Source of the DNA: Serratia sp. FDAARGOS_506
GTDB taxonomy: Bacteria > Pseudomonadota > Gammaproteobacteria > Enterobacterales > Enterobacteriaceae
DNA length: 64,000 bases
Direction of reading: 5' to 3'
NCBI RefSeq assembly: GCF_003812745.1
Contig: NZ_CP033831.1
Coordinates: forward strand, 3,782,001 to 3,846,000
In this document: piece after piece, positions 1-64,000 of the stretch
How the letters are laid out: each line of letters opens with the position of its first letter
Position numbering within the stretch: position 1 is the first letter of the stretch
Notes under the pieces: generated by a model
Told to the model about the DNA's origin: nothing
Seen by the model: the letters and a program-made list of their open reading frames with translations, nothing else
Databases searched by the model: none
Program-made: the position numbers and the translations under genes

Positions 1-276
1 GTGGCCAACAATACGGCGCTGATGAAGGATCTGTTTCCCGAGCGACGCGGGCTTATCTCCGGCATGGTGAACCTGGCGCGTAATCTCGGGGCGATTACCG
101 GCGCTTCGGCGATGGGGGCGTTGTTTTATCTGGCTTCGCAGCGGGTGACGGGCGCGGCCGCCGCTGCGGCTTACGGAATGCAGGTGACTTACGGCGTGGC
201 GGCGCTGTTGGCGCTGGCGGCATTGCTCATCGCCTTCGGCGGCCGCCGACTGATGCTGCGTTACGACGCGCGCTGA
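1..276 (+). CDS. MFS transporter, C-terminal fragment
   Basis: This is the end of a gene that starts outside the window: the frame is open from base 1 and stops with TGA at 274-276. The 91 visible residues include a charged cytoplasmic loop (KDLFPERRG), a small-residue-rich helix (GAITGASAMGALFYL) and a final hydrophobic helix ending in an Arg-rich tail, as in the last two transmembrane segments of drug-efflux-type major facilitator proteins. The first codon is GTG, but nothing shows it to be a start. The gene converges on the next one and overlaps it by 16 bp. The substrate cannot be inferred from this piece. Confidence 0.75.
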   Translation: MANNTALMKDLFPERRGLISGMVNLARNLGAITGASAMGALFYLASQRVTGAAAAAAYGMQVTYGVAALLALAALLIAFGGRRLMLRYDAR

Positions 277-800
277 ACCGCGTAGCGTTCTTGCACGAAA
301 CCGTTGTCCGATTGGGTGACGGCGAGCAGGCGCAGCCGTTGTTCCGGGCCATCGGCGCCGAACAAGGGAATGCCACCGCCCAGCAGCAGCGGCACGCGCG
401 TGATAGTCAGCTCGTCGATCAACCCGGCCTGCAGGAAGCGCTGGACGGTCTGGCCGCCGTCGATATACAGGTGACGGCAGCCTTGGTCGGCCAGCTGCGC
501 CAAGATGGCCGTCGGTTCGCCATGCATCCAGCGAACGAGCCCGGTATCTTGTTGTGCGGGCGGCTGCGTCGACAGCACCACCACCGGCAGTTCGCCATAG
601 GGCCACTCGGGAAAGGCACGGACTTTCTCATAGGTATGGCGCCCCATCACCAGTGCGTCGATATCGGCGATAAACGCCTCATAGCTTAGCCCGTTGAGCA
701 ACGAAACCGCGTACTCGGGCCGCAGCAGCCAGTCGATGTCGCCGTCCGCCCCGGCGATGAAGCCGTCCACGCTGGTGGCGATGTAAACCGAACACTTCAT
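261..800 (-). CDS. Dihydrofolate reductase family protein (RibD C-terminal-like)
   Basis: A 179-residue protein of the RibD_C/DHFR-like fold. The N-terminal strand MKCSVYIATSVDGFIAG followed by DWL is typical of the YyaP/YwjB group, as are the central VMGRHTYEKV segment and the C-terminal LPLLLGGGIPLF-type glycine loop that binds NADPH. The family reduces pterin- or pyrimidine-like substrates, but most single-domain members have no assigned substrate. The ATG overlaps the TGA of the upstream VOC gene by one base (TGATG), so the two are probably cotranscribed and translationally coupled. The family call is secure; the reaction is unknown. Confidence 0.85.
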   Translation of the reverse strand: MKCSVYIATSVDGFIAGADGDIDWLLRPEYAVSLLNGLSYEAFIADIDALVMGRHTYEKVRAFPEWPYGELPVVVLSTQPPAQQDTGLVRWMHGEPTAILAQLADQGCRHLYIDGGQTVQRFLQAGLIDELTITRVPLLLGGGIPLFGADGPEQRLRLLAVTQSDNGFVQERYAVQRAS

Positions 801-1201
801 CAGACGAGATCTCCCCGGTAAACCACATGCACCTTGTTACCGTCGGGATCGCGCAGATAAGCGCCGAAATAGCCTTTGCCGTAATGTGCGCGTTCGCCGG
901 GTTCACCTTCGCTGCTGCCGCCCGCCAGCAGACCGGCGGCGTAGGCGCGCTTGACCTCCAGCTCATCGGCGGCGAGAAAGGCCAGCATGCTGCCGTTGCC
1001 AGCGCTGGCAGGCTGTCTGTCGAAGGGTTGGTAGGCATAGAAACGCGGCAGCGTTTGGCCCGGCATCACCCAGCAGCGGGCGGCGGGACCGCCGTCCGGC
1101 GTTACTTCCCGCCGCTGTAATCCCAGCGGCAAAAGAATGGCGTCGTAGAATGCGGCGGCGGCATCCAGATCGCTGACGCCGACGGTAATATGGCTGAACA
1201 T
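800..1201 (-). CDS. VOC family protein (glyoxalase/bleomycin-resistance fold)
   Basis: A 133-residue single VOC-domain protein. It begins MFSHITVGVSDLDAAAAFYD, with the first metal-ligand-type His at residue 4, and ends with the DPDGNKVHVV segment that usually carries the last ligand. Such proteins are lactoylglutathione-lyase relatives acting in isomerisation, dioxygenation or drug binding, and the sequence does not say which. An AAGGAAG ribosome-binding site lies 6 bases before the ATG. It is the first gene of a two-gene unit with the DHFR-like reductase. The 144 bp upstream, towards the RHH gene, hold no other gene. Confidence 0.85.
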   Translation of the reverse strand: MFSHITVGVSDLDAAAAFYDAILLPLGLQRREVTPDGGPAARCWVMPGQTLPRFYAYQPFDRQPASAGNGSMLAFLAADELEVKRAYAAGLLAGGSSEGEPGERAHYGKGYFGAYLRDPDGNKVHVVYRGDLV

Positions 1202-1345
1202 GGCGCTTCCTTTCCGAAGAGAGAGTATGAACGCTTAGAACAGTAGCAGCGATGCTGCAGAATAGACAGGGCGCAACGGAGGATTCGGATTAGGGACGCG
1301 CGCAAGGCAACGCGCGCTTCACGGGGTTATGGGGCAGGCCGCCGC

Positions 1346-1540
1346 TCAGTTGCTTTCGACGCGCGGATTGGCGTGGGTCGGTTGGCTGGGATAGTCCACC
1401 TGATGCTTGTGCAGGTAATCGCGGATCAGCTGGCGCACTACCTGGGAAGGCGTGACGTCCTGCTGCAGGCACAGTTCTTCCAGGGCTTTTTTCTTGTCCG
1501 GGTCAATCAGCACCGTTAGCCGCGCCGTTTTCTTTTCCAT
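1346..1540 (-). CDS. Small ribbon-helix-helix protein (CopG/Arc-like)
   Basis: A 64-residue protein beginning MEKKTARLTVLIDPDKKKAL. It has a basic beta strand (ARLTVLI), then two helices around KKALEELCLQQDVTPSQVVRQLI, the pattern of RHH DNA-binding proteins, and a short disordered tail. I chose the internal ATG at 1540 because GAGGATCCTG immediately precedes it; the longer reading frame adds a Trp-rich, implausible N-terminus. It lies 80 bp downstream of the spermidine-synthase-like gene on the same strand. No toxin partner is adjacent, so it is more likely a lone regulator than an antitoxin. Its targets are unknown. Confidence 0.75.
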   Translation of the reverse strand: MEKKTARLTVLIDPDKKKALEELCLQQDVTPSQVVRQLIRDYLHKHQVDYPSQPTHANPRVESN

Positions 1541-1620
1541 CAGGATCCTCCAGAGAATGATAACCGAATGATAATACCACGTGGACGAAGCGGCCAGCCA
1601 GAGCGTGCCGCCGCCCACCC

Positions 1621-2409
1621 TCAGCGAAAATGCAGGCGTTCGATTTTGCGTGACAGATAGCCGAGTTCACAGTTGAACAGCTCGCCGCTGCCGGCGGCCA
1701 GGCTGCGCAGCGCGCTCAGCGGCAGCGCCACCTGCGCCGGCGTGGCGTAAATGATCACGTTGCCGCTGGGGGCGATGCAAAACAGCACGGTGCCGAATAT
1801 CCGATGCAGGCTGTGGTACAGCAAGCTGTTTTCGTCTGGCAGGTCGTGGTAATTCAGCACCAGCCAGCCCCCGTCGTTAAGGCGCGCGGCGCAGTTTTCC
1901 AGGAAAGTCTGGGTGCCTTGCTGCGGATCCATGGCAAACGCCGAATAGAGATCGGAAAAGATCAGGTCGTAGCGCGTTTCGGCGGGCGGGCGCACGAAGT
2001 CCATGGCGTCGGCGGTGCGCAGGCTGATGGTGTCGGTGGCCGGCAGTGTAAAATAGCGGCGCGCGACGGCGATCACCGCGGCGCGCAGTTCGACCACGTC
2101 CAGACGCATCGCCGGATCGAGGGCGTGCAGCGCACGCAGCAGGCTGCCGCCGCCTAATCCCAAAATCAACGCCGACGTCGGTGGCTGCCAGGCCACCGCC
2201 ATCAGCATTGCTTTGATGTAGTTGTGGATCGGCTGCGCGGGGTTGCTGAGGCTCATTTTGCTTTGTTCGCAGATGCCGTCAAACCGTAGCGTGCGGTAGT
2301 CCTTGTGATCGGAAACGATGATTTCACCCCAGGCGTCGGTTTCGCGGGCGATCACCTGGCCACGTGGAGAGAAATCGAGGGTTCTGAGCAAGCTGTCAAC
2401 CAGAGACAT
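1621..2409 (-). CDS. Spermidine synthase-like methyltransferase-fold protein
   Basis: A 262-residue Rossmann-fold protein of the spermidine synthase family. The nucleotide-binding motif is LILGLGGGSLLRAL, followed by an acidic strand end (LDVVELRAAV) and the DLIFSDLYSAF segment where aminopropyltransferases carry a catalytic Asp. It lacks the N-terminal tetramerisation hairpin of SpeE and has no speD beside it, so polyamine synthesis is uncertain. Many such stand-alone paralogues are simply annotated as spermidine synthase. It follows the FabZ-like gene on the same strand after 30 bp and may share its transcript. Confidence 0.75.
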   Translation of the reverse strand: MSLVDSLLRTLDFSPRGQVIARETDAWGEIIVSDHKDYRTLRFDGICEQSKMSLSNPAQPIHNYIKAMLMAVAWQPPTSALILGLGGGSLLRALHALDPAMRLDVVELRAAVIAVARRYFTLPATDTISLRTADAMDFVRPPAETRYDLIFSDLYSAFAMDPQQGTQTFLENCAARLNDGGWLVLNYHDLPDENSLLYHSLHRIFGTVLFCIAPSGNVIIYATPAQVALPLSALRSLAAGSGELFNCELGYLSRKIERLHFR

Positions 2410-2439
2410 GATATTCGCAGGGCTCCTTTGGCAAGCGGC

Positions 2440-2895
2440 CTATTTACGGGCGCACATGAAATCGGCAGTGCAAATGCGCCGGCCATCGATGCTGGCACGG
2501 CCGGTAAAACGGGCGATAGCACCGCGACGGCGCACAAAAGCGACCTCCATCAACACCTGGTCGCCGGGGCGGGCGGCGCGATAAAACCGCGCTCGCTGGA
2601 TGGCGGCGAAATAGTAATGCTCACCTTCGTTCAACGCCCCGAGATAGTAATGGGCCAGCAGACCGGTACTTTGCGCCAGGGCCTCCACCAACAGCACGCC
2701 GGGAAAACCGGCGAAGTGCGCGTGGCCGCTCCAGAACGTCGGCTCATTGGCGGTGATGTTCTTGATGGCGCTCAGCCGCCCTTCGGCAATGCAGGTGCCG
2801 GTGGGGAGGACGCGATCGACCAACAGGCAGGGATAGCGATGGGGCAAAATCGCCTGAATATCGTTGAATTGCAGTGGGTTACCATTCAATGGCAT
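2440..2895 (-). CDS. FabZ-like 3-hydroxyacyl-ACP dehydratase (paralogue)
   Basis: A 151-residue hot-dog-fold protein closely resembling FabZ. It has LPHRYPCLLVDRV with the catalytic His, then the NEPTFWSGH..FPGVLLVEALAQ segment with the catalytic Glu on the central helix. FabZ dehydrates 3-hydroxyacyl-ACP in fatty-acid elongation. The housekeeping fabZ normally sits with lpxD and lpxA, and neither is here, so this is a second copy, perhaps for a specialised acyl chain. The SG(H)AHFAG stretch differs from the usual GHFPGKP. It is followed by the spermidine-synthase-like gene. Confidence 0.85.
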   Translation of the reverse strand: MPLNGNPLQFNDIQAILPHRYPCLLVDRVLPTGTCIAEGRLSAIKNITANEPTFWSGHAHFAGFPGVLLVEALAQSTGLLAHYYLGALNEGEHYYFAAIQRARFYRAARPGDQVLMEVAFVRRRGAIARFTGRASIDGRRICTADFMCARK

Positions 2896-3042
2896 GGGGG
2901 CGCGTGATCCTGTCTGCGGCGAAACCGGTGCGGTGGCCGGCGTTCAGTCCATAGTGAGTATAATAGCATTATAATAAAATTATCATCAGATGTGCCAGAT
3001 GAAAGACATGACGGCGGAGAAACCGGTGAAGAACGAGGGAAG

Positions 3043-3065
3043 CACCCGATCGCGGCGATCGGGTG
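3043..3065 (-). terminator. Hairpin downstream of yqhA
   Basis: A perfect 10-bp inverted repeat, CACCCGATCG and CGATCGGGTG with a 3-base loop, begins 12 bases past the yqhA stop. It lacks a clear U tract on the minus strand, so it is either a weak intrinsic terminator or an mRNA 3'-end stabiliser. Confidence 0.55.
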
Positions 3066-3076
3066 TGCAGCGGGCT

Positions 3077-3580
<504 letters not shown>

Positions 3581-3756
3581 TTATTAAATACGTGGCTAAA
3601 AGAGCGCTCAGTATAACGCAGGAGACCCGGGCGAAATCAACCGCTTGCCAGTGGGTTGGAGAAATTGGCGCACGTTGGTTGCCCTGTTGCCAATCTCGCG
3701 GGTGTTGATGGCGGCCAGCCAGGCGTAAAGCTGAAGCCGCGCTTACCGGCAGATTT

Positions 3757-4050
3757 TCAGTGCCTGGCTTTTTTACCGTCGCTGTGGCCGAGAGAACGCT
3801 CGGGGAAGCTGTGATCGCGCAGCCGCTGCTTCAGCTGCGCCGCATCGGGGAAGCCGCCGTCAATTTTGCGATCCCAAATCATCACGCCATCGACGCTGAT
3901 TTGATAGACTCCGCCGGTGCCCGGCATCAGCGTGACGGAGGCGAGATCGTCGCCAAAGGTATTGAGCAGCTCTTGCGCCATCCAGCCGGCGCGCAGCAGC
4001 CAGTTGCATTGTGAACAGTAGTGGATCGTAACGGCGGGGGCATTTTTCAT
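3757..4050 (-). CDS. SelT/SelW/SelH (Rdx) family thioredoxin-like protein
   Basis: A 97-residue protein with the Rdx-family core: an N-terminal strand ending in a CxxC redox motif (HYCSQCNWLLRA), then the LMPGTGGVYQISVDG and IWDRKIDGGFP signatures. In selenoprotein W relatives the second position is Sec; here both are Cys. A redox role is likely but no substrate is known. I chose the ATG at 4050, which gives the usual MK..P..IHYC N-terminus, although no strong ribosome-binding site precedes it. A TTG at 4083 would add 11 residues. It lies downstream of the SQR gene on the same strand. Confidence 0.8.
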   Translation of the reverse strand: MKNAPAVTIHYCSQCNWLLRAGWMAQELLNTFGDDLASVTLMPGTGGVYQISVDGVMIWDRKIDGGFPDAAQLKQRLRDHSFPERSLGHSDGKKARH

Positions 4051-4173
4051 CGATGATCGACCGGTAGTGGTAACGGCTCGCAATCAGCCTGATGGACCTG
4101 CAAGCGATGGTGGCTGTGTCTCGCCCAATAGTCAAGCGCCTGCTGAGGCGAGTACGACAAGAGGGAGTGTACG

Positions 4174-5412
4174 TCACGGACGCTTGCTTCCGGCAAACCA
4201 TTCAACCCCACGCAGCATGCCCGCCCAATAAAACCGGGGTAAAAACCAGGCTTTCAGCCACCAGGCCATGTGGCTGGGCTGGGTTGCGTCGAGCAGTGGA
4301 AACGTGGGCAGCAATTTACCGTCATAGCCAAACTCCGCCAGCACAACCTTGCCTTTCTCAACCGTCAATGGACAGGAACCGTAACCATCATAGTGGGCGG
4401 CGAGAGGGGTACCATGAATCAGCGCCGCGATGTTTTCCGCCGCCACCACCACTTGCTTTCGGGCTGCTGCCAAGGTTTTGGCATTTGGCGTTGAGCAACA
4501 GTCGCCTACTGCAAAAATATCCGGCCAATGTTTATGCTGCAGCGTTAATTTATCCACATCGCACCAGCCGGAGCCATCAGCGAGTCCGCTTTGCGAAATA
4601 AACGCGGGGGCCGACTGGGGAGGCACTACGTGGAGCATATCGAAGGGCAGGGTTAATTCGCGTTTTCCTTCTTCATTTGTCTCCATGGCAAATGTTGCTT
4701 GCCGATTCTTGCCGTTAACACGGATTAAATTATGATTGAAATTGACCTGCGCACGGTATTTTTCCAAATACTCGGTTAGCGGAGGGACAAATTGCGGAAT
4801 GCCGAAAACTGCCGCGCCCGCAAGGCAGAAATTGACGTTAATATTATTCAGGATGCCTTGGCGGCGCCAGTGGTCGCATGACAGATACAAGGCTTTTTGC
4901 GGTGCCCCGGCGCACTTGATGGGTAATGTCGGTTGAGAGAAAATAGCCTGGCCGCCTTTCATTTCGCGGACCAGTTTCCAGGTATACTCGGCAAGGTCAA
5001 AACGATAATTAGAGGTGACGCCGTTTAATCCAAGGGTTTCTTCAAGGCCCTCTATTTTGTCCCAGCGTAAAACGAGGCCGCACGCAACAATAAGAAAGTC
5101 ATAGTTTATTATCTGCCCTTGGCGGGTCTCGATGTATTTTTGACGGGGTTCAACCCTGACAACGCTATCCTGTACCCATACGGTTCCTGTGGGCAAGACT
5201 GCGCGCATGGAACGCCGTGTTTTATTGATATCAAAGAGCCCTCCGCCCACCAGGGTCCATGCCGGTTGATAATAATGACAGTCACTAGGCTCAACTATCG
5301 TTATTTCGATGTTTTTAACTCGCTTCCTTATGCTTGCCGCGATACCTATTCCGGATGAACCGCCGCCAATTACAACGACGCTTTTTTTGGGATTTATTTT
5401 TTCTGGTTTCAT
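4174..5412 (-). CDS. Sulfide:quinone oxidoreductase (SQOR-like)
   Basis: A 412-residue FAD flavoprotein. The N-terminal dinucleotide motif is VVVIGGGSSGIGIA. Two redox cysteines stand in the contexts IKCAGAPQKALYL and GYGSCPLTVE, matching the Cys pair of mitochondrial-type sulfide:quinone oxidoreductase, and the FAD-binding FAVGDC segment follows. The C-terminal Trp/Phe-rich helices (AWWLKAWFLPRFYWAG) suit a monotopic inner-membrane enzyme that passes electrons to quinone while forming a persulfide. The start has a strong GGAGG six bases upstream. It is divergent from the exporter and persulfide dioxygenase genes, making a coherent sulfide detoxification unit. Confidence 0.9.
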   Translation of the reverse strand: MKPEKINPKKSVVVIGGGSSGIGIAASIRKRVKNIEITIVEPSDCHYYQPAWTLVGGGLFDINKTRRSMRAVLPTGTVWVQDSVVRVEPRQKYIETRQGQIINYDFLIVACGLVLRWDKIEGLEETLGLNGVTSNYRFDLAEYTWKLVREMKGGQAIFSQPTLPIKCAGAPQKALYLSCDHWRRQGILNNINVNFCLAGAAVFGIPQFVPPLTEYLEKYRAQVNFNHNLIRVNGKNRQATFAMETNEEGKRELTLPFDMLHVVPPQSAPAFISQSGLADGSGWCDVDKLTLQHKHWPDIFAVGDCCSTPNAKTLAAARKQVVVAAENIAALIHGTPLAAHYDGYGSCPLTVEKGKVVLAEFGYDGKLLPTFPLLDATQPSHMAWWLKAWFLPRFYWAGMLRGVEWFAGSKRP

Positions 5413-5603
5413 GCAGGCCTCCTTTCATAAGAAAGTAGGGGGTCGCTGCCCAGATTAAAAGGAAATTCATAGAACTTGTGGTTATATAAAAAATCTCATA
5501 TTCCATTTTGCTATATGTAATAACAAATCGAAATAAGTTATTTGACATTGTCGGTTAACTGATCGTTAATAAATGGCATGAGCATCATTAAGGGATTAGC
5601 GCA

Positions 5604-6389
5604 TTGGATTTTTTCCATTTCAGTTTTTATATCGTGATGCTGTTAGTGGTCACAGGGGGAATTGTGGGATTCCTCTTGGCCCTGACCGGCGGCGGAGGCT
5701 CAATCGTCTGCGTGCCATTATTGCTGTATATGGTAAAAGTGCCGGATACGCATTTGATTATAGGAACCAGCGCCATGTCGGTGGCCATTAACGCGCTGAT
5801 CAACCTGGCCGCACACGCCTCCAAAGGCAACGTCAGGTGGCAGACCGGGCTTGTCGTTTCGCTGGTCGCCGTCATGGGCGCTCTGGCGGGTTCTCAGATG
5901 GGAAAAATCACGGACGGACACTATTTAACCCTGCCTTTCTCCCTGTTGATGCTGGTTGTCGCCGGGTTGACGCTGAAAAGAAATCACCCTGCCGGTAACC
6001 CCTTATCGTCCTCCCATTCTGTTGTTCATCCCGCCATCGTTTGGCCCAGCGTCCTGGCCCTGGGCGGGTTGGCGGGCTTTCTGGGCATTGGCGGCGGATT
6101 TTTGGTTGTGCCGGCGCTGGTTTGGTTTTTCCGCTTCTCGATGGTTGAAGCGGTGGCAACCTCACTGGTGGTGGTGTCTGCCATGGGGCTATCGACCAGC
6201 GCCAGCTATGCCATGTCCGGAAAGGTATCGATCGCCATTACGTGCTGGCTCATCCTCGGCGGCGTTCTGGGGGGCGTGGTGGGGGTGGCGCTCGCCGAGC
6301 GCCTGAAGAAACGCGAAGACATTATCAATGTGCTCTATGCCGCCATGCTCTTGGCGCTGGCCCTGTATATGTTATTTAAAAGCCTATGA
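5604..6389 (+). CDS. TauE/SafE family sulfite/sulfonate exporter
   Basis: A 261-residue membrane protein with about eight hydrophobic helices arranged as two repeats, each beginning with a Gly-rich motif (GFLLALTGGGGSIVCVPLL and GFLGIGGGFLVVPAL). This is the diagnostic pattern of the TauE/SafE (DUF81) family, which exports sulfite or sulfur-containing anions. The start is TTG at 5604, preceded by AAGGGA at a suitable distance; no ATG fits better. It ends 17 bp before the persulfide dioxygenase gene. In this context it would expel the sulfite produced from persulfide oxidation. Confidence 0.88.
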   Translation: MDFFHFSFYIVMLLVVTGGIVGFLLALTGGGGSIVCVPLLLYMVKVPDTHLIIGTSAMSVAINALINLAAHASKGNVRWQTGLVVSLVAVMGALAGSQMGKITDGHYLTLPFSLLMLVVAGLTLKRNHPAGNPLSSSHSVVHPAIVWPSVLALGGLAGFLGIGGGFLVVPALVWFFRFSMVEAVATSLVVVSAMGLSTSASYAMSGKVSIAITCWLILGGVLGGVVGVALAERLKKREDIINVLYAAMLLALALYMLFKSL

Positions 6390-6406
6390 AACGGAAGGAA
6401 AAAAAC

Positions 6407-7696
6407 ATGCGCATTCGCACTTACCACCCTCAGCTCTCCTTTTCGGGCGCGCCTGAAGCGAGTGATTTCAAGGCGCTGTCGCAACAGGGCTACCGCCTTA
6501 TCGTCAACAATCGGCCGGACGAGGAGCCGGGGGCGTATCTTGACCATCGGCAAGAGAAAGCGTTGGCTGAACAAGAGAGGATGCGCTACGTCTATCTCCC
6601 TTATACGTTCGATACGCTCACCTGGGAGACCGTTTACACCTTCCAGTTTCTGCTGCGGCAAGGCAAGAAAACCTTGGCGCACTGCAGAAGCGGGGCTCGA
6701 TCTGCCTGCCTTTCCCTGCTGTATGCGCTGCGCGAAGGCCAGATAGATGAAGCGCAGTTTCGCCGCCAATGCGACGAATACGGCGCGGACGCCGATAAGG
6801 CGCTCAGCTGGTATGGCAAGCATCGGTCCGTGCAGGCCACGGCGGAAGTTCACGCGTTTTATGAGCCGGAAAGTGGCAGCCTGCAGTATGTTGTCGCCGA
6901 TCCCGAGGCGCGCCGCTGTGCGATTATCGATCCGGTGCTGGATTTTGACCGCCGATCGGGCACGGTCTCGCATCAACAGGCCAACGAGATTCTGAATTTT
7001 GTCCACCAACGAGGGTGGGGAGTGGCCTGGGTGCTGGATACGCATCCGCACGCCGATCATTTTTCAGCCACTGCCTGGCTGGCGGAGAAAACCGGTGCCT
7101 TCACCGGCATCGGCGAGAAAATTACCGCCGTTCAGGGGCTGTGGGAAGAGATCTATAATTTAAAAGATCTGCCTGCAGCCAATACCGTCTGGGATGTGCT
7201 GTTTGCGGACGGGGACGTCTTTTTTATCGGCAACCTGCGCGCTGAAGTCTTGCTGTCTCCAGGACACACCCTGGCTTCCGTCACTTACTATATTGCGGAT
7301 GCGGCGTTTATTCACGATACGTTCTTCATGCCGGACAGCGGCACTGCAAGGGCCGATTTTCCTGGCGGCAATGCGGAAGCCTTGTGGGAGTCATTGCAGC
7401 GGATCCTGAGCCTGCCGGCGGATACCCGCCTGTTCACCGGCCATGATTACCGTCCGGCGGGGCGAGAGGCCCGTTGGGAAAGCACCGTGAGAGAGCAGCG
7501 CGAGAACAACCCCTGGGTAGTCAACATGGATAAATCCCGATTCGTTGCGCAAAGAAAGCAGCGGGATGCCAAGCTGCCGCATCCGGAACTTATGTTGATG
7601 GCGCTGCAGGTCAATATTCGCGGCGGCGTTCTGCCGGACTGTGAAGACGATGGGCAACACTATCTCAAAATACCCGTGAATCGATTTAAGGGGTGA
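6407..7696 (+). CDS. blh: Fused sulfurtransferase-persulfide dioxygenase (Blh/ETHE1-like)
   Basis: A 429-residue two-domain protein. Residues about 1-105 form a DUF442/tyrosine-phosphatase-like domain with an HCRSGARSA active-site loop that acts as a sulfurtransferase in Blh proteins. Residues about 145-400 form a metallo-beta-lactamase fold with the HPHADH metal motif, the LLSPGHTLASVTYYI strand and FTGHDY, like ETHE1 persulfide dioxygenase, which converts glutathione persulfide to sulfite. I took the ATG at 6407, which follows GGAAGG with good spacing, rather than the ATG at 6386 that overlaps the exporter stop. The partners are SQR and the TauE exporter; no BigR regulator is adjacent. Confidence 0.9.
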   Translation: MRIRTYHPQLSFSGAPEASDFKALSQQGYRLIVNNRPDEEPGAYLDHRQEKALAEQERMRYVYLPYTFDTLTWETVYTFQFLLRQGKKTLAHCRSGARSACLSLLYALREGQIDEAQFRRQCDEYGADADKALSWYGKHRSVQATAEVHAFYEPESGSLQYVVADPEARRCAIIDPVLDFDRRSGTVSHQQANEILNFVHQRGWGVAWVLDTHPHADHFSATAWLAEKTGAFTGIGEKITAVQGLWEEIYNLKDLPAANTVWDVLFADGDVFFIGNLRAEVLLSPGHTLASVTYYIADAAFIHDTFFMPDSGTARADFPGGNAEALWESLQRILSLPADTRLFTGHDYRPAGREARWESTVREQRENNPWVVNMDKSRFVAQRKQRDAKLPHPELMLMALQVNIRGGVLPDCEDDGQHYLKIPVNRFKG

Positions 7697-7905
7697 ATCA
7701 AGCCATAGATACGCGATCGTTGCCCGCCGCTGGGCGGCTGTCAATCCGAATGAGATCGCGCCGTCTGTTAATTGTTTTTTATGAAATAATCATGCTGATT
7801 CATATTTAATTATTTGTTTTTACACAAAACATGCGGCGCTTGCCCTCACCGAATACAGTCACTACATTAACAACTGTACTTCCCATTTCTGCTAAGGAAA
7901 ACACC

Positions 7906-8922
7906 ATGAAAGCTGCCGTAGTGACGAAAAACCATACTGTAGACATTCAGGATAAAGTGCTGCGCCCGCTGAAGCACGGCGAGGCGGCGTTGAAAATGGA
8001 GTGTTGCGGGGTATGCCACACCGATTTGCACGTGAAAAACGGTGATTTCGGCGAGGTGCCGGGCATTACGTTGGGGCATGAGGGCATCGGCGTGGTCTCC
8101 GCCGTCGGTGAGGGCGTCACCTCGTTAAAAGTGGGTGACCGCGCCAGCGTCGCCTGGTTTTACCAGGGTTGCGGCCATTGCGAATACTGCGTCAGCGGCA
8201 ACGAAACCCTGTGCCGCTCAGTGAAAAACGCCGGTTACAGCGTCGACGGTGGCATGGCGGAAGAGTGCATCGTGGTGGCGGACTACGCGGTAAAAGTGCC
8301 GGACGGGCTCGATTCTTTCGCCGCGAGCAGTATCACCTGCGCCGGCGTCACCACCTACAAGGCGGTGAAGATTTCCGATATCAAACCGGGGCAGTGGATC
8401 GCCATCTATGGCCTGGGCGGTCTGGGCAACCTGGCGTTGCAGTATGCCAAGAACGTGTTTAACGCCAAAGTGATCGCCATCGATGTCAACGACGGCCAGC
8501 TGGAGTTCGCCAAACAGATCGGTGCCGATCTGACCATCAACTCCAAAACGCAAAATGCGGAAGAGATCATTCAGCAGCAAACCGGCGGCGCTCACGCGGC
8601 GGTGGTGACGGCGGTGGCGAAAGCGGCCTTCAACTCGGCGGTGAATGCGGTGCGCGCCGGCGGTAAAGTGGTGGCCGTGGGGCTGCCGCCGGAGAGTATG
8701 GATCTGAGCATTCCGCGCCTGGTGCTCGACGGTATACAGGTGGTGGGCTCGCTGGTGGGCACGCGTGAAGATCTGAAAGAGGCGTTCCAGTTCGCCGCCG
8801 AAGGAAAAGTGACGCCTAAAGTGACAAAACGGCCGCTGGGCGATATCAACGCCATCTTCGACGAAATGAAGGCGGGCACCATTCGCGGTCGCATGGTGAT
8901 CGATCTCGGTATGGCGAAATAA
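7906..8922 (+). CDS. adhP: Zinc-dependent alcohol dehydrogenase AdhP
   Basis: A 338-residue medium-chain dehydrogenase. The catalytic-zinc Cys lies in CGVCHTDLH near residue 40, with GHEGIGVV supplying the His-Glu pair. The structural-zinc cysteines are in [16 protein letters not shown], and the NAD-binding motif is [11 protein letters not shown]. This is the ethanol-preferring AdhP type. The start is the ATG at 7906, preceded by AAGGA; the longer frame from 7831 has no family similarity. It faces the aldehyde dehydrogenase gene with a shared terminator between them, so alcohol to aldehyde to acid is covered by two convergent units. Confidence 0.93.
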
Positions 8923-8946
8923 ATCACGCCATCAACCATGCCAAAT

Positions 8947-8974
8947 AAGAAGGCCACCTGCGGGTGGCCTTCTT
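8947..8974. terminator. Bidirectional terminator between adhP and the aldehyde dehydrogenase gene
   Basis: A perfect 12-bp inverted repeat (AAGAAGGCCACC and its complement) with a 4-base loop and TTCTTGTTGTT on the plus side. It lies 24 bp past the adhP stop and 15 bp from the stop of the convergent aldehyde dehydrogenase gene, and the A-rich left arm lets it work on both strands. Confidence 0.9.
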
Positions 8975-8989
8975 GTTGTTACGCCCGAC

Positions 8990-10510
8990 TCAGAACAGGC
9001 CCAACGGTTTGGCGTCGTAGCTGACCAGCAGGTTTTTCACCTGTTGATAGTGCGACAGCGCCGCCTTGTGGGTTTCGCGCCCGATACCGGAGTTCTTGTA
9101 GCCGCCGAACGCGGCGTGCGCCGGATACAGGTGGTAGCAGTTGGTCCACACGCGGCCCGCCTTGATCGCGCGGCCCATGCGGTAAGCGCGGTTGATGTCG
9201 CGGGTCCACAATCCTGCGCCCAGTCCGAACTCGGTGTCGTTGGCTAGCGCGAGCGCTTCGGCCTCGTCTTTAAAGGTGGCGACGCCGATCACCGGCCCGA
9301 AGATCTCCTCGCGGAAGAAGCGCATGCTGTTGTTGCCGGTAATCAACGTCGGCTGCAGATAGAAACCGTTTTGCAATTCATCCCCGTGCTGCGTGCGTTT
9401 GCCGCCGGCGAGAATGTTGCCGCCTTCATTCTTGGCGATGTCGATGTAGGACAGGATCTTATCGTATTGCTCCTGTGACGCCTGCGCGCCGAGCATGGTG
9501 TCGGTGTCGAAGGGGTCGCCTTGGCGGATGGTGGCAATGCGCGCGAGCACTTTCTCCATAAACTGCGGATAGATAGACTCTTCGATCAGCGCACGTGAAG
9601 GACAGGTGCAGACCTCACCCTGGTTGAAGAAGCCGAGCACCAGTCCCTCAACCGCCTTGTCGATGAACTCCGGTTCCGCCTGCATGATGTCGGCGAAGTA
9701 GATATTGGGCGATTTGCCGCCCAGCTCGACGGTGCTGGGGATGATGTTTTCCGCCGCGCAGGCGAGGATATGGCGGCCGACCGGTGTGGAGCCGGTGAAC
9801 GCGATCTTCTCGATGCGTTTACTGCGCGCCAGCGCTTCGCCGGCCTCTGCGCCAAAGCCTTGCACCACGTTGAGCACCCCCGGCGGCAGCAAGTCGCCGA
9901 TCTCTTCCATCAGCACGCTGATGCCGAGCGGGGTCTGTTCCGCCGGTTTCAGCACCACGCAGTTACCGGCTGCCAACGCCGGCGCCAGTTTCCAGGCAGC
10001 CATCAGCAACGGGAAGTTCCACGGAATGATCTGGCCGACCACGCCCAGCGGCTCATAGATATGGTAGGCCACTGTGTTCTGGTCGATCTCCGCCGCGGTG
10101 CCTTCCTGCGCGCGCAGGCAACCGGCGAAGTAGCGGAAATGGTCGACCGCCAGCGGTAGATCGGCGTTCAGGGTTTCACGGATCGGTTTGCCGTTGTCCC
10201 AGGTTTCGGTCAACGCCAGCATCTCCAGCCGCGCTTCGATGCGATCGGCGATGGCCAGCAGCACGTTGGAACGTTCCTGCACGCTGGTTTTGCCCCAGGC
10301 GTCCGCCGCCGCATGCGCCGCATCGAGCGCCAGTTCGATGTCCTTGGCGTCGGAACGCGGGAATTCGGCGATCGGCTGGCCGGTCACCGGCGAGGTGTTG
10401 GTGAAGTAGTTGCCGGATACCGGTTCGACGAATTTGCCGCCAATGTAGTTGCCATAGCGTTTGCGGAACGAAACCAGCGAGCCAGGCAAACCGGGGTGGA
10501 CATATTTCAT
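8990..10510 (-). CDS. aldB: NAD-dependent aldehyde dehydrogenase (AldB/ExaC type)
   Basis: A 506-residue aldehyde dehydrogenase. It shows the substrate-channel motif [14 protein letters not shown], the general-base context [13 protein letters not shown] and the catalytic Cys in [14 protein letters not shown], and it closes with the family-typical [19 protein letters not shown]. The [12 protein letters not shown]-terminus and length match the acetaldehyde dehydrogenases AldB/ExaC/AcoD. The ATG at 10510 follows AGAGAGG; the longer frame is not conserved. A near-consensus sigma-54 promoter lies about 80 bp upstream, and the divergent gene encodes an AcoR-type activator. Its role is likely oxidation of acetaldehyde from AdhP or acetoin breakdown. 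Confidence 0.92.
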
Positions 10511-10589
10511 GTGAAGCACCTCTCTGCAGATGATAACCGGCGCTATTGCGCTGCGCCTGTGAGTGCGGCATGCCGCCGCAGCACAGAGA

Positions 10590-10605
10590 AGCACGCCCCG
10601 TGCCA
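10590..10605 (-). promoter_or_regulatory. Sigma-54 promoter for the aldehyde dehydrogenase gene
   Basis: On the minus strand the bases read TGGCACG, four bases, then GTGCT, against the -24/-12 consensus TGGCACG-N4-TTGCW. The invariant GG and GC are 10 bp apart. It lies 80 bp upstream of the aldehyde dehydrogenase ATG and beside a gene for a sigma-54-dependent activator, which together make the call strong. Confidence 0.8.
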
Positions 10606-10732
10606 GAGTGAAGAATGGCGAACAAGCTTATTAAAAGTGATTATTTATTATGAGATTAGGAATTCTTGTCACTTGACTAATCGGGCGGCGCCGCCGCTGC
10701 CGATGATTTTTTGTGTCCCGTGTCGCAACGAC

Positions 10733-10758
10733 TGATACACATTTGTGATACATATTTG
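10733..10758. repeat. Tandem 13-bp repeat, candidate activator site
   Basis: Two abutting 13-mers, TGATACACATTTG and TGATACATATTTG, differ at one base. They lie 128-153 bp upstream of the -24 box of the sigma-54 promoter and 30 bp before the activator start. GCAAC also occurs just before and just after the pair (10725-10729 and 10758-10762). Position and spacing fit an upstream activating sequence for the adjacent AcoR-like protein; this is inference. Confidence 0.6.
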
Positions 10759-10787
10759 CAACACTCGTGAACGGGGGGGAGAAACGC

Positions 10788-12563
10788 ATGTTGCCTGACG
10801 ACCGCTTGCCCACTGAGGGCGCCAGTTTACTGACCCGCCCGCTGGCGGAATCCTGGCAGCGCAGCCGGGGCTACGGCCTGACGCGCGCCGATCAGCATAT
10901 TCCGTTTATCAAAGACGGATTGCTCGACGAGCTGCGCAGCCGCAACGACTGGGTGCCGCAACGGGTACAGCCGCTGATCGAGCAGTTGGGTGCGCAAATT
11001 ACGCGTCAGCCCGCCATTGTGGTCATTGCCGACGCCGACGGGCTGGTGCTGGAAACCCGCGGCAATACCGACTTTCTGCATAAGGCATCACGCTTTGCGC
11101 TGGCGCCGGGCAACCAGTGGGGAGAAGCGGAGCGGGGCACCAACGCCATCGGCACCGCACTGGCGCTGGGCGCTTTCTGCGAAGTGCGCGGCGATCAGCA
11201 TTTCCTCAACCAAAATGCCGGATTGAACTGCACCGCCGCGCCGATCTACCGGCCGGATGGCCGTATTGCCGGGATATTGGATCTCTCCGCACCCGCGCAG
11301 CGGCCGTATCACGATGCACAGCGCCTGATCATGCAGGCGGTGCGGCATATCGAACATCGCTGGGTCAGAAGCGCGATCGCCGATCGTCACTGGACGCTGC
11401 GCCTGCACGCCGACCCCGGCAGTCTGGGCAGCGCGCAGGAGCTGCTGCTGGTGTTTCACGACGAAGTGCTGGTCGCCGCCAATCGGCTGGCGATGCTGGA
11501 GTTTCAGCTCTCACCGGCCGCATTCGGCTCGGTTGAGTTCGCCCAGCTGTTCCCCGATCTGCTGCGACACCCCTCAGGCGCGCCGTGCCAGACGTTGGCC
11601 GGCAATCAGCGGCATTATTATTCGCTGCTCGAGGCGCCGCAGCGCCGCGTCAGCGCCCTGCGTTCGGCACCGCCGGCGGATGGGCATGATGAGCAGCATC
11701 AGAAAGCGCTACGCATTCTCAATGCCGGCCTCTCCCTGTGCGTGACCGGCGAAACCGGCTGCGGCAAGGAGCACTTCAGCCGACGCCTGTTTCAGGAGAG
11801 CCGCTGGCGCAACGGCAACTTTGTGGCGATCAACTGCGCGGCGCTGCCAGAGCCGCTGATCGAGTCCGAGCTGTTCGGCTATGCGCCGGGAGCGTTTACC
11901 GGTGCCAACCCGAAAGGGTATATCGGCAAGATCCGTGAGGCGGACGGCGGTGTGCTGTTCCTCGATGAAATCGGCGACATGCCGGCGGGCCTGCAGACGC
12001 GGCTGCTGCGGGTGTTACAGGAAAAAACGGTCACGCCGCTCGGCAGCCGCAGCGTTTATTCGGTCGATTTCGCGCTGGTCTGCGCTACGCACCACGATCT
12101 GCAACGGCAGGTAGAGGCGGGGGCGTTTCGCGAAGATTTGCTGTACCGCATACAGGAATACAGCCTGCGCATTCCGCCGCTCAGAGAGCGGGCGCAGCTG
12201 GAGGCCTTCATTTTGCAGCTGTGGCGGGAGCTGGGCGGCGAGCGGCGCGGCATTCGGCTGCTGCCGGAGGCGCTGGCGATGCTGGCGCGTTACCCGTGGC
12301 CCGGCAACGTGCGCCAACTGCTGAGTACGCTCAAGGTGCTGTTGGCGCTGGCGGACGATCATGCGGTGCTCACCCTGGACGATCTGCCGCAGTCCATCGC
12401 GGTGCTGGTGCCACGCCAGGAGAATGCCGATACCGGAGCGGAGGATCTGCAGGCGGCGATCGACGGGGCGGGCGGCAACCTGAGCCGGGCGGCGAAGGCG
12501 CTCGGCGTTTCGCGCAGCACGCTGTACCGCAAGTTGGGAAGGCAGAAAGCGGCGGCGGAATGA
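10788..12563 (+). CDS. Sigma-54-dependent activator, AcoR family
   Basis: A 591-residue enhancer-binding protein. The N-terminal 300 residues form a GAF-type sensor region (HFLNQNAGLNCTAAPI..DLSAP), as in AcoR/MimR. The AAA+ domain has Walker A GETGCGKE, the sigma-54 contact loop GAFTGA, Walker B GGVLFLDEI and the R-finger region. The C-terminus is a Fis-type helix-turn-helix (NLSRAAKALGVSRSTLYRKL). The ATG at 10788 follows GGGGGAG; a GTG at 10767 is an alternative. It is divergent from the aldehyde dehydrogenase gene, whose sigma-54 promoter it presumably activates in response to an aldehyde, acetoin or alcohol. Confidence 0.93.
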   Translation: MLPDDRLPTEGASLLTRPLAESWQRSRGYGLTRADQHIPFIKDGLLDELRSRNDWVPQRVQPLIEQLGAQITRQPAIVVIADADGLVLETRGNTDFLHKASRFALAPGNQWGEAERGTNAIGTALALGAFCEVRGDQHFLNQNAGLNCTAAPIYRPDGRIAGILDLSAPAQRPYHDAQRLIMQAVRHIEHRWVRSAIADRHWTLRLHADPGSLGSAQELLLVFHDEVLVAANRLAMLEFQLSPAAFGSVEFAQLFPDLLRHPSGAPCQTLAGNQRHYYSLLEAPQRRVSALRSAPPADGHDEQHQKALRILNAGLSLCVTGETGCGKEHFSRRLFQESRWRNGNFVAINCAALPEPLIESELFGYAPGAFTGANPKGYIGKIREADGGVLFLDEIGDMPAGLQTRLLRVLQEKTVTPLGSRSVYSVDFALVCATHHDLQRQVEAGAFREDLLYRIQEYSLRIPPLRERAQLEAFILQLWRELGGERRGIRLLPEALAMLARYPWPGNVRQLLSTLKVLLALADDHAVLTLDDLPQSIAVLVPRQENADTGAEDLQAAIDGAGGNLSRAAKALGVSRSTLYRKLGRQKAAAE

Positions 12564-12618
12564 AACATCGGGATCGATCATCAATAGCCGGTCCCTCGAT
12601 ACGGGGCCGCTTCACGCT

Positions 12619-13542
12619 TTAATCCCCCAGCCCTGGCGGGTTAATCTCCGAATGGGCGATCTTCTCGTCGCTTTCCGCCCAGCGATCCAACACCTGCAAA
12701 TAGCTGCCATTGGCGATGGCGCCGTTGATCGAAGCCTGCACTGCGTCCACCAACCCGTTGCCTTTTTTCAGCGTGACGGCAATGTTGGCGGTCTTCGGCC
12801 AGCCGCCGGGCACGATGCCGACCAGCCGGGTTTTGCCGGTCAACCGCGACTGGTAAGCGCCGGATACGTTGGGCCCGAAGGTGGCGTCGGCACGGCCTGA
12901 CTGAATGGCCAGCGTGGAGGCGGCCTTGTCGGTGACGTACACCGGCTGCAGCGGCGCCAATCCCTTGGCGCGGTTCTCCTTGTCCCAGGCCAGCAGCACC
13001 GCCTCCTGATTGGTGCCGGAATCGACGATGATCTTTTTACCGGCGATATCCGGCGCGGTGTTGATCTGGGCGATCTTGCTGTCGGATTTGACGTAGAACC
13101 CCAGCGTGTCCTGGCGATAGGTGGCGAAATCGAATTTGGTCTTGCGTTCGTTGGTTACGGTGATGTTGTAAACCGCGGCGTCATATTTGCCGGAGGCCAC
13201 CCCCAGCGGCCAGTCTTCCCACGAGGTAGGCACCAGCTTGAGTTTCAACCCCAAACCGTCGGCCACCAGGCGTGCGATATCCGCCTCGCTGCCGATGACC
13301 GTTTTGTTGTCGCGGGCGTACAGGCCGAACGGCGGGCCGCTGCCCAACAGCGAAATGGCCACTGTCAGCGTACCAGGCTCAACGAACCGGAAACCAGCAG
13401 GGATTTTGGCGATCGCTTCGGCATTTTTCACCGTGTGGATCGGCGTTTCGTTGGCGACGAGATCGACCCCTGGCGCGGCGGTCGCGGCAGCGGAAAAGCT
13501 CAGCAACGCCGCGATGATTTTCATCTTTTTGCTATTTATCAT
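12619..13542 (-). CDS. ABC transporter periplasmic substrate-binding protein
   Basis: A 307-residue family 3 (amino-acid type) solute-binding protein. A signal peptide (basic MINSKKMK, hydrophobic IIAALLSFSAAATAA, cleavage near AAATAA/APG) precedes the mature domain. Motifs are ADIARLVADGLGLKLKLVPTSWEDWPLGVASGKYDA, broken here by commas in meaning only, and DFATYRQDTLGFYVK in the hinge region. The ATG at 13542 is preceded by AAGG; ATGs at 13560 and 13524 are alternatives. No permease or ATPase gene is adjacent, so it is an orphan that probably feeds another transporter. The ligand is unknown. Confidence 0.85.
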   Translation of the reverse strand: MINSKKMKIIAALLSFSAAATAAPGVDLVANETPIHTVKNAEAIAKIPAGFRFVEPGTLTVAISLLGSGPPFGLYARDNKTVIGSEADIARLVADGLGLKLKLVPTSWEDWPLGVASGKYDAAVYNITVTNERKTKFDFATYRQDTLGFYVKSDSKIAQINTAPDIAGKKIIVDSGTNQEAVLLAWDKENRAKGLAPLQPVYVTDKAASTLAIQSGRADATFGPNVSGAYQSRLTGKTRLVGIVPGGWPKTANIAVTLKKGNGLVDAVQASINGAIANGSYLQVLDRWAESDEKIAHSEINPPGLGD

Positions 13543-13691
13543 TATGTTAATTACCTTCATTATGAAGAGTGTCACAGAGTCGTTGCACTATCTCTGAAGG
13601 CCGCAGGTCTGTGAACGAACAAAATCAACTAACCAATCTTGGAAATGTCATGAAGCGCCGCCGCTGGCGCTGAATCGATTGAGGATGAATT

Positions 13692-14888
13692 ATGCCGTCG
13701 CGTTTCGCTACGTTGGGCCGCATACCGCGCGGCGTGTGGGTACTGGGTGGGGTGAGCCTGCTGATGGACGTCTCCTCGGAAATGATCCACAGCCTGCTGC
13801 CGCTGTTTATGGCGACGACGCTTGGCGCCAGCGTGATCGTCATCGGGCTGATCGAAGGGCTGGCGGAGGCGACGGCGTTGATCGTCAAGGTGTTCTCCGG
13901 CGTGCTCAGCGATTACCTCGGCAAGCGCAAAGGGCTGGCGCTGTTAGGCTATGGTCTGGGCGCTATCAGCAAACCGTTTTTCGCCATCGCGTCGTCGTCC
14001 GGCATGGTGATGAGCGCGCGCATGCTGGATCGCGTAGGCAAAGGCATCCGCGGCGCGCCACGCGACGCCCTGGTGGCCGATGTGACGCCGCCGGAAATTC
14101 GCGGCGCGGCCTTTGGGCTGCGCCAGTCGCTGGATACCATCGGCGCTTTTCTCGGGCCGCTGCTGGCCGTTGGCCTGATGCTGCTGTGGCACAACGATTT
14201 TCGCGCCATCTTCTGGGTGGCGGCGATCCCGGCGGCGTTGGCGATTGCGCTGCTGTTCTTCGGCCTGAAAGAGCCAACCGCCGCGATAATCCACAAGCGC
14301 ACCAACCCGATTACCCGCGCCAATCTGCGGCTGCTGGGGCGCGGCTATTGGTGGGTGGTGGGCATCGGCGCCGTTTTCACTCTGGCACGCTTCAGCGAGG
14401 CGTTTCTGGTGCTGAAGGCGCAGCAGGGCGGCACGCCGCTGGCGTTGATCCCGCTGGTGATGGTCGCCATGAATCTGGTCTACGCCTGTTCGGCCTATCC
14501 GTTCGGCAAACTGTCCGACCGCATGAGCCATGAGGGATTGTTAAAAGCCGGTTTGCTGGTGCTTATTGCCGCCGATGTAGTCTTGGCGCTGAGCGACCAT
14601 TGGGGCGGAGTGCTGTTTGGCGTAGCGCTATGGGGGGTACATATGGGTATGACGCAGGGGCTATTGGCGGCGATGGTGGCGCATACCGCGCCGGCGCACC
14701 TGCGTGGCACCGCGTTCGGCATGTTCAACCTGATCAGTGGCGTGGCGCTGCTGTTGGCGAGCCTGGGGGCCGGCATACTGTGGGAGCTGGTCGGTTCTGC
14801 CTCCACGTTTTACGCCGGGGCCGTCATTTGCGTGGTGACGCTGCTGGGCATGCAGCTGGCGCCTTTCGACAAACGGCAGGACGCTTAA
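13692..14888 (+). CDS. MFS transporter, 12 transmembrane segments
   Basis: A 398-residue major facilitator protein. The signature loop between helices 2 and 3 reads GVLSDYLGKRKGLALLGYG, and a second charged loop, KLSDRMSHEGLLKAG, occurs halfway. About 12 hydrophobic helices span the rest. The motif RVGKGIRGAPRDALVADV after helix 4 is shared with a subgroup of putative efflux carriers of unknown substrate. The ATG follows TGAGGATGAATT. Its 3' end overlaps that of the convergent GGDEF-EAL gene by 4 bp. Nothing nearby indicates the substrate. Confidence 0.88.
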   Translation: MPSRFATLGRIPRGVWVLGGVSLLMDVSSEMIHSLLPLFMATTLGASVIVIGLIEGLAEATALIVKVFSGVLSDYLGKRKGLALLGYGLGAISKPFFAIASSSGMVMSARMLDRVGKGIRGAPRDALVADVTPPEIRGAAFGLRQSLDTIGAFLGPLLAVGLMLLWHNDFRAIFWVAAIPAALAIALLFFGLKEPTAAIIHKRTNPITRANLRLLGRGYWWVVGIGAVFTLARFSEAFLVLKAQQGGTPLALIPLVMVAMNLVYACSAYPFGKLSDRMSHEGLLKAGLLVLIAADVVLALSDHWGGVLFGVALWGVHMGMTQGLLAAMVAHTAPAHLRGTAFGMFNLISGVALLLASLGAGILWELVGSASTFYAGAVICVVTLLGMQLAPFDKRQDA

Positions 14889-16978
14889 CGGCCGTCGACA
14901 GGCTGAGCCATCGCCTGCAGCAGTTCGGGTACCCGTTGGGACTCCACCGCCCGGCTGAACAGAAAACCCTGGCCGATGTGGAAACCGGCCTCGCACAGCG
15001 TCTGCCGCTGCTGTTCGGTTTCCACTCCCTCGGCGATGATATCGATCGACAGCTTTTGACCGAGAATGCCGATGCTTTCCACGATCGCCAGGATCGCCGG
15101 TTCGGTATTCATACGTTGGATAAAGTCGCAGTCCAGCTTAATACAATCCAGCGGGTAATCCATGATATGGCTGAACGAAGAGTGGCCGGTGCCGAAATCG
15201 TCCAGCGCGATGCGGATGCCCATCTCCTTGAGCATTTGCAACGCGCGCAGCACGTACTTTGAGCCGTGCTTGTTGAAGGCGTGTTCGGTCACTTCCAGTT
15301 CGATCAACTGGTGAGGAATGTGAAACTTCAACAGGCGCTGCAGGAAAGTCTCGGCGTAGTTGTCGCGCAAAAACTCGATCGGCGACACGTTCAGCGAAAT
15401 GGGCCGCACCGCCACGCCGGCCGCGCGCCAGCGGGCGATGTCGGCGAAGACCTTAAGCTGCATGGCTTCGCTGATCTTGGTCGCCAGCTCATAGTCGTTA
15501 AACGCCTCGCTCACCGTCGCCGGCAGCTGCACGCCGTTGATCGGGCAGTGCCAGCGCAGCAGCGCCTCAAAGCCGACGATGCTGCCGTCGGTCAGGCTGA
15601 CTTTGGGTTGGTAGCTGGGACGGATGCAGTTGTCGCGCACGATCTGGCGCGCGTAGTTGAGCTGGCTGGCGCGGGCGCGCGCCTTGTCCATCATCTTGCT
15701 ATCGAACATGTAGACCCCGCCGCGGCCGCCGTCTTTCAGCTCATACAGCGCGGTATCGGCGCACTTCATCAGTTCCGAAGCGTCGCGGGCGTCTTTGGGG
15801 TAGATGGCGCCGCCGATGCTCATGCCGCAATGCAGAGTCTTGCCGCCGTGGGTGATAGGCGTCTCCAGCTGCAGTAGAAACTTGTTGGCGATGCGGAAAA
15901 TATCCTGTTCGTTTTCGACGTCGCTAATCACCACGGCGAATTCGTCACCGCCGAGGCGAGAGACGAACGAATGCGTGTTCATGCAGGCGCTGAGTCTTTT
16001 ACCCAGAATTCGCAACAAATGATCGCCCGCCGCATGGCCCAGCGTGTCGTTCACCAGCTTGAAGTGGTCGAGATCCAACAGCATCAGCCCGAGCGACCTG
16101 TTGCCGTGCAGGGCGCGTTTCATCTCTTGCTTCAGCTTTTTCTTGAATAGGCGACGATTGGGCAGGCCGGTCAATTCGTCATATTCGCTGGCAAGCAACA
16201 GGCGTTGTTCCATCACGCGTTGCGAAGTCACGTCGCGCGAGACGCACAAGATCTCGGTCACGGCGCCATGCTCATCGCTGACCGGCGTGAGAATGTTGTC
16301 CCAGTGCTGTTTTTTACCCTGCGGCGTTATGCTCAATCCCGTGAAGCGCGCATTTTTTCCGGCTCTGACGTTGCGCAGCGCCTCGCGGCCGCGGCGTCGG
16401 ATTTCGGGCGACAGCAGGCCCAGCCAGGGCATGCCAAACTCTTTTTGCGCCGGATCAAGGCCGAGTGCCAGGCTGCCGGAGCGGTTCATGTGGTGCAGCG
16501 TGCCGTCATGGTTGATCACTTTGATGCAGTCGACGCTGGCGTCCAGCATGTCTTGTTGGATAGAGAGCGCCTGAACGTTCTGCTGGCGCTGCAGCATTTG
16601 CGGATGGATATCGGTCGCCGTGAGATACCAGCTGGGCTCCAGCGCCATGCCATCCTGACGAGCGTTAAACGCCAGCATGAACCAACGGTAGGCGCCGCTG
16701 CGATCGCGCAGGCGGGCCTCGCCGGCGAACGAGGAGAGGGCGACAATCGCCTGGCGCCATTGTGTGGCCAACCGTTCGCGATCGTCGGGATGCAGGGCAT
16801 CGAGCCAATCGGCGGCACCGTGTTCATCGGCGGTTGCACCGGTATAGTCGCGCCACTGCTTATTGAAGTAACCGCCAAGGCGGTTGCCGAAGCAAATCAG
16901 ACCGGGCAAGTCGTCTACGATTTCGCTATAGAGATCAATCGGATTTTTGTTATTGGTCTGCTTGGGCAACAGGGTCAT
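14885..16978 (-). CDS. PAS-PAS-GGDEF-EAL cyclic-di-GMP signalling protein
   Basis: A 697-residue soluble protein. Two PAS-like domains occupy about residues 15-260, a GGDEF domain with intact SRLGGDEF lies near residue 350, and an EAL domain covers about 430-690. The EAL catalytic set looks complete: EALLRW, NVSP, ELEVTEH, DDFGTGHSS, AEGVET and QGFLFS. No RxxD inhibitory site precedes GGDEF. It could make and break cyclic di-GMP, the EAL phosphodiesterase being the surer activity. I chose the ATG at 16978 because GAGG lies nine bases upstream; an ATG at 17005 adds nine residues. There are no membrane segments, so sensing is cytoplasmic. Confidence 0.9.
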   Translation of the reverse strand: MTLLPKQTNNKNPIDLYSEIVDDLPGLICFGNRLGGYFNKQWRDYTGATADEHGAADWLDALHPDDRERLATQWRQAIVALSSFAGEARLRDRSGAYRWFMLAFNARQDGMALEPSWYLTATDIHPQMLQRQQNVQALSIQQDMLDASVDCIKVINHDGTLHHMNRSGSLALGLDPAQKEFGMPWLGLLSPEIRRRGREALRNVRAGKNARFTGLSITPQGKKQHWDNILTPVSDEHGAVTEILCVSRDVTSQRVMEQRLLLASEYDELTGLPNRRLFKKKLKQEMKRALHGNRSLGLMLLDLDHFKLVNDTLGHAAGDHLLRILGKRLSACMNTHSFVSRLGGDEFAVVISDVENEQDIFRIANKFLLQLETPITHGGKTLHCGMSIGGAIYPKDARDASELMKCADTALYELKDGGRGGVYMFDSKMMDKARARASQLNYARQIVRDNCIRPSYQPKVSLTDGSIVGFEALLRWHCPINGVQLPATVSEAFNDYELATKISEAMQLKVFADIARWRAAGVAVRPISLNVSPIEFLRDNYAETFLQRLLKFHIPHQLIELEVTEHAFNKHGSKYVLRALQMLKEMGIRIALDDFGTGHSSFSHIMDYPLDCIKLDCDFIQRMNTEPAILAIVESIGILGQKLSIDIIAEGVETEQQRQTLCEAGFHIGQGFLFSRAVESQRVPELLQAMAQPVDGR

Positions 16979-17005
16979 GCGGTATTTCCTCGGAAAATTA
17001 CCCAT

Positions 17006-17774
17006 ATTCTCTCTCTATAGCAGAGCCTCGTTCAATATAGTCTTGCCAATGAAAATGGGAATAGCCAGCGGGCGCGGCTAAAAATCGGCCCGCTAGCATG
17101 GAATACATCCAGCGTGAACGCATTAGGAATATTCCTGTTATTTATAAGCTTCCCTTATATTGCGGAGAGAAATAAGTGATCCGACCACGAGGTTATACTG
17201 CCGCAAAAAGTAATCAATCTTGATGTTTCTATTTGGCGAAATGTTCAGTCGCCATGATGTTCTGCCGAACGGTATTCGGCCTGCTCTATGCGCTAACACT
17301 GACAAAAACCTCACTCATGACGGTGATAAACGCCATTTTATGCACTCTGAGGTGGTCGTCAGGTCGCTTTCTCCGGGGGCTCGCCTGAAAATACATGATG
17401 CAAATCAAGAAATGTTTTGTTTCATATGTTGACACTTTGCTTACGTATGAGATAGCCTCGCGAATGAAAATCATTAACAAAATTGGATGATTGAGCGAGA
17501 TGCACCCACTCTCTGATTCTTGTGCTCCGGCCGGATGGCCAAGCTGCCCCGGCGTAACGGCGCCGATAAGCGTACATTCGCCTCCTGTTTGCATCTCTGC
17601 ACCATAGGTGCCAAGCGCGGCGTCTGCTCGCACACATTTTCGTCACTCAGCATGTCTTCTCATGCGGCCCGCATCGGGTCTGCATGGGCTATCTGTCGTT
17701 TCAGGATCGAGGGAGGTCGCAGGGCGGTTAAAACGTAAGTTTTCTTCTGGGTATAAATAAACATGGAGCGTAAA
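17006..17774. other. Long intergenic region before the SSP gene
   Basis: About 770 bp with no convincing gene; the short reading frames lack both family resemblance and good start signals. It contains a 7-bp inverted repeat (AGCGGGC/GCCCGCT, 17067-17094), is moderately AT-rich, and shows a TTGACA at 17428 that could be a -35 box without a clear -10. The SSP promoter and any silencer or regulator sites should lie here. Confidence 0.5.
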
Positions 17775-20700
17775 ATGAAACTTAATAAGAAATTGAAGTT
17801 AGCGTATTGCGTTTTTCTGGGCTGTTATGGCCTATCCATTCATTCTTCTCTTGCCGCTTATCAGGATCCTGGTCAATTGGGTTCCCCCGGCAGTTGGAAA
17901 ACCGCAGAGTTTAACCGCCAATGGGGGCTTGAGGCTATTTCCGCAGAATTCGCTTATGCCAGAGGGTATACCGGAAAAGGTGTGACCATCGGCATTATCG
18001 ACAATGCCATTCTTTCCCATTCTGAATTCGCCGGGAAACTGACGCGACTGGATAACGGCAGTTATAATTTCTCATATGATAAACAGGACAATATGTCTTT
18101 CGGCGATCACGGCACGCACGTGGCCGGTATTGCCGCGGCTAAAAGAGATGGCACCGGTATGCACGGTGTGGCTTTTGACGCAGATATTATCGGCACGAAA
18201 TTGAATGACTACGGTAACAGCAATGGCCGCGAAGCGTTGATCCAGAGCGCGGCTCGCGTTATCAACAACAGTTGGGGGATTGCACCGGACATTCGGCGAG
18301 ACGCCAAAGGCGATATCATTTGGCTACCGAACGGCAGACCGGACTACGTGGCATTCGTTAAAGGCGACGTGATCGCTGAGATGATGCGCAGCAAGGCCAG
18401 CGTGGAATGGGGCAGTGAACAACCGGTGCCTACCGGCGCGCACAGCGCCATGTCGACGCTGCTGCGGGCGGCCCGGCACGGTAAGCTGATCGTCTTCTCG
18501 GCGGGCAATTACAACAACTACAATATTCCCGAAGCGCAAAAGTCGCTGCCTTACGCCTTCCCGGACGTATTGAATAATTACCTGATCGTGACCAACCTGA
18601 GTGACGAAAATCATTTAAGCGTCTCATCGACCAGCTGCGGACAGACGGCCAGCTACTGCGTATCTGCGCCGGGTTCCGATATTTACAGTACCGTCGGCCG
18701 GTTGGAGTCCAATACCGGCGGTGCCGTCAATCGCGAAGCCTATAATAAGGGCGAGTTGTCGCTCAATCCCGGCTACGGATATAAATCCGGCACCTCAATG
18801 GCGGCGCCGCATGTCACCGGTGTTGCCGCCGTATTGATGCAACGCTTCCCTTATATGAGCGCCGATCAAATATCCACGGTCATTAAAACTACCGCCACAG
18901 ATTTGGGCGTGGCCGGCATTGATAATTTATTCGGTTGGGGACGAGTCAATTTACGTGATGCGATCAACGGCCCGAAAATGTTTATTACCAAAGAGGATAT
19001 CCCGCAGGAATATTATGTGCCGGGCTCTTACAGTGAAAAACAGTTCGTGGCGAATATCCCCGGGCTGGGGAATATCGTTGAAGCGGGCACCTCGGTTGAG
19101 CGGCGTTGCACGTCGAGCGAATGCGACTACGATGCGTGGAGCAATGACATCGGTGGCCACGGCGGTTTGACCAAAACGGGCGCCGGCACACTGGCTCTGT
19201 TGGGCAACAATACCTACGGCGGCGATACCTGGGTGAAACAGGGCACGCTGGCAATCAATGGATCTGTGGCGTCCAACGTCTATATCGAAAATAGCGGCAC
19301 GTTGGCCGGTGACGGCACTGTGAGCGCTTTCCGGGCCGTTCGGGGCGGCAGCGTTGCGCCGGGTAACGGCATCGGCACGCTGCACGTGTTGCACGACGCC
19401 ATTTTTGATCGTGGATCGCAGTATAACGTTGAGATCGCGGATAATGGCCGCAGCGATAAAATCGAAGCGCGGCGAGCCTTCCTGAACGGTGGCAGCGTGA
19501 ACGTCAGCCTGGAGCACAGCAAGAACCTGCTGTCGCAGAATGAAGCGCAAAGTCTGTTGGGCAACAAATATATCATCCTGACGACGACAGACGGCGTCAA
19601 CGGCCGGTTTGAAAACGCGAATCCGGCATATCCGTTCGTGAACGTGGCGCTGGATTATCAGGGCAATGATGTCGGCCTGGGGATCACGCGTACCGCCGCG
19701 CGTTTTGACAGCCTGGCGAGTACCGAGAACGAGAAAGCGGTGGCCCGCGCGGTGGAAACGCTCAACGCGACGGAACCGGTCACGGAAACGGCCAAACGCA
19801 GCGTGGCGGCGCCTGCTGCTGAAGCGTTAAACGCACGGCAAAGTGATGAAGGCAATGCACAAGCCGTGACCGAAGAGGCGAGCTTCGTGGCCGGCCATCC
19901 GGTGTATGAAAGCTTCCTCGGGTTCACGTCGGCCGGAGAACTGCAACAGGCGACTCGTCAACTGTCTGGCCAGATCCACGCGGATATGGCTTCTGCTCAG
20001 ATCAACGAAAGTCGCCATCTGCGCGATACCGCCATCGAGCGCTTGCGCCAGGCGGAAGGCCGCCGCATCGCTTCCGATATCAAAGCGGATGACAACGGCA
20101 CCTGGGCGAAACTGCTGGGCACTTGGGGGCATGCTTCCGGCAACGACAACGCCGCCGGTTATCAGACATCCACCTACGGCGTTTTGTTAGGGCTCGACAG
20201 TGAACTGTTTAACGACGGCCGGCTTGGGGTGATGACCGGGTATACCCGCACCTCGCTGGATGGCGGTTATCAGTCAGACGCTCACAGCGACAACTACCAT
20301 CTGGGGCTGTACGGCAACAAACGCTTCGGCGCATTAGCGCTGCGGGCGGGGGGCACTTATACCTGGCATCGCATCGACACCTCGCGCTCGGTGAACTACG
20401 GCGCGCAGTCGGATCGCGAGAAGGCAGGTTATAACGCGCGCACCGGCCAGCTGTTTATCGAAAGCGGTTACGACTGGACGAACGACATGGTCAATCTTGA
20501 GCCATTCGCCAACCTGGCGTATACCCACTATCGTAACGAGGGGATCAATGAGGATGGTGGGGCGGCGGCGCTGCGTAGCGACAAACAAAGTCAATCCGCC
20601 ACCGCTTCGACGCTGGGGCTGCGCGCAGATACACAATGGCAGGCCGATAGCGTGGCGATCGCGCTGCGCGGCGAGCTGGGTTGGCAGCACCAGTACGGCA

Positions 20701-20912
20701 AGTTGGAGCGCAAAATGCAGCTGATGTTCAAACGCACCGATGCGGCGTTCGACGTGAACAGCGTGCCGGTTTCCCGCGATGGCGCGGTGCTGAAGGCGGG
20801 CGTCGACGTTTCGGTCAACAGAAACGCCGTCTTGTCCCTCGGTTACGGCGGGCAGCTGTCGTCCAACCATCAGGACAACAGCGTCAACGCCGGCCTGACC
20901 TGGCGCTTCTGA
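17775..20912 (+). CDS. Secreted subtilisin-like serine protease autotransporter SSP
   Basis: A 1045-residue autotransporter. A signal peptide of about 27 residues ends in SSLAA. The S8 subtilase domain has its triad at D76 (GIIDNAI), H112 (HGTHVAGIAA) and S341 (GTSMAAPHVTG). A passenger-associated repeat (GGLTKTGAGTLALLGNNTY) lies near residue 460. The C-terminal 270 residues form the beta-barrel and end in the aromatic WRF typical of outer-membrane proteins. Length and triad numbering match S. marcescens SSP as I recall it. The ATG at 17775 follows GGAGCG at six bases; an ATG at 17763 adds four residues. The enzyme is exported by Sec, translocates through its own barrel and is released. Confidence 0.95.
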   Translation: MKLNKKLKLAYCVFLGCYGLSIHSSLAAYQDPGQLGSPGSWKTAEFNRQWGLEAISAEFAYARGYTGKGVTIGIIDNAILSHSEFAGKLTRLDNGSYNFSYDKQDNMSFGDHGTHVAGIAAAKRDGTGMHGVAFDADIIGTKLNDYGNSNGREALIQSAARVINNSWGIAPDIRRDAKGDIIWLPNGRPDYVAFVKGDVIAEMMRSKASVEWGSEQPVPTGAHSAMSTLLRAARHGKLIVFSAGNYNNYNIPEAQKSLPYAFPDVLNNYLIVTNLSDENHLSVSSTSCGQTASYCVSAPGSDIYSTVGRLESNTGGAVNREAYNKGELSLNPGYGYKSGTSMAAPHVTGVAAVLMQRFPYMSADQISTVIKTTATDLGVAGIDNLFGWGRVNLRDAINGPKMFITKEDIPQEYYVPGSYSEKQFVANIPGLGNIVEAGTSVERRCTSSECDYDAWSNDIGGHGGLTKTGAGTLALLGNNTYGGDTWVKQGTLAINGSVASNVYIENSGTLAGDGTVSAFRAVRGGSVAPGNGIGTLHVLHDAIFDRGSQYNVEIADNGRSDKIEARRAFLNGGSVNVSLEHSKNLLSQNEAQSLLGNKYIILTTTDGVNGRFENANPAYPFVNVALDYQGNDVGLGITRTAARFDSLASTENEKAVARAVETLNATEPVTETAKRSVAAPAAEALNARQSDEGNAQAVTEEASFVAGHPVYESFLGFTSAGELQQATRQLSGQIHADMASAQINESRHLRDTAIERLRQAEGRRIASDIKADDNGTWAKLLGTWGHASGNDNAAGYQTSTYGVLLGLDSELFNDGRLGVMTGYTRTSLDGGYQSDAHSDNYHLGLYGNKRFGALALRAGGTYTWHRIDTSRSVNYGAQSDREKAGYNARTGQLFIESGYDWTNDMVNLEPFANLAYTHYRNEGINEDGGAAALRSDKQSQSATASTLGLRADTQWQADSVAIALRGELGWQHQYGKLERKMQLMFKRTDAAFDVNSVPVSRDGAVLKAGVDVSVNRNAVLSLGYGGQLSSNHQDNSVNAGLTWRF

Positions 20913-20940
20913 TCGCGTTTACCCCGTTTGACCTTACTCG

Positions 20941-20968
20941 GCCTCCATCGTAACGATGGGGGCTTTTT
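20941..20968 (+). terminator. Terminator of the SSP gene
   Basis: A 10-bp stem (GCCTCCATCG with CGATGGGGGC, one G-T pair) and a 3-base loop, followed by five T residues, starting 28 bp after the stop. The T run overlaps the stop of the convergent DUF1330 gene. Confidence 0.88.
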
Positions 20969-21263
20969 ACTGGGTGAGCGGCAGGCCGTCGACGATCGTA
21001 ATCATGGCTTCCGCCACGTGGCGCCGCTGTTGTTTCGCCAACTGATAGGCCGGCGAATGATAGCAGGCTAACGCGGTGGCGTAGTCGTCGAATTCGATCA
21101 GCACATGCTTCACAAACGCCGGGCCTTCCAGCGTTTGTGCCTGTTCGCCGCGGGCGAGAAAACGGGCGTTGTACTGGCGAAACGCCTGGGGCGCCAAATC
21201 CATATAATGCTGATATTGCTTTGGATCTTTCACGGTGACATGGGCAATCCAGTAAGCGGGCAT
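20967..21263 (-). CDS. DUF1330 domain protein
   Basis: A 98-residue dimeric alpha-beta-barrel-type protein starting MPAYWIAHVTVKDPKQYQHY, with the FDDYATALACYHSPAYQ segment typical of DUF1330. No activity is established for the family. It begins one base after the stop of the GntR gene on the same strand, so the two form an operon. That places it with the regulator of the divergent catabolic operon, and a role in handling an intermediate of that pathway is possible but unproven. Confidence 0.85.
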   Translation of the reverse strand: MPAYWIAHVTVKDPKQYQHYMDLAPQAFRQYNARFLARGEQAQTLEGPAFVKHVLIEFDDYATALACYHSPAYQLAKQQRRHVAEAMITIVDGLPLTQ

Positions 21264-21264
21264 C

Positions 21265-21939
21265 TCAAGACTCCTGTTGCAGAATGCGTTTGGCCAGCGC
21301 GGCGGCCTCAGTCAGGTGAGCGATGACTTCTTGCCTGGCCTGCGTCGGATTGTTTCGTTCGATGGCGTGGTAGATCCGCGTCATGCGTTCGAAACCGGCC
21401 AGCTGACGCTCCGGGGTTTTCAGGGTCAGGGCGCGCAGGCGGCTGATGCGGCTGTTCAAACGCTGCACGATTTCCCAGGCGATGGCGTGATGGGCCACCT
21501 GGAAAATGGTTTCATAAAAGGCCTGCGACGCTTCAACACGCTGAATATCGTCCAGCCCGGCCGAAGCCTGATTAATCGCAATTAATTTTTCATGCAGTTT
21601 CTTTTTATCTTCCGGCCCGGCTTTTAAGGCGCAGTCGTGAGCGGCATCCTGTTCAAGCAGCAGGCGAATATTATAAACCTGCTCGGCAATTTCCCAGGTC
21701 AGAATAGCGACAATCGGTCCTTTCTTGCCGAGCGTTTCAATGAGCCCCTCCGCTTCGAGATAACGGATGACCTCGCGCACCACGCTGCGGCTGACGCCCA
21801 GCTCCTCGCACAGGCTGCGTTCCACCAAACGATCGCCGGCCTGAAAATACCCTGAGATAATCGCCTGCCTAATTTTCGCCAATGCCAATTCGCGCAAGGT
21901 GACCGGTGCATTCTCAATCTTCAATGACGCCTGAACCAT
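21265..21939 (-). CDS. GntR/FadR-type (FCD) transcriptional regulator
   Basis: A 224-residue regulator. The N-terminal winged helix (LRELALAKIRQAIISGYF..LVERSLCEELGVSRSVVREVIRYLEAEGLI) is classic GntR. The C-terminal 140 residues are an all-helical FCD ligand domain that includes a putative metal-ligand His/Asp set (DAAHDC, HHAIAWE, YHAIERN). I chose the ATG at 21939, preceded by AGAGA; the open frame extends further without similarity. It is divergent from the operon starting at 22398. The perfect dyad TGGTATACCA between them is the likely operator. It probably represses until a pathway substrate binds. Confidence 0.9.
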   Translation of the reverse strand: MVQASLKIENAPVTLRELALAKIRQAIISGYFQAGDRLVERSLCEELGVSRSVVREVIRYLEAEGLIETLGKKGPIVAILTWEIAEQVYNIRLLLEQDAAHDCALKAGPEDKKKLHEKLIAINQASAGLDDIQRVEASQAFYETIFQVAHHAIAWEIVQRLNSRISRLRALTLKTPERQLAGFERMTRIYHAIERNNPTQARQEVIAHLTEAAALAKRILQQES

Positions 21940-22397
21940 AATTGTCTCTATTTTTTGTGGATCATCATTAATCCGGATAACGACGCGTATTCCCGTTTGC
22001 CCGGTACTATTAACATCTTTCCAACCCGCAAAGCAACGGCGGCCGATTTTGCGCCGCATCGCCAAAACGGTGAATGTTGCAGCAGCTCACAAAATCGAAA
22101 GATAGCCTAAAAAAACCGCTTTTCGTTGCCGATACCCGCAGGCTCAACGGGTTCGACGTCAGCGCACGCCGCTGAACGGGAACCGTCGTGGCCGCCGTTT
22201 CTCGACCGAGTAGAGTACCCAGTTTTTTATTAATATATTGATTAATAATCATTATTTTTAATTTCTCTCTGTCGCCACACCTAAAATCAAGAATACCGTA
22301 TTATGGTATACCAAATTTTGACATGCCAATCTTCCCGATGTTATACCCTCGACTCGCGACATCTGATTAACATTTGATTTACTTTTCGAGGTCCCTT
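21940..22397. other. Divergent regulatory region, no gene
   Basis: A 458-bp gap between the GntR gene and the catabolic operon. I see no supportable gene. The right half, from about 22215, is AT-rich and holds the TGGTATACCA dyad; the left half is GC-rich and featureless to the eye. Promoters for both directions should lie here. Confidence 0.6.
22304..22313. promoter_or_regulatory. Candidate GntR operator TGGTATACCA
   Basis: A perfect 10-bp palindrome in an AT-rich context, 85 bp upstream of the first operon gene. It fits the TNGTNNNACNA pattern bound by many FCD-type GntR repressors, and the only nearby regulator is the divergent FCD GntR gene. Confidence 0.7.
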
Positions 22398-23000
22398 ATG
22401 CATCAAGACATTCGCAAGACCCTGGTTTCGACAGAAACCCTCTATGCCGACGGTGGCAAGTCGGCGGGCAAACCACTGGTGATGATCGCCGCGGCGGCGG
22501 TGATTAAAAATCCCTGGGCCGGGCAAGGCTTTGTTGAGGATCTGGCGCCCAAGATTCGAGAAATGGCGCCGGTGCTGGGTGAGCTGCTGACCGGTTTGAT
22601 CCTCAAGGAGGCCGGCTCCGGCGAGCGGGTGGAAGCCTTCGGCAAAAGTGCGGTGGTGGGGTTGGGCGGCGAGCTGGAACACGCCTCGGCGCTGATTCAC
22701 ACGCTGCATTTCGGCAACCACTATCGCTCGGCGGTCAACGGCAAAAGCTATCTGGCGTTCAACAATACCCGTGGGCCGGCCAACGCGCCGATCCTGATCC
22801 CGATGATGGGGAAAAACGATGAAGGCAGCCGCGAGCACTACCTGACATTCCAGTTCAACATCAACGACGCGCCCTTCGACGACGAGATCGTCATCGCACT
22901 GGGTGCGGCGCTGGGGGGGCGGCCGCATCATCGTATCGGCAACCGTTATTTGGATCTGAAAGAGCTGGGCCATGATCAGAACAATCCGGCAGCTGTCTGA
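22398..23000 (+). CDS. DUF1185 (amino acid synthesis family) protein
   Basis: A 200-residue protein of the DUF1185 or AA_synth family, recognised by KPLVMIAAAAVIKNPWAG near the N-terminus, GKSAVVGLGGELEHASALIHT in the middle and DDEIVIALGAALGGRPHHRIGNR at the end. The historical name does not establish an activity. The gene leads an operon that also encodes a hydrolase, a two-component flavin monooxygenase, an aldehyde dehydrogenase and an NCS1 permease, so a catabolic role (perhaps hydrolysis of a ring-opened amide or amine) is more likely than biosynthesis. The start follows CGAGG. It overlaps the next gene by 29 bp. Confidence 0.82.
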   Translation: MHQDIRKTLVSTETLYADGGKSAGKPLVMIAAAAVIKNPWAGQGFVEDLAPKIREMAPVLGELLTGLILKEAGSGERVEAFGKSAVVGLGGELEHASALIHTLHFGNHYRSAVNGKSYLAFNNTRGPANAPILIPMMGKNDEGSREHYLTFQFNINDAPFDDEIVIALGAALGGRPHHRIGNRYLDLKELGHDQNNPAAV

Positions 23001-23799
23001 GCCCGCTCTGCGGGTGGGGTATCTGGAGGCCGGGCGTGGCGAGCCGTTGGTGTTGATCCACGGCGTAGGCATGAATGCGGAGGCCTGGTATCCCCAGCTC
23101 GATGCGCTTAGCGCGCACTTTCGGGTCATCGCCGTCGATATGCCGGGCCACGGCAAAAGCGAAGGCTTCGCCCACGCCGCGACGCTGGAGGATTACGTGC
23201 GCTGGATGGCGGCCTTCTTAAACACCCTGGATGTGCCGAGCGTTGCGGTGGCTGGGCATTCGATGGGGGCGTTGATCACCGCCGGTTTGGCGATCGATTA
23301 TCCGGAGCGGGTCAATCGCGCTGTGGTGATGAGTGGCGTGTTTCAGCGTTCAGCGCAGGCCAGCGCCGCGGTCGCGCAACGCGCCAGCGCGTTGGCCTGC
23401 GGCCAGACGCAGCTTGACTCGCCGCTGAGCCGGTGGTTTGGCGCCGATCCCGCCGAACAGCGTCTGCGCCGGCAGGTGGGTGGCTGGTTGCAACAGGTGG
23501 ACATAGCGGGTTATGCCCGTGCTTATCAGGCGTTTGCCACCGGCGATCGGGTGTATGCCCAGCGTTGGCACCTTATCCGTTGCCCGGTGTTGGTGCTGAC
23601 CGGCGAGCACGACGCTAACTCCAGCCCGGAGATGGCGCGGCAAATGGCGCAGGCCGCACCGAACGGGCGCGCCGTGATCATTGAGAACGCCAAACACATG
23701 GTCAGTCTGACCGATGCGCAACGCGTCAACGCGCTGATGCTCGACTTTCTGACCGCAGAGCAACCTTTGACTTTAGGAGCGGCAAATGGACGCGGATAA
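22972..23799 (+). CDS. Alpha/beta hydrolase
   Basis: A 275-residue alpha/beta-fold hydrolase. The oxyanion region is LVLIHGVGMNAEAW, the nucleophile elbow is VAGHSMGAL (Ser near residue 97), a candidate Asp lies in LTGEHDANSSP and the His in ENAKHMVSL. This is the RutD/MhpC-like group of C-C, C-N or ester hydrolases. It overlaps both neighbours (29 bp and 14 bp), so translation is coupled within the operon. With the flavin monooxygenase downstream, it may cleave a ring-opened product. Confidence 0.87.
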   Translation: MIRTIRQLSEPALRVGYLEAGRGEPLVLIHGVGMNAEAWYPQLDALSAHFRVIAVDMPGHGKSEGFAHAATLEDYVRWMAAFLNTLDVPSVAVAGHSMGALITAGLAIDYPERVNRAVVMSGVFQRSAQASAAVAQRASALACGQTQLDSPLSRWFGADPAEQRLRRQVGGWLQQVDIAGYARAYQAFATGDRVYAQRWHLIRCPVLVLTGEHDANSSPEMARQMAQAAPNGRAVIIENAKHMVSLTDAQRVNALMLDFLTAEQPLTLGAANGRG

Positions 23800-24715
23800 A
23801 CGCAGGCAGTTGCGCGACGCTTTCGGCGCTTTTATGACCGGTGTCACCATTGTGACCTCGATAGACAAGCAAGGGCAGCCGATTGGCTTCACCGCCAATT
23901 CGTTTTCGTCGGTGTCCCTGGATCCGGCGCTGCTGTTGGTGAGCATCGATAAACGTTCGGCGAACCTGGAGAATTTTACCCAGTGCAGCCACTTCGCCAT
24001 CAATATTCTGGCGGAACAGCAAAAAGAGGCTTCAACCATTTTTGCGCAAAAGAACGAAGACCGCTTTGCGCTGATCGATTGGCGCTGGAGCGCGTCACGG
24101 GTGCCGCTGATCGATAACAGTTCGGCGTGGTTCGACTGCTCGCTGCATCAGGTGGTGGACGCCGGTGACCATGCCATTCTGATCGGCAAGGTCGAAGGGT
24201 TCGAGTCCAATGCTACCGCCGGTTTGGGATATTACCGCGGCGCTTATTTCACGCCTTATCAAAACGCCCAGTCGCTGATTGGCGGGCCACAGGTGGTGGT
24301 GAGCGCGCTGATCGAATTTGAAGGGCATGCCGTGATGGTACGGCAAAACGACGGCGGCTATCAGCTGCCGTCCAGCACGGTGGAAAAACGCAGCGTCAGC
24401 GAAACGTTGGGGGATTTGCTGCAGCAGTTGGGCATCAACGCCCATCCGGGCTTCGTCTATTCCGTCTATGACGATCGGCAGAAACACCAGCAACACATCG
24501 TTTTTCTGTGTGCGCTGCCGACCGACGCCGGTAGCCTGACGCCGCAGCTGAGTGCGGCGGAATGGTTCGACATGCCGACGCTGGCGCGGCTGCCGATCAA
24601 GGATCCGGCGCTGCAGTCGATGCTGGGCCGATTCGTCAAAGAAAACGCCGTGGGCAATTACGGTATCTATTATGGCGATGAGCACAGCGGTGCCATCAAG
24701 CAATTCGCCGGTTGA
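23786..24715 (+). CDS. Flavin reductase fused to a degenerate Nudix-like domain
   Basis: A 309-residue two-domain protein. Residues about 1-160 are an HpaC/NTAB-type flavin reductase: FGAFMTGVTIVTS, the flavin-binding GFTANSFSSVSLDPALLLVSID, and HFAINILAEQQ. Residues about 170-305 resemble a Nudix fold, but the Nudix box is not intact: the segment near LPSSTVEKRSVSETLGDLLQ lacks the REXXEE core, so hydrolase activity is doubtful and a binding or regulatory role is likelier. It would supply reduced FMN to the luciferase-like monooxygenase 19 bp downstream. The start follows TAGGAG. Confidence 0.88.
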   Translation: MDADKRRQLRDAFGAFMTGVTIVTSIDKQGQPIGFTANSFSSVSLDPALLLVSIDKRSANLENFTQCSHFAINILAEQQKEASTIFAQKNEDRFALIDWRWSASRVPLIDNSSAWFDCSLHQVVDAGDHAILIGKVEGFESNATAGLGYYRGAYFTPYQNAQSLIGGPQVVVSALIEFEGHAVMVRQNDGGYQLPSSTVEKRSVSETLGDLLQQLGINAHPGFVYSVYDDRQKHQQHIVFLCALPTDAGSLTPQLSAAEWFDMPTLARLPIKDPALQSMLGRFVKENAVGNYGIYYGDEHSGAIKQFAG

Positions 24716-24734
24716 GGCTGAACGGGAGAGTGTG

Positions 24735-25772
24735 ATGAAACTGTCTTTATTCGTGCATATGGAACGAACGTTACCCGAAGAGTCGCAGGAAAAGCTCTAC
24801 CAGGAGATGATCGAACTCTGCGAAATCGCCGATCGCGGCGGCATGCACGCCATCTGGACCGGTGAGCACCACGGCATGAATTTTACCATCGCGCCGAATC
24901 CGTTCATCAATCTGGCGGATATTGCCCGGCGCACCTCTCGGGTGCGGCTCGGCACCGGCACCATCATTGCGCCGTTCAATCACCCGATCCGTCTGGCGGG
25001 TGAGGCGGCGATGACCGACATCATCACCGGCGGCAGGCTGGAGCTGGGCATCGCGCGCGGCGCTTATTCCTATGAATACGAACGGCTGATGCCCGGTTTG
25101 ACCGCCTGGGATGCCGGGCAGCGCATGCGTGAGCTGATCCCGGCGGTGAAAAAACTCTGGCAGGGCGACTATGCCCATCAGGGGGAGTACTGGTCATTCC
25201 CGGCGACCACCTCCTCACCGCTGCCGAAACAGCAGCCGCATCCGCCGATTTGGGTGGCAGCGCGCGATCCCAACAGCCACGAATTTGCGGTGCAAAACGG
25301 CTGCAACGTTCAGGTTACGCCGTTGCATCAGGGTGAAGAGGAGATCGTGCGGCTGGTGACCTGTTTCAACGAGGCGCGCGCCCGCTTCGCCGCCGATCAG
25401 CCGCTGAAGATCATGCTGTTGCAGCATGGCTACGTGGCGGAGGACGAGGCGGACGCTCGCCAGGCGGCGGAAGAGCTCAACCGTTTCTACCACTACTTCG
25501 GCGCCTGGTTCAAGAACCAGCGGCCGGTGCGGCAAGGGCTGATTCAGCCGCTGAGCGATGAAGAGATCGCAGCCAATACCTATTACTCCGCCGACATGAT
25601 GCGCGCCAACCTGGCTATCGGCACCGCCAATGAGGTCATTACGCGGCTGAAAAAATATGAGGCGCTGGGTTATGACGAATTTGCGTTGTGGATCGACAGC
25701 GGCATGAGCTTTGCGCGTAAAAAGGCCTCTCTGGAGCGGTTCATTCGCTGCGTGATGCCGGAATTTCACTAA
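24735..25772 (+). CDS. LLM-class (luciferase-like) flavin-dependent monooxygenase
   Basis: A 345-residue bacterial-luciferase-fold protein. N-terminal MKLSLFVHMERT leads to GEHHGMNFTIAPNPF, then RVRLGTGTIIAPFNHPIRLAGEAAMTD, GGRLELGIARGAY and IWVAARDPNS, the phosphate- and flavin-binding elements of the family. These enzymes use FMNH2 from a partner reductase for oxygenation or ring opening, and the partner is encoded just upstream. GGGAG precedes the ATG. Pyridine and other heterocycle monooxygenases belong to this class, which with the NCS1 permease points to a nitrogen heterocycle; the substrate itself is not visible. Confidence 0.9.
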   Translation: MKLSLFVHMERTLPEESQEKLYQEMIELCEIADRGGMHAIWTGEHHGMNFTIAPNPFINLADIARRTSRVRLGTGTIIAPFNHPIRLAGEAAMTDIITGGRLELGIARGAYSYEYERLMPGLTAWDAGQRMRELIPAVKKLWQGDYAHQGEYWSFPATTSSPLPKQQPHPPIWVAARDPNSHEFAVQNGCNVQVTPLHQGEEEIVRLVTCFNEARARFAADQPLKIMLLQHGYVAEDEADARQAAEELNRFYHYFGAWFKNQRPVRQGLIQPLSDEEIAANTYYSADMMRANLAIGTANEVITRLKKYEALGYDEFALWIDSGMSFARKKASLERFIRCVMPEFH

Positions 25773-25783
25773 CGGAGGCGCTG

Positions 25784-27250
25784 ATGGAATCGTTCAAACT
25801 CTACATCGACGGCCGATTTGACGCCGGTTCGGCGACCTTCGCCTCGCTCAACCCGGCGACCGGTGAACCCTGGGCGCAGATAGCGGAAGCCCGCGCTCAG
25901 GATGTGGATCGCGCCGTTGCGGCGGCGCACCGGGCGTTCCAGGGGGCCGAGTGGCGCGACATGACCGCCGGCGCGCGCGGCAAGCTGTTGTTGCGGCTGG
26001 CCGACTTGCTGGAACAGCACGCTCCCGAGCTGGCGCGGCTGGAGACGCTGGATACCGGCAAGATCATCCGGGAAACCCAAGCGCAGATCGCTTACGTGGC
26101 GGAGTACTACCGGTACTACGCCGGCTTGGCCGACAAGATGGAAGGCAGCGTGCTCGCGATCGACAAACCCGACATGGAAACCTGGGTACGACGCGAACCG
26201 ATCGGGGTAGTGGCGGCGATCGTTCCCTGGAACAGCCAGCTGTTTCTCGCGGCGGTGAAAATCGGCCCGGCGATCGCCGCCGGCTGCACGCTGGTGGTCA
26301 AGGCGGCAGAAACCGCGCCGGCGCCGCTGCTGGCGTTCGCCAAACTGATAGACGAGGCCGGTTTTCCGCGTGGCGTGTGCAATGTGATCACCGGCTTTGC
26401 CGCCGAATGCGGCGCGGTGCTGACGGCGCATCCGCAGGTAGACCATATCGCCTTTACCGGCGGCGCGGAAACCGCGAAGCACATCGTCCGCGGCAGTGCG
26501 GAAAATCTCGCCAGCACCTCGCTGGAGCTGGGGGGGAAATCGCCGTTTATCGTCTTCGACGACGCGGATCTGACCAGCGCGGCGAATGCGCAGGTGGCGG
26601 CCATTTTCGCCGCGTCGGGCCAGAGCTGCGTAGCCGGCTCGCGCCTGCTGGTGGCGGAAAGCATCAAAGACGCGTTCCTGGCCCGGCTGACGGAGAAGGT
26701 GCGCAACATCCGCATCGGGCCGCCGGATCGTCCGGATACCCAGTTCGGGCCGCTGTGCACCAGGCAGCAGCAAGAACGAATCGCCGCCATCGTCAGCCGT
26801 TCGCTGGAGCAGGGGGCGAAACTGGTGATTGGGCATACGACGATCGATTCACCGGGCTTTTACTACCCGCCGACGATCGTCGATTGCAGCGGACACCCCG
26901 ATGCCGAGTGCGTTAAGCAAGAGCTGTTCGGCCCGGTGCTGTCGGTGTTGACCTTCAGGAACGAAGCGGAGGCGATTCAGCTTGCCAATGACTCAGCCTA
27001 TGGCCTGGCGGCCGGCATTTTCACGCAGAACCTGACGCGCGCGCATCGGGTAACGCGTCGTCTGAGGGTGGGCGTGGTGTGGCTCAACACCTATCGGGCG
27101 GTATCGCCGCTGGCGCCGTTTGGCGGCTACGGCAAGTCGGGGTTTGGTCGCGAAGGCGGGATGGACGCTGCGCTGGAATACACCACCAGCAAGACGGTAT
27201 GGCTGCGCACCAGTGACGATCCGATAGACGATCCCTTCGTCATGCGCTGA
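25784..27250 (+). CDS. NAD(P)-dependent aldehyde dehydrogenase
   Basis: A 488-residue aldehyde dehydrogenase with VVAAIVPWNSQLFLA, the general-base region SLELGGKSPFIVFD and the catalytic Cys in FAASGQSCVAGSR. The C-terminus is GGYGKSGFGREGG. A 2-hydroxymuconic-, betaine- or succinate-semialdehyde-type substrate would fit, but the specificity is not readable. It lies 11 bp after the monooxygenase stop with AACGGAGG ahead of the ATG, so it is in the same operon and likely oxidises the aldehyde from ring opening. Confidence 0.9.
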   Translation: MESFKLYIDGRFDAGSATFASLNPATGEPWAQIAEARAQDVDRAVAAAHRAFQGAEWRDMTAGARGKLLLRLADLLEQHAPELARLETLDTGKIIRETQAQIAYVAEYYRYYAGLADKMEGSVLAIDKPDMETWVRREPIGVVAAIVPWNSQLFLAAVKIGPAIAAGCTLVVKAAETAPAPLLAFAKLIDEAGFPRGVCNVITGFAAECGAVLTAHPQVDHIAFTGGAETAKHIVRGSAENLASTSLELGGKSPFIVFDDADLTSAANAQVAAIFAASGQSCVAGSRLLVAESIKDAFLARLTEKVRNIRIGPPDRPDTQFGPLCTRQQQERIAAIVSRSLEQGAKLVIGHTTIDSPGFYYPPTIVDCSGHPDAECVKQELFGPVLSVLTFRNEAEAIQLANDSAYGLAAGIFTQNLTRAHRVTRRLRVGVVWLNTYRAVSPLAPFGGYGKSGFGREGGMDAALEYTTSKTVWLRTSDDPIDDPFVMR

Positions 27251-27263
27251 GTCAGCGCAAACA

Positions 27264-27284
27264 GGCGCGATCCCAGATCGCGCC
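27264..27284. other. Hairpin between aldehyde dehydrogenase and permease genes
   Basis: A perfect 9-bp inverted repeat, GGCGCGATC and GATCGCGCC with loop CCA, 13 bp after the aldehyde dehydrogenase stop. No U tract follows, so it may be a processing or stability element lowering permease expression, or a factor-assisted terminator. The permease gene begins 128 bp later. Confidence 0.55.
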
Positions 27285-27412
27285 GGCAACCCTGTATTCA
27301 TCGCGTTGATACCGGCGACGGCAATGTCGCCGGGGCAAGCGCACGCTTTTTTCGACGTATTCGCACCCTACACGCTGTAAAAAAATAATAATCCACGTTA
27401 ACCGGGGGATAT

Positions 27413-28798
27413 ATGAATTCTCAGCCAGAGCAGACCGCGTTTATTGAAGACAAGTCGATCGATTTTGTTCCCGCCGGGGAGCGTCATGGCCACGCCCGCA
27501 GCCTGTTCACCCTGTGGTTTTGCACCAACATTGCGCCGCTGGCGGTAGTGACCGGGGCCATCTCCACGCAGACGTTTCATCTCGATATTCTCTCGGCGCT
27601 GAGCGCGATTATCGCCGGCCATCTGTTCGGCGGTATTTTTCTGGCGCTGACCTCGGCTCAGGGGCCGCAGGTCGGGATACCGCAAATGGTGCAGAGCCGG
27701 GCGCAGTTCGGCCGTTACGGTTCGCTATTGGTGATCGTATTTGCCACGGTGATCTATCTGGGGTTCTTTATTTCTAACATCACGCTTTCGGGCAAGGTCA
27801 TCCATAACGTCATTCCGTCGTTGAACATAGGTGTGGCCACGGTGATTGGCGCAGTGCTGGCGACGCTGATCGGGGTGGTGGGCTACCGTTTCATCCACAA
27901 GATCAACAAAGTTGGCGCCTGGGTGATGGGCAGCGCGCTGATTCTCGGATTGATATTGATGTTTTCTCAACCGATGCCGGCGGATTTTTGGCAACGTGGG
28001 TCGTTCAGCATTGCCGGTTGGTTCGCCACGTTCTGCATCGGCGCCGTCTGGCAAATCAGCTTCTCGCCCTACACGTCAGACTATTCGCGCTACCTGCCAG
28101 CGGAAGTCGGCATTGCCAAACCCTTCCTGTATACCTACTTCGGTGCCTGCAGCGGCACCATTTTAGCCTTCGTGTTCGGCATGGTGGCGGTCAATCTGGT
28201 CGCCGGCAGCGACGATGCCATGGAGGCGGTGCGCCAGGCGACGGGAGGGTTGGGGCCGGTACTGATGGTGCTGTTTCTGATCAACATCATCTGCCATAAC
28301 TCAATGAATCTGTACGGTGCGGTGCTGTCGCTGATTACCGCTGTACAAACCTTCTTACCGCAGTGGATGCCGAATGCGCGTATACGTACGCTGTTCTCGG
28401 CAATGATTTTGCTGGGAACGGTATGGGTGGCGCTGGTTGCCTCGGCCAACTTCGTTCATCTGTTCCTGAATCTGATCTTTGCTCTGATCTCGGTGCTGAT
28501 CCCGTGGTGCATGATCAACCTGATCGATTTTTACCTGCTTAACCGTCAGCGCTATGACATCTCGGCTATTTTCAGCGCCGACGGTGGGCGCTATGGCCTG
28601 CTCAACACCCGCGCGCTCGGCGTTTATTTCGGCGGTATTGCGGTGCAGGTGCCTTTCGTTGAGAACGCGTTTTTCTCCGGCCCTTACGCCAATCTGATCC
28701 CGGGCGCAGACATTTCCTGGGTGATCAGCATGGTGCTGACCGGCATCGCCTACCCATTGTGCTGTACACGGCGGGCTAACTGGGCGGTACAGGTTTAA
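27413..28798 (+). CDS. NCS1-family permease (cytosine/purine/hydantoin type)
   Basis: A 461-residue polytopic membrane protein with about 12 hydrophobic helices and an acidic hydrophilic N-terminus. The LFTLWFCTNIAPLAVVTGA segment and the GPQVGIPQMVQSRAQFGRYG loop are NCS1 hallmarks; the family imports nucleobases, hydantoins, allantoin, thiamin or related heterocycles with Na+ or H+. The start follows CCGGGGG. It closes the catabolic operon after a 162-bp gap with a hairpin. Its stop TAA interlocks with that of pqqF on the other strand. Confidence 0.9.
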   Translation: MNSQPEQTAFIEDKSIDFVPAGERHGHARSLFTLWFCTNIAPLAVVTGAISTQTFHLDILSALSAIIAGHLFGGIFLALTSAQGPQVGIPQMVQSRAQFGRYGSLLVIVFATVIYLGFFISNITLSGKVIHNVIPSLNIGVATVIGAVLATLIGVVGYRFIHKINKVGAWVMGSALILGLILMFSQPMPADFWQRGSFSIAGWFATFCIGAVWQISFSPYTSDYSRYLPAEVGIAKPFLYTYFGACSGTILAFVFGMVAVNLVAGSDDAMEAVRQATGGLGPVLMVLFLINIICHNSMNLYGAVLSLITAVQTFLPQWMPNARIRTLFSAMILLGTVWVALVASANFVHLFLNLIFALISVLIPWCMINLIDFYLLNRQRYDISAIFSADGGRYGLLNTRALGVYFGGIAVQVPFVENAFFSGPYANLIPGADISWVISMVLTGIAYPLCCTRRANWAVQV

Positions 28799-31119
28799 GC
28801 GCCCTCGATCCGGAAGATCCGTTGCTGCCAGCTTCGCAGCTGCACCGCCGGCATGGTAGCCACCCGCGCCACTGCGGGGCGATTCTCCAACGCGATTTCC
28901 CGCGCGCGCTGCAGCGGCGCGGCGCTGAGGCGCTGCAAGTTTTGCCGCAACGCTTGTTGCGTTTGCTCCAGCTCGCCAGCGCCCACATGCGCCAGTACAT
29001 GGCGCATCTGCAATAAGAATTCGGCAGTTAACTGTTGCAGCTGTTCAACGGCGAACGTGGGGGATTGTAGCGCGAACATCAGGCCTTCGGCATCGGCGCA
29101 GCGGTGCAAGGCGCATTGCACCACGTAGCCAACGTTGCGTTCCACGCGCAGCCGCTGGAAGTAACGCGGTGCGTAAAGCTGGGCCAGCACGCGCAGCGCC
29201 CAACGTCCTTCGGCTTCCTCGCTTGGCAGCGGATAAAACTGCAGCAGGGCGTGCTCGGCACCGCTTTCCGTCAGCGTGAAGGGACGATGGAGCTGATGTG
29301 TCGGCATCTGGGGCTCTGCGGCCACGGAATAGGGGAAGTCGCACAGCAGGTGCGACAGCTGCTGTTTTAATTCGCTATCGCCGCCGATTAAGGTGGCGTG
29401 CCACCGAGTCGCCGTGGCTATCGGTGCGCTGAGCGCCGTCGGCAATTGGGCTAGCAGGCGGCGAATGGCGATATCGTTTTGCTCTTTCAGCTGCGTATGG
29501 CGCAGATTTCTCGCCGCCTCGTTGAGGATGGCCGGCGTGAGTGCCGCCAGCGCCCGGTTCACTACGCTCAGTCCGTGACAGATCATCGCGTTGCTGCCCG
29601 CCAGCTGCAGCAGCCACACGCCCTGATGGCGTTCGAAGCTTAAATGCCCCTCCCGATGCGCCAGCTCTGCCGCCCCGGTGCGCAGCGCCGCCTGCCAGCC
29701 GTAGGCTTGTTCGTCGCTGAAGGCGCTGGACGGCGCCGGCCGCAGCAGCAGCACCGGCTGCGGCTCTCCGGGTAGCAGGTGCCGCAGCGGCGCCTGGCCG
29801 GAAGACAATGACGGGATCGGCAGCGCCGCCGAGGAGGAGAAAAAGCGGAAAGGTTCCGCTGTAGAATTCAGCTCGGCGCCGGCGAAGGCGCCAAGCGCCA
29901 GCGGCAGCCCCTGAATTTCACGGGTTTCACTGTCGCCTTCGGGCCGCACGGCCAGGCGACGACGCGGCGCGTTAATCAGCGCCGCAATATGCCGTGACCA
30001 ATCGTCGTCTTCCTCCGCCGGTGGCAGCCCAAGCGCTCTGGCACGCAGCTGATCGAGCGGCGCCAAACGGTGGAAATCGCGATTTGCCAGCTGCCCATAA
30101 TGCGCAAGCTGAGCCGGCGCCAGCGCCTGCAGCGCTCGCAGCCACGCCAGCAGCGCGCTTTCGATCTGGGCGGCTTCAGCGGCTGAACCGTGATTGAGGG
30201 TAAAGATAAAACTCAGCAGTGCGCTGTTCTCGCTGCAGCGTGAATAATCCAGCCGAACGGCGTCGCACCACGCCTGAGCGCGCAGGCGGGCCAGCAGCCC
30301 GCCGGAGGCTTCGTCCAGCAGCAGGCGCTCCAGCCGCCGCAGCCAACCGCGGGAATGGGAACGCGGTAGGGCAAATACCAGTCTCAGCTGCGGTGTGCCG
30401 GGAAGAGACAGGGTGTGATCTTCCGCCGCGGTCAGCGACGGTGAAGCTTCATGCTGTGTGGCGCTGCCCGGAGGCAAACTGCTGCCGTAGCGCTGCGCCA
30501 GCGCATGCAGCTGCGCCAGCGACTGCGGGCCTTGCAGCCACAGCGTCATGTTGGGCGCGCGAAAATAGCGCTGGTGAAACTGCCGCAGCGCTTGCTGCAA
30601 GGCGGAAATGTCGTTGCCGAAGGCGGCGCGGCTGCCGATATGAAAACGGTGCAATGCTTCCAGGCCGCCGAACATCTGCCGCTGCGCGGCATCGCAGCAG
30701 GTTTCACCATCGGCGCGCAGCAGGCGGTATTCGGCATCGATGACCTCGATTTCTTGCACGATCGCCTCAGTTGCCAGCAGAGGCGCGGCGAGCATATCGC
30801 TCAGACGCGCCAGCCCCGGTGCCAAATGCTCGGCGCCCACCTCGAAGAAAAATGCGGTTTGCGTGGCCTGGGTGGTGGCATTCAGCCGGCCACCGGCCGA
30901 TGGAACCCAGCCCATCAGGCCATCTTGTGCGCTGAAATTCGCGCTGCCGCGAAACAGCATATGCTCCAGCAGATGCGCCAGACCAGGCCAGGCGACGGGC
31001 GCTTGAAAGCTGCCGGCTTCTATGCGCACCAGCGCGGCGGCGCCGGTAGCGGTAGGGTCGCTTATCGCCTTGACGCCCAAACCGTTGTCGAATTGCCACG
31101 AGGCAGCGGTGAGCGTCAT
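28795..31119 (-). CDS. pqqF: PqqF, M16-family peptidase of PQQ biosynthesis
   Basis: A 774-residue insulinase-like zinc protease. The inverted zinc motif HLLEH lies in LAHLLEHMLFRG near residue 50, and the downstream metal Glu is in the E-rich helix around EIEVIDAEYR. It is thought to help trim the modified PqqA peptide. I took the ATG at 31119, which lies two bases after the pqqE stop and gives the expected MTLTAASWQFDNGLGV start; the longer frame runs into pqqE. It is the last gene of the pqq operon and overlaps the convergent permease by 4 bp. Confidence 0.92.
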   Translation of the reverse strand: MTLTAASWQFDNGLGVKAISDPTATGAAALVRIEAGSFQAPVAWPGLAHLLEHMLFRGSANFSAQDGLMGWVPSAGGRLNATTQATQTAFFFEVGAEHLAPGLARLSDMLAAPLLATEAIVQEIEVIDAEYRLLRADGETCCDAAQRQMFGGLEALHRFHIGSRAAFGNDISALQQALRQFHQRYFRAPNMTLWLQGPQSLAQLHALAQRYGSSLPPGSATQHEASPSLTAAEDHTLSLPGTPQLRLVFALPRSHSRGWLRRLERLLLDEASGGLLARLRAQAWCDAVRLDYSRCSENSALLSFIFTLNHGSAAEAAQIESALLAWLRALQALAPAQLAHYGQLANRDFHRLAPLDQLRARALGLPPAEEDDDWSRHIAALINAPRRRLAVRPEGDSETREIQGLPLALGAFAGAELNSTAEPFRFFSSSAALPIPSLSSGQAPLRHLLPGEPQPVLLLRPAPSSAFSDEQAYGWQAALRTGAAELAHREGHLSFERHQGVWLLQLAGSNAMICHGLSVVNRALAALTPAILNEAARNLRHTQLKEQNDIAIRRLLAQLPTALSAPIATATRWHATLIGGDSELKQQLSHLLCDFPYSVAAEPQMPTHQLHRPFTLTESGAEHALLQFYPLPSEEAEGRWALRVLAQLYAPRYFQRLRVERNVGYVVQCALHRCADAEGLMFALQSPTFAVEQLQQLTAEFLLQMRHVLAHVGAGELEQTQQALRQNLQRLSAAPLQRAREIALENRPAVARVATMPAVQLRSWQQRIFRIEGA

Positions 31120-31121
31120 CG

Positions 31122-32258
31122 TCAGCCCTTGAAGATCAAACGGGAGTTGGTCTGATTGCGAAAACGCAGCTGATCGATACCGACCTGCGAGCGATTCGCC
31201 GTTTCCCGCGCCGCCAGAATGGTGCCGTGGTGCGGTGATTTGCCACACACCGGGTCGGCGTTGTCCGCGTTGCCGGTCAGCATGAAGGCCTGGCAACGGC
31301 AGCCGCCGTAGTCTTGCTCTTTTTCCGAACAGGAACGGCAGGGCTCCGGCATCCAGTCGTAGCCGCGATAGCGGTTAAAGCCGAACGAGTGGTACCAGAT
31401 ATGCTGCAGATCGTGCTCCAGCACCGACGGGAAAGCGATCGGCAACTGGCGAGCGCTGTGACAGGGTAACGCCATGCCTTCCGGCGTCACGCTCATGAAG
31501 ATCGCCCCCCAGCCGCCCATGCAGCCTTTGGGCCGTTCCTCATAGTAGTCCGGCGTGACGAACAGCAGGTTGGCCAGCTTGCCGTCGGCGGCCATGCGTT
31601 CGCGATAGCGTTTCACCACCGCCTCCGCTTCGGCGATCTGCTCGCGAGTCGGCAACAGGCCTTCTCGGTTCAGGTGCGCCCAGCCGTAGAACTGGCAGGT
31701 CGCCAGCTCGACGTCGTCGGCATCCAGCTGGATCGCCAGTTCGATAATGCGGTCGATCTGGCCGATGTTATGACGATGCAGCACGAAGTTGAGCACCATC
31801 GGATAGCCGAGCGCCTTGACCGCCTTGGCCATGGCCAGCTTCTGCTGAAACGCCTTGGCGGAGCCCGCCAGCGCGGCGTTCAGCGTTTCGTCGCTGGCCT
31901 GAAAACTGATCTGGATATGGTCCAGCCCGGCGTCGGCGAAGGTCTGCAGCTTCTTCTCGGTCAGGCCGATGCCGGAGGTGATCAGGTTGGTGTAAAAGCC
32001 GAGATCGCGTGCGGCGGCGATCAGCTCGGGCAGGTCTTTACGCACCAGCGGCTCGCCGCCGGAAAAACCGAGCTGTACGCTGCCCATCGCCCGCGCCTGG
32101 CGAAACACCTCGATCCACTGCGCGGTGGTCAACTCTTTTTCCTGCGCGGCAAAATCGAGCGGATTAGAGCAATAGGGGCACTGCAGCGGGCAGCGGTAGG
32201 TCAGCTCCGCCAGCAGCCAGAGTGGCGGGTTCACCGCCGGCGCGCGTGCTTCAGTCAC
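31122..32258 (-). CDS. pqqE: PqqE, radical SAM enzyme of PQQ biosynthesis
   Basis: A 378-residue radical SAM/SPASM protein. The [4Fe-4S] cluster motif is CPLQCPYC near residue 24, and C-terminal SPASM cysteines appear in [18 protein letters not shown]. The enzyme cross-links the conserved Glu and Tyr of PqqA while it is held by PqqD. The start is GTG, overlapping the pqqD end by 8 bp. PQQ is absent from E. coli, so this cluster is informative about the host's ability to form holo-glucose dehydrogenase. Confidence 0.96.
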
Positions 32259-32529
32259 GGAAGGTCACCCATTTTTGTTCGTAGGCGCGCTGGAAAAATT
32301 CCAGCACGTCATCCGCCAACCCGTCGGCGCCGGGGAAACGGGCGTTCAGCTGGGCGATGATGCCGTTCAGCGTGGTGTGGCCGTCGACCAACTGCAAGAT
32401 GGCGGCGGCGCTGTCGTTCAGCTTGGCCATGCCTTCCGGGTAGAGGATCACGTGGCTGTTCTGCACTTGTTCCCATTGCAGGCGGTAGCCGCGGCGGAAG
32501 ACGGGGGTGTGTTCAGGGTTCAGCGTCAT
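32251..32529 (-). CDS. pqqD: PqqD, PqqA peptide chaperone
   Basis: A 92-residue RiPP-recognition-element protein beginning [20 protein letters not shown], with the [24 protein letters not shown] core where PqqA docks. Its ATG shares one base with the pqqC stop (TAATG) and its end overlaps the pqqE start by 8 bp, giving tight coupling. The length is usual for the family. The longer upstream frame runs inside pqqC and is not real. Confidence 0.95.
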
Positions 32530-33284
32530 TACACCAGCCTCTGGTTGTGCCATACCCGCGCGGCGGTCACGCTGTGATAAGGCGGGCGGTTCAGGGTATA
32601 GGCCATGCTCATGGCGTCCAGCATGCTCCACAGAATATCCAGTTTGAACTGCAGGATCTCCAGCATGCGCTGCTGCTTTTCAACGGTGTCGCAATAGTCC
32701 AGCGCCAGCGCCAGACCGTGTTCCACGTCGCGGTTGGCCTGGCCGAGGCGGCTGCGGAAATAGTCGTAGCCGGCGGCGTCGATCCACGGATAGTGCTGCG
32801 GCCAGCTGTCGAGGCGCGATTGGTGGATTTGCGGCGCGAACAGTTCGGTCAGCGAGCTGCAGGCCGCTTCCTGCCAGCAGGCACGGCGCGCGAAATTGAC
32901 GTAGGCGTCCACCGCGAAGCGCACGCCCGGCAGCACCAATTCTTCAGAGAGCAGAGCGTCGCGCTGTAGCCCAACGGCTTCTCCCAGGCGCAGCCAGGCT
33001 TCGATGCCGCCTTCACTGCCGCCGTAGCCATCGTGATCCAGGATGCGTTGCACCCATTTACGGCGGGTTTCCGATTGCGGGCAGTTGGCCATGATCGCCG
33101 CGTCTTTGATAGGAATGCTGGTCTGGTAATAGAACCGGTTGGCCACCCAGCCCTGGATCTGCTCCCGGGTCGCTTCGCCATTGTGCATCGCGATGTGGTA
33201 CGGGTGGTGGATATGGTAATAAGCGCCTTTGGCGCGCAGCGCCGCTTCAAATGCCGGCGGAGTCAGGGGCAGTGGTTGCGTCAT
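32529..33284 (-). CDS. pqqC: PqqC, pyrroloquinoline-quinone synthase
   Basis: A 251-residue all-helical oxidase that performs the final cofactorless ring closure and oxidation to PQQ. Recognisable stretches are [32 protein letters not shown], shortened here to its key HxxHP and [11 protein letters not shown] parts, and [20 protein letters not shown]. It begins 10 bases after pqqB. Length and motifs match the Klebsiella enzyme. Confidence 0.96.
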
Positions 33285-33293
33285 GGCGATTCC

Positions 33294-34205
33294 CTACAGT
33301 TCGATGTTCATGCCGTCCCAGCTCACCTCGATGCCGGCGGAGGTCAGGCTTTGCCGCTCTACCGAGTCTTCATTGAGGATTGGGTTGGTATTGTTAATGT
33401 GGATCAGAATTTTGCGCTTGGCGGGCAAGGTGGCGAGCAGGGCTGCCAGCCCGTGTTCTTCCGCCAGCGCCAGATGCCCCATGTCTTTGCCGGTATTGCG
33501 GCCCACGCCGGCGTTGGCCAGCTCGTTGTCGCGCCACAGGGTGCCGTCGATCAGCAGGCAGTCTGCGCGGCACAGCCACGGCATCAGCGCCTCGTCCGGT
33601 TCACCCAGGCCCGGTGCGTACAGCAGCCCGACTCCGCGTGCGGTATCTTCGATAAACAGCGCTACGTTGTGGCCCGGCAGCGGGCGATCGCGGTAGGGCG
33701 AATAGGGCGGCGCGTTGCTGAGTAGCGGAATGGCGGTAAAGCGCACGTTCGGGCATACCGCCGTGCGGAACGGTTCACCGGGCGTCACCGGATGGTGAAT
33801 CAACCCGCCGTTCCAGTGGGAGAGCATGGGAAACACCGGGAAACCGGTGCTGAGATCGTCATGCACTTCAGGCGTGCACCAAACGTGATGCGGGCAGCCC
33901 TCGCGCAAGTTGAGCAAACCCGCGCTGTGATCGATTTGGCTGTCAGTCAGCACGATCGCGCCGATTCCGGTGCCGCGCAGCACGTCGGGATTGTTCAATT
34001 CGGGCGAGGCCAGCAGCTGATGGCAAATGTCCGGGGAAACGTTGCACAGCACCCAGTTTTTGCCGTCGTCGCTGACGGCGATGGAAGACTGCGTGCGGCG
34101 AGTGGCGTTGATGCTGTGGTCGCGAACGCCCCGGCAGTTATCGCAGTTGCAATTCCACTGGGGAAAGCCGCCGCCTGCTGCTGAGCCGAGAACTTTTATC
34201 TGCAT
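33294..34205 (-). CDS. pqqB: PqqB, metallo-beta-lactamase-fold PQQ protein
   Basis: A 303-residue protein starting [20 protein letters not shown], with Cys-rich NCDNCRG and the SQIDHSAG metal-site variant of the beta-lactamase fold. It is proposed to hydroxylate the PqqA-derived Tyr or to aid PQQ release. It follows pqqA by 58 bp that contain a strong hairpin, and precedes pqqC closely. Confidence 0.96.
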
Positions 34206-34234
34206 GTCTAAACCAGAAAGAGAGGGAAAGAAAT

Positions 34235-34253
34235 GCCCGCGCGAAAGGCGGGC
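34235..34253 (-). terminator. Attenuator hairpin between pqqA and pqqB
   Basis: A 6-bp GC stem, GCCCGC and GCGGGC, with a 7-base loop, in the 58 bp between pqqA and pqqB. On the transcribed strand it is followed by a pyrimidine-rich ATTTCTTTCCC. This would give more pqqA message than pqqB-F, as fits a peptide substrate needed in excess. Confidence 0.7.
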
Positions 34254-34263
34254 GGACGGGCGA

Positions 34264-34341
34264 TTAACGGTTGGAAATGTACAGCGTCACTTCCAGACCC
34301 AGACGCAGGTCAACAAACTCAGGTTTAGTCCAGGTAGTCAT
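34264..34341 (-). CDS. pqqA: PqqA, precursor peptide of PQQ
   Basis: A 25-residue peptide encoded on the minus strand, starting [15 protein letters not shown]. It carries the invariant Glu17-x3-Tyr21 pair (EVTLY), whose side chains are fused to make PQQ, and ends ISNR. The ribosome-binding site AAGGAG is near perfect, 6 bases before the ATG. The peptide is modified by PqqE with PqqD, then excised. Confidence 0.96.
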
Positions 34342-34458
34342 AGCGGTGCTCCTTAGCATGCATCGTAATAGTTCGAGCCTAATGAGAAACGTTCGCATTC
34401 GGCCGGCCCAATGTTGACGAAATGTGACGGAGATCGCAACCTTTAAAGCGTAACCGGG

Positions 34459-35508
34459 TTATTCACCCCAGGTGGCGGAGAGCACGTTCAGCCAGTTGCG
34501 CCAGGTCAGCTTCTCCAGCAGCCGGTTATCGAACCCGGCCTGCGCCAGCGCTTGCGTCAGCAGCGGCAGGCCGCCAACATCCGCCAACGGTTGTGGTACG
34601 TTGACCCCGTCAAAATCAGAGCCAAATCCCACGCGATCTTCACCAAGTTTAGCGATCAAATACTCAACGTGTTTAACAATTTCTGTTAAGCCTGTTGTTG
34701 CACTGTCACGTTTTCCGTCCGCACGCAGGAAGGCGGTACCAAAATTGACGCCGACCATCCCGCCGCTCTGGGCGATGGCGTCCAGCTGGGCGTCGGTCAG
34801 GTTGCGTGGCTGCGGGCAGAGAACGTGGGCATTGGAATGGGTGGCGACCAGCGGCGCTTGGCTCAGCGCGGCGGTTTGCCAGAAGGTTTTCTCGTTCATG
34901 TGCGAGACGTCTACCATGATGCGGCGGTGGTTGCAGGCGCGGATCAGCGCCTCGCCAGCCGGCGTCAGGCCGGGGCCGGTATCGGGTGAGCCGGGGAACG
35001 GCCCGCTGACGCCGGCGCCGAAGGCGTTCGGCAGATTCCAAAATGGCCCGATGCTACGCACGCCCAGCCGGTAGAAGGCCTCCAGCTGCGTCAGTTCCGC
35101 GTCGATCATGCCGGCGCCTTCAATATGCAACACCGCAGCGATCTGCCGGTTGAGACGGCACTGTTCTATCTCGGTAGCGGTGCGACAGATGCGCAGCTGC
35201 CCCTGAGAGGCTTGCTCCAGCTGCTGCAGGATGGCGATTTGCCGTTCGGCGATCGCCAGCGGATCGAAGGCCGCCTGCGCCTCGTTCTGCGTTTGGTTGC
35301 GCATCTGGGCGATATAATTGACCGGGGGAATAAATACCGCGAACAGTCCGCCGAAAAATCCGCCGCGCCGCATGCGGGAAAAATCGAGGTGACCGGGCGT
35401 GACGCGGGAATAAAAGGCGGTGACCGGATCGTCGTCGTGCTGCAGCCACAGGTTGAGCAGCAGGTCGTTATGGCCGTCGAACACCGGCCAGAGAGGAGGA
35501 AGTGTCAT
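34459..35508 (-). CDS. Membrane dipeptidase (peptidase M19)
   Basis: A 349-residue zinc dipeptidase of the renal dipeptidase family. Metal and active-site motifs are DGHNDLL, the bridging Glu in HIEGAGMID, His in THSNAHVLC, and GSDFDG. No signal peptide is visible, so it is cytoplasmic. It lies directly upstream of pqqA on the same strand with 117 bp between. It may process peptides from PQQ maturation or simply be a neighbour; the sequence cannot decide. Confidence 0.92.
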   Translation of the reverse strand: MTLPPLWPVFDGHNDLLLNLWLQHDDDPVTAFYSRVTPGHLDFSRMRRGGFFGGLFAVFIPPVNYIAQMRNQTQNEAQAAFDPLAIAERQIAILQQLEQASQGQLRICRTATEIEQCRLNRQIAAVLHIEGAGMIDAELTQLEAFYRLGVRSIGPFWNLPNAFGAGVSGPFPGSPDTGPGLTPAGEALIRACNHRRIMVDVSHMNEKTFWQTAALSQAPLVATHSNAHVLCPQPRNLTDAQLDAIAQSGGMVGVNFGTAFLRADGKRDSATTGLTEIVKHVEYLIAKLGEDRVGFGSDFDGVNVPQPLADVGGLPLLTQALAQAGFDNRLLEKLTWRNWLNVLSATWGE

Positions 35509-35642
35509 GGGCGCTTCACTGAGTCAGGCATCGTGAACGCTATGTTCTCCGATCGCGCGAGGGGGAACAACCCTCAGGCTATAGGGGCTTTGATGGCGGT
35601 TAGACCCACCCGATATCCACAACGTCAAACGTAGTGACAATG

Positions 35643-36569
35643 TCACTCAGTGCGAGGCGATACCGGCTCGCGCTGACGGCAGACCGTCAACAACAGCTGT
35701 CGTAACCAACGGTGATCCGCCTCGGCGTCCAGGCGCGGATGCCACATTTGCGACACGGTGATGGGCGGCGTTTTCACCGGCAGCTCGAAGACGCGCAGCG
35801 GGCCGCCCGCCGGTTGCGCATGCAGGAAGGAAGCGGGTAGCAACGCCAGCAGATTCGAAGCTTGCGCCACCGCCAGCGCGGCCGGAAAGCTCGGCACCAC
35901 GGCGGCGATATGGCGTGCCAGCCCCAGCTCCGCCAGCGCGGCGTCTACCGGCCCGAGGATGCGTCCGCTGCGTGAGGCGACCACGTGGCCGCAGGCGGCG
36001 TAGTCGGCGGCGCCGATCTCCCGCTGCAGCGCCAACGGATGCGCGGTTCTCATCACGCCGACGAAGCGATCGCGGAACAGCGCCTGCAGGCGAATTTCCG
36101 GGCCCATGTCACCCAGTACGCCAATCTCCAGATCGACGAGCCCTTCACGCAGGGGCCGGTCGCTTTTCTCCGGCTTGGGCGCAAAGCGCAGACGCACCCG
36201 CGGTGCCTGTTCGGCAACGGCGGCGATCAGCGCCGGGCCGAAGGCTTCGACGAAGCCTTCGTTGGCACGCAGCGTGAAGGTACGTTCCAGCGCGGCGGGA
36301 TCCAATGCGCCCTGCGCCGGGCGCAACACCGCGCGCGCCTCGAACGCTGCGTGCCGCGCCCGCTCGCGCAGCGTTTCGGCATAGGGCGTCAGCACCATAT
36401 GACGGCCGGCGCGTACCAGCAGAGGGTCGCCGGTGGCCGCGCGCAACCGGCTTAGGGTACGGCTCATCGCCGAGGCGCTTAAACCGAGACGCCGTGCGGC
36501 GCCGGCGACGCTGCCCGCCGTCAGCAGCGCGTCAAGCGCGATCAACAGGTTGAAATCAGGGTCGGTCAT
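35643..36569 (-). CDS. LysR-type transcriptional regulator
   Basis: A 308-residue LysR protein. The N-terminal winged helix FNLLIALDALLTAGSVAGAARRLGLSASAMSRTLSRL is abbreviated here by its key AARRLGLSASAMSRTL helix, followed by the periplasmic-binding-like effector domain. The start MTDPDFNLL at 36569 follows AGGA; the frame extends upstream without similarity. It lies 134 bp upstream of the M19 gene on the same strand, between the GMC/aldehyde dehydrogenase unit and pqq, so its target could be either. Confidence 0.88.
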   Translation of the reverse strand: MTDPDFNLLIALDALLTAGSVAGAARRLGLSASAMSRTLSRLRAATGDPLLVRAGRHMVLTPYAETLRERARHAAFEARAVLRPAQGALDPAALERTFTLRANEGFVEAFGPALIAAVAEQAPRVRLRFAPKPEKSDRPLREGLVDLEIGVLGDMGPEIRLQALFRDRFVGVMRTAHPLALQREIGAADYAACGHVVASRSGRILGPVDAALAELGLARHIAAVVPSFPAALAVAQASNLLALLPASFLHAQPAGGPLRVFELPVKTPPITVSQMWHPRLDAEADHRWLRQLLLTVCRQREPVSPRTE

Positions 36570-36710
36570 ACGTGCGTATCCTGTGCTGCCGAGAAATGGG
36601 GCAAGGCGTTTGATGCAGGCGACGTCACCTATGCTGTGTCCGTCACTTACCATTATGCATGGTTATCTTTTGCGCACGCTATGATTTATCTGGCTGATAA
36701 TGTGAAGAGC

Positions 36711-36730
36711 GCCGCCCGCTAGCGGGCGGC
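36711..36730 (-). terminator. 20-bp palindrome after the GMC gene
   Basis: A perfect 20-bp palindrome (GCCGCCCGCTAGCGGGCGGC) lies 7 bp beyond the stop of the minus-strand GMC gene. It would fold into a GC hairpin on transcription. There is no long U tract, so termination may be partial. Confidence 0.65.
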
Positions 36731-36737
36731 AAAGGCC

Positions 36738-38363
36738 TTAATGGCCGGAGAGGATCATATCGGCGGCTTTTTCACCGATCATGATGCTGGGCGCATTGGT
36801 GTTGCCGCTAGGAATGACCGGCATCACCGAGGCGTCGATCACTCGCAGCCCCGATAAACCCCGTACCTGCAACTGTGGGTCGACCACCGCCATATCATCG
36901 ACGCCCATGCGTGCAGTGCCCACCTGATGGTGATAAGAGCCGGTAGCGCGGCGAATATAGTCGCGCATTTGTGCCCGGCTGTTCACGCCATCCATGCCTT
37001 GTTCTCGACCGCGCCACGGCGCCATAGCACTCTGGTGCATTACGTCGCGCATCAACAGCGCCTTGTCGGTCATGATTTCCAGATCCTCGTTCTCGGCATA
37101 CACCTGCGGATCCATCAACGGAGGTTGGAGGGGATCGTTCGAACCGAGCCATAGCCGACCGCGGCTTTTTGGCCGCACCAGACCCGGCGTGACAGTATAC
37201 CCCTGGCTGACGCCGGGCAGGAACGGTAGGGTGAATAGCAGCGACTGCGTATCCGGCCCGTTCAACTGCGGCGCCGATTTATGGAAGATCTGCGCTTCAA
37301 TACCGGAGGCCAAACCGATCTCGACCGGCTGCGGGGAAGACCACACCATCGGGCAAACCAGGTGATCGTGCAGGTTCTCACCGACGCCTGGCAGGTTGAC
37401 CAGCGCAGTCATACCCAGTTTTTCCAGCTGCTGCGCCGGGCCGATGCCGGAGTGTAACAGAATGGAAGGGGTCATAAGCGACCCGGCACACAGCAGCACC
37501 TCATGTTTGGCTTCGATACGATAGTCGATGCCGCGATGCAGGAAGTGTACCCCGGTAATGCGTTCGCCTTGGTTCAACAGCTTCAACACCCGCGCCTCCG
37601 TCATGACCGACAGGTTCGGCGCCTGGCGAATGGCGTCGCCGTAGCACACCCAGGCGCTGGCCCGTTTGCCGTTCGGCGTCATGGTGTATTGCGGGAAGCT
37701 GACGCCGCTGGGATCGTTGCCGTCGTTGTAATCCTCAACCCAGCGCAAGCCCGTCTGCTGGCCCGCCTCGACAAACGCGTGGGCCAGCGGCGTCATCGCC
37801 GGCCGTGAAACCTGCAACAGGCCTCCGGTGGCGTGCTGCGCGGAAAGCCCGACGATATTGCAGTTTTCCGCCTTACGGAAATAAGGCAGCACATCCCGCC
37901 AGGCCCAGCCCGCGGCACCCAGCGCGGCCCAGTTGTCATAATCTTCCGGCAGACCGCGCACGTACATCATGCCGTTGATGGCGCTGGAACCGCCCAGCGT
38001 TTTTCCGCGTGGCCAATAGATATCCTGTTTGCCGGCGAAGGTTTGCGGCTGGGTTGAGAATCCCCAGTCAACGGCAGAGTGCCACAGTGCCATCGCTTCC
38101 GGCGGGTTATGGATCGCCGGCATATCGTCGCGCGGCCCCGCCTCGAGCAGCAGCACGCGCAGCCCGGCGTCCACCAGCCGGCGAGTCACTACCGAACCGG
38201 CAGAGCCGGCGCCGATCACAATAAAATCGTATTTGGGATCGTTGGCACGGGCGGTGGCGCGCGTATAGCCGGAAAACGGCAGCGCTGCCGCCGCGCCCAT
38301 CGCCAGGCTAGCGGCAATGAACTTTCGGCGTCCGGCATTAGCGGTGCTTTTATCTTGTTTCAT
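36738..38363 (-). CDS. Tat-exported GMC oxidoreductase (alcohol/choline dehydrogenase-like)
   Basis: A 541-residue FAD GMC oxidoreductase. The N-terminus has a twin-arginine signal (GRRKFIAASLAMGAAAALPF), then the FAD motif FIVIGAGSAGSVVTRR, GGSSAINGMMYVRG, and C-terminal SYHHQVGTARMG and NTNAPSIMIGEKAADMI carrying the catalytic His and Asn. It should fold with FAD in the cytoplasm and work in the periplasm, oxidising an alcohol. It ends the unit begun by the aldehyde dehydrogenase, 19 bp downstream of that gene. Confidence 0.9.
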   Translation of the reverse strand: MKQDKSTANAGRRKFIAASLAMGAAAALPFSGYTRATARANDPKYDFIVIGAGSAGSVVTRRLVDAGLRVLLLEAGPRDDMPAIHNPPEAMALWHSAVDWGFSTQPQTFAGKQDIYWPRGKTLGGSSAINGMMYVRGLPEDYDNWAALGAAGWAWRDVLPYFRKAENCNIVGLSAQHATGGLLQVSRPAMTPLAHAFVEAGQQTGLRWVEDYNDGNDPSGVSFPQYTMTPNGKRASAWVCYGDAIRQAPNLSVMTEARVLKLLNQGERITGVHFLHRGIDYRIEAKHEVLLCAGSLMTPSILLHSGIGPAQQLEKLGMTALVNLPGVGENLHDHLVCPMVWSSPQPVEIGLASGIEAQIFHKSAPQLNGPDTQSLLFTLPFLPGVSQGYTVTPGLVRPKSRGRLWLGSNDPLQPPLMDPQVYAENEDLEIMTDKALLMRDVMHQSAMAPWRGREQGMDGVNSRAQMRDYIRRATGSYHHQVGTARMGVDDMAVVDPQLQVRGLSGLRVIDASVMPVIPSGNTNAPSIMIGEKAADMILSGH

Positions 38364-38382
38364 AGTGTCTCCTCTCGACCGT

Positions 38383-39900
38383 TCAATGGGCGTCGATATC
38401 TTGCAGTGCGATCCAGGTAGCCTTCATTTCGCCGTATTGCGGCAGGGCGTGCAGCGACAGATCGCGGCCAATACCGGATTGTTTGAAACCGCCGAAGGGC
38501 GAAAGAATGTCCCGCGTCAGGAAATGGTTGACCCACACGGTGCCGGCCTCCAGCTGCCGCGCGACGCGGTGGATTTTGGCGATGTCCGGCGTCCAAAAGC
38601 CGACGGTCAGACCGTATTCGCTGTCGTTGGCCAACCGAATGGCCTGTTCCTCATTGTCAAAGGTCATCAGCGAGGCGACCGGCCCGAAGATCTCGTTTTT
38701 TGAGGCGGTCATCTCCGGGGTGGCGTGGTCGATCAGCGTGGGCGGCAGCACGTATCCGCCCGGCAGCAGGGCATTGTCGGCCTGGCCGCCGCTGACGATG
38801 CTGGCACCTTCAGCGCGTGCCGATTCGATATAGCGCAGCACGTTGGCCTGATGCTGAGCATCGATCAACGGTCCCATCGTAGTGGCCGGATCCAGCGGGT
38901 GCCCCGGCTGCCATTTCTGCAACTCTTCCACCAGCAGCGTCAAAAACGACTCCTTGATGGAAGATTGCACCAGCAGTCGAGTGCCGGAGGCGCACACCGC
39001 CCCTTGGTTGGCGCAGAATCCCAGCGCGGCGAAGCGCGCCGCGCGCGCCAAATCCGGCGTATCGGCAAAAATGATGTGCGCATTTTTACCACCGCCTTCC
39101 AGGAAGGTGCGCTTCATGTTGGACTGCCCGGCGTAGATCAGCAGCTGTTTGGCGACCTGCGTGGAGCCGGTGAACGCCATTGCGCGCACTCGAGGGTGCA
39201 ACGCCAGCGTTTTGCCCACCTGAGCGCCACCGGTCACCACGTTGAAAACGCCGTCGGGGATACCGGCGAGGCGGGTCAGCTCGGCCAGGCGAATGCCGGT
39301 CAGCGGCGCTTTCTCCGACGGTTTGAACACCACCGAGTTACCCATCGCCAGCGCCGGGGCTATTTTCCAACAGGCGATCATCAGCGGATTGTTCCACGGC
39401 GTCATCACCGCCACCACGCCGAGTGGCGCCAGCGTGATCATGCCATGAAAGGCATCGCCGGTCGGGGCGATCTCGCCGGCGATCTTGTCGATTGCCTCGG
39501 CGTAGTAGCGGATGGCGATCTGCACATCCTGCATGTCCATATCCAGCGATTCATGGATGGTTTTGCCGGTATCCAGGCTTTCCAGCAGCGCCAGCTCTTC
39601 CTGATGTTCCGCCACCAGGTCGGCCAGCCGCAGCAGTGCCGCCTTGCGTTGTGCCGGTGAGCGTCGCACCCAGTCGCCGTTTTTGAACGCCTGTTCGGCG
39701 GCCGTCACGGCGCGGTTGACCGTGGCTTCATCACAGTCGGCGATGTTGGCCAGCGGACGCCCATCGATCGGGCTGGCGTCGATGAAAGTCGCGCCATCGG
39801 CTGAATCCTGATACCGGCCGGCGATATAGGCGCGGCCTTCAATTTGCAGCCCGGCGGCTTGCTGCCGCCATTGGGCGAAGGTTTTGCTTTGGCTACTCAT
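38383..39900 (-). CDS. Aldehyde dehydrogenase (PuuC/betaine-aldehyde type)
   Basis: A 505-residue cytoplasmic aldehyde dehydrogenase with GVVAVMTPWNNPLMIACWK, a general-base motif FLEGGGKNAHIIF that is unusual in having EGGGK where most have ELGGK, and the catalytic Cys in GFCANQGAVCASGTR. The ATG at 39900 follows AGGGATC; a GTG at 39921 adds seven residues. It is divergent from a LysR gene and is followed by the exported GMC dehydrogenase, so the alcohol would be oxidised outside and the aldehyde inside. Confidence 0.9.
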   Translation of the reverse strand: MSSQSKTFAQWRQQAAGLQIEGRAYIAGRYQDSADGATFIDASPIDGRPLANIADCDEATVNRAVTAAEQAFKNGDWVRRSPAQRKAALLRLADLVAEHQEELALLESLDTGKTIHESLDMDMQDVQIAIRYYAEAIDKIAGEIAPTGDAFHGMITLAPLGVVAVMTPWNNPLMIACWKIAPALAMGNSVVFKPSEKAPLTGIRLAELTRLAGIPDGVFNVVTGGAQVGKTLALHPRVRAMAFTGSTQVAKQLLIYAGQSNMKRTFLEGGGKNAHIIFADTPDLARAARFAALGFCANQGAVCASGTRLLVQSSIKESFLTLLVEELQKWQPGHPLDPATTMGPLIDAQHQANVLRYIESARAEGASIVSGGQADNALLPGGYVLPPTLIDHATPEMTASKNEIFGPVASLMTFDNEEQAIRLANDSEYGLTVGFWTPDIAKIHRVARQLEAGTVWVNHFLTRDILSPFGGFKQSGIGRDLSLHALPQYGEMKATWIALQDIDAH

Positions 39901-40021
39901 CTCGGATCCCTTAGTAGACACCGCTTAGCGGGTGAGTAACTAAACTAGCGGGACGACGTTACCGCGACGAGTAGATAAACGACACCATACTGGTAACGCA
40001 TAGGCACCAATAGATGGCCTA

Positions 40022-40042
40022 TAGTGTGCTAATAACGCACTA
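40022..40042. promoter_or_regulatory. Candidate LysR binding dyad
   Basis: TAGTG and CACTA arms separated by exactly 11 bp, 18 bp before the LysR start and in the divergent gap with the aldehyde dehydrogenase gene. This geometry suits the interrupted dyads bound by LysR proteins and would allow self-repression. Confidence 0.5.
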
Positions 40043-40060
40043 GGGGAACGGAAAGAAAAC

Positions 40061-40966
40061 ATGGATATGATCAACGCATTGCGCGTGTTTAACGCCGTCG
40101 TGGCCGAAGGTAGTTTCACTGCCGCAGCGGAAACGCTCGATCTCTCACGCCCGCGGGTCAGCAAATACATCGCCGAGCTGGAACAGCATTTCGGCGTGCG
40201 TTTGTTGCAGCGTACGACGCGATCGATGACGCTGACCGAGGCTGGGCGTGAATGTTACGCCTTCAGCCAGCGCATTACCGCCGAATGTCAGGCGCTGGAC
40301 GAGTATATGGGCAATCAAGGGCAACCTGGTGGCACGTTGCGCATCAGCGCGCCGCACCCATACTGTCGCGCCGAGCTGGCGACTATCGTGGCGGGTTATC
40401 AACGCCGCTATCCGCGTGTAGCGGTCGAGTTTTGCCTCAGCGATCAGTTGGTCAACCTGATTGAGCAGGGCATCGACGTGGCGATCCGCGTGGCCAATTT
40501 GTCCGATTCCACGCTGGTGGCGCGCCGGCTATGCGACATCCCGCGGGTTCTCTGCGCCTCGCCCGAATACTTGGCAAAGCACGGCGTTCCCACCTCACCG
40601 CAAGCGTTGCGCGACCACAACTGTCTGATGTATTCATTGTTGCCGCGTACGGAACAATGGGAATATCTGGATGCGCAGGGCCGGGCGATTGAAGTGCCGG
40701 TATTCGGCACGCTGCGCGCCAACAGCGGCGATGCGCTGCTCGCCAGCGCGCTTGAAGGCCGGGGCATAATCCTGGAGCCGGAGTTCGTGGTCAGGGAAGC
40801 GCTGGCCGCCGGTGCGCTGGTCAGGGTGATGGCGGAATACGTGTGGACCAGCCGTTCGCTGTACGTGTTGTACGTTAACCGGCGCTACCTGCCGGTTAAC
40901 ATACGCAGCTTCGTGGATTTCCTGGCGGAGTATTATCAGCGCGCCGCTTTTTCGGCCGGGGGTTGA
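40061..40966 (+). CDS. LysR-type transcriptional regulator
   Basis: A 301-residue LysR protein. The DNA-binding helix is FTAAAETLDLSRPRVSKYIA near residue 25, followed by the effector domain with GTLRISAPHPYCRAELA. It is of the CrgA/DsdC-like group that begins MDMINALRVFNAVVAEGSF. It is divergent from the aldehyde dehydrogenase/GMC unit, its probable target. Its 3' end overlaps the convergent DUF2783 gene by 31 bp, so expression of one may disturb the other. Confidence 0.9.
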   Translation: MDMINALRVFNAVVAEGSFTAAAETLDLSRPRVSKYIAELEQHFGVRLLQRTTRSMTLTEAGRECYAFSQRITAECQALDEYMGNQGQPGGTLRISAPHPYCRAELATIVAGYQRRYPRVAVEFCLSDQLVNLIEQGIDVAIRVANLSDSTLVARRLCDIPRVLCASPEYLAKHGVPTSPQALRDHNCLMYSLLPRTEQWEYLDAQGRAIEVPVFGTLRANSGDALLASALEGRGIILEPEFVVREALAAGALVRVMAEYVWTSRSLYVLYVNRRYLPVNIRSFVDFLAEYYQRAAFSAGG

Positions 40967-41160
40967 GCGCTTTCTGGCTGTAGCTCAGCAGCCTCGGTAA
41001 TCAACGCCCGGGCCGTTTGTTCATCCGCCAGCGCCTCCAGCAGCAACAGGTTCAGTCGCGCCAAAAACAGCGCCAGGTCTTCACCGCTGAAGCGGCCGGC
41101 GGCCTGCTCGAAATAGCGATAGATCTCATCGCGTTGACGGTCGTTCAGCTTAGTTTTCAT
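40936..41160 (-). CDS. DUF2783 small protein
   Basis: A 74-residue acidic, helical protein starting MKTKLNDRQRDEIYRYFEQA. DUF2783 proteins are regularly found directly after FAD-dependent aromatic hydroxylases, as here, where the ATG lies 11 bp inside the hydroxylase end. A helper or subunit role is plausible but no function is established. It closes the minus-strand arm of the ring-cleavage cluster. Confidence 0.82.
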   Translation of the reverse strand: MKTKLNDRQRDEIYRYFEQAAGRFSGEDLALFLARLNLLLLEALADEQTARALITEAAELQPESAQPPAEKAAR

Positions 41161-42877
41161 CGGTTGTCTCCTTGTCGCCACTAAGGTGAGCGCAGGCGCG
41201 CTGCAGGGCCTGCTCGATTTGTTGGGCCGTGGCCGGTTGCGGCTGTCCCCAGCGCCAACACACGTGGCCATCAGGCCTAACCAGATACAGCGCGTCTTGT
41301 GCGGTGCCGTAAGCAACGTGTAGCCGCCCGTGCGGATCTTCAATGACGCCGGCATCGCCGTGCCGCGGCCGCCCCGGCAAACCGACGGTGACGATGCGCA
41401 GCGGGTAACGCGTTTGCAGCTCTCGTGCCGGCGATGCCGTTGTATCGGGCTCTGTCTGCGCCGGGAAGTGCAGCAGGGTGAAGCTGCGCGCGTCAAGCAG
41501 CCCTGTCAGGGCCTGGGGGTGGCCATCCTGCAGCAGGGGATACTCGTCTAACACCGAGCCTACCGCCGGGCCGGGCAGATCGTCGTCTGTCGTCAGGGTA
41601 TTCAGCGGGGAATCCGTATAACGGATGCTGTGGGTCTGACGTGGGTTGATCAGCGACGAAAATTGCGGATGACGGGCCGCCAGCGACAGCACCGCGTTGC
41701 GTAGCGTGGTGCCGCCGGGCGTAGCGGGGCACATGAATTCCGCGCTGCGGCTCGCTTGATCGGCGTTATCGCGCCAGGCACCGTGGCGTTCGTGGGAGTA
41801 GCTGTCCAGCAGGCGATCCGGCGCGCGCCCTTGCAGAACATAGGCCAGTTTCCACCCCAGGTTGTAGGCGTCGTCCAGGCCGCCGTTGAGACCGCGCACG
41901 CCGAAGATCGGCACCACGTGCGCCGCATCACCGACAAACAACACTCGGCCGTGTCGGTAACGCTCCAGCGACAGTGCCTTGGCGTTGTACATGCTGATCC
42001 AGATCGGTCGCCATTGTCCCGTTTCGCCGACCATCTTCAGAAAGCCTTCCACCACCGGCAGGACGTTTTCCGGTTTCAGACCCTCTTCGTCACTGACATG
42101 ATCCTCCAGCAGGTAATCGATGCGCCAAATGTTATCGGGCTGACGGTGCATCCACATCGGGCCTGGACGGAGCGGTGTTTCGAACCAGACTCGGCGTTCT
42201 GCCGGGGTTTCGCTTTCCAGCTCGATATCGATAATGGCGAAACGCCCTTTGTGTACCCGGCCCTGCAGATGCAAATCCAGCTGTTCTCGCATGCGGCTGC
42301 GACCACCGTCGCAGGCGAGCAGCCAATCGGCTTCGAGCTGATAATTGACGCCCGCCGCCTGCAGCGACACCTTGACGCCCTCGTCTGACGGCACGATGCG
42401 CTGCACCTCTGATCCCCAGCGGATTTCGATCAGATCGCCACAGCGCATCACTTCATCTAGCAGGAACTGCTCGATGTAGTACTGCTGCAAATTGATCATC
42501 GCCGGAAACTGCTGGTTGTCATCCTGCAGCATGTCGAATTGCATCACCTGTTCGCCGTGATAAAAGCTGCGGCCGCGGGTCCAGGCCAGCCCTTTGTCGA
42601 CAAAGGCGGCGACGACGCCCAACTTATCGAGGATTTCCAGGCTGCGACGCGAGATGCAGGCCGCACGGCTGCCGGTGCACACCTGAGTGTCGTTCTCCAG
42701 AACCAGCGAAGCGACGCCCTGTCGCGCCAGCGCCAGCGCGGTGGCCAAACCGACCGGCCCGCCGCCGACGATAACCACCTGATGGCGGCGCGTTTCGCGG
42801 CCGCCCTCCAGCGGCGGCAGCCGAACCGGGTATTGTTGATAATGAAATTCGCCAATCACGTTATTGGGTTGCATCAT
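41150..42877 (-). CDS. FAD-dependent aromatic hydroxylase (MhpA-like)
   Basis: A 575-residue class A flavoprotein monooxygenase. The FAD motif is VVIVGGGPVGLATALALARQ, the DG motif is LLACDGGRSRMREQL and the GD motif VLFVGDAAHVVPIFGVRGLN; a thioredoxin-like C-terminal domain follows. Such enzymes insert a hydroxyl next to a phenolic OH. It would prepare a catechol-type substrate for the extradiol dioxygenase encoded at 49302. GGAG precedes two tandem ATGs; the first is used here. Confidence 0.9.
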   Translation of the reverse strand: MMQPNNVIGEFHYQQYPVRLPPLEGGRETRRHQVVIVGGGPVGLATALALARQGVASLVLENDTQVCTGSRAACISRRSLEILDKLGVVAAFVDKGLAWTRGRSFYHGEQVMQFDMLQDDNQQFPAMINLQQYYIEQFLLDEVMRCGDLIEIRWGSEVQRIVPSDEGVKVSLQAAGVNYQLEADWLLACDGGRSRMREQLDLHLQGRVHKGRFAIIDIELESETPAERRVWFETPLRPGPMWMHRQPDNIWRIDYLLEDHVSDEEGLKPENVLPVVEGFLKMVGETGQWRPIWISMYNAKALSLERYRHGRVLFVGDAAHVVPIFGVRGLNGGLDDAYNLGWKLAYVLQGRAPDRLLDSYSHERHGAWRDNADQASRSAEFMCPATPGGTTLRNAVLSLAARHPQFSSLINPRQTHSIRYTDSPLNTLTTDDDLPGPAVGSVLDEYPLLQDGHPQALTGLLDARSFTLLHFPAQTEPDTTASPARELQTRYPLRIVTVGLPGRPRHGDAGVIEDPHGRLHVAYGTAQDALYLVRPDGHVCWRWGQPQPATAQQIEQALQRACAHLSGDKETTDEN

Positions 42878-42896
42878 CTGTCTCCTTATCGCACTG

Positions 42897-43553
42897 TCAC
42901 GCGTTTGCCGGCGCCACCAGGGCGGCGAAGGGATGGCGAGCCACGCCGGCCTGGATCGGCATCACCCAGTCGGGCAGTTGCTGGGTGATCTCCACATCCC
43001 GCAGCACCAGTTGATCGAGGAAATCGCCGAGATGTTCCATCGCCTCTGGGCGCGCGTCGTGCAACACCATCACCGTCCAGGGCTGGGCGGCGATATCCTC
43101 CAGCGCACGCGTCACCCACCCGTGGGTCGGCAATTCCCAGTCGCGCGGTACTGAATTCCACAGCACCAGGGTAAAACCCTGCTGCTGCAAGACCTCGACC
43201 GCTTCCTGGTTCAGCACGTGCGGGCCAAGAATGCCTTTGCCGGCATAGGGGCGAAACAGCGGGGGCGATTCGGCGTAGGTGCCGAGTCGGGCTTGCCCCT
43301 CAGTGATCTCATGGCGAGCGAAGCCCGGGGCGCCCAACCCCAAAGGCAGCGAGTGAGTCAGGGTGTGAATGCCGACGCGGTGTCCAGCCTGTTTGACGGC
43401 GGCGACCAGCGCTTCGCCGCCTTCTGCGGCGATTTTCTCGCCAATGGGAAAGAAGTTGGCCAGAATTCGACGTTCCGCCAGCGTTTGGAGCACCAGCGGC
43501 GTACCTACCGGGTGGGGGCCGTTGTCAAACGTCAGCGTCAGTTTTTTATGCAT
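42897..43553 (-). CDS. NodB-homology (polysaccharide deacetylase-like) protein
   Basis: A 218-residue protein with the carbohydrate esterase 4 fold: motif 1 is TFDNGP instead of TFDDGP, so the usual metal-binding second Asp is Asn; motif 2, HTLTH, is intact; motif 3 is FRPYAG. There is no signal peptide, so it is cytoplasmic. That location and its place between a hydroxylase and a GMC oxidoreductase argue against a cell-wall role and for action on a small N-acyl or formyl compound, although the altered motif leaves activity open. It overlaps the GMC gene by 8 bp. Confidence 0.85.
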   Translation of the reverse strand: MHKKLTLTFDNGPHPVGTPLVLQTLAERRILANFFPIGEKIAAEGGEALVAAVKQAGHRVGIHTLTHSLPLGLGAPGFARHEITEGQARLGTYAESPPLFRPYAGKGILGPHVLNQEAVEVLQQQGFTLVLWNSVPRDWELPTHGWVTRALEDIAAQPWTVMVLHDARPEAMEHLGDFLDQLVLRDVEITQQLPDWVMPIQAGVARHPFAALVAPANA

Positions 43554-45168
43554 TGTCTTGCTCCTCGAGGCTTGCCAGCATCATATCGACCGCGCGTTCC
43601 GCCACCATGATGGTTGGCGCGTTGGTGTTGCCTGCCGGAATGCGGGGAAACACCGAGGCATCCGCGATGCGGACGCCGCTTATGCCGTGCAAGCGCAGTT
43701 GTAAATCCACCACCGAATCCGCCGGTTCGGCACCCATGCGGCACGTGCCGACGGGGTGGTACTCGGTTTTCCCGTGTTGGCGCACGAACTCCGCCAACTG
43801 TTCATCGCTGTGCTGATCCGGCGTCGGCAACAGGACGCGTTCGATCACGTCAGCCAGAGCCGGCGCCTGAAACAGCCGCAATCCCAGACGCACCGCCCTG
43901 ATTTGCGCGGCGACGTCCGCTTCCTCGGCCAGATAATTCAGACGAATATCCGGCAGAGAGCGCGGGTTGCTGTCCCGCAAGCGCACTTCGCCGCGGGCCT
44001 GCGGCCGCAGGTGGGCAAGTTTCAGTGAGACCGCGTGCAGTTTCTGCGCCTGTCTGCCTTTGTCGTCCACGTTGTCTGCCGCCGCCAACCCCATCAGTTG
44101 CACGTCAGGCCGATCATCATCGCCGGTAGAGAAAAATCCGCCGCACTCCAGCAGGTTGGAGGCGCAAATGCCGCGTTTGAACAGCAGCCATTCCAGACCG
44201 TTCGCCATCGCTTTGACGCCCTTGTCTTGGCCGAGCAGGCTGATGGGATGTTTCAGGGCGGCGACGACGGAGAAATGCAGGTGATCCTGCAGGCGTTGGC
44301 CGACCAGCGGGGTGTCGAGAGTGGGTTTGACGCCAACCTCGCGCAGATGATCCGCTGGGCCGATACCGGACAGCATCAGCAGTTTCGGCGTGCCGATAGC
44401 GCCGGCGCACAGCACGATCTCACGCTCGGCCATCGCCTGCCGACGTTTGCCGTGGCTATCGACGTATGCAACGCCCACGGCGCGATCGCGTTCGAGCAGC
44501 AGGCGCTCCACAAGAACGCCGGTCATTACGTGCAGATGGGGCCGGTGGCGCATCGGTGTCAGGTAGGCCGCAGCAGTGCTGCAGCGCTGTCCCTGAAAAG
44601 TGGTGGTTTGATAGAAGCCGATGCCCTGTTGCTGCTTGCCGTTGAAATCCAGGGTGTAGGGATAACCCAGCTCTTGCCCGGCCTTGACGATGGCGTAACT
44701 CAGCGGGTGGCGGTAGCCGGAGTCGCTGACCTTGAGATGGCCACGGTCGCCGTGGTAGGCATCATGCAGACTCTGGTTGCACTCCGCCTTGATAAAATAG
44801 GGCAGCACGTCGCGGTAGCCCCAACCGGTACAGCCGTCGAGTTGCTCCCAGTCATCGTAGTCCTGCGCATGGCCGCGTACATACAGCTGCCCGTTCACCG
44901 AGCTGCCGCCGCCCAACACGCGCCCTTGCGGTATGCCCATCGCCCGATGGCCCATATGAGGTTCGTCGTCGCTTTGGTAGGGCCAAATCAGCTTGCCGAC
45001 GATCTCCGGAAAGCCGGCCGGCATTCGAATGAACAGGTTTTTGTCTTCTCGTCCGGCCTCCAGCAGCAAAATGCGTGCGGTGGTATTCTCCGCCAGCAAG
45101 CCCGCCACCACGCAACCAGCGGAACCGCCGCCCACCACAATATAGTCATACCGTTCGTTCTCTTGCAT
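43546..45168 (-). CDS. GMC family oxidoreductase (cytoplasmic)
   Basis: A 540-residue FAD-dependent alcohol dehydrogenase or oxidase: YIVVGGGSAGCVVAGLLAE at the N-terminus, GGSSVNGQLYVRG, and C-terminal YHPVGTCRMG and NTNAPTIMVAERAVDMM with the catalytic His and Asn. Unlike the GMC protein at 36738 it has no Tat signal. It is the first gene of the minus-strand arm, with GGGAGAG before the ATG, and probably oxidises an aromatic alcohol feeding the pathway. Confidence 0.9.
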   Translation of the reverse strand: MQENERYDYIVVGGGSAGCVVAGLLAENTTARILLLEAGREDKNLFIRMPAGFPEIVGKLIWPYQSDDEPHMGHRAMGIPQGRVLGGGSSVNGQLYVRGHAQDYDDWEQLDGCTGWGYRDVLPYFIKAECNQSLHDAYHGDRGHLKVSDSGYRHPLSYAIVKAGQELGYPYTLDFNGKQQQGIGFYQTTTFQGQRCSTAAAYLTPMRHRPHLHVMTGVLVERLLLERDRAVGVAYVDSHGKRRQAMAEREIVLCAGAIGTPKLLMLSGIGPADHLREVGVKPTLDTPLVGQRLQDHLHFSVVAALKHPISLLGQDKGVKAMANGLEWLLFKRGICASNLLECGGFFSTGDDDRPDVQLMGLAAADNVDDKGRQAQKLHAVSLKLAHLRPQARGEVRLRDSNPRSLPDIRLNYLAEEADVAAQIRAVRLGLRLFQAPALADVIERVLLPTPDQHSDEQLAEFVRQHGKTEYHPVGTCRMGAEPADSVVDLQLRLHGISGVRIADASVFPRIPAGNTNAPTIMVAERAVDMMLASLEEQDNA

Positions 45169-45218
45169 GCGCTCTCCCTGAATGGGTGATAGTGGAAATG
45201 CCAGAAACGCGAAAAAAT

Positions 45219-45267
45219 ATATTTTTTATATTAAAGAATATTTTTTATTGATGTCTATATTTTTTAT
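45219..45267. repeat. Three phased 11-bp direct repeats (ATATTTTTTAT)
   Basis: ATATTTTTTAT occurs identically at 45219-45229, 45238-45248 and 45257-45267, a start-to-start spacing of exactly 19 bp; the 8-bp spacers are unrelated. The array sits in the 170-bp gap between the two arms of the ring-cleavage cluster. It is probably a regulatory site, for the GntR protein at 46142 or a nucleoid protein. Confidence 0.75.
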
Positions 45268-45338
45268 CGTTAGCATGACATTTAAGCAACATCACCACGC
45301 TCAGCGATGGGCTTATCTGGCGATAGGAGAGAGCGGTT

Positions 45339-46118
45339 ATGGATATGAAGCTGGCGGATAAACGTGCCCTGGTCTGCGCTTCCAGCAGCGGGTTGGGGTA
45401 TGCTTGCGCCGCCGCGTTGTTGAAGGAAGGGGCCAGCGTCTGGATCAACGGCCGCGACGCCACACGGCTAGAGGCGGCGCGGCAGCGTCTGCTGGCGGAC
45501 ATCGGTGGCCAGGTGCAGGCGGTGGTCGCCGACATCACCACACAAGAAGGGCGCGCGGCCCTGCTGGCCGCCTGCCCGGATGCCGATATTCTGGTCAATA
45601 ACAATGCCGGCCCGGAGCCGGGCAACTTCTTCGATTTCGACGAGCAGGCGTGGTTGACGGCGCTGCAGGGCAATCTGCTCGCCGCGCTAATGTTGATCCG
45701 CGCGCTGGCACCGGGAATGCGGGCACGTAGATTCGGCCGCATCATCAATATTACCTCGGCGATGGTCAGCACGCCGCGTGGCCACATGACATTGTCCGCC
45801 GCCTCACGCGCCGGTCTCACCGCAGCCTGCAAGGGGCTGTCGCGCGAGTTCGTCGCCGATAACGTCACGATCAATAACCTGCTGCCCGAGCGTTTCGATA
45901 CGCCGCGTCAACAGCAGATGGCGCATGTCGCCATGGCGCAGCGCGGCATCACCTTTCAACAGGCGCGGCAGAGCCAGATCGACTCCATTCCCGCCGGGCG
46001 TATGGGGCTGCCGGAGGAGTTCGGTGCCGCCTGCGTCTACCTGTGCAGCGAGATGAGCGGGTACATGACCGGACAAAATATGCATCTGGATGGCGGTGCC
46101 TATCCCGCCCTGCTATAG
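45339..46118 (+). CDS. SDR family protein lacking the usual Tyr-Lys pair
   Basis: A 259-residue short-chain dehydrogenase/reductase. The cofactor loop is ASSSGLGYACAAAL, then NNNAGPEPG and NITSAMVSTPRGHM. Thirteen residues after the usual catalytic Ser, where Tyr is expected, the segment is LSAASRAGL, so Tyr and Lys are replaced by Ser/Leu and Arg. It belongs to an atypical SDR group whose catalysis differs or is lost. It is the first gene of the plus-strand arm; GGAGAGAG precedes the ATG. Confidence 0.85.
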   Translation: MDMKLADKRALVCASSSGLGYACAAALLKEGASVWINGRDATRLEAARQRLLADIGGQVQAVVADITTQEGRAALLAACPDADILVNNNAGPEPGNFFDFDEQAWLTALQGNLLAALMLIRALAPGMRARRFGRIINITSAMVSTPRGHMTLSAASRAGLTAACKGLSREFVADNVTINNLLPERFDTPRQQQMAHVAMAQRGITFQQARQSQIDSIPAGRMGLPEEFGAACVYLCSEMSGYMTGQNMHLDGGAYPALL

Positions 46119-46141
46119 CGAAGCAACGAAAAGAGAACGCA

Positions 46142-46870
46142 ATGAACATGAAACCCACGGAAAATCCGCTGCATCAGCAGGGGGAGTTCAAAAGCCTGAG
46201 CGGCGCTGCGGTGGCGCTGATCCGTCGCCGCATTATCGATGGGCAATATCAACCCGGCAGCAAACTGGTGATCGGCAATATCTCCGCCGAACTGGACATC
46301 AGCCCCGGCCTGGTGCGTGAAGCGTTATCGCGGCTGGTGACCGAGGGATTGGTCACCGCGCATGAACAACGCGGTTTTCGGGCCAGCGAAGTGTCGCTGC
46401 AGGAGCTGCAGGACATCACTGCCAACCGGCAAATGATCGAGACCCATGCGCTGCGGCTATCTATCGCCAACGGCGACGCCGAATGGGAAGCGGGGATCAT
46501 TGCGGCGTTTCATCGCCTCAAACGCAGCCCGCGTCTGGAAAATGAGGGGCAAACGCACGCCTGGAGCCAGCTTCACTATGCGTTTCACCGCAGCCTGTTG
46601 ATGGCCTGCGGTTCGCCGTGGATGCTGCGATTTTCCGATCTGTTGTTCGATCAGTCTGAACGTTATCGCCGGCTGCGTTTCGGTTATGAACTGGCCGGCG
46701 CGGTGCCTGAACGGGATGTGGACGGTGAGCACCAGGCGATTATGGACGCCGCGCTGGCGCGGGATGCGGATCGTGCTGCTGCGTTGCTGGCCCAGCACTA
46801 TCAGCACACCGCGCAGCGGATTATCGAACAGGCGGACAATCCCGCTTTCAATGGCGGCTCCACACGATAG
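46142..46870 (+). CDS. GntR/FCD transcriptional regulator
   Basis: A 242-residue regulator with an N-terminal winged helix (LIRRRIIDGQYQPGSKL..ISPGLVREALSRL) and an FCD effector domain. The start MNMKPTEN at 46142 is preceded by AAGAGAA. It lies inside the plus arm of the ring-cleavage cluster, 23 bp after the SDR gene and 8 bp before the FAH gene, so it is likely autoregulated and controls both arms. No perfect TGGTATACCA-type site was found near it; the AT repeats at 45219-45267 are the candidate site. Confidence 0.9.
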   Translation: MNMKPTENPLHQQGEFKSLSGAAVALIRRRIIDGQYQPGSKLVIGNISAELDISPGLVREALSRLVTEGLVTAHEQRGFRASEVSLQELQDITANRQMIETHALRLSIANGDAEWEAGIIAAFHRLKRSPRLENEGQTHAWSQLHYAFHRSLLMACGSPWMLRFSDLLFDQSERYRRLRFGYELAGAVPERDVDGEHQAIMDAALARDADRAAALLAQHYQHTAQRIIEQADNPAFNGGSTR

Positions 46871-46878
46871 GAGATCCC

Positions 46879-47730
46879 ATGCGAATCGTCAGTTTTATGG
46901 CCTATGGCCGCGCCGGTTACGGCCTGCTGCGCGGAGAAGATGAGATTGTCGACGGCAGCGCGCTGCTGCCTTACCCCGATGTCCGCAGCGCGTTGGCCGC
47001 CGGCGGCATGGCGGCGTTTGCCCCGTTGCGCGACGCGTCGGCCACGCTGAAGGCCGCAGAGGTCAGTTGGTTGCCGCCGATCGTCAATCCGGAAAAGATC
47101 CTGTGCGTCGGCCTCAACTATCGGCCGCATCTGCTGGAAACGGGCCGTGAAGCGCCCGACCATCCGACGTTGTTTCTGCGGTTGCCCACCTCGCAGGTGG
47201 GCCACGGCCAGCCGCTGCTGATCCCGACAGAATCGGCGCAGCTTGATTATGAAGGCGAGCTGGCGGTGGTGATCGGCCGGGGCGGGCGTCGCATTGCCGA
47301 ACGCGATGCTCTGCGGCATGTCGCCGGTTATGCCTGTTATAACGATGGCAGCGTGCGCGACTGGCAGCGCCACAGCTCACAGTTTACCGCCGGTAAAAAT
47401 TTCAGCGGCACCGGCGCCTTTGGCCCGTGGTTGCTGAGTGCGGATCGCATTCCTGATCCGACATCGCTGCAGCTGGAAACCCGGGTCAACGGCCAGGTTA
47501 TGCAGCAGGCCTCGCTAGCGGAATTGATATTCTCCATTCCGGCGTTGATCGCTTACTGTTCGACTTTTACCACGCTGGCGCCGGGCGACGTGTTGGTAAC
47601 CGGCACGCCCGGCGGCGTCGGCGCTTTCCGTCAGCCGCCTGTCTGGCTACAGGCCGACGATCGGGTCGAGGTAGCGATCGCCGGACTCGGTACGCTCAGC
47701 AACCCCGTTATTCCCGACACCGGCGCCTGA
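46879..47730 (+). CDS. Fumarylacetoacetate hydrolase family protein
   Basis: A 283-residue FAH-fold protein. Metal ligands are in LDYEGELAVVIGR, with NPEKILCVGLNYRPHLLE upstream and GDVLVTGTPGGVGAF near the end, as in HpaG-type isomerase/decarboxylases and 2-keto-acid hydrolases of meta-cleavage pathways. It is encoded between the regulator and the aldehyde dehydrogenase with TAGGAG before the ATG. It would act on the ring-cleavage product after aldehyde oxidation. Confidence 0.9.
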   Translation: MRIVSFMAYGRAGYGLLRGEDEIVDGSALLPYPDVRSALAAGGMAAFAPLRDASATLKAAEVSWLPPIVNPEKILCVGLNYRPHLLETGREAPDHPTLFLRLPTSQVGHGQPLLIPTESAQLDYEGELAVVIGRGGRRIAERDALRHVAGYACYNDGSVRDWQRHSSQFTAGKNFSGTGAFGPWLLSADRIPDPTSLQLETRVNGQVMQQASLAELIFSIPALIAYCSTFTTLAPGDVLVTGTPGGVGAFRQPPVWLQADDRVEVAIAGLGTLSNPVIPDTGA

Positions 47731-47772
47731 CGGCGTCCGCGAATACCCACCCGACGAAGCAGGAGGAGTACG

Positions 47773-49260
47773 ATGGCCGATATTCACATTCTGCCGCAGG
47801 TTTCCGCCTTTCTGGCGCAGGATCATGGGCAGTTTATCGATGGACAGTATCAACCGACGGCTAATGCCGAACGCTTACCGGTGGTTAATCCGGCCAACGG
47901 CAGGACGATAGCCGATGTGGCGTCGGCCTCTGCCGACGACGTGGATCGAGCGCTGGAGAGTGCCGGACGCGCATTGCAGGGGGACTGGGGCCGCTGTTTG
48001 CCTGCGCAACGCCAGCAAATCTTGCTGCGTCTTGCCGATCTGCTTGAGGCGCATCGCGAGGAGTTTGCTCAACTGGAGGCCTTGACCAATGGCAAACTGA
48101 TCGGCGACGCGCGTCGTTTTGAGGTTGACCATACCTGCGTTTTCATCCGCTATTACGCGGGCTGGGCGACCAAGCTGCACGGCGAGACGCTGACGCCGTC
48201 CATCCCTTCGTTCGCCGGCGAGCAGTACACCGCCATGACCTATCGGGAGCCGGTCGGGGTGGTGGCGGCGATCGTTCCCTGGAACTTTCCGGTGATGATC
48301 GCCATCTGGAAAGTCGCCGCCGCGCTTTGCACCGGCTGCTGCATTGTGGTCAAACCAAGCGAGTTTGCGCCGTTGACGCTGCTGCGTCTGGCCGAGCTGG
48401 CCCATCAGGCCGGCGTGCCCGCCGGGGTGTTCAACGTGGTTAACGGCGGGCGCCAGGTCGGGCAATGGCTGATAGAACATCCGCGCGTCAACAAAGTCAG
48501 TTTCACCGGTTCCGTGCCTGCCGGCATCGCTATCGGCCAAGCGGCGCTCAAAGCCGATCTGACCCGCGTGACGCTGGAACTGGGCGGCAAAAATCCGGCG
48601 GCGTTTCTAGCCGACGTCGATGCCGATCGGGCGGTAGACGGTATTATGCTTGCCGGGCTGGTGCATCAGGGGCAGGTTTGCTCATCTGCCGAGCGCTTTT
48701 ATATCCATGCATCGCGCTTCGACGAGATCGTCGAGCGGGTGATTGCGCGTGTAGAAACGCTGCGCATCGGTTCGCCGCTGGATGAAGCGACGCAATACGG
48801 GCCGCTGGGCAACCAACCACACTTTGCCCGCATGCAGGCGCTGTTCGAACGGGCGCGGCAGGGCGGCCAGGTGCTCAGCGGCGGGCGGGCGCTGGCGGGA
48901 GACGGGTTTTACGTCACGCCGACGGTGATCCGCGCTAACGGGCATGATGACCCGCTGATGCGAGAAGAAGCCTTTGCCGGCGTGCTGAGCTTCATGCCGT
49001 TCGATGATGAGGAACAACTGCTGCAGTGGATGAACGACAGCACCTACGGCCTGTCTGCCAGTCTCTGGACCAATGATTTCAGCAAAGCACTGCGCCTGAT
49101 GCGGCGCCTTGAGGCGGGCATGGTGTGGATCAACTCGCACACCATCATGGATCCGGCCGTGCCGTTCGGTGGCTGGAAAGCCTCCGGCATCGGTCGTGAA
49201 TTCGGCAGCGCGTTCATTGAGTCCTACACCGAGATGAAATCCGTCATTATGTGCTATTGA
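47773..49260 (+). CDS. Aldehyde dehydrogenase (semialdehyde type)
   Basis: A 495-residue aldehyde dehydrogenase with GVVAAIVPWNFPVMIAIWK, TLELGGKNPAAFL (general base) and catalytic Cys in LVHQGQVCSSAER. The closing GGWKASGIGREFG is typical. In a meta-cleavage setting it most resembles a muconic-semialdehyde dehydrogenase such as HpaE in role. AGGAGGAG gives it a strong ribosome-binding site. It lies between FAH and the dioxygenase. Confidence 0.9.
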   Translation: MADIHILPQVSAFLAQDHGQFIDGQYQPTANAERLPVVNPANGRTIADVASASADDVDRALESAGRALQGDWGRCLPAQRQQILLRLADLLEAHREEFAQLEALTNGKLIGDARRFEVDHTCVFIRYYAGWATKLHGETLTPSIPSFAGEQYTAMTYREPVGVVAAIVPWNFPVMIAIWKVAAALCTGCCIVVKPSEFAPLTLLRLAELAHQAGVPAGVFNVVNGGRQVGQWLIEHPRVNKVSFTGSVPAGIAIGQAALKADLTRVTLELGGKNPAAFLADVDADRAVDGIMLAGLVHQGQVCSSAERFYIHASRFDEIVERVIARVETLRIGSPLDEATQYGPLGNQPHFARMQALFERARQGGQVLSGGRALAGDGFYVTPTVIRANGHDDPLMREEAFAGVLSFMPFDDEEQLLQWMNDSTYGLSASLWTNDFSKALRLMRRLEAGMVWINSHTIMDPAVPFGGWKASGIGREFGSAFIESYTEMKSVIMCY

Positions 49261-49301
49261 GCTCCACTGAAGCGGGGCCTGGCGCCCCCTAAGGAACGGT
49301 A

Positions 49302-50303
49302 ATGAGTCGAATACCGGTTACCCAGTACGATCCGCCATTCGCCATCACGCGCGCTAGCCATCTGGTGCTGACTTCGCAAGATCTGGCCGCCAGCGAGCGG
49401 TTTTATACCCAGGTGGCGGGCATGGTATTGACGCACAAAGACGACTGTCGCCTGTACCTGCGAGGGTTAGAAGAAGCCTGCCATCACAGCCTGGTGATCA
49501 CCTACAGCAAAGCGGAGCCGCACTGCGAGCGCATCGGCCTTCGGGTGTTTCAGGAGCGAGACCTGGTGGCGGCCAAGCTTTTTTTGGATCTGCAAGGTCT
49601 TGAAAATAACTGGGCGGAGGTGCCTTTTCAGGGCCGCACCCTGCATTTCACCGATCCGGTTGGCACGCCGATCGAACTGTGCGCCAGTATGCCGGTGGTG
49701 CCACGCCTGCATCATCAGGTGCATTTGTACCGCGGCGGCAGCGCTCAGCGGCTGGACCATTTCCAGCTGCATACGCCCTATGTGCAGCGGGCGGCTGAAT
49801 TCTACATGACCCAGTTGGGGTTTCGCGCTTCGGACATCTATTTTAATGAACAGGGGCTGGGTGCCGCCTTCTTACAACGTAAGGGAAATACGCAGGATTT
49901 GGTGTATCTACATGGGCCGGGGCCGCGCCTGCACCATTTCGGCTATACCATTCCCGATTCGCAGGAGATCCTGCGCGCCTGTGATACTGCCGGCAACCTG
50001 GGGTTCGGCGACGCGGTGGAACGCGGGCCGGGGCGGCACGGCATGGGGCACGTACTGTTCGTCTATCTGCGCGATCCCGATGGACATCGTATTGAGTTGC
50101 ACAACACGCCGTATCAAATGATCGATATTGAGCTGGAGACCAACCTGCTTGAGGCAGATCAACGCCAGCAACTGCTGCCTTGGGGGCTGCCGCCGCAGCG
50201 CAAGTGGGTGACGGAAGCCAGCACCTTCGCCGGCGTGGCGATCGAGCATCCCTCAGGCGCTGGCTATCCGCTGGTGTTGGAAGAGTATCTGTCGCGTATT
50301 TAG
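49302..50303 (+). CDS. Type I extradiol ring-cleavage dioxygenase (HPCD-like)
   Basis: A 333-residue protein with two VOC modules. The Fe/Mn ligands are visible as H153 (RLDHFQLH), H212 (RLHHFGY) and E265 (GHRIELHN), close to the spacing in homoprotocatechuate 2,3-dioxygenase. It cleaves a catechol next to the two hydroxyls. It ends the plus arm of the cluster with a strong terminator after it. The partner hydroxylase on the minus arm probably supplies the catechol. Confidence 0.92.
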   Translation: MSRIPVTQYDPPFAITRASHLVLTSQDLAASERFYTQVAGMVLTHKDDCRLYLRGLEEACHHSLVITYSKAEPHCERIGLRVFQERDLVAAKLFLDLQGLENNWAEVPFQGRTLHFTDPVGTPIELCASMPVVPRLHHQVHLYRGGSAQRLDHFQLHTPYVQRAAEFYMTQLGFRASDIYFNEQGLGAAFLQRKGNTQDLVYLHGPGPRLHHFGYTIPDSQEILRACDTAGNLGFGDAVERGPGRHGMGHVLFVYLRDPDGHRIELHNTPYQMIDIELETNLLEADQRQQLLPWGLPPQRKWVTEASTFAGVAIEHPSGAGYPLVLEEYLSRI

Positions 50304-50314
50304 GGGAATAAAAA

Positions 50315-50340
50315 AAGCCGATAACGGAGGTTATCGGCTT
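50315..50340. terminator. Bidirectional terminator between dioxygenase and ddc
   Basis: A perfect 11-bp inverted repeat, AAGCCGATAAC and its complement, with loop GGAG. On the minus strand it is followed by seven T residues, making it a strong ddc terminator; in the plus direction the tail is weak. Confidence 0.88.
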
Positions 50341-50361
50341 GAGCGGACAGGCTGCGCGACG

Positions 50362-51840
50362 TTACGCCGGCAGCTGCTGCGCGGTTTTCTCGACCAGCGC
50401 CAGCAACAGCTTGATGTCTTCCAGCGTCACGATCGGGTTCAGCAGCGTCATCTTCAGGCAGGTTACGCCATCGAATTCTGTCACGCCGACGTTAGCGCGG
50501 CCCGACTCCAGCAGGGCGTCACCGATGCGCTGGTTGAACAGCGCGACGGCCGCATCGCCTTTCGCCGCCAGCTGTGCCGGACGGTAGCGGAACAGCACGC
50601 TGGCCAACTGCGGCTGCATCACCAGTTCCAGCGATTCCTGATCGGTGATGTAACGCGCCACCTGTTGCGCCAGCGTCACGCCATGATCGATGATCTCGGC
50701 GTATTGCTTCTGCCCCAGCGCTTCCAGCCCCATCCACAGCTTCAAGGCATCGAAGCGGCGGGTGGTCTGCAGCGATTTGGACACCAGGTTCGGCACGCCT
50801 TGCGCTTCGTCAAACTCGGAGTTCAGGTAGGCCGCCTGATAACGCATCAGTTCATAGTGGCGCTCGTCTTTCAGCAAGAAGGCACCGCAGCTGATGGTCT
50901 GGAAGAACTGCTTGTGGAAGTCCAGGGTAACGGAGTCCACCAGTTCCAGGCCGTCCAGGTAGTCGCGGTACTGCTCGGAGAGCAGCAGCGCGCCGCCCCA
51001 GGCCGCATCCACGTGCACCCAAATCTGCTGCTCCGCCGCCAACCGCGCGATGTCGCGCAGCGGGTCAATGGCACCGGCGTCGGTGGTGCCGGCGGTGGCG
51101 ACAATCGCCATCACCTGCTCGCCGTTAGCCTTGGCCTGCGCCAGTTTTTCCGCCAAATCGTTCACGTCCATACGGGCGAAGCGATCGGTTTTCACCAAGG
51201 TGACGGACTGATAGCCGAGGCCCATCAGCGCCATGTTCTTCTGCACCGAGAAGTGGGCGTTTTCAGAACAGAACACCTTCAGCTTGCGCAGATCGCCCAC
51301 CAGGCCGTCCTGCTGCACGGAGTGGCCCTGACGCGCGAAGAACGCATCGCGCGCCAGCATCAGCCCCATCAGGTTGCTCTGGGTGCCGCCGCTGGTGAAC
51401 ACCCCGGCGTCGCCGGGCTGGTAACCGACCTGGGCGCGCAGCCACTCGATCAGCTTCATTTCGATCAGCGTGGCCGATGGGCTCTGATCCCAGGAGTCCA
51501 TGCTCTGGTTGGTGGCGTTGATCAGCACTTCGGCGGCCTGGCTAATCACCAGGCTCGGGCAGTGCAGGTGCGCCACGCACTGCGGGTGGTGCACCGACAG
51601 GCTGTCTTTCAAAAAGTACTCGATGGCACGATCGATCGCCGCCTGGTTGCCCAGGCCTTGCGGAGTGAAGTCGAGCTTGATGCGCTCGCGCAGTTCGGCA
51701 ACGCTTTTGCCCTGATACATCTCAGGCTGTTGCAGCCACTGCACGACGGCTTCACTGCTCTGCGCGATCGCCTGGCGGTAAGCCTCGGCGCTGTGCGCCG
51801 AGGAAGCCAGAATCGGGTTTAACTTGGACATCGCGGTCAT
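50362..51840 (-). CDS. ddc: L-2,4-diaminobutyrate decarboxylase
   Basis: A 492-residue group II PLP decarboxylase. The PLP-binding Lys lies in LDFHKQFFQT, and the cofactor Asp and aromatic contacts in VHVDAAWGGALLLS, with FTSGGTQSNLMGL before them. It converts L-2,4-diaminobutyrate to 1,3-diaminopropane, the second step after Dat, whose gene stops 10 bp upstream. The ATG at 51840 has GGAG very close; the ATG at 51831 (MSKLNP) is an alternative start. Confidence 0.93.
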   Translation of the reverse strand: MTAMSKLNPILASSAHSAEAYRQAIAQSSEAVVQWLQQPEMYQGKSVAELRERIKLDFTPQGLGNQAAIDRAIEYFLKDSLSVHHPQCVAHLHCPSLVISQAAEVLINATNQSMDSWDQSPSATLIEMKLIEWLRAQVGYQPGDAGVFTSGGTQSNLMGLMLARDAFFARQGHSVQQDGLVGDLRKLKVFCSENAHFSVQKNMALMGLGYQSVTLVKTDRFARMDVNDLAEKLAQAKANGEQVMAIVATAGTTDAGAIDPLRDIARLAAEQQIWVHVDAAWGGALLLSEQYRDYLDGLELVDSVTLDFHKQFFQTISCGAFLLKDERHYELMRYQAAYLNSEFDEAQGVPNLVSKSLQTTRRFDALKLWMGLEALGQKQYAEIIDHGVTLAQQVARYITDQESLELVMQPQLASVLFRYRPAQLAAKGDAAVALFNQRIGDALLESGRANVGVTEFDGVTCLKMTLLNPIVTLEDIKLLLALVEKTAQQLPA

Positions 51841-51849
51841 TCGCTCCAA

Positions 51850-53235
51850 TCAGACTGGCTTGACGCCGGCGGCCAACAGCGCCTGCTCAAATTTATCCAG
51901 GAAAATACCCAGCTCATCGTTGGTGATCAGCAGTGAAGGCAGCAGGCGCAGCACGCAGCCGTTGCGCCCGCCGCGCTCCAGGATCAGACCGGATTCAAAG
52001 CATTTCTTCTGCAGCAGTGCAGAGAGTTCGCCATCGGCCGGGTAGCAGCCCATGTGATCCTGCGCTTCGTTCGGCTTGACGATCTCGATGCCGATCATCA
52101 GGCCCAGACCGCGAACGTGACCGATTACCGGATAACGTTTCTGCAGCTCGGCCAGTTTGCCTTTCAGCCATTCGCCCTGAGCGGCCACTTTGTCGGCGAC
52201 CTTGTGCTCTTTCAGGTATTGCAGGGTGGTCAGGCCGGTGGCCATCGCCAGCTGGTTGCCGCGGAAGGTACCGGTGTGGTGACCCGGTTCCCAGGCGTCA
52301 AACTGTTTCTTGATGCCCAGTACCGCGAGTGGCAAGCCACCGCCGACCGCTTTCGACATCACGATGATGTCCGGCTCGATGCCTGCGTGTTCGAAGGCGA
52401 ACAGTTTGCCCGTACGGGCGAAACCGGCCTGAACTTCGTCGATGATCAGCAGAATGCCGTGCTCCTGCGTCACTTTGCGGATGCGCTGCAGCCACTCGGC
52501 CGGGGCCGGGTTAACGCCGCCTTCGCCCTGAACGGCTTCCAGGATCACCGCCGCCGGTTTACGCACGCCGCTTTCCACGTCGTTGATCAGGTTGTCGAAG
52601 TAGTAGGTCAGCGCCTTGACGCCGGCTTCGCCGCCGATGCCCAGCGGGCAGCGGTATTCATGCGGATAAGGCATGAACTGCACTTCCGGCATCATGCCGT
52701 TGATCGCCGCCTTCGGTGACAGGTTGCCGGTAACCGACAGCGCGCCGTGGGTCATGCCGTGATAACCGCCGGAGAAGCTGATCACGCCGGAACGGCCGGT
52801 GTGTTTTTTCGCCAGCTTCAGCGCGGCTTCCACCGCATCGGCACCGGACGGGCCGCAGAACTGCAGGCAATACTCTTTGCCTTCGCCAGGCAACAGAGAG
52901 AGCAAGTAATCGGAGAAACGATCTTTCAACGGGGTCGTGAGATCGAGAGTATGTAACGGCAAGCCGCTGGTAATGACATTTTGGATGCTTTGCAGGACGT
53001 CGGGGTGATTATGTCCAAGAGCCAACGTTCCTGCCCCGGCCAGGCAATCAAGATATTGATTATTCTCAACATCAGTGATCCAAACGCCCTGGGCTTTCGC
53101 AATTGCCAACGGCAATTTGCGCGGATAACTCCTAACATTCGACTCAAATTCGGCTTGACGCGCCAAATAGGTTTCATTGTTTCCGTTTAATGAGTTTGCA
53201 ACTAAAGTATCAATACGGACTTTATCCGTCATCAT
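51850..53235 (-). CDS. dat: Diaminobutyrate--2-oxoglutarate aminotransferase
   Basis: A 461-residue class III aminotransferase. The PLP Lys is in [14 protein letters not shown], preceded by [15 protein letters not shown] with the cofactor Asp. It makes L-2,4-diaminobutyrate from aspartate semialdehyde and glutamate. GGAGAG precedes tandem ATGs. With ddc it supplies 1,3-diaminopropane, which can be used for norspermidine or siderophore building blocks. The promoter should lie in the 500-bp AT-rich gap upstream. Confidence 0.93.
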
Positions 53236-53737
53236 ATCTCTCCTACAATCGAAGGTCTCAACACGCTCCGATTGAATTAATGAATAAGAAAAGTAACTGC
53301 CTTGTGAAAAGCGCGACCAATATATGGCTTTTTTGCCCGGGACTCAATAGCCGATTTTGTTTTGAATTGTTTAGTTTTTTCTTAGGTTCATCAATATGTT
53401 GTTGATTTATTGACCGTTGATTTTGGCGGCAAAAAACAACATATCGTTAACATGGCACAAAAATCCTTTCTGCCGCCAACGCGACGGCGCCTTTAATGCG
53501 TTTATTAATAAGGTGAATTTTCAGTTAATAACATAAATAGGAAATAGCGGCTTATTTTTATCTATTCACCACATTAAGTCCTATAGCGTTTATATACACA
53601 AAATTTGTGATGAATATAAATGGCCAACCGTTAAAAGCGCAGCATCCAGGGCAGTGATTTATCACAGATTTCACGTAGCGCGATCAAAAAAGCGGGATTT
53701 TTACGCAACGCCGGCCAGTACGCCGGCGCTGTTGTCA
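53236..53737. other. AT-rich dat upstream region, no gene
   Basis: About 500 bp without a supportable gene. It contains CACAAAATTTGTG, a 13-bp dyad with a central A (53597-53609), the dyad GTGATTTATCAC (53654-53665) and a hairpin CGCCGGC/GCCGGCG (53709-53728) near the end of the oxidoreductase gene. The first two could be operator half-sites for dat control; I cannot assign the protein. Confidence 0.5.
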
Positions 53738-54958
53738 TTAACGTTGTTGTAACCAGGCGTGGTAACGCTGCAGGATGCGGCGAGTGCGCCACTGATCGAC
53801 GAGCAGCGTGAACAGCGGAGAGTAGCGCACGCTGCGCGGCCGATCGTCACTCAGTGCGCGCATCCGGCGCTTGACCAATGCCATGCGGGCGAGCGACGCC
53901 ATTGTTTTGTTGCGCCAGGTGACTGGAGCAGGCAGCGCATGGGGGGCTGCCCCAGTTTGCCAGCGGCGCGGCAGATCGGGCACTTCCGCCATGGCGGTGG
54001 CGATGCCGGCGACCGCGACACCGCTGTCCAGCACTTGCTGCGCCACCGAAGGACGGGCGATGCCGCCGGTGGTCATCACCGGCATGCGGGCCACGGCGGC
54101 AAGATCGCGGGCGAAGGACAGAAAATAGGCTTCTCGCGCCAGGGTGCGGCCATCCGCCGTTTCGCCTTGCATCGCCGGGCTTTCGTAGCTGCCGCCGGAC
54201 AGTTCAATCATATCAACCGGCAGATCGTTCAACATCAGCACCACCTGGCGGGCGTCGTCCGATGAAAAACCGCCGCGCTGAAAATCGGCGGAGTTCAATT
54301 TGACCGCTACACAAAATTCCGGCGAGACGCGTTCGCGCACCGCACGCACCACCTCCAGCAGCAGGCGGGCGCGGTTAGCCAATTCGCCACCCCAACGATC
54401 GTTGCGTTGGTTGGTCAGCGGCGAGAGAAACTGGGAAATCAGGTAGCCATGCGCCGCGTGGATTTCCACACCGGTAAAACCGGCCTGCTCAGCGGCGTGC
54501 GCGCTGGCGGCGAAGCGCGCGATAACCTCGGCGATCTGCGCTTCATCCATCGCCTGCGGCTGGGCGAACAGCTTGCTGTGCTTGCCCATCGCCAGCGGGA
54601 TGGCGGAGGGCGCCCACGCGTTGCCGCCCATATTCGCCATCACCTGCCGGCCAGGGTGATTGAGCTGCATCCACACCTGCGCGCCGCCCTGGCGCGCGGC
54701 CTTGGCCCAGGTTTCGAACGGGGCGAGCGGCGTGTCTTGTTCCAGCACCACGCCGCCGGGTCCGGTCATGGCGCGGCCGTCGATCATCACGTTGCCGGTG
54801 ATGATCAAGCCGGCGCCGCCTTCGGCCCAATGGCGGTATAAGCGCCACAGCGCCGGGCCGGGCAGTTGGCCCGGGGCAGCCAGATTTTCTTCCATCGCCG
54901 CCTTAGCCAGACGGTTGGTCAGGTGGCTGCCGTTGGGCAGAGTCAGTGGGGTAAACAT
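53738..54958 (-). CDS. Old-yellow-enzyme-family NADH:flavin oxidoreductase
   Basis: A 406-residue FMN TIM-barrel enzyme. It starts MFTPLTLPNGSHLTNRLAKA and has GVEIHAAHGYLISQFLSPLTNQR, abbreviated by its AAHGYLISQFLSP core, and MTTGGIARPSVAQQVLD near the C-terminus. The family reduces activated alkenes or opens other enones. It is divergent from a MerR-type regulator and preceded by a 19-bp-spacer promoter with the dyad inside, so it is almost certainly that regulator's target. There is no iron-sulfur Cys cluster, so it is not a 2,4-dienoyl-CoA reductase. Confidence 0.9.
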   Translation of the reverse strand: MFTPLTLPNGSHLTNRLAKAAMEENLAAPGQLPGPALWRLYRHWAEGGAGLIITGNVMIDGRAMTGPGGVVLEQDTPLAPFETWAKAARQGGAQVWMQLNHPGRQVMANMGGNAWAPSAIPLAMGKHSKLFAQPQAMDEAQIAEVIARFAASAHAAEQAGFTGVEIHAAHGYLISQFLSPLTNQRNDRWGGELANRARLLLEVVRAVRERVSPEFCVAVKLNSADFQRGGFSSDDARQVVLMLNDLPVDMIELSGGSYESPAMQGETADGRTLAREAYFLSFARDLAAVARMPVMTTGGIARPSVAQQVLDSGVAVAGIATAMAEVPDLPRRWQTGAAPHALPAPVTWRNKTMASLARMALVKRRMRALSDDRPRSVRYSPLFTLLVDQWRTRRILQRYHAWLQQR

Positions 54959-54993
54959 CGGTTTTGCGCTCCTGTCGTAAGGGGAATGGCGCT

Positions 54994-55024
54994 ATACTAG
55001 GTTTAAAGTTAACTTTAAGGTCAA
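54994..55024 (-). promoter_or_regulatory. MerR-type promoter with 19-bp spacer
   Basis: On the minus strand: -35 TTGACC (55019-55024), -10 TAGTAT (54994-54999), with exactly 19 bp between. The spacer holds the perfect 16-bp palindrome TTAAAGTTAACTTTAA (55003-55018). Overlong spacers with an internal dyad are the hallmark of MerR-activated promoters. It points at the oxidoreductase gene. Confidence 0.88.
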
Positions 55025-55030
55025 TAGGGC

Positions 55031-55453
55031 ATGAAGATCGGAGAATTGGCGCAGCGCGCCGGGATGGCCGCCTCGGCGATACGCTACTACGAGCAGCTGG
55101 GGCTGCTGCCGAAACCGGTGCGCGGCGTCAACGGTTATCGGGTCTACAGCGATAGCGCGCTGGAGCGATTGCACCTGATCCAAATCGGTCAAAATCTGGG
55201 GTTTTCGCTGCAGGCGATCCAACGCGTGCTGGCGCTGCAGGGCAGTGCTTATCAGGATGGGTTGATACGTGGCGTCGATGAACGGCTGGCGGAGATCGAG
55301 CTGATGATGTCCACGCTGAATGAACAACGAGAAACCCTGCTGAAGACCCGGCTGACGTTATTGGAGTCCGGTGTCGCCGGGCTGTGCCAAGCCAAGGGCG
55401 AAAAACAGGCCGACGCATCGCCGGCCCGGCCGGCAAAGCTTAGCGGCGTTTAA
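55031..55453 (+). CDS. MerR family transcriptional regulator
   Basis: A 140-residue MerR protein. The N-terminal [26 protein letters not shown] is abbreviated by its [14 protein letters not shown] core; a wing and a dimerisation helix follow. No Cys cluster suggests metal binding, and the only Cys near the end is isolated. The binding site overlaps the promoter just upstream, so it activates the oxidoreductase gene and likely controls itself. Its 3' end overlaps the enolase gene by 14 bp. Confidence 0.92.
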
Positions 55454-56723
55454 AGGCGGAACGCCCGGCATACACCGCCGCGGCGCCCAACTGGTCTTCG
55501 ATGCGCATCAGCTGATTGTATTTTTCGATGCGCTCGCCGCGGCTCGGCGCGCCGGTTTTCAGATGGCCGGCTCGCATCGCGACCGTCATGTCAGCGATAA
55601 AGCTGTCGACGGTTTCACCGCTGCGGTGCGAGATAAAGGTGCCCCAGCCGTTCGCCTGGCAGAGCTGTACGGCGGCGAAGGTTTCGCTCAGCGTGCCGAT
55701 CTGGTTCAGCTTGATCAGTGCCGCATTGGCCAACCGTTCATCAATTCCGCGCTGGATGTATTTCACGTTGGTGACGAACAGATCGTCGCCGACCAGCTCC
55801 ACCTGGTCGCCCAGGGCGTCGCTCAGAATACGCCAGCCGGCCCAGTCGTCCTCGGCCAAGCCGTCTTCAATCAGCACGATGGGGAAATCCTGCACCAGCC
55901 GTTGGTAATAGGCCGTCATCTGGGCTGCGTCCAACTCGAGGTTCTCGCTACGCAGGCGGTACTTGCCGTCGGCATAGAATTCGCTCGAGGCCGGATCCAT
56001 GCAGATCGCGATATCTTCTCCCGGCCGGTAGCCGGCTTTCTCTATCGCCTGCACGATCAGCTCGAGCGGCTGGCGGTTTGAGGCGACCGCCGGTGCGAAA
56101 CCGCCTTCGTCACCGACGCCGACCGACAGGCCTTGCTCCAACAGGATTTGGCGCAGCGCCTGATAAACTTCACTGCCCCAGCGCACGGCCTCGCGTAGCG
56201 ATGGCGCGCCCAGGGGAGCTATCATAAACTCCTGAAAGTCCGCCCCTTGCCACCGGGCGTGCACACCGCCGTTGATGATATTCATGCAGGGCACCGGCAG
56301 CAGGTTGGCGCCGATGCCGCCCAGATAACGATACAGCGGCAGCTGCGACAATTGCGCCGCGAGGCGGGCGGCGGCCAGAGAAACGCCGAGCAGGGCGTTG
56401 GCCCCCAATCGGCTCTTGTTCTCGCTGCCGTCCAGCGCGATCAGCCGGCGGTCTATCTCCTCTTGTTGGCGCACATCCACCCCGCGCAGCGCCTCGTTGA
56501 TCGCCGTTTTGACGCTGTGCACCGCCTCCAGTACGCCTTTGCCGCCGAAACGGTGCGGATCGCCGTCGCGGTGCTCCACCGCCTCGTGCGACCCGGTGCT
56601 GGCTCCCGAAGGCACCGAAGCCCGGGCCACGACGCCCGCCGCGCTCATTTCGACTTCGACGGTCGGGTTGCCGCGCGAATCCAGGATCTCTCTGGCGGTT
56701 ACGCTTTCAATCTCATAGTTCAT
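55440..56723 (-). CDS. Second enolase (phosphopyruvate hydratase paralogue)
   Basis: A 427-residue enolase with all visible active-site parts: [18 protein letters not shown], the metal Asp in IALDG and [10 protein letters not shown], the KLNQIG Lys and SHRSGET. It interconverts 2-phosphoglycerate and phosphoenolpyruvate. The housekeeping eno lies next to pyrG; here the neighbours are a Usp protein and a pyrophosphatase, so this is an extra, diverged copy. Sequence differences such as SGETVDSF for the usual SGETEDTF support that. Its operon spacing is 16 bp. Confidence 0.9.
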
Positions 56724-56739
56724 GGGGTGTCACCTCGTT

Positions 56740-57168
56740 CTAGGGAGTGGGAACGTGTTTGATCAGCACGTCGATGGATAAATGGTTGATGAATTCGAAG
56801 CCGAAGGAGGCATAGACGCCAAACGGACGGTTCTGATGGCCGAGCAACAAAAGATCGACGCCTTCACGGGCAATCAGGGCTTCGACGTCTTTGAAGCGAT
56901 GGATGCTGACGATTGCGCGCACCTCCAGGGGGATTGAGCAGTCTTCCACCAGGCGGCTGAGCATGGCTTTGGCGGCGATCACCTCGCTGGACTGGCGATC
57001 TTTGGTTTGCGCATCGCTGAGGTAGTCCAGCTCGGCATAGTCGGCGCTGATGTGCGCCACGGTAATGCGCGTACTCATCTGCTGATTGAGGCGTTCGGCA
57101 TGGCGCAACAGCAGCCGGCCGTCGCGTTCATCCTGTACCAGCAGTAAAGCGTGTTGGTAGATCGGCAT
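56740..57168 (-). CDS. Universal stress protein (UspA family)
   Basis: A 142-residue Usp-fold protein starting MPIYQHALLLVQDERDG. It ends with LLLGHQNRPFGVYASFGFEFINHL, in which the ATP-binding Gly-rich loop of UspFG is not obvious, so it more likely follows the non-ATP-binding UspA type. It lies three bases after the pyrophosphatase gene and 16 bp before enolase, in one operon, suggesting a stress-linked role for that pair. Confidence 0.85.
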   Translation of the reverse strand: MPIYQHALLLVQDERDGRLLLRHAERLNQQMSTRITVAHISADYAELDYLSDAQTKDRQSSEVIAAKAMLSRLVEDCSIPLEVRAIVSIHRFKDVEALIAREGVDLLLLGHQNRPFGVYASFGFEFINHLSIDVLIKHVPTP

Positions 57169-57171
57169 GAC

Positions 57172-58137
57172 TTATCTCCCTGCGTGAGCAATCTGTAGGG
57201 TTAACCACGGTAAAACCTCTTTTTTTCGGCTCGTCATACCGGGCAGCGACACCTGCTGAATGGCGAGCACCCGGTTCGACGAGAAATACAGGGTGGAGCG
57301 ATGGTGGGTGATATCGGTAACCAGCAGCGCGGTCATCTCCAGCCCGGCCTCCTGCTTCGCCTGCTCGAGCGCCTGTTGCAGTGCGGGCAACAGCGGATCG
57401 ATGTCGCTCATGGCCCGCACCTCTATCTGCGACAGCAGCAGCGAGACGGTATGGATGCGGTAATTCTTGGCATCGCGCTGCAGCAACTGCGGGGCGGATT
57501 GCCCCGAGAGATCGGTTTTGGCGGCGAGCAGCCCGGCGGTGAAGGCGTCATAGTCGACGTGAGAGATTGCGCGTAACCGGGTGACCGCCAGCCGATCCTG
57601 TTCCGTGGTGGTCGGCGCACTGAGCGCGACGGTGTCGCTCAGGATGGCGCCCAGCAGCAGCGTGGCCTGCGCGGCGTTAAGTGGCATTGGCTTTTCTGTC
57701 GTCAGGATTTGCAGGATCAGGGTGGCGCAACAGCCGACGGCGCGCACCCAGACATCGGGCGGGTTGCGGGTGACTAACGTGCCCAGGCGGTGATGGTCGA
57801 TAACGCCGACCACGTCGCTGTCGGGCAATGAGGCCGGGCCTTGTTCGATATCGGTAAAGTCGACCAGCCAGACTTTGCGGTCACGGAGATCGTCTGTCAG
57901 CAGCGCAGGCGCCTGTACGCCGGCGGCAGCCAGTATGTAGCGAGTTTCCGGCGTGAGGTCGCCTAGGCGGAAAGCCACGGCCGGTTTGCCGAGGTGATTG
58001 AGCCAGTCCGCGACCACCAGCGCGCTGCAGATGCTGTCGCTGTCGGGATTTTTATGGCCGAAAACGTACAGGGGCATTTCCCGCGCGACGGCATCGGGCT
58101 GGCGTGGAAAAGGGGTAAGACGTGAGATTTCATTCAT
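57172..58137 (-). CDS. ppaC: Manganese-dependent inorganic pyrophosphatase (family II)
   Basis: A 321-residue DHH-family pyrophosphatase. Metal ligands show in FGHKNPDSDSI, the DHH motif in VVGVIDHHRLG and the C-terminal phosphate-binding SRKKEVLPWL, the diagnostic pair of domains. It hydrolyses pyrophosphate to phosphate. Enterobacteria rely on the unrelated Ppa, so a family II enzyme is an addition. The ATG at 58137 follows AGGAG with ideal spacing. It leads the operon with usp and the second enolase. Confidence 0.93.
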   Translation of the reverse strand: MNEISRLTPFPRQPDAVAREMPLYVFGHKNPDSDSICSALVVADWLNHLGKPAVAFRLGDLTPETRYILAAAGVQAPALLTDDLRDRKVWLVDFTDIEQGPASLPDSDVVGVIDHHRLGTLVTRNPPDVWVRAVGCCATLILQILTTEKPMPLNAAQATLLLGAILSDTVALSAPTTTEQDRLAVTRLRAISHVDYDAFTAGLLAAKTDLSGQSAPQLLQRDAKNYRIHTVSLLLSQIEVRAMSDIDPLLPALQQALEQAKQEAGLEMTALLVTDITHHRSTLYFSSNRVLAIQQVSLPGMTSRKKEVLPWLTLQIAHAGR

Positions 58138-58434
58138 AGCGACTCCTGACATACCTGCCTAAAAAATAAAGCGAAGTTGTATATCAGGCGTCATCATCCG
58201 GTTCGAGTGAACGCGGCGGTTGGGAAAGGTGGAACACCATCACCTTGTGAACGACTGTAGCGCAGCGCGGTGGTAAACGCAACGTCCGGCAAAGTTGGCG
58301 AGAATACATAATCGGATTGATACTGTGAGTGAGTCTATGATGGACAAGGATATTATTTGCCGCTAATCGACGGATAGGCTGAACGGACTCACGCCGGCTA
58401 TGCCGGGCCCGTAGGTGACACAATGGGAGACAAC

Positions 58435-60315
58435 ATGCTCGAACCCTGCTTCCCCGAAAACGAAGCCGAACGCCTGTCGGTATTGAATTCGCTGAACGTG
58501 CTGGATTCGAACTCGGTGGAAAAACTGGATCGTATCACGCGGCTGGCGGCGAAATACTTCGACGTGAACATTGCGCTGGTGTCGCTGATCGATCGGGATC
58601 GCCAATGGTTTTTATCGCGCTACGGTCTGGATGCCCGAGAAACGCCGCGCAATATCTCGTTTTGCGGCCATGCCATCTTGCAACGCGAAGCGTTGGTGGT
58701 GCCCGATACCGCTAAAGACCCGCGTTTTTTCGATAATCCGCTGGTGATCGGCGGGCCGAGGGTCGGTTTTTACGTTGGGCAGCCGCTGTTGTCGCTCGAC
58801 GGCTTGCCGCTCGGCACTCTGTGCATTATCGACAGCCATCCGCAGCCGTTCTCTCCGGAACAACTGGCCGATCTGCATGACTTCGCCGCCGTGGTGGAAG
58901 AGTACCTGCAGAGCATTGAACGCCGCGTCTATACCGAAAACCTGAAATCCGACCTGCAGCGCACGGAGGCGCTGTTCGAACAGACCTTCGCGCAGGCGGC
59001 GGTAGGGATGGCGCTGGTCTCGCTGCAAGGATATTGGCTGCGGGTGAATCCGCGCATCTGCGAAATGCTGCAGTATTCCGAGCGTGAGCTGATGGATCGC
59101 ACCTTCCAGGACATTACCTATCCGCTCGATCTCAACACCGATCTGGAAAAGTTGCAGCAGCTGCTGAAAAATGAAATCAGCACCTATTCGATGGAAAAAC
59201 GCTATTTTCGCGCCGACGGTTCGATCGTTTGGGTGCAGCTGACGGTGGCGCTCAATCGCTTGCCGAACGGCAAGCCGGACCATTTCATCTCGGTCATCGT
59301 CGATATCAGCGAGCGTAAGGCGGCCGAGGCCGATCTGTTCGCGTTGCAGCATGAACTGGAGGAACGCGTCGAAATCCGCACCCGTGAACTGAACGTGGTG
59401 GTCAAGAAACTCAACGAAGAGATTGAGACCCGGGTGCTCGCCGAATACCAGCTCAGCACGGAAAAAGAACGCCTGCGCGCCATTACGGACAATATGCCGG
59501 CGTTGATCAGCCAAATCGACGGTAATGAACGTTACCTGTTCGCCAACAGCGCCTATAAAACCTGGTTCGGTCTGGAAGAGAGCCGCCTCAAAGGGATGAC
59601 GGTACGCGACTTCATGGGAGAGAACGTTTATCAGACAGCGAAACCGATGATAGACAGAGCCTTGGCGGGGGAAATGGTGAGTTTTGAAAATGAGCTCCAG
59701 ACCCAACAGGGGCTGCTGATGATCCACACCACGCTGGTGCCGTGCGAAGCGCAGGGGTTTTATATTCTGTCCATGGATATTACCGAACTGAAACGCTTGC
59801 AACAGCGGCTGGAGTACGAGGCCACGCACGACATGCTGACCGGATTGACCAACCGCCGCGCCTTTCTGCGTCGGTTGTCCGGCACGCTGCAGGTCTGCTG
59901 CGAACAGCGGCAGATGGCGCTGTTGTTCATCGATCTCGACGGTTTCAAGACCCTAAACGACAGCTATGGCCATGACTTTGGCGATCTGATCTTGAAGACA
60001 TTCGCCAAACTGCTTAGCGCCTGCGCCGGTGAACGTCATAGCGTCTCGCGCCTGGCCGGTGACGAGTTCACGGTGATCCTGTGGCCACTGGCGGATCCTC
60101 GGCGCGAGGTCAGCGAATTTTGCGAAAACGTGTTGGCGCGTCTGGCCGATATTTCGCAGATCGGTCAGCAGACCGTGAAGCTGTCCGCCAGCCTGGGCGC
60201 GGCGATCTCCTCGCACAGTGACGTGACGGAGGAGCTGCTGTTGACCCGCGCGGACGGCGCGATGTATCAGGCGAAATCGGCCGGAAAGGGCACCTACGCC
60301 ATCTGCGAGCTGTGA
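58435..60315 (+). CDS. GAF-PAS-PAS-GGDEF diguanylate cyclase
   Basis: A 626-residue soluble signalling protein. A GAF domain lies at about residues 25-160 (VALVSLIDRDRQWFLSRYG), two PAS domains follow at about 180-300 and 350-460 separated by a coiled-coil stretch rich in Glu and Arg, and a GGDEF domain is at the end with SRLAGDEF. The AGDEF form is commonly active. No RxxD inhibitory site is evident. The ATG at 58435 follows GGGAG; an ATG at 58423 is possible. It makes cyclic di-GMP in response to an unknown cytoplasmic signal. Confidence 0.9.
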   Translation: MLEPCFPENEAERLSVLNSLNVLDSNSVEKLDRITRLAAKYFDVNIALVSLIDRDRQWFLSRYGLDARETPRNISFCGHAILQREALVVPDTAKDPRFFDNPLVIGGPRVGFYVGQPLLSLDGLPLGTLCIIDSHPQPFSPEQLADLHDFAAVVEEYLQSIERRVYTENLKSDLQRTEALFEQTFAQAAVGMALVSLQGYWLRVNPRICEMLQYSERELMDRTFQDITYPLDLNTDLEKLQQLLKNEISTYSMEKRYFRADGSIVWVQLTVALNRLPNGKPDHFISVIVDISERKAAEADLFALQHELEERVEIRTRELNVVVKKLNEEIETRVLAEYQLSTEKERLRAITDNMPALISQIDGNERYLFANSAYKTWFGLEESRLKGMTVRDFMGENVYQTAKPMIDRALAGEMVSFENELQTQQGLLMIHTTLVPCEAQGFYILSMDITELKRLQQRLEYEATHDMLTGLTNRRAFLRRLSGTLQVCCEQRQMALLFIDLDGFKTLNDSYGHDFGDLILKTFAKLLSACAGERHSVSRLAGDEFTVILWPLADPRREVSEFCENVLARLADISQIGQQTVKLSASLGAAISSHSDVTEELLLTRADGAMYQAKSAGKGTYAICEL

Positions 60316-60723
60316 GTGTGCAACGGTGGCGGTCTCGGGGTTACGGCAGGCCTTTTTCTCGCTGCATCATAGAGAGGGGCGGTTGGCGCGCGATCATGTC
60401 TTATGCCGTGTTGGCCTGCGGCGCTGGGGTTGCCTGCCTGACGGCTGGCGCTGTTCGTCTCGCCGTTCAGGCGGCTAACTAGTACCGTAATACGCTCAAT
60501 CTTGTAGCGGTTTTTTGCGCCGTTGGCGAGGCTCTTATATATTTATTAGCATGCCTGAGGCAGGTTAGGCATGAAACGGCGGTCGGTCGGGCCGCTGTAA
60601 GTACGACAGTTAATCCGTTCGCCAAGAGGCTGCGAGCCTGTGCTTTCGGTAGGGACAGCCGCCAATCGTTTTTATGGCGACCGAAGGCGGAGCAGCTACT
60701 CACAGGTCACGAGGACACTTACC
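60316..60723. other. Intergenic region before the cupin gene
   Basis: About 400 bp with no supportable gene. An inverted repeat ATGCCT/AGGCAT spans 60551-60572; otherwise I see no repeat, RNA gene or clear promoter. Confidence 0.5.
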
Positions 60724-61041
60724 ATGCATAAGAGAACACTGGCGTCACTGCATTACGAAAACATGCCTTACGATGGGGTGCGTTTTCATATTTTAAAACG
60801 GGAGACGCCTGGCCATACGGCGTTGCTGAAGTTGGATGCGGGGAGCCGGCAACCGGCGCGTTTTCATCCGGGGTGGGTGAAATTGATGGTGCTGAGCGGT
60901 GAACTGAAGGTTGACGATCAGACGTTACAACCCCATGAGATGTTAATCATTCCTGCCAATACCGCCTATACGGTACAGGCCATTACTGAAGTGATTTGTT
61001 TGGCGATTTCCGAACTGGACGGCGCTGAGTTGGCCCGTTGA
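60724..61041 (+). CDS. Small cupin-domain protein
   Basis: A 105-residue single cupin (beta-barrel) protein beginning MHKRTLASLHYENMPYDGV. It carries PARFHPGWVKLMVLSGELKV and PHEMLIIPANTAYTVQA, in which one conserved His is visible but the usual second and third metal ligands are not all present, so a sensory or binding role is as likely as catalysis. GAGG precedes the ATG at some distance. A large stem-loop lies just downstream and an AraC-type cupin regulator gene after that. Confidence 0.8.
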   Translation: MHKRTLASLHYENMPYDGVRFHILKRETPGHTALLKLDAGSRQPARFHPGWVKLMVLSGELKVDDQTLQPHEMLIIPANTAYTVQAITEVICLAISELDGAELAR

Positions 61042-61399
61042 TGTGATAACACTAATGGATAGAGGAGAGCCTAGGCGCTCTCCATATCCATTCAGCATTG
61101 AGCCGCCCCCCCAGGCTGAGCTACCTGCTGATTGATGCGTATACCTCCTGATTTTTGCCACCGCGCTTTCCCTTTCCATCACTTTCGGCTACGTCGCCCC
61201 CGCAACGAGCCGCCATTGCGCAGCGCATGCGCAACGTCATCGTCTCCGTTTTACGCAGAACGATGAAATTTTGGTGTAAATAGTGAGTTTCTTCGCATAA
61301 GGCCCCTGGTGTGGCTTGCGAGAACGTCACTATATGGAGGATCATCCGGCCTCTCTATCAAATAAAAGACATTCGCGTTATCAAAAGGGACAAACGACC
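61042..61399. other. Intergenic region between cupin and AraC genes
   Basis: A 358-bp gap with no gene. It contains the long stem-loop at 61055-61091 and then GC-rich sequence without other visible signals until the AraC start. Confidence 0.5.
61055..61091 (+). other. Bulged stem-loop after the cupin gene
   Basis: Inner arms GGAGAGC and GCTCTCC (loop CTAGGC) plus outer arms ATGGATA and TATCCAT separated by a small bulge, starting 13 bp after the stop. No U tract follows; it could be an RNA structure stabilising or ending the transcript. Confidence 0.6.
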
Positions 61400-62191
61400 A
61401 TGGGATTCGAAGTCGACAACGCTGAAACGAAACGCATCAATCTCAGCAGCCACGAGAATTCCTCGTTCGAGGTGACAGGTCTGGTGAAACACTATCCGGC
61501 GGGCTTTGTCATTCCTTACCACTCACATAAACGCTGTCATTTGCTCTATTCGCAACAGGGCGTGATGGCGGTCGAGGCAAGTAGTGGGCGCTGGATCGTA
61601 CCGCCCACCACCGCGGTCTGGCTGCGGCCGGGGGTAGAACATCAGATCGTCATGCAGAGTAACATCTGCGTTTACGGAATATTGGTCGATGAAATCACCG
61701 CCGCGCGTTTGCCGCTGCGCGACGGCGTATTGCAGGTGTCACCGCTGCTGCGCGAGCTGATCGCCCAGCTGACGACGCTGGCGCCGGAAGGGGCGGAGAC
61801 CAAACGCAATGCGCTGCTCAGAGCGCTGTTCTTAGAGGAGCTGAGCCTGCAGCCGCAGCTGGCGCTGCATCTGCCTTGGCCGGCAGAGGCGAGAATGGCC
61901 GAGATTTGCCGGCAGTTGGTCATCACGCCGGCCGATGAACGCGGTATTGAAGCCTGGGCCGATTCACTGTCGATCAGCGCAAAGACCTTTCAACGCCATT
62001 TCAGCCAACAAACCGGTATCACCTTCGGCCAGTGGAAACAGCGCCTGCGGCTGCTGTCGTCCATTCCGCTGCTGCTGGCCGGCAACTCGATCATCCACGC
62101 CGCCTTCGAAAGCGGTTATGAGAGCCACAGCGCCTATTCGGTGGCGTTCAAAAAGCTGTTTGGCGTTTCGCCTTCGCGTTTTACGCTATAG
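61400..62191 (+). CDS. AraC-type transcriptional regulator with cupin sensor
   Basis: A 263-residue regulator. The N-terminal half is a cupin (HSHKRCHLLYSQQGVMAV, VRPG-type turn LRPGVEHQI). The C-terminal half is an AraC domain with two helix-turn-helix units (ADSLSISAKTFQRHFSQQTG and SIIHAAFESGYESHSAYSVAFKKLFG). The ATG at 61400 follows AGGGA; an upstream ATG at 61334 would add 22 residues. The effector is unknown. Confidence 0.88.
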   Translation: MGFEVDNAETKRINLSSHENSSFEVTGLVKHYPAGFVIPYHSHKRCHLLYSQQGVMAVEASSGRWIVPPTTAVWLRPGVEHQIVMQSNICVYGILVDEITAARLPLRDGVLQVSPLLRELIAQLTTLAPEGAETKRNALLRALFLEELSLQPQLALHLPWPAEARMAEICRQLVITPADERGIEAWADSLSISAKTFQRHFSQQTGITFGQWKQRLRLLSSIPLLLAGNSIIHAAFESGYESHSAYSVAFKKLFGVSPSRFTL

Positions 62192-62277
62192 CCTAATTGC
62201 ATAGCGCGCTTCTCCTATAGATTGAAGCAACCTAATGACGTATAAAGCAAAGCAGTCAACCTCCGAGGCCGCTTCCC

Positions 62278-63813
62278 GTGATAAAAATTGTCGTGTATCT
62301 GATTCTCGCTGTGACGATCGCCATTATTGCGGCAAGAGTCATCTTTCGTTTGCCGGATATTTCCCAGCGTCCGCCGCAGGCGGCGTTGCCGGCTGATCCT
62401 GCTGCCCAGCTGCCGGCGCGTGCCGCCGAACTGATGGCAGCGCACCCGGGCCTGAGCGGTGTGGTGCCGCTGGTCAGCGGGCACGATGCGTTCGCCAGCC
62501 GCCTGGCGCTGGCGCGGATGGCCGAAAGGTCGATCGACGCCCAGTACTACATCTGGCATAACGACACCTCCGGGCAGATCTTGCTGAAAACCCTGTATGA
62601 CGCCGCCCAGCGCGGCGTGCGCGTGCGGCTGTTGCTGGACGATAACGGCGTCGCCATGGACGAGACCCTGGCGGCGTTGAATGCCCAGGAAAACGTCGAG
62701 ATCCGCCTGTTCAATCCGTCGACGGTGCGCACGCCAAAGCTGGCCGGTTATGCCTTTGACTTTATGCGTATGAACCGCCGGATGCATAACAAGTCTTACA
62801 TCGTCGACGGCGCCGTGGCGATCATCGGCGGCCGCAACATCGGCGACGAGTATTTCCAGGTCGGGGACGAAAACTATTTCCTCGATCTCGACGTACTGAG
62901 CGTTGGCAACGTAGTGGCGGAGACCGCCGAGACCTTCGATCGCTACTGGAACAGCGCGTCGGTGTTTGGCGTTGAGCAGATTATCAGGGGCAAAGGCAAC
63001 CTTTCTGCGTTCCTGACGCAGGCCACCGCGACCGAAAGCAGCGACCGGGCGCGCAAACTGGCGGTGCAGTTGGAAACCAGCGCGGTGCGCTTTCGCGATG
63101 GCGCCGTCCAGCCTGAATTCACCCAGGTAGCGCTGGTGGCCGACGATCCGGCGAAAGGGCTGGGTAAGGCTTCGCGCGATCGTTTGATGGTGACGCAGCT
63201 CGGCAAGATCATCGGTGGCGTCGGCCGACAACTGGATCTGGTTTCCGCCTATTTCGTGCCGGGCCGAGAAGGGGCGAAGTTTTTTGAATCGCTTGCCAAA
63301 CAGGGGAAGTCCATACGCGTGCTGACCAACGCGATGAACACCACCGACGTGCTGGTGGTGCATGCAGGCTACGCCAAATACCGGCGTGAGCTGCTGCAGG
63401 CCGGCGTGGAGCTGTTTGAACTGAAACTGCGGGCCGGCCAACCGACGGGGCGGCAGGAACTCAAACCGCTGGGGCTGTCCGGCGCGGCGCTGCACGCGAA
63501 AACCTTCGCCATCGACGACAAACGGGTGTTTATCGGTTCGTTCAATTTCGATCCGCGATCGGCGCACCTGAACTGCGAAATGGGTTTTTTGATCGACAGC
63601 CCGACATTGGCGGCAGACACCCGCCAACTGTTTGATGGCCCGCTCGAGTACGCCGCCTACCGCCCGGCGCTGACGCCCGAGGGCAAAATGGTGTGGAACG
63701 AAGCCTTCGAAGACGGCCACACCGAGGTGCATCAGCAAGAGCCTGGTGCCGGCTGGGTAAAACGCATTATTCTCACCGTGGCCGGCTGGCTGCCGATCGA
63801 ATGGATGTTGTAA
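62278..63813 (+). CDS. Membrane-anchored phospholipase D-family protein
   Basis: A 511-residue protein. A signal-anchor helix (IVVYLILAVTIAIIAARVIF) leads to two HKD motifs: MHNKSYIVDG near residue 168 and LHAKTFAIDDKRVFIGSFN near 404. This is the cardiolipin synthase/phospholipase D superfamily, most like ClsC-type enzymes. It should act at the inner membrane on the periplasmic side. The start is GTG at 62278 with GAGG nine bases upstream. It is separate from the convergent partial gene. Confidence 0.9.
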   Translation: MIKIVVYLILAVTIAIIAARVIFRLPDISQRPPQAALPADPAAQLPARAAELMAAHPGLSGVVPLVSGHDAFASRLALARMAERSIDAQYYIWHNDTSGQILLKTLYDAAQRGVRVRLLLDDNGVAMDETLAALNAQENVEIRLFNPSTVRTPKLAGYAFDFMRMNRRMHNKSYIVDGAVAIIGGRNIGDEYFQVGDENYFLDLDVLSVGNVVAETAETFDRYWNSASVFGVEQIIRGKGNLSAFLTQATATESSDRARKLAVQLETSAVRFRDGAVQPEFTQVALVADDPAKGLGKASRDRLMVTQLGKIIGGVGRQLDLVSAYFVPGREGAKFFESLAKQGKSIRVLTNAMNTTDVLVVHAGYAKYRRELLQAGVELFELKLRAGQPTGRQELKPLGLSGAALHAKTFAIDDKRVFIGSFNFDPRSAHLNCEMGFLIDSPTLAADTRQLFDGPLEYAAYRPALTPEGKMVWNEAFEDGHTEVHQQEPGAGWVKRIILTVAGWLPIEWML

Positions 63814-63835
63814 TGGCACGGCGGTAGCTAAACGA

Positions 63836-63865
63836 AAGGTTCGCCGTTTTTGGTTGGCGAACCTT
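63836..63865. terminator. Hairpin after the phospholipase D gene
   Basis: AAGGTTCGCC and its complement GGCGAACCTT with a 10-base loop, 23 bp after the stop. No long U tract, so termination is likely but moderate; it also serves the convergent partial gene. Confidence 0.7.
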
Positions 63866-63872
63866 GCGTGGC

Positions 63873-64000
63873 TTAGTAGGCCAGCTTGTCGCGGTGCTTG
63901 CGGATAAATGCCCTTAGCCGCATCGGTTCTCTCCCCGCAATCTGCGGAAAATTATCGAAAACCTCATCGACGCCTGGAATATCGCGTGCCGCTATGCGGC
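63873..64000 (-). CDS. Partial protein, probably NmrA/SDR-like C-terminus
   Basis: The last 42 codons of a gene running off the window, ending in REPMRLRAFIRKHRDKLAY and stop TAA at 63875-63873. The GREP..L..F pattern resembles the ends of NmrA-like NAD(P)-binding proteins; the evidence is thin and no catalytic part is visible. The protein's start and function lie beyond 64000. Confidence 0.45.
   Translation of the reverse strand, partial: RIAARDIPGVDEVFDNFPQIAGREPMRLRAFIRKHRDKLAY

Follow-up and report, generated by a model that had tools for sequence, protein, structure and literature searches.

The locus under study lies within a 64,000-nt stretch of contig NZ_CP033831.1 from Serratia sp. 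FDAARGOS_506 (hereafter, the window). A GntR–DUF1330 unit is divergent from a row of six genes, and all eight genes were found at the place and on the strands claimed in a preliminary description; the GntR gene adjoins the operon on the divergent side, paired with the DUF1330 gene (Table 1). All eight proteins score well above their Pfam family cut-offs, and no NCBIfam family reaches its cut-off for any of them among the matches listed. The DUF1185 and hydrolase genes overlap by 29 nt and the hydrolase and reductase genes by 14 nt. A gap of 162 nt separates the aldehyde dehydrogenase (ALDH) and permease genes, and the end of the permease gene overlaps the stop of the convergent pqqF by 4 nt. 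Beyond its Flavin_Reduct domain, the flavin reductase has a further C-terminal half, and residues 7–307 match PDB 3rh7 (E 3e-75). Solved structural relatives were found by sequence for the DUF1185 protein, the reductase and the DUF1330 protein, and distantly for the luciferase-like monooxygenase (LLM); none was found in this way for the permease. Promoter-like sites (5 versus 3.2 expected) and terminator-like sites (9 versus 9.9 expected) were not used as evidence.

Table 1. Genes and intergenic palindrome of the operon, numbered from the first base of the window.
Feature	Position	Strand	Evidence and remarks
DUF1330 protein, 98 aa	20967-21263	-	Pfam PF07045, 111 bits; PDB relative 2fiu; adjoins regulator gene
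GntR/FCD-family regulator, 224 aa	21265-21939	-	Pfam FCD 68 and GntR 58 bits; ATG start from sequence
Palindrome TGGTATACCA	22304-22313	.	between GntR and DUF1185 genes
DUF1185 protein (AA_synth, PF06684), 200 aa, predicted TgnF orthologue	22398-23000	+	Pfam 213 bits
Alpha/beta hydrolase, predicted TgnD orthologue	22972-23799	+	Pfam Abhydrolase_1, 110 bits
Flavin reductase, predicted TgnA orthologue	23786-24715	+	Pfam Flavin_Reduct, 137 bits, residues 14-155
Luciferase-like monooxygenase (LLM), predicted TgnB orthologue and ring-opening oxygenase	24735-25772	+	Pfam Bac_luciferase, 187 bits
Aldehyde dehydrogenase (ALDH), predicted TgnC orthologue	25784-27250	+	Pfam Aldedh, 553 bits
NCS1-family permease	27413-28798	+	Pfam Transp_cyt_pur, 139 bits

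The operon had been proposed as an undescribed one. This proposal was abandoned because the tgn cluster of Acinetobacter baylyi matches it gene by gene across all eight genes, without a change of order and with 49–73% identity. The comparison sequence was that of the type strain (locus L083), which is distinct from the pathway strain ADP1. Its cluster reads DUF1330-GntR / DUF1185-hydrolase-reductase-LLM-ALDH-NCS1-porin-SSADH, in which the first eight genes are ordered and oriented as in the window; the OprD-like porin and the succinate-semialdehyde dehydrogenase (SSADH) are extra genes that the window operon lacks. The DUF1330 (55%), GntR (53%) and permease (60%) proteins all have counterparts in this cluster. 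For the catabolic proteins, we take TgnC to be the ALDH, TgnD the hydrolase of the ring-opened acid and TgnE the SSADH. The TgnA and TgnB pair lies side by side in the window operon (52% and 69% identical to a pair of genes that are likewise neighbours in A. baylyi), the TgnC ALDH is located beside the oxygenase (71%, same place), and the TgnD hydrolase occupies the same position (49%). The TgnF DUF1185 protein is 73% identical, and PF06684 is matched by a single protein in each of the two genomes. The type-strain genome has one close LLM, with the next best match at 32%. In addition, the window LLM falls in a 19-row clade (support 100/99) together with the LLMs of A. baylyi and Sinorhizobium meliloti pSymA.

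TgnE is absent from the window operon. Three SSADH-like genes (56–58% identity) are found elsewhere in the genome, and the window ALDH is only 36% identical to the SSADH of A. baumannii. An SSADH within the cluster was not treated as defining, because among the 68 related loci with complete flanks 28 have none nearby. In the literature, TgnF, which belongs to the trigonelline pathway of A. baylyi, is given as a DUF1185 homologue (PMC7913881), TgnB is counted among the luciferase-like enzymes (PMC11354265) and the trigonelline ring is described as opened by TgnA/TgnB (PMC8269262); the 2018 A. baylyi tgn paper is cited by PMC7913881, PMC8269262 and others. The shared set of eight genes, the sole DUF1185 gene and sole close LLM of A. 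baylyi, and the equation of TgnF with DUF1185 argue strongly that the window operon is a tgn cluster. On sequence grounds, it is thus very probably a tgn-type operon for the catabolism of trigonelline (N-methylnicotinate), a compound that this organism would be able to use. The operon is an intact copy of a cluster kind already described and is largely ordinary.

The preliminary description had named loss of the gene order in other genomes as evidence against its reading. The order is kept in A. baylyi, in six relatives of the family and in most further loci. All six fetched relatives, which belong to six other genera and represent every genome besides the window's own with a close LLM in the family sample, have all eight genes in the window order. 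The operon with its close LLM is present in 7 of the 149 family genomes sampled and in 8 of 30 genomes of the genus, own genome included. Copies in Klebsiella aerogenes, Pantoea and Chimaeribacter are on records filed as plasmids. Among 88 further loci, a set biased to close kin (8 hand-picked plasmid loci and the 80 best matches of a similarity scan), the DUF1185-hydrolase-reductase-LLM-ALDH row is unbroken in 81; in five loci the reductase is missing from the row, as is the hydrolase in two of these. In a wider class and phylum sample, all five genes stand in a row in 11 of 28 matches fetched with flanks, a count that leaves out the flankless LLM matches of 30–32% (L040, L041, L063-L065) and the contig-end L039. 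Where the row is broken in this sample, the cause is a contig end, the absence of the reductase or a gene set that is rearranged and diverged. A NIPSNAP protein stands in for DUF1330 in some clusters, such as the rhizobial ones: DUF1330 is present in 88 of 123 loci and NIPSNAP in 8 of 123, never together. Counts over loci retain those truncated at a contig end (such as L149, L151 and L184), and whole-locus counts, including those of nearby SSADH genes, also take in genes of a second cluster at the same locus (as in L100, L102 and L104).

The cluster on S. meliloti pSymA resembles that of the window, with GntR, DUF1185, hydrolase, reductase, LLM (68% identity) and ALDH in order. It differs in that GntR is on the same strand, NIPSNAP replaces DUF1330, an SSADH is included and an ABC transporter, located after the ALDH and NIPSNAP genes, takes the place of the NCS1 permease. 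Its palindrome has one mismatch. The cluster sits after nodL-noeA-noeB. Wild-type S. meliloti is reported to grow on trigonelline and a strain devoid of pSymA, a replicon of >1 Mb, is not (PMC4207669). We infer that the pSymA cluster serves trigonelline use.

The palindrome TGGTATACCA is found exactly between the GntR and DUF1185 genes in 78 of 88 regions and with one mismatch in the other 10, compared with a mean of 0.015 regions in a base-shuffle control. It is common to alpha-, beta- and gammaproteobacterial copies. In Acinetobacter, it also precedes the SSADH gene within one mismatch at all 16 loci (exact at 5); A. baylyi has one mismatch before DUF1185 and an exact copy before SSADH. The nine loci without the palindrome are all without a GntR match and are not mostly diverged ones (5/9). 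These observations are consistent with the palindrome being the probable operator of the GntR/FCD protein, which is probably the repressor of the operon. Across four sequences (three genomes and pSymA), the 10-mer is not enriched relative to a backward-control pattern: exact versus control sites number 2 versus 4 in the own genome, 4 versus 4 in A. baylyi, 2 versus 9 in A. baumannii and 0 versus 2 in pSymA. One of the four exact A. baylyi sites is the SSADH site. In the own genome, the second exact copy falls within a porin-like ORF, at its 3´ end, and was taken as chance. A limited search of the trigonelline and GntR literature found no report of the palindrome, so its absence from print is not claimed firmly.

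Diverged LLM groups with 36–57% identity have similar gene sets and may act on other compounds; they include a sister group on Agrobacterium fabrum pAt (40%, near betaine/proline ABC genes) and a second Caballeronia cluster (57%). By this analogy, a tgn-family operon could apply the same chemistry to a related N-alkyl or plain pyridine such as homarine, N-methylnicotinamide, pyridine or nicotinate. However, the window LLM groups with that of A. baylyi in the strongly supported clade, outside the diverged sister groups, the palindrome common to the window and tgn-type copies argues against a shifted substrate, and PMC8269262 argues on steric grounds against homarine as a likely substrate of TgnA/TgnB. 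A shifted substrate is therefore unlikely.

Two other routes were considered. A sulfonate or sulfone monooxygenase operon of the SsuD/SfnG/DmoA type would likewise pair an LLM with a partner reductase, but the models score far below their cut-offs (SsuD alkanesulfonate monooxygenase TIGR03565, 31.8 versus 518.2 bits; SfnG, 43 versus 382.95; NtaA/DmoA, 33.1 versus 279.7) and no sulfonate transporter is present among the eight genes, which leaves this reading a negligible chance. Nucleobases and hydantoins are the usual substrates of NCS1 carriers, which, with the partial scores of window proteins against the RutF and RutD models, would suggest a pyrimidine, purine or hydantoin route. These scores (RutF, 84.8 versus a cut-off of 254.75 bits; RutD, 81.4 versus 238.5) fall well short of the Rut pyrimidine pathway, and the orthology to the A. 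baylyi cluster also opposes such a route, which is very improbable.

Trigonelline is a nitrogen-ring compound made by plants. Because the transporter type differs between clades, we infer only that the NCS1 permease is probably the importer of the substrate; it would carry trigonelline into the cell. The reductase TgnA would hand reduced flavin to TgnB, which would open the pyridinium ring. TgnC would oxidise the aldehyde or hydroxylactone product to an N-methylformamido-methylene succinate, from which the TgnD hydrolase would release succinate semialdehyde together with formate, methylamine and CO2. The semialdehyde would be turned into succinate by an SSADH whose gene lies elsewhere in the genome, and the DUF1185 protein (TgnF) would assist the pathway. 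These intermediates and the roles of TgnC, TgnD and TgnE are presumed from the tgn route. The GntR protein would repress the operon at the palindrome until the substrate or a derivative appears. The earlier scheme of an operon next to a GntR gene that would import an N-heterocycle, open it with a reductase/LLM pair, and hydrolyse and oxidise the fragment is supported in these parts. Its step order is not, as in the 2018 tgn study oxidation by the ALDH reportedly precedes the hydrolase step.

DUF1185 and DUF1330 had been described as families without assigned chemistry. This still applies to DUF1330 and to the chemistry of DUF1185, which now has a role as TgnF. A DUF1185 protein, HcdD, is also described in the ring-degrading hcd operon for 7-hydroxycoumarin of Pseudomonas mandelii (PMC7913881). 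Unlike tgn, this operon acts on an O-heterocycle, reduced by an alcohol-dehydrogenase-type enzyme, and the text of PMC7913881 does not contain the word luciferase. Neighbours of DUF1185 outside tgn clusters were searched by tblastn at 20 loci, hand-picked rather than drawn at random from 59 PF06684-bearing genomes. Within 6 kb, 6-hydroxynicotinate-reductase-like genes occur at 11 of the 20 loci and FAA hydrolases at 7, where the loci that supplied the query sequences (L263, L273, L274 and L266) count as their own matches; most alcohol-dehydrogenase matches are only 26–29% identical. The clusters of 6-hydroxynicotinate reductase, UPF0280 and DUF1185 resemble tgn in placing DUF1185 by an enzyme annotated for a pyridine-type ring, but they have no LLM and no ALDH within 6 kb, and their DUF1185 proteins are ~28–38% identical. 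An aldehyde dehydrogenase was found within 6 kb at none of the 20 loci, and the idea that DUF1185 always serves such an enzyme was rejected.

All 28 loci that have complete flanks but no SSADH nearby still carry DUF1185. Its neighbours outside tgn clusters suggest that it takes part in ring opening and is not a helper of dehydrogenases. A more specific proposal, tentative and rather doubtful, is that TgnF/DUF1185 is not an SSADH helper and instead opens lactones, hydroxylactones or lactams, small rings that arise in the degradation of N- and O-heterocycles, with an active site at the conserved His/Glu/Arg cluster of the dimer-interface cavity. In the trigonelline route, its substrates would be hydroxybutyrolactone, which we take to be an intermediate, and the cyclic form of succinate semialdehyde; opening of the latter would explain the reported stimulation of succinate semialdehyde oxidation. 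In the hcd pathway, DUF1185 would supply the unassigned hydrolase step by opening the dihydrocoumarin lactone. 6-Hydroxynicotinate reductase is expected to yield a lactam, which DUF1185 would open in those clusters.

For DUF1185, the gene surroundings yield a concrete hypothesis that is quick to test. The near-invariant palindrome makes the regulon easy to approach, and a trigonelline sensor could be built on it should it prove to be the operator. Operons of the trigonelline type, known from Acinetobacter and from rhizobia (in the latter by phenotype), would now be placed in scattered enterobacteria.

The DUF1330-GntR and DUF1185-hydrolase-reductase-luciferase-like monooxygenase (LLM)-aldehyde dehydrogenase (ALDH)-NCS1 operon shares all eight genes with a locus of the Acinetobacter baylyi type strain (L083), where they are followed by a porin and a succinate-semialdehyde dehydrogenase (SSADH). 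Identities are 55% (DUF1330), 53% (GntR), 73% (DUF1185), 49% (hydrolase), 52% (reductase), 69% (LLM), 71% (ALDH) and 60% (NCS1), and the second-best A. baylyi LLM reaches only 32% identity to that of the window. TgnF of A. baylyi ADP1 is reported to be homologous to HcdD, a DUF1185 protein (PMC7913881), and the type-strain genome holds one DUF1185 (PF06684) gene. Its locus must therefore be the trigonelline degradation (tgn) cluster, provided that ADP1 and the type strain agree. TgnA/TgnB open the trigonelline ring (PMC8269262), and a figure legend places TgnB, the flavin-dependent trigonelline monooxygenase, among luciferase-like enzymes (PMC11354265). Independent support comes from Sinorhizobium meliloti, in which the same core genes follow nodL-noeA-noeB on pSymA and a strain lacking pSymA is reported not to grow on trigonelline (PMC4207669); a cited reference from 1990 also has S. 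meliloti trigonelline-catabolism genes in its title. For Ruegeria pomeroyi DSS-3, trigonelline supported better growth than homarine (PMC8269262), and the operon was found in Leisingera and in a Ruegeria other than DSS-3. By its match to the A. baylyi cluster, the operon, presented as possibly undescribed in the preliminary description, is of an already known kind.

The eight genes lie where that description placed them, and Pfam matches bear out the families it named. DUF1185 overlaps the hydrolase by 29 nt and the hydrolase overlaps the reductase by 14 nt; gaps of 19, 11 and 162 nt separate reductase-LLM, LLM-ALDH and ALDH-permease, and the permease 3´ end abuts the convergent pqqF gene. This gene belongs to a putative PQQ biosynthesis cluster, in which the HMM test covered PqqF. 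An autotransporter serine protease gene is directly upstream of the operon region; together with a GC content near 60%, it would fit Serratia or a relative. The half of the reductase beyond the flavin-reductase domain lacks a Pfam match and is spanned by PDB 3rh7. In HPA hydroxylase reductase an extra domain senses the substrate, and by analogy the second half of the window reductase may do likewise.

Features in and around the operon (window positions)
Feature	Position	Strand	Basis
Autotransporter serine protease	17763-20912	+	EprS model 641 bits, under cut-off 1700
GntR start (ATG)	21939	-	refined from sequence
Palindrome, putative GntR operator	22304-22313		
Reductase	23786-24715	+	
LLM start	24735	+	refined from sequence
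Putative PQQ biosynthesis cluster	28795-34205	-	
PqqF	28795-about 31125	-	TIGR02110, 540.7 bits vs cut-off 320
PqqE-like ORF	31122-32258	-	recognised by eye
PqqC-like ORF	32529-33284	-	recognised by eye
PqqB-like ORF	33294-34205	-	recognised by eye

A tree of 43 rows groups the window LLM with the A. baylyi, S. meliloti, Leisingera and Burkholderia copies in a clade of 19 rows (support 100/99). A 57% Caballeronia paralogue, two loci at 60% (L201 and L202) and groups at 36–53% fall outside this clade; only the 19-row clade was used because some distant rows have long branches. Three Caballeronia loci (L100, L102, L104) carry two head-to-head clusters, one tgn-like (LLM 72–73%) and one arranged ALDH-LLM(57%)-reductase-hydrolase-DUF1185, which perhaps serves a second pyridinium substrate. 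On pAt of Agrobacterium fabrum (L073), a diverged set lies close to betaine/proline ABC genes in the order reductase-ALDH-LLM(40%)-hydrolase-carboxymuconolactone decarboxylase-NIPSNAP-DUF1185; it may serve another betaine-like pyridinium compound.

Gene content was surveyed in 123 loci, namely 88 (8 picked plasmid loci and the 80 best similarity-scan matches) and 35 further ones. The LLM has at least 58% identity in 110 of them, which contain, anywhere in the locus and with some genes lost to contig ends, hydrolase (109), ALDH (109), DUF1185 (107), reductase (104), GntR (98), DUF1330 (85), NCS1 (53), SSADH (46) and NIPSNAP (6). The row DUF1185-hydrolase-reductase-LLM-ALDH is unbroken in 81/88 loci and in 18 of the 35 further loci, seven of the 18 from the window's genus. 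The transporter is exchangeable: Acinetobacter, Burkholderia kin and enterobacteria have NCS1, whereas S. meliloti has an ABC type. DUF1330 (88/123) and NIPSNAP (8/123) never occur together (Fisher p 2e-5, uncorrected for relatedness), as if they replace each other. DUF1330 is the sole gene without an assigned part; the preliminary description counted DUF1185, too, as lacking assigned chemistry. The DUF1185 homologue TgnF is reported to stimulate succinate-semialdehyde oxidation by TgnE (PMC7913881).

A close LLM (83–100% identity) was found in 7/149 family genomes, own included, with a sharp break to the next full-length matches (≤29%). The eight-gene order is complete in all six other family copies, each taken with its flanks. 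At E ≤ 1e-35, LLM matches occur in 10/369 genomes of the class and 24/398 of the phylum, own included in each. Within the genus, 8/30 genomes are positive: own, six at 98–99% and one at 84% identity. Because the 84% copy pairs with that of another genus (support 100/100, in a tree with only four enterobacterial rows) and several copies are on records filed as plasmids, these placements suggest transfer between genomes.

Between GntR and DUF1185, 78/88 regions, window included, contain the exact 10-mer palindrome TGGTATACCA, and the remaining ten have it with one mismatch, as does the S. meliloti site. In 200 mononucleotide shuffles, relatedness unweighted, the mean was 0.015 regions and the maximum 1. 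In 19 of the 82 loci having all three genes, DUF1330 sits in the GntR-DUF1185 interval. Of 34 further loci, 25 carry the palindrome, within one mismatch, in the 300 nt upstream of DUF1185; the remaining nine (five diverged, LLM 36–43%; four with LLM 62–65%) gave no GntR match. It also precedes SSADH within one mismatch in 16/16 Acinetobacter loci (5 exact) and 1/30 other SSADH genes (Ruegeria). The 10-mer is no commoner genome-wide than its backward control, so the evidence is its location rather than its count.

DUF1185 is present in all 68 fully flanked loci and SSADH in 40; in the other 28 the SSADH could lie elsewhere, as in the window's own genome. Among 125 DUF1185 copies, nearly all from tgn-like loci, K83, E92, E94, H95, H101, R110, R145, H147, D157 and E163 are 100% conserved and R175, H177 and R179 98–99%. 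In alignment, E92, E94, H95, H101, H147, R175, H177 and R179 correspond to Glu90, Glu92, His93, His98, His144, Arg172, His174 and Arg176 of BB2672, which lie in or near a large dimer-interface cavity and were interpreted as a pH switch for assembly (PMC2954203). Within 6 kb of DUF1185 in 20 hand-picked non-tgn loci, 6-hydroxynicotinate-reductase-like (annotated as 6-hydroxynicotinate reductase in named records) and UPF0280 genes occur in 11, FAA hydrolase in 7, alcohol dehydrogenase in 6 (mostly weak matches) and ALDH in none. Tandem DUF1185 pairs, whose products perhaps form a hetero-oligomer, occur in seven of these loci (L262, L264–L269), mostly beside the 6-hydroxynicotinate-reductase-like and UPF0280 genes.

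The common theme of these contexts would be conversion of a ring to a cyclic amide or ester that is subsequently opened, and this theme leads to the reading of DUF1185 as an opener of small cyclic forms, which we consider improbable. When HcdD, E, F and G were present together, cells yielded ring-opened product only; the HcdE-made lactone opens slowly on its own, and no hydrolase has been assigned in the hcd pathway (PMC7913881). Against ring opening by DUF1185, the authors of that study proposed that HcdD aids lactone formation, for which no effect was seen, and favoured the cupin HcdF as the possible hydrolase (PMC7913881). The window operon itself is not new in kind, and the useful additions are the palindrome and the DUF1185 context.
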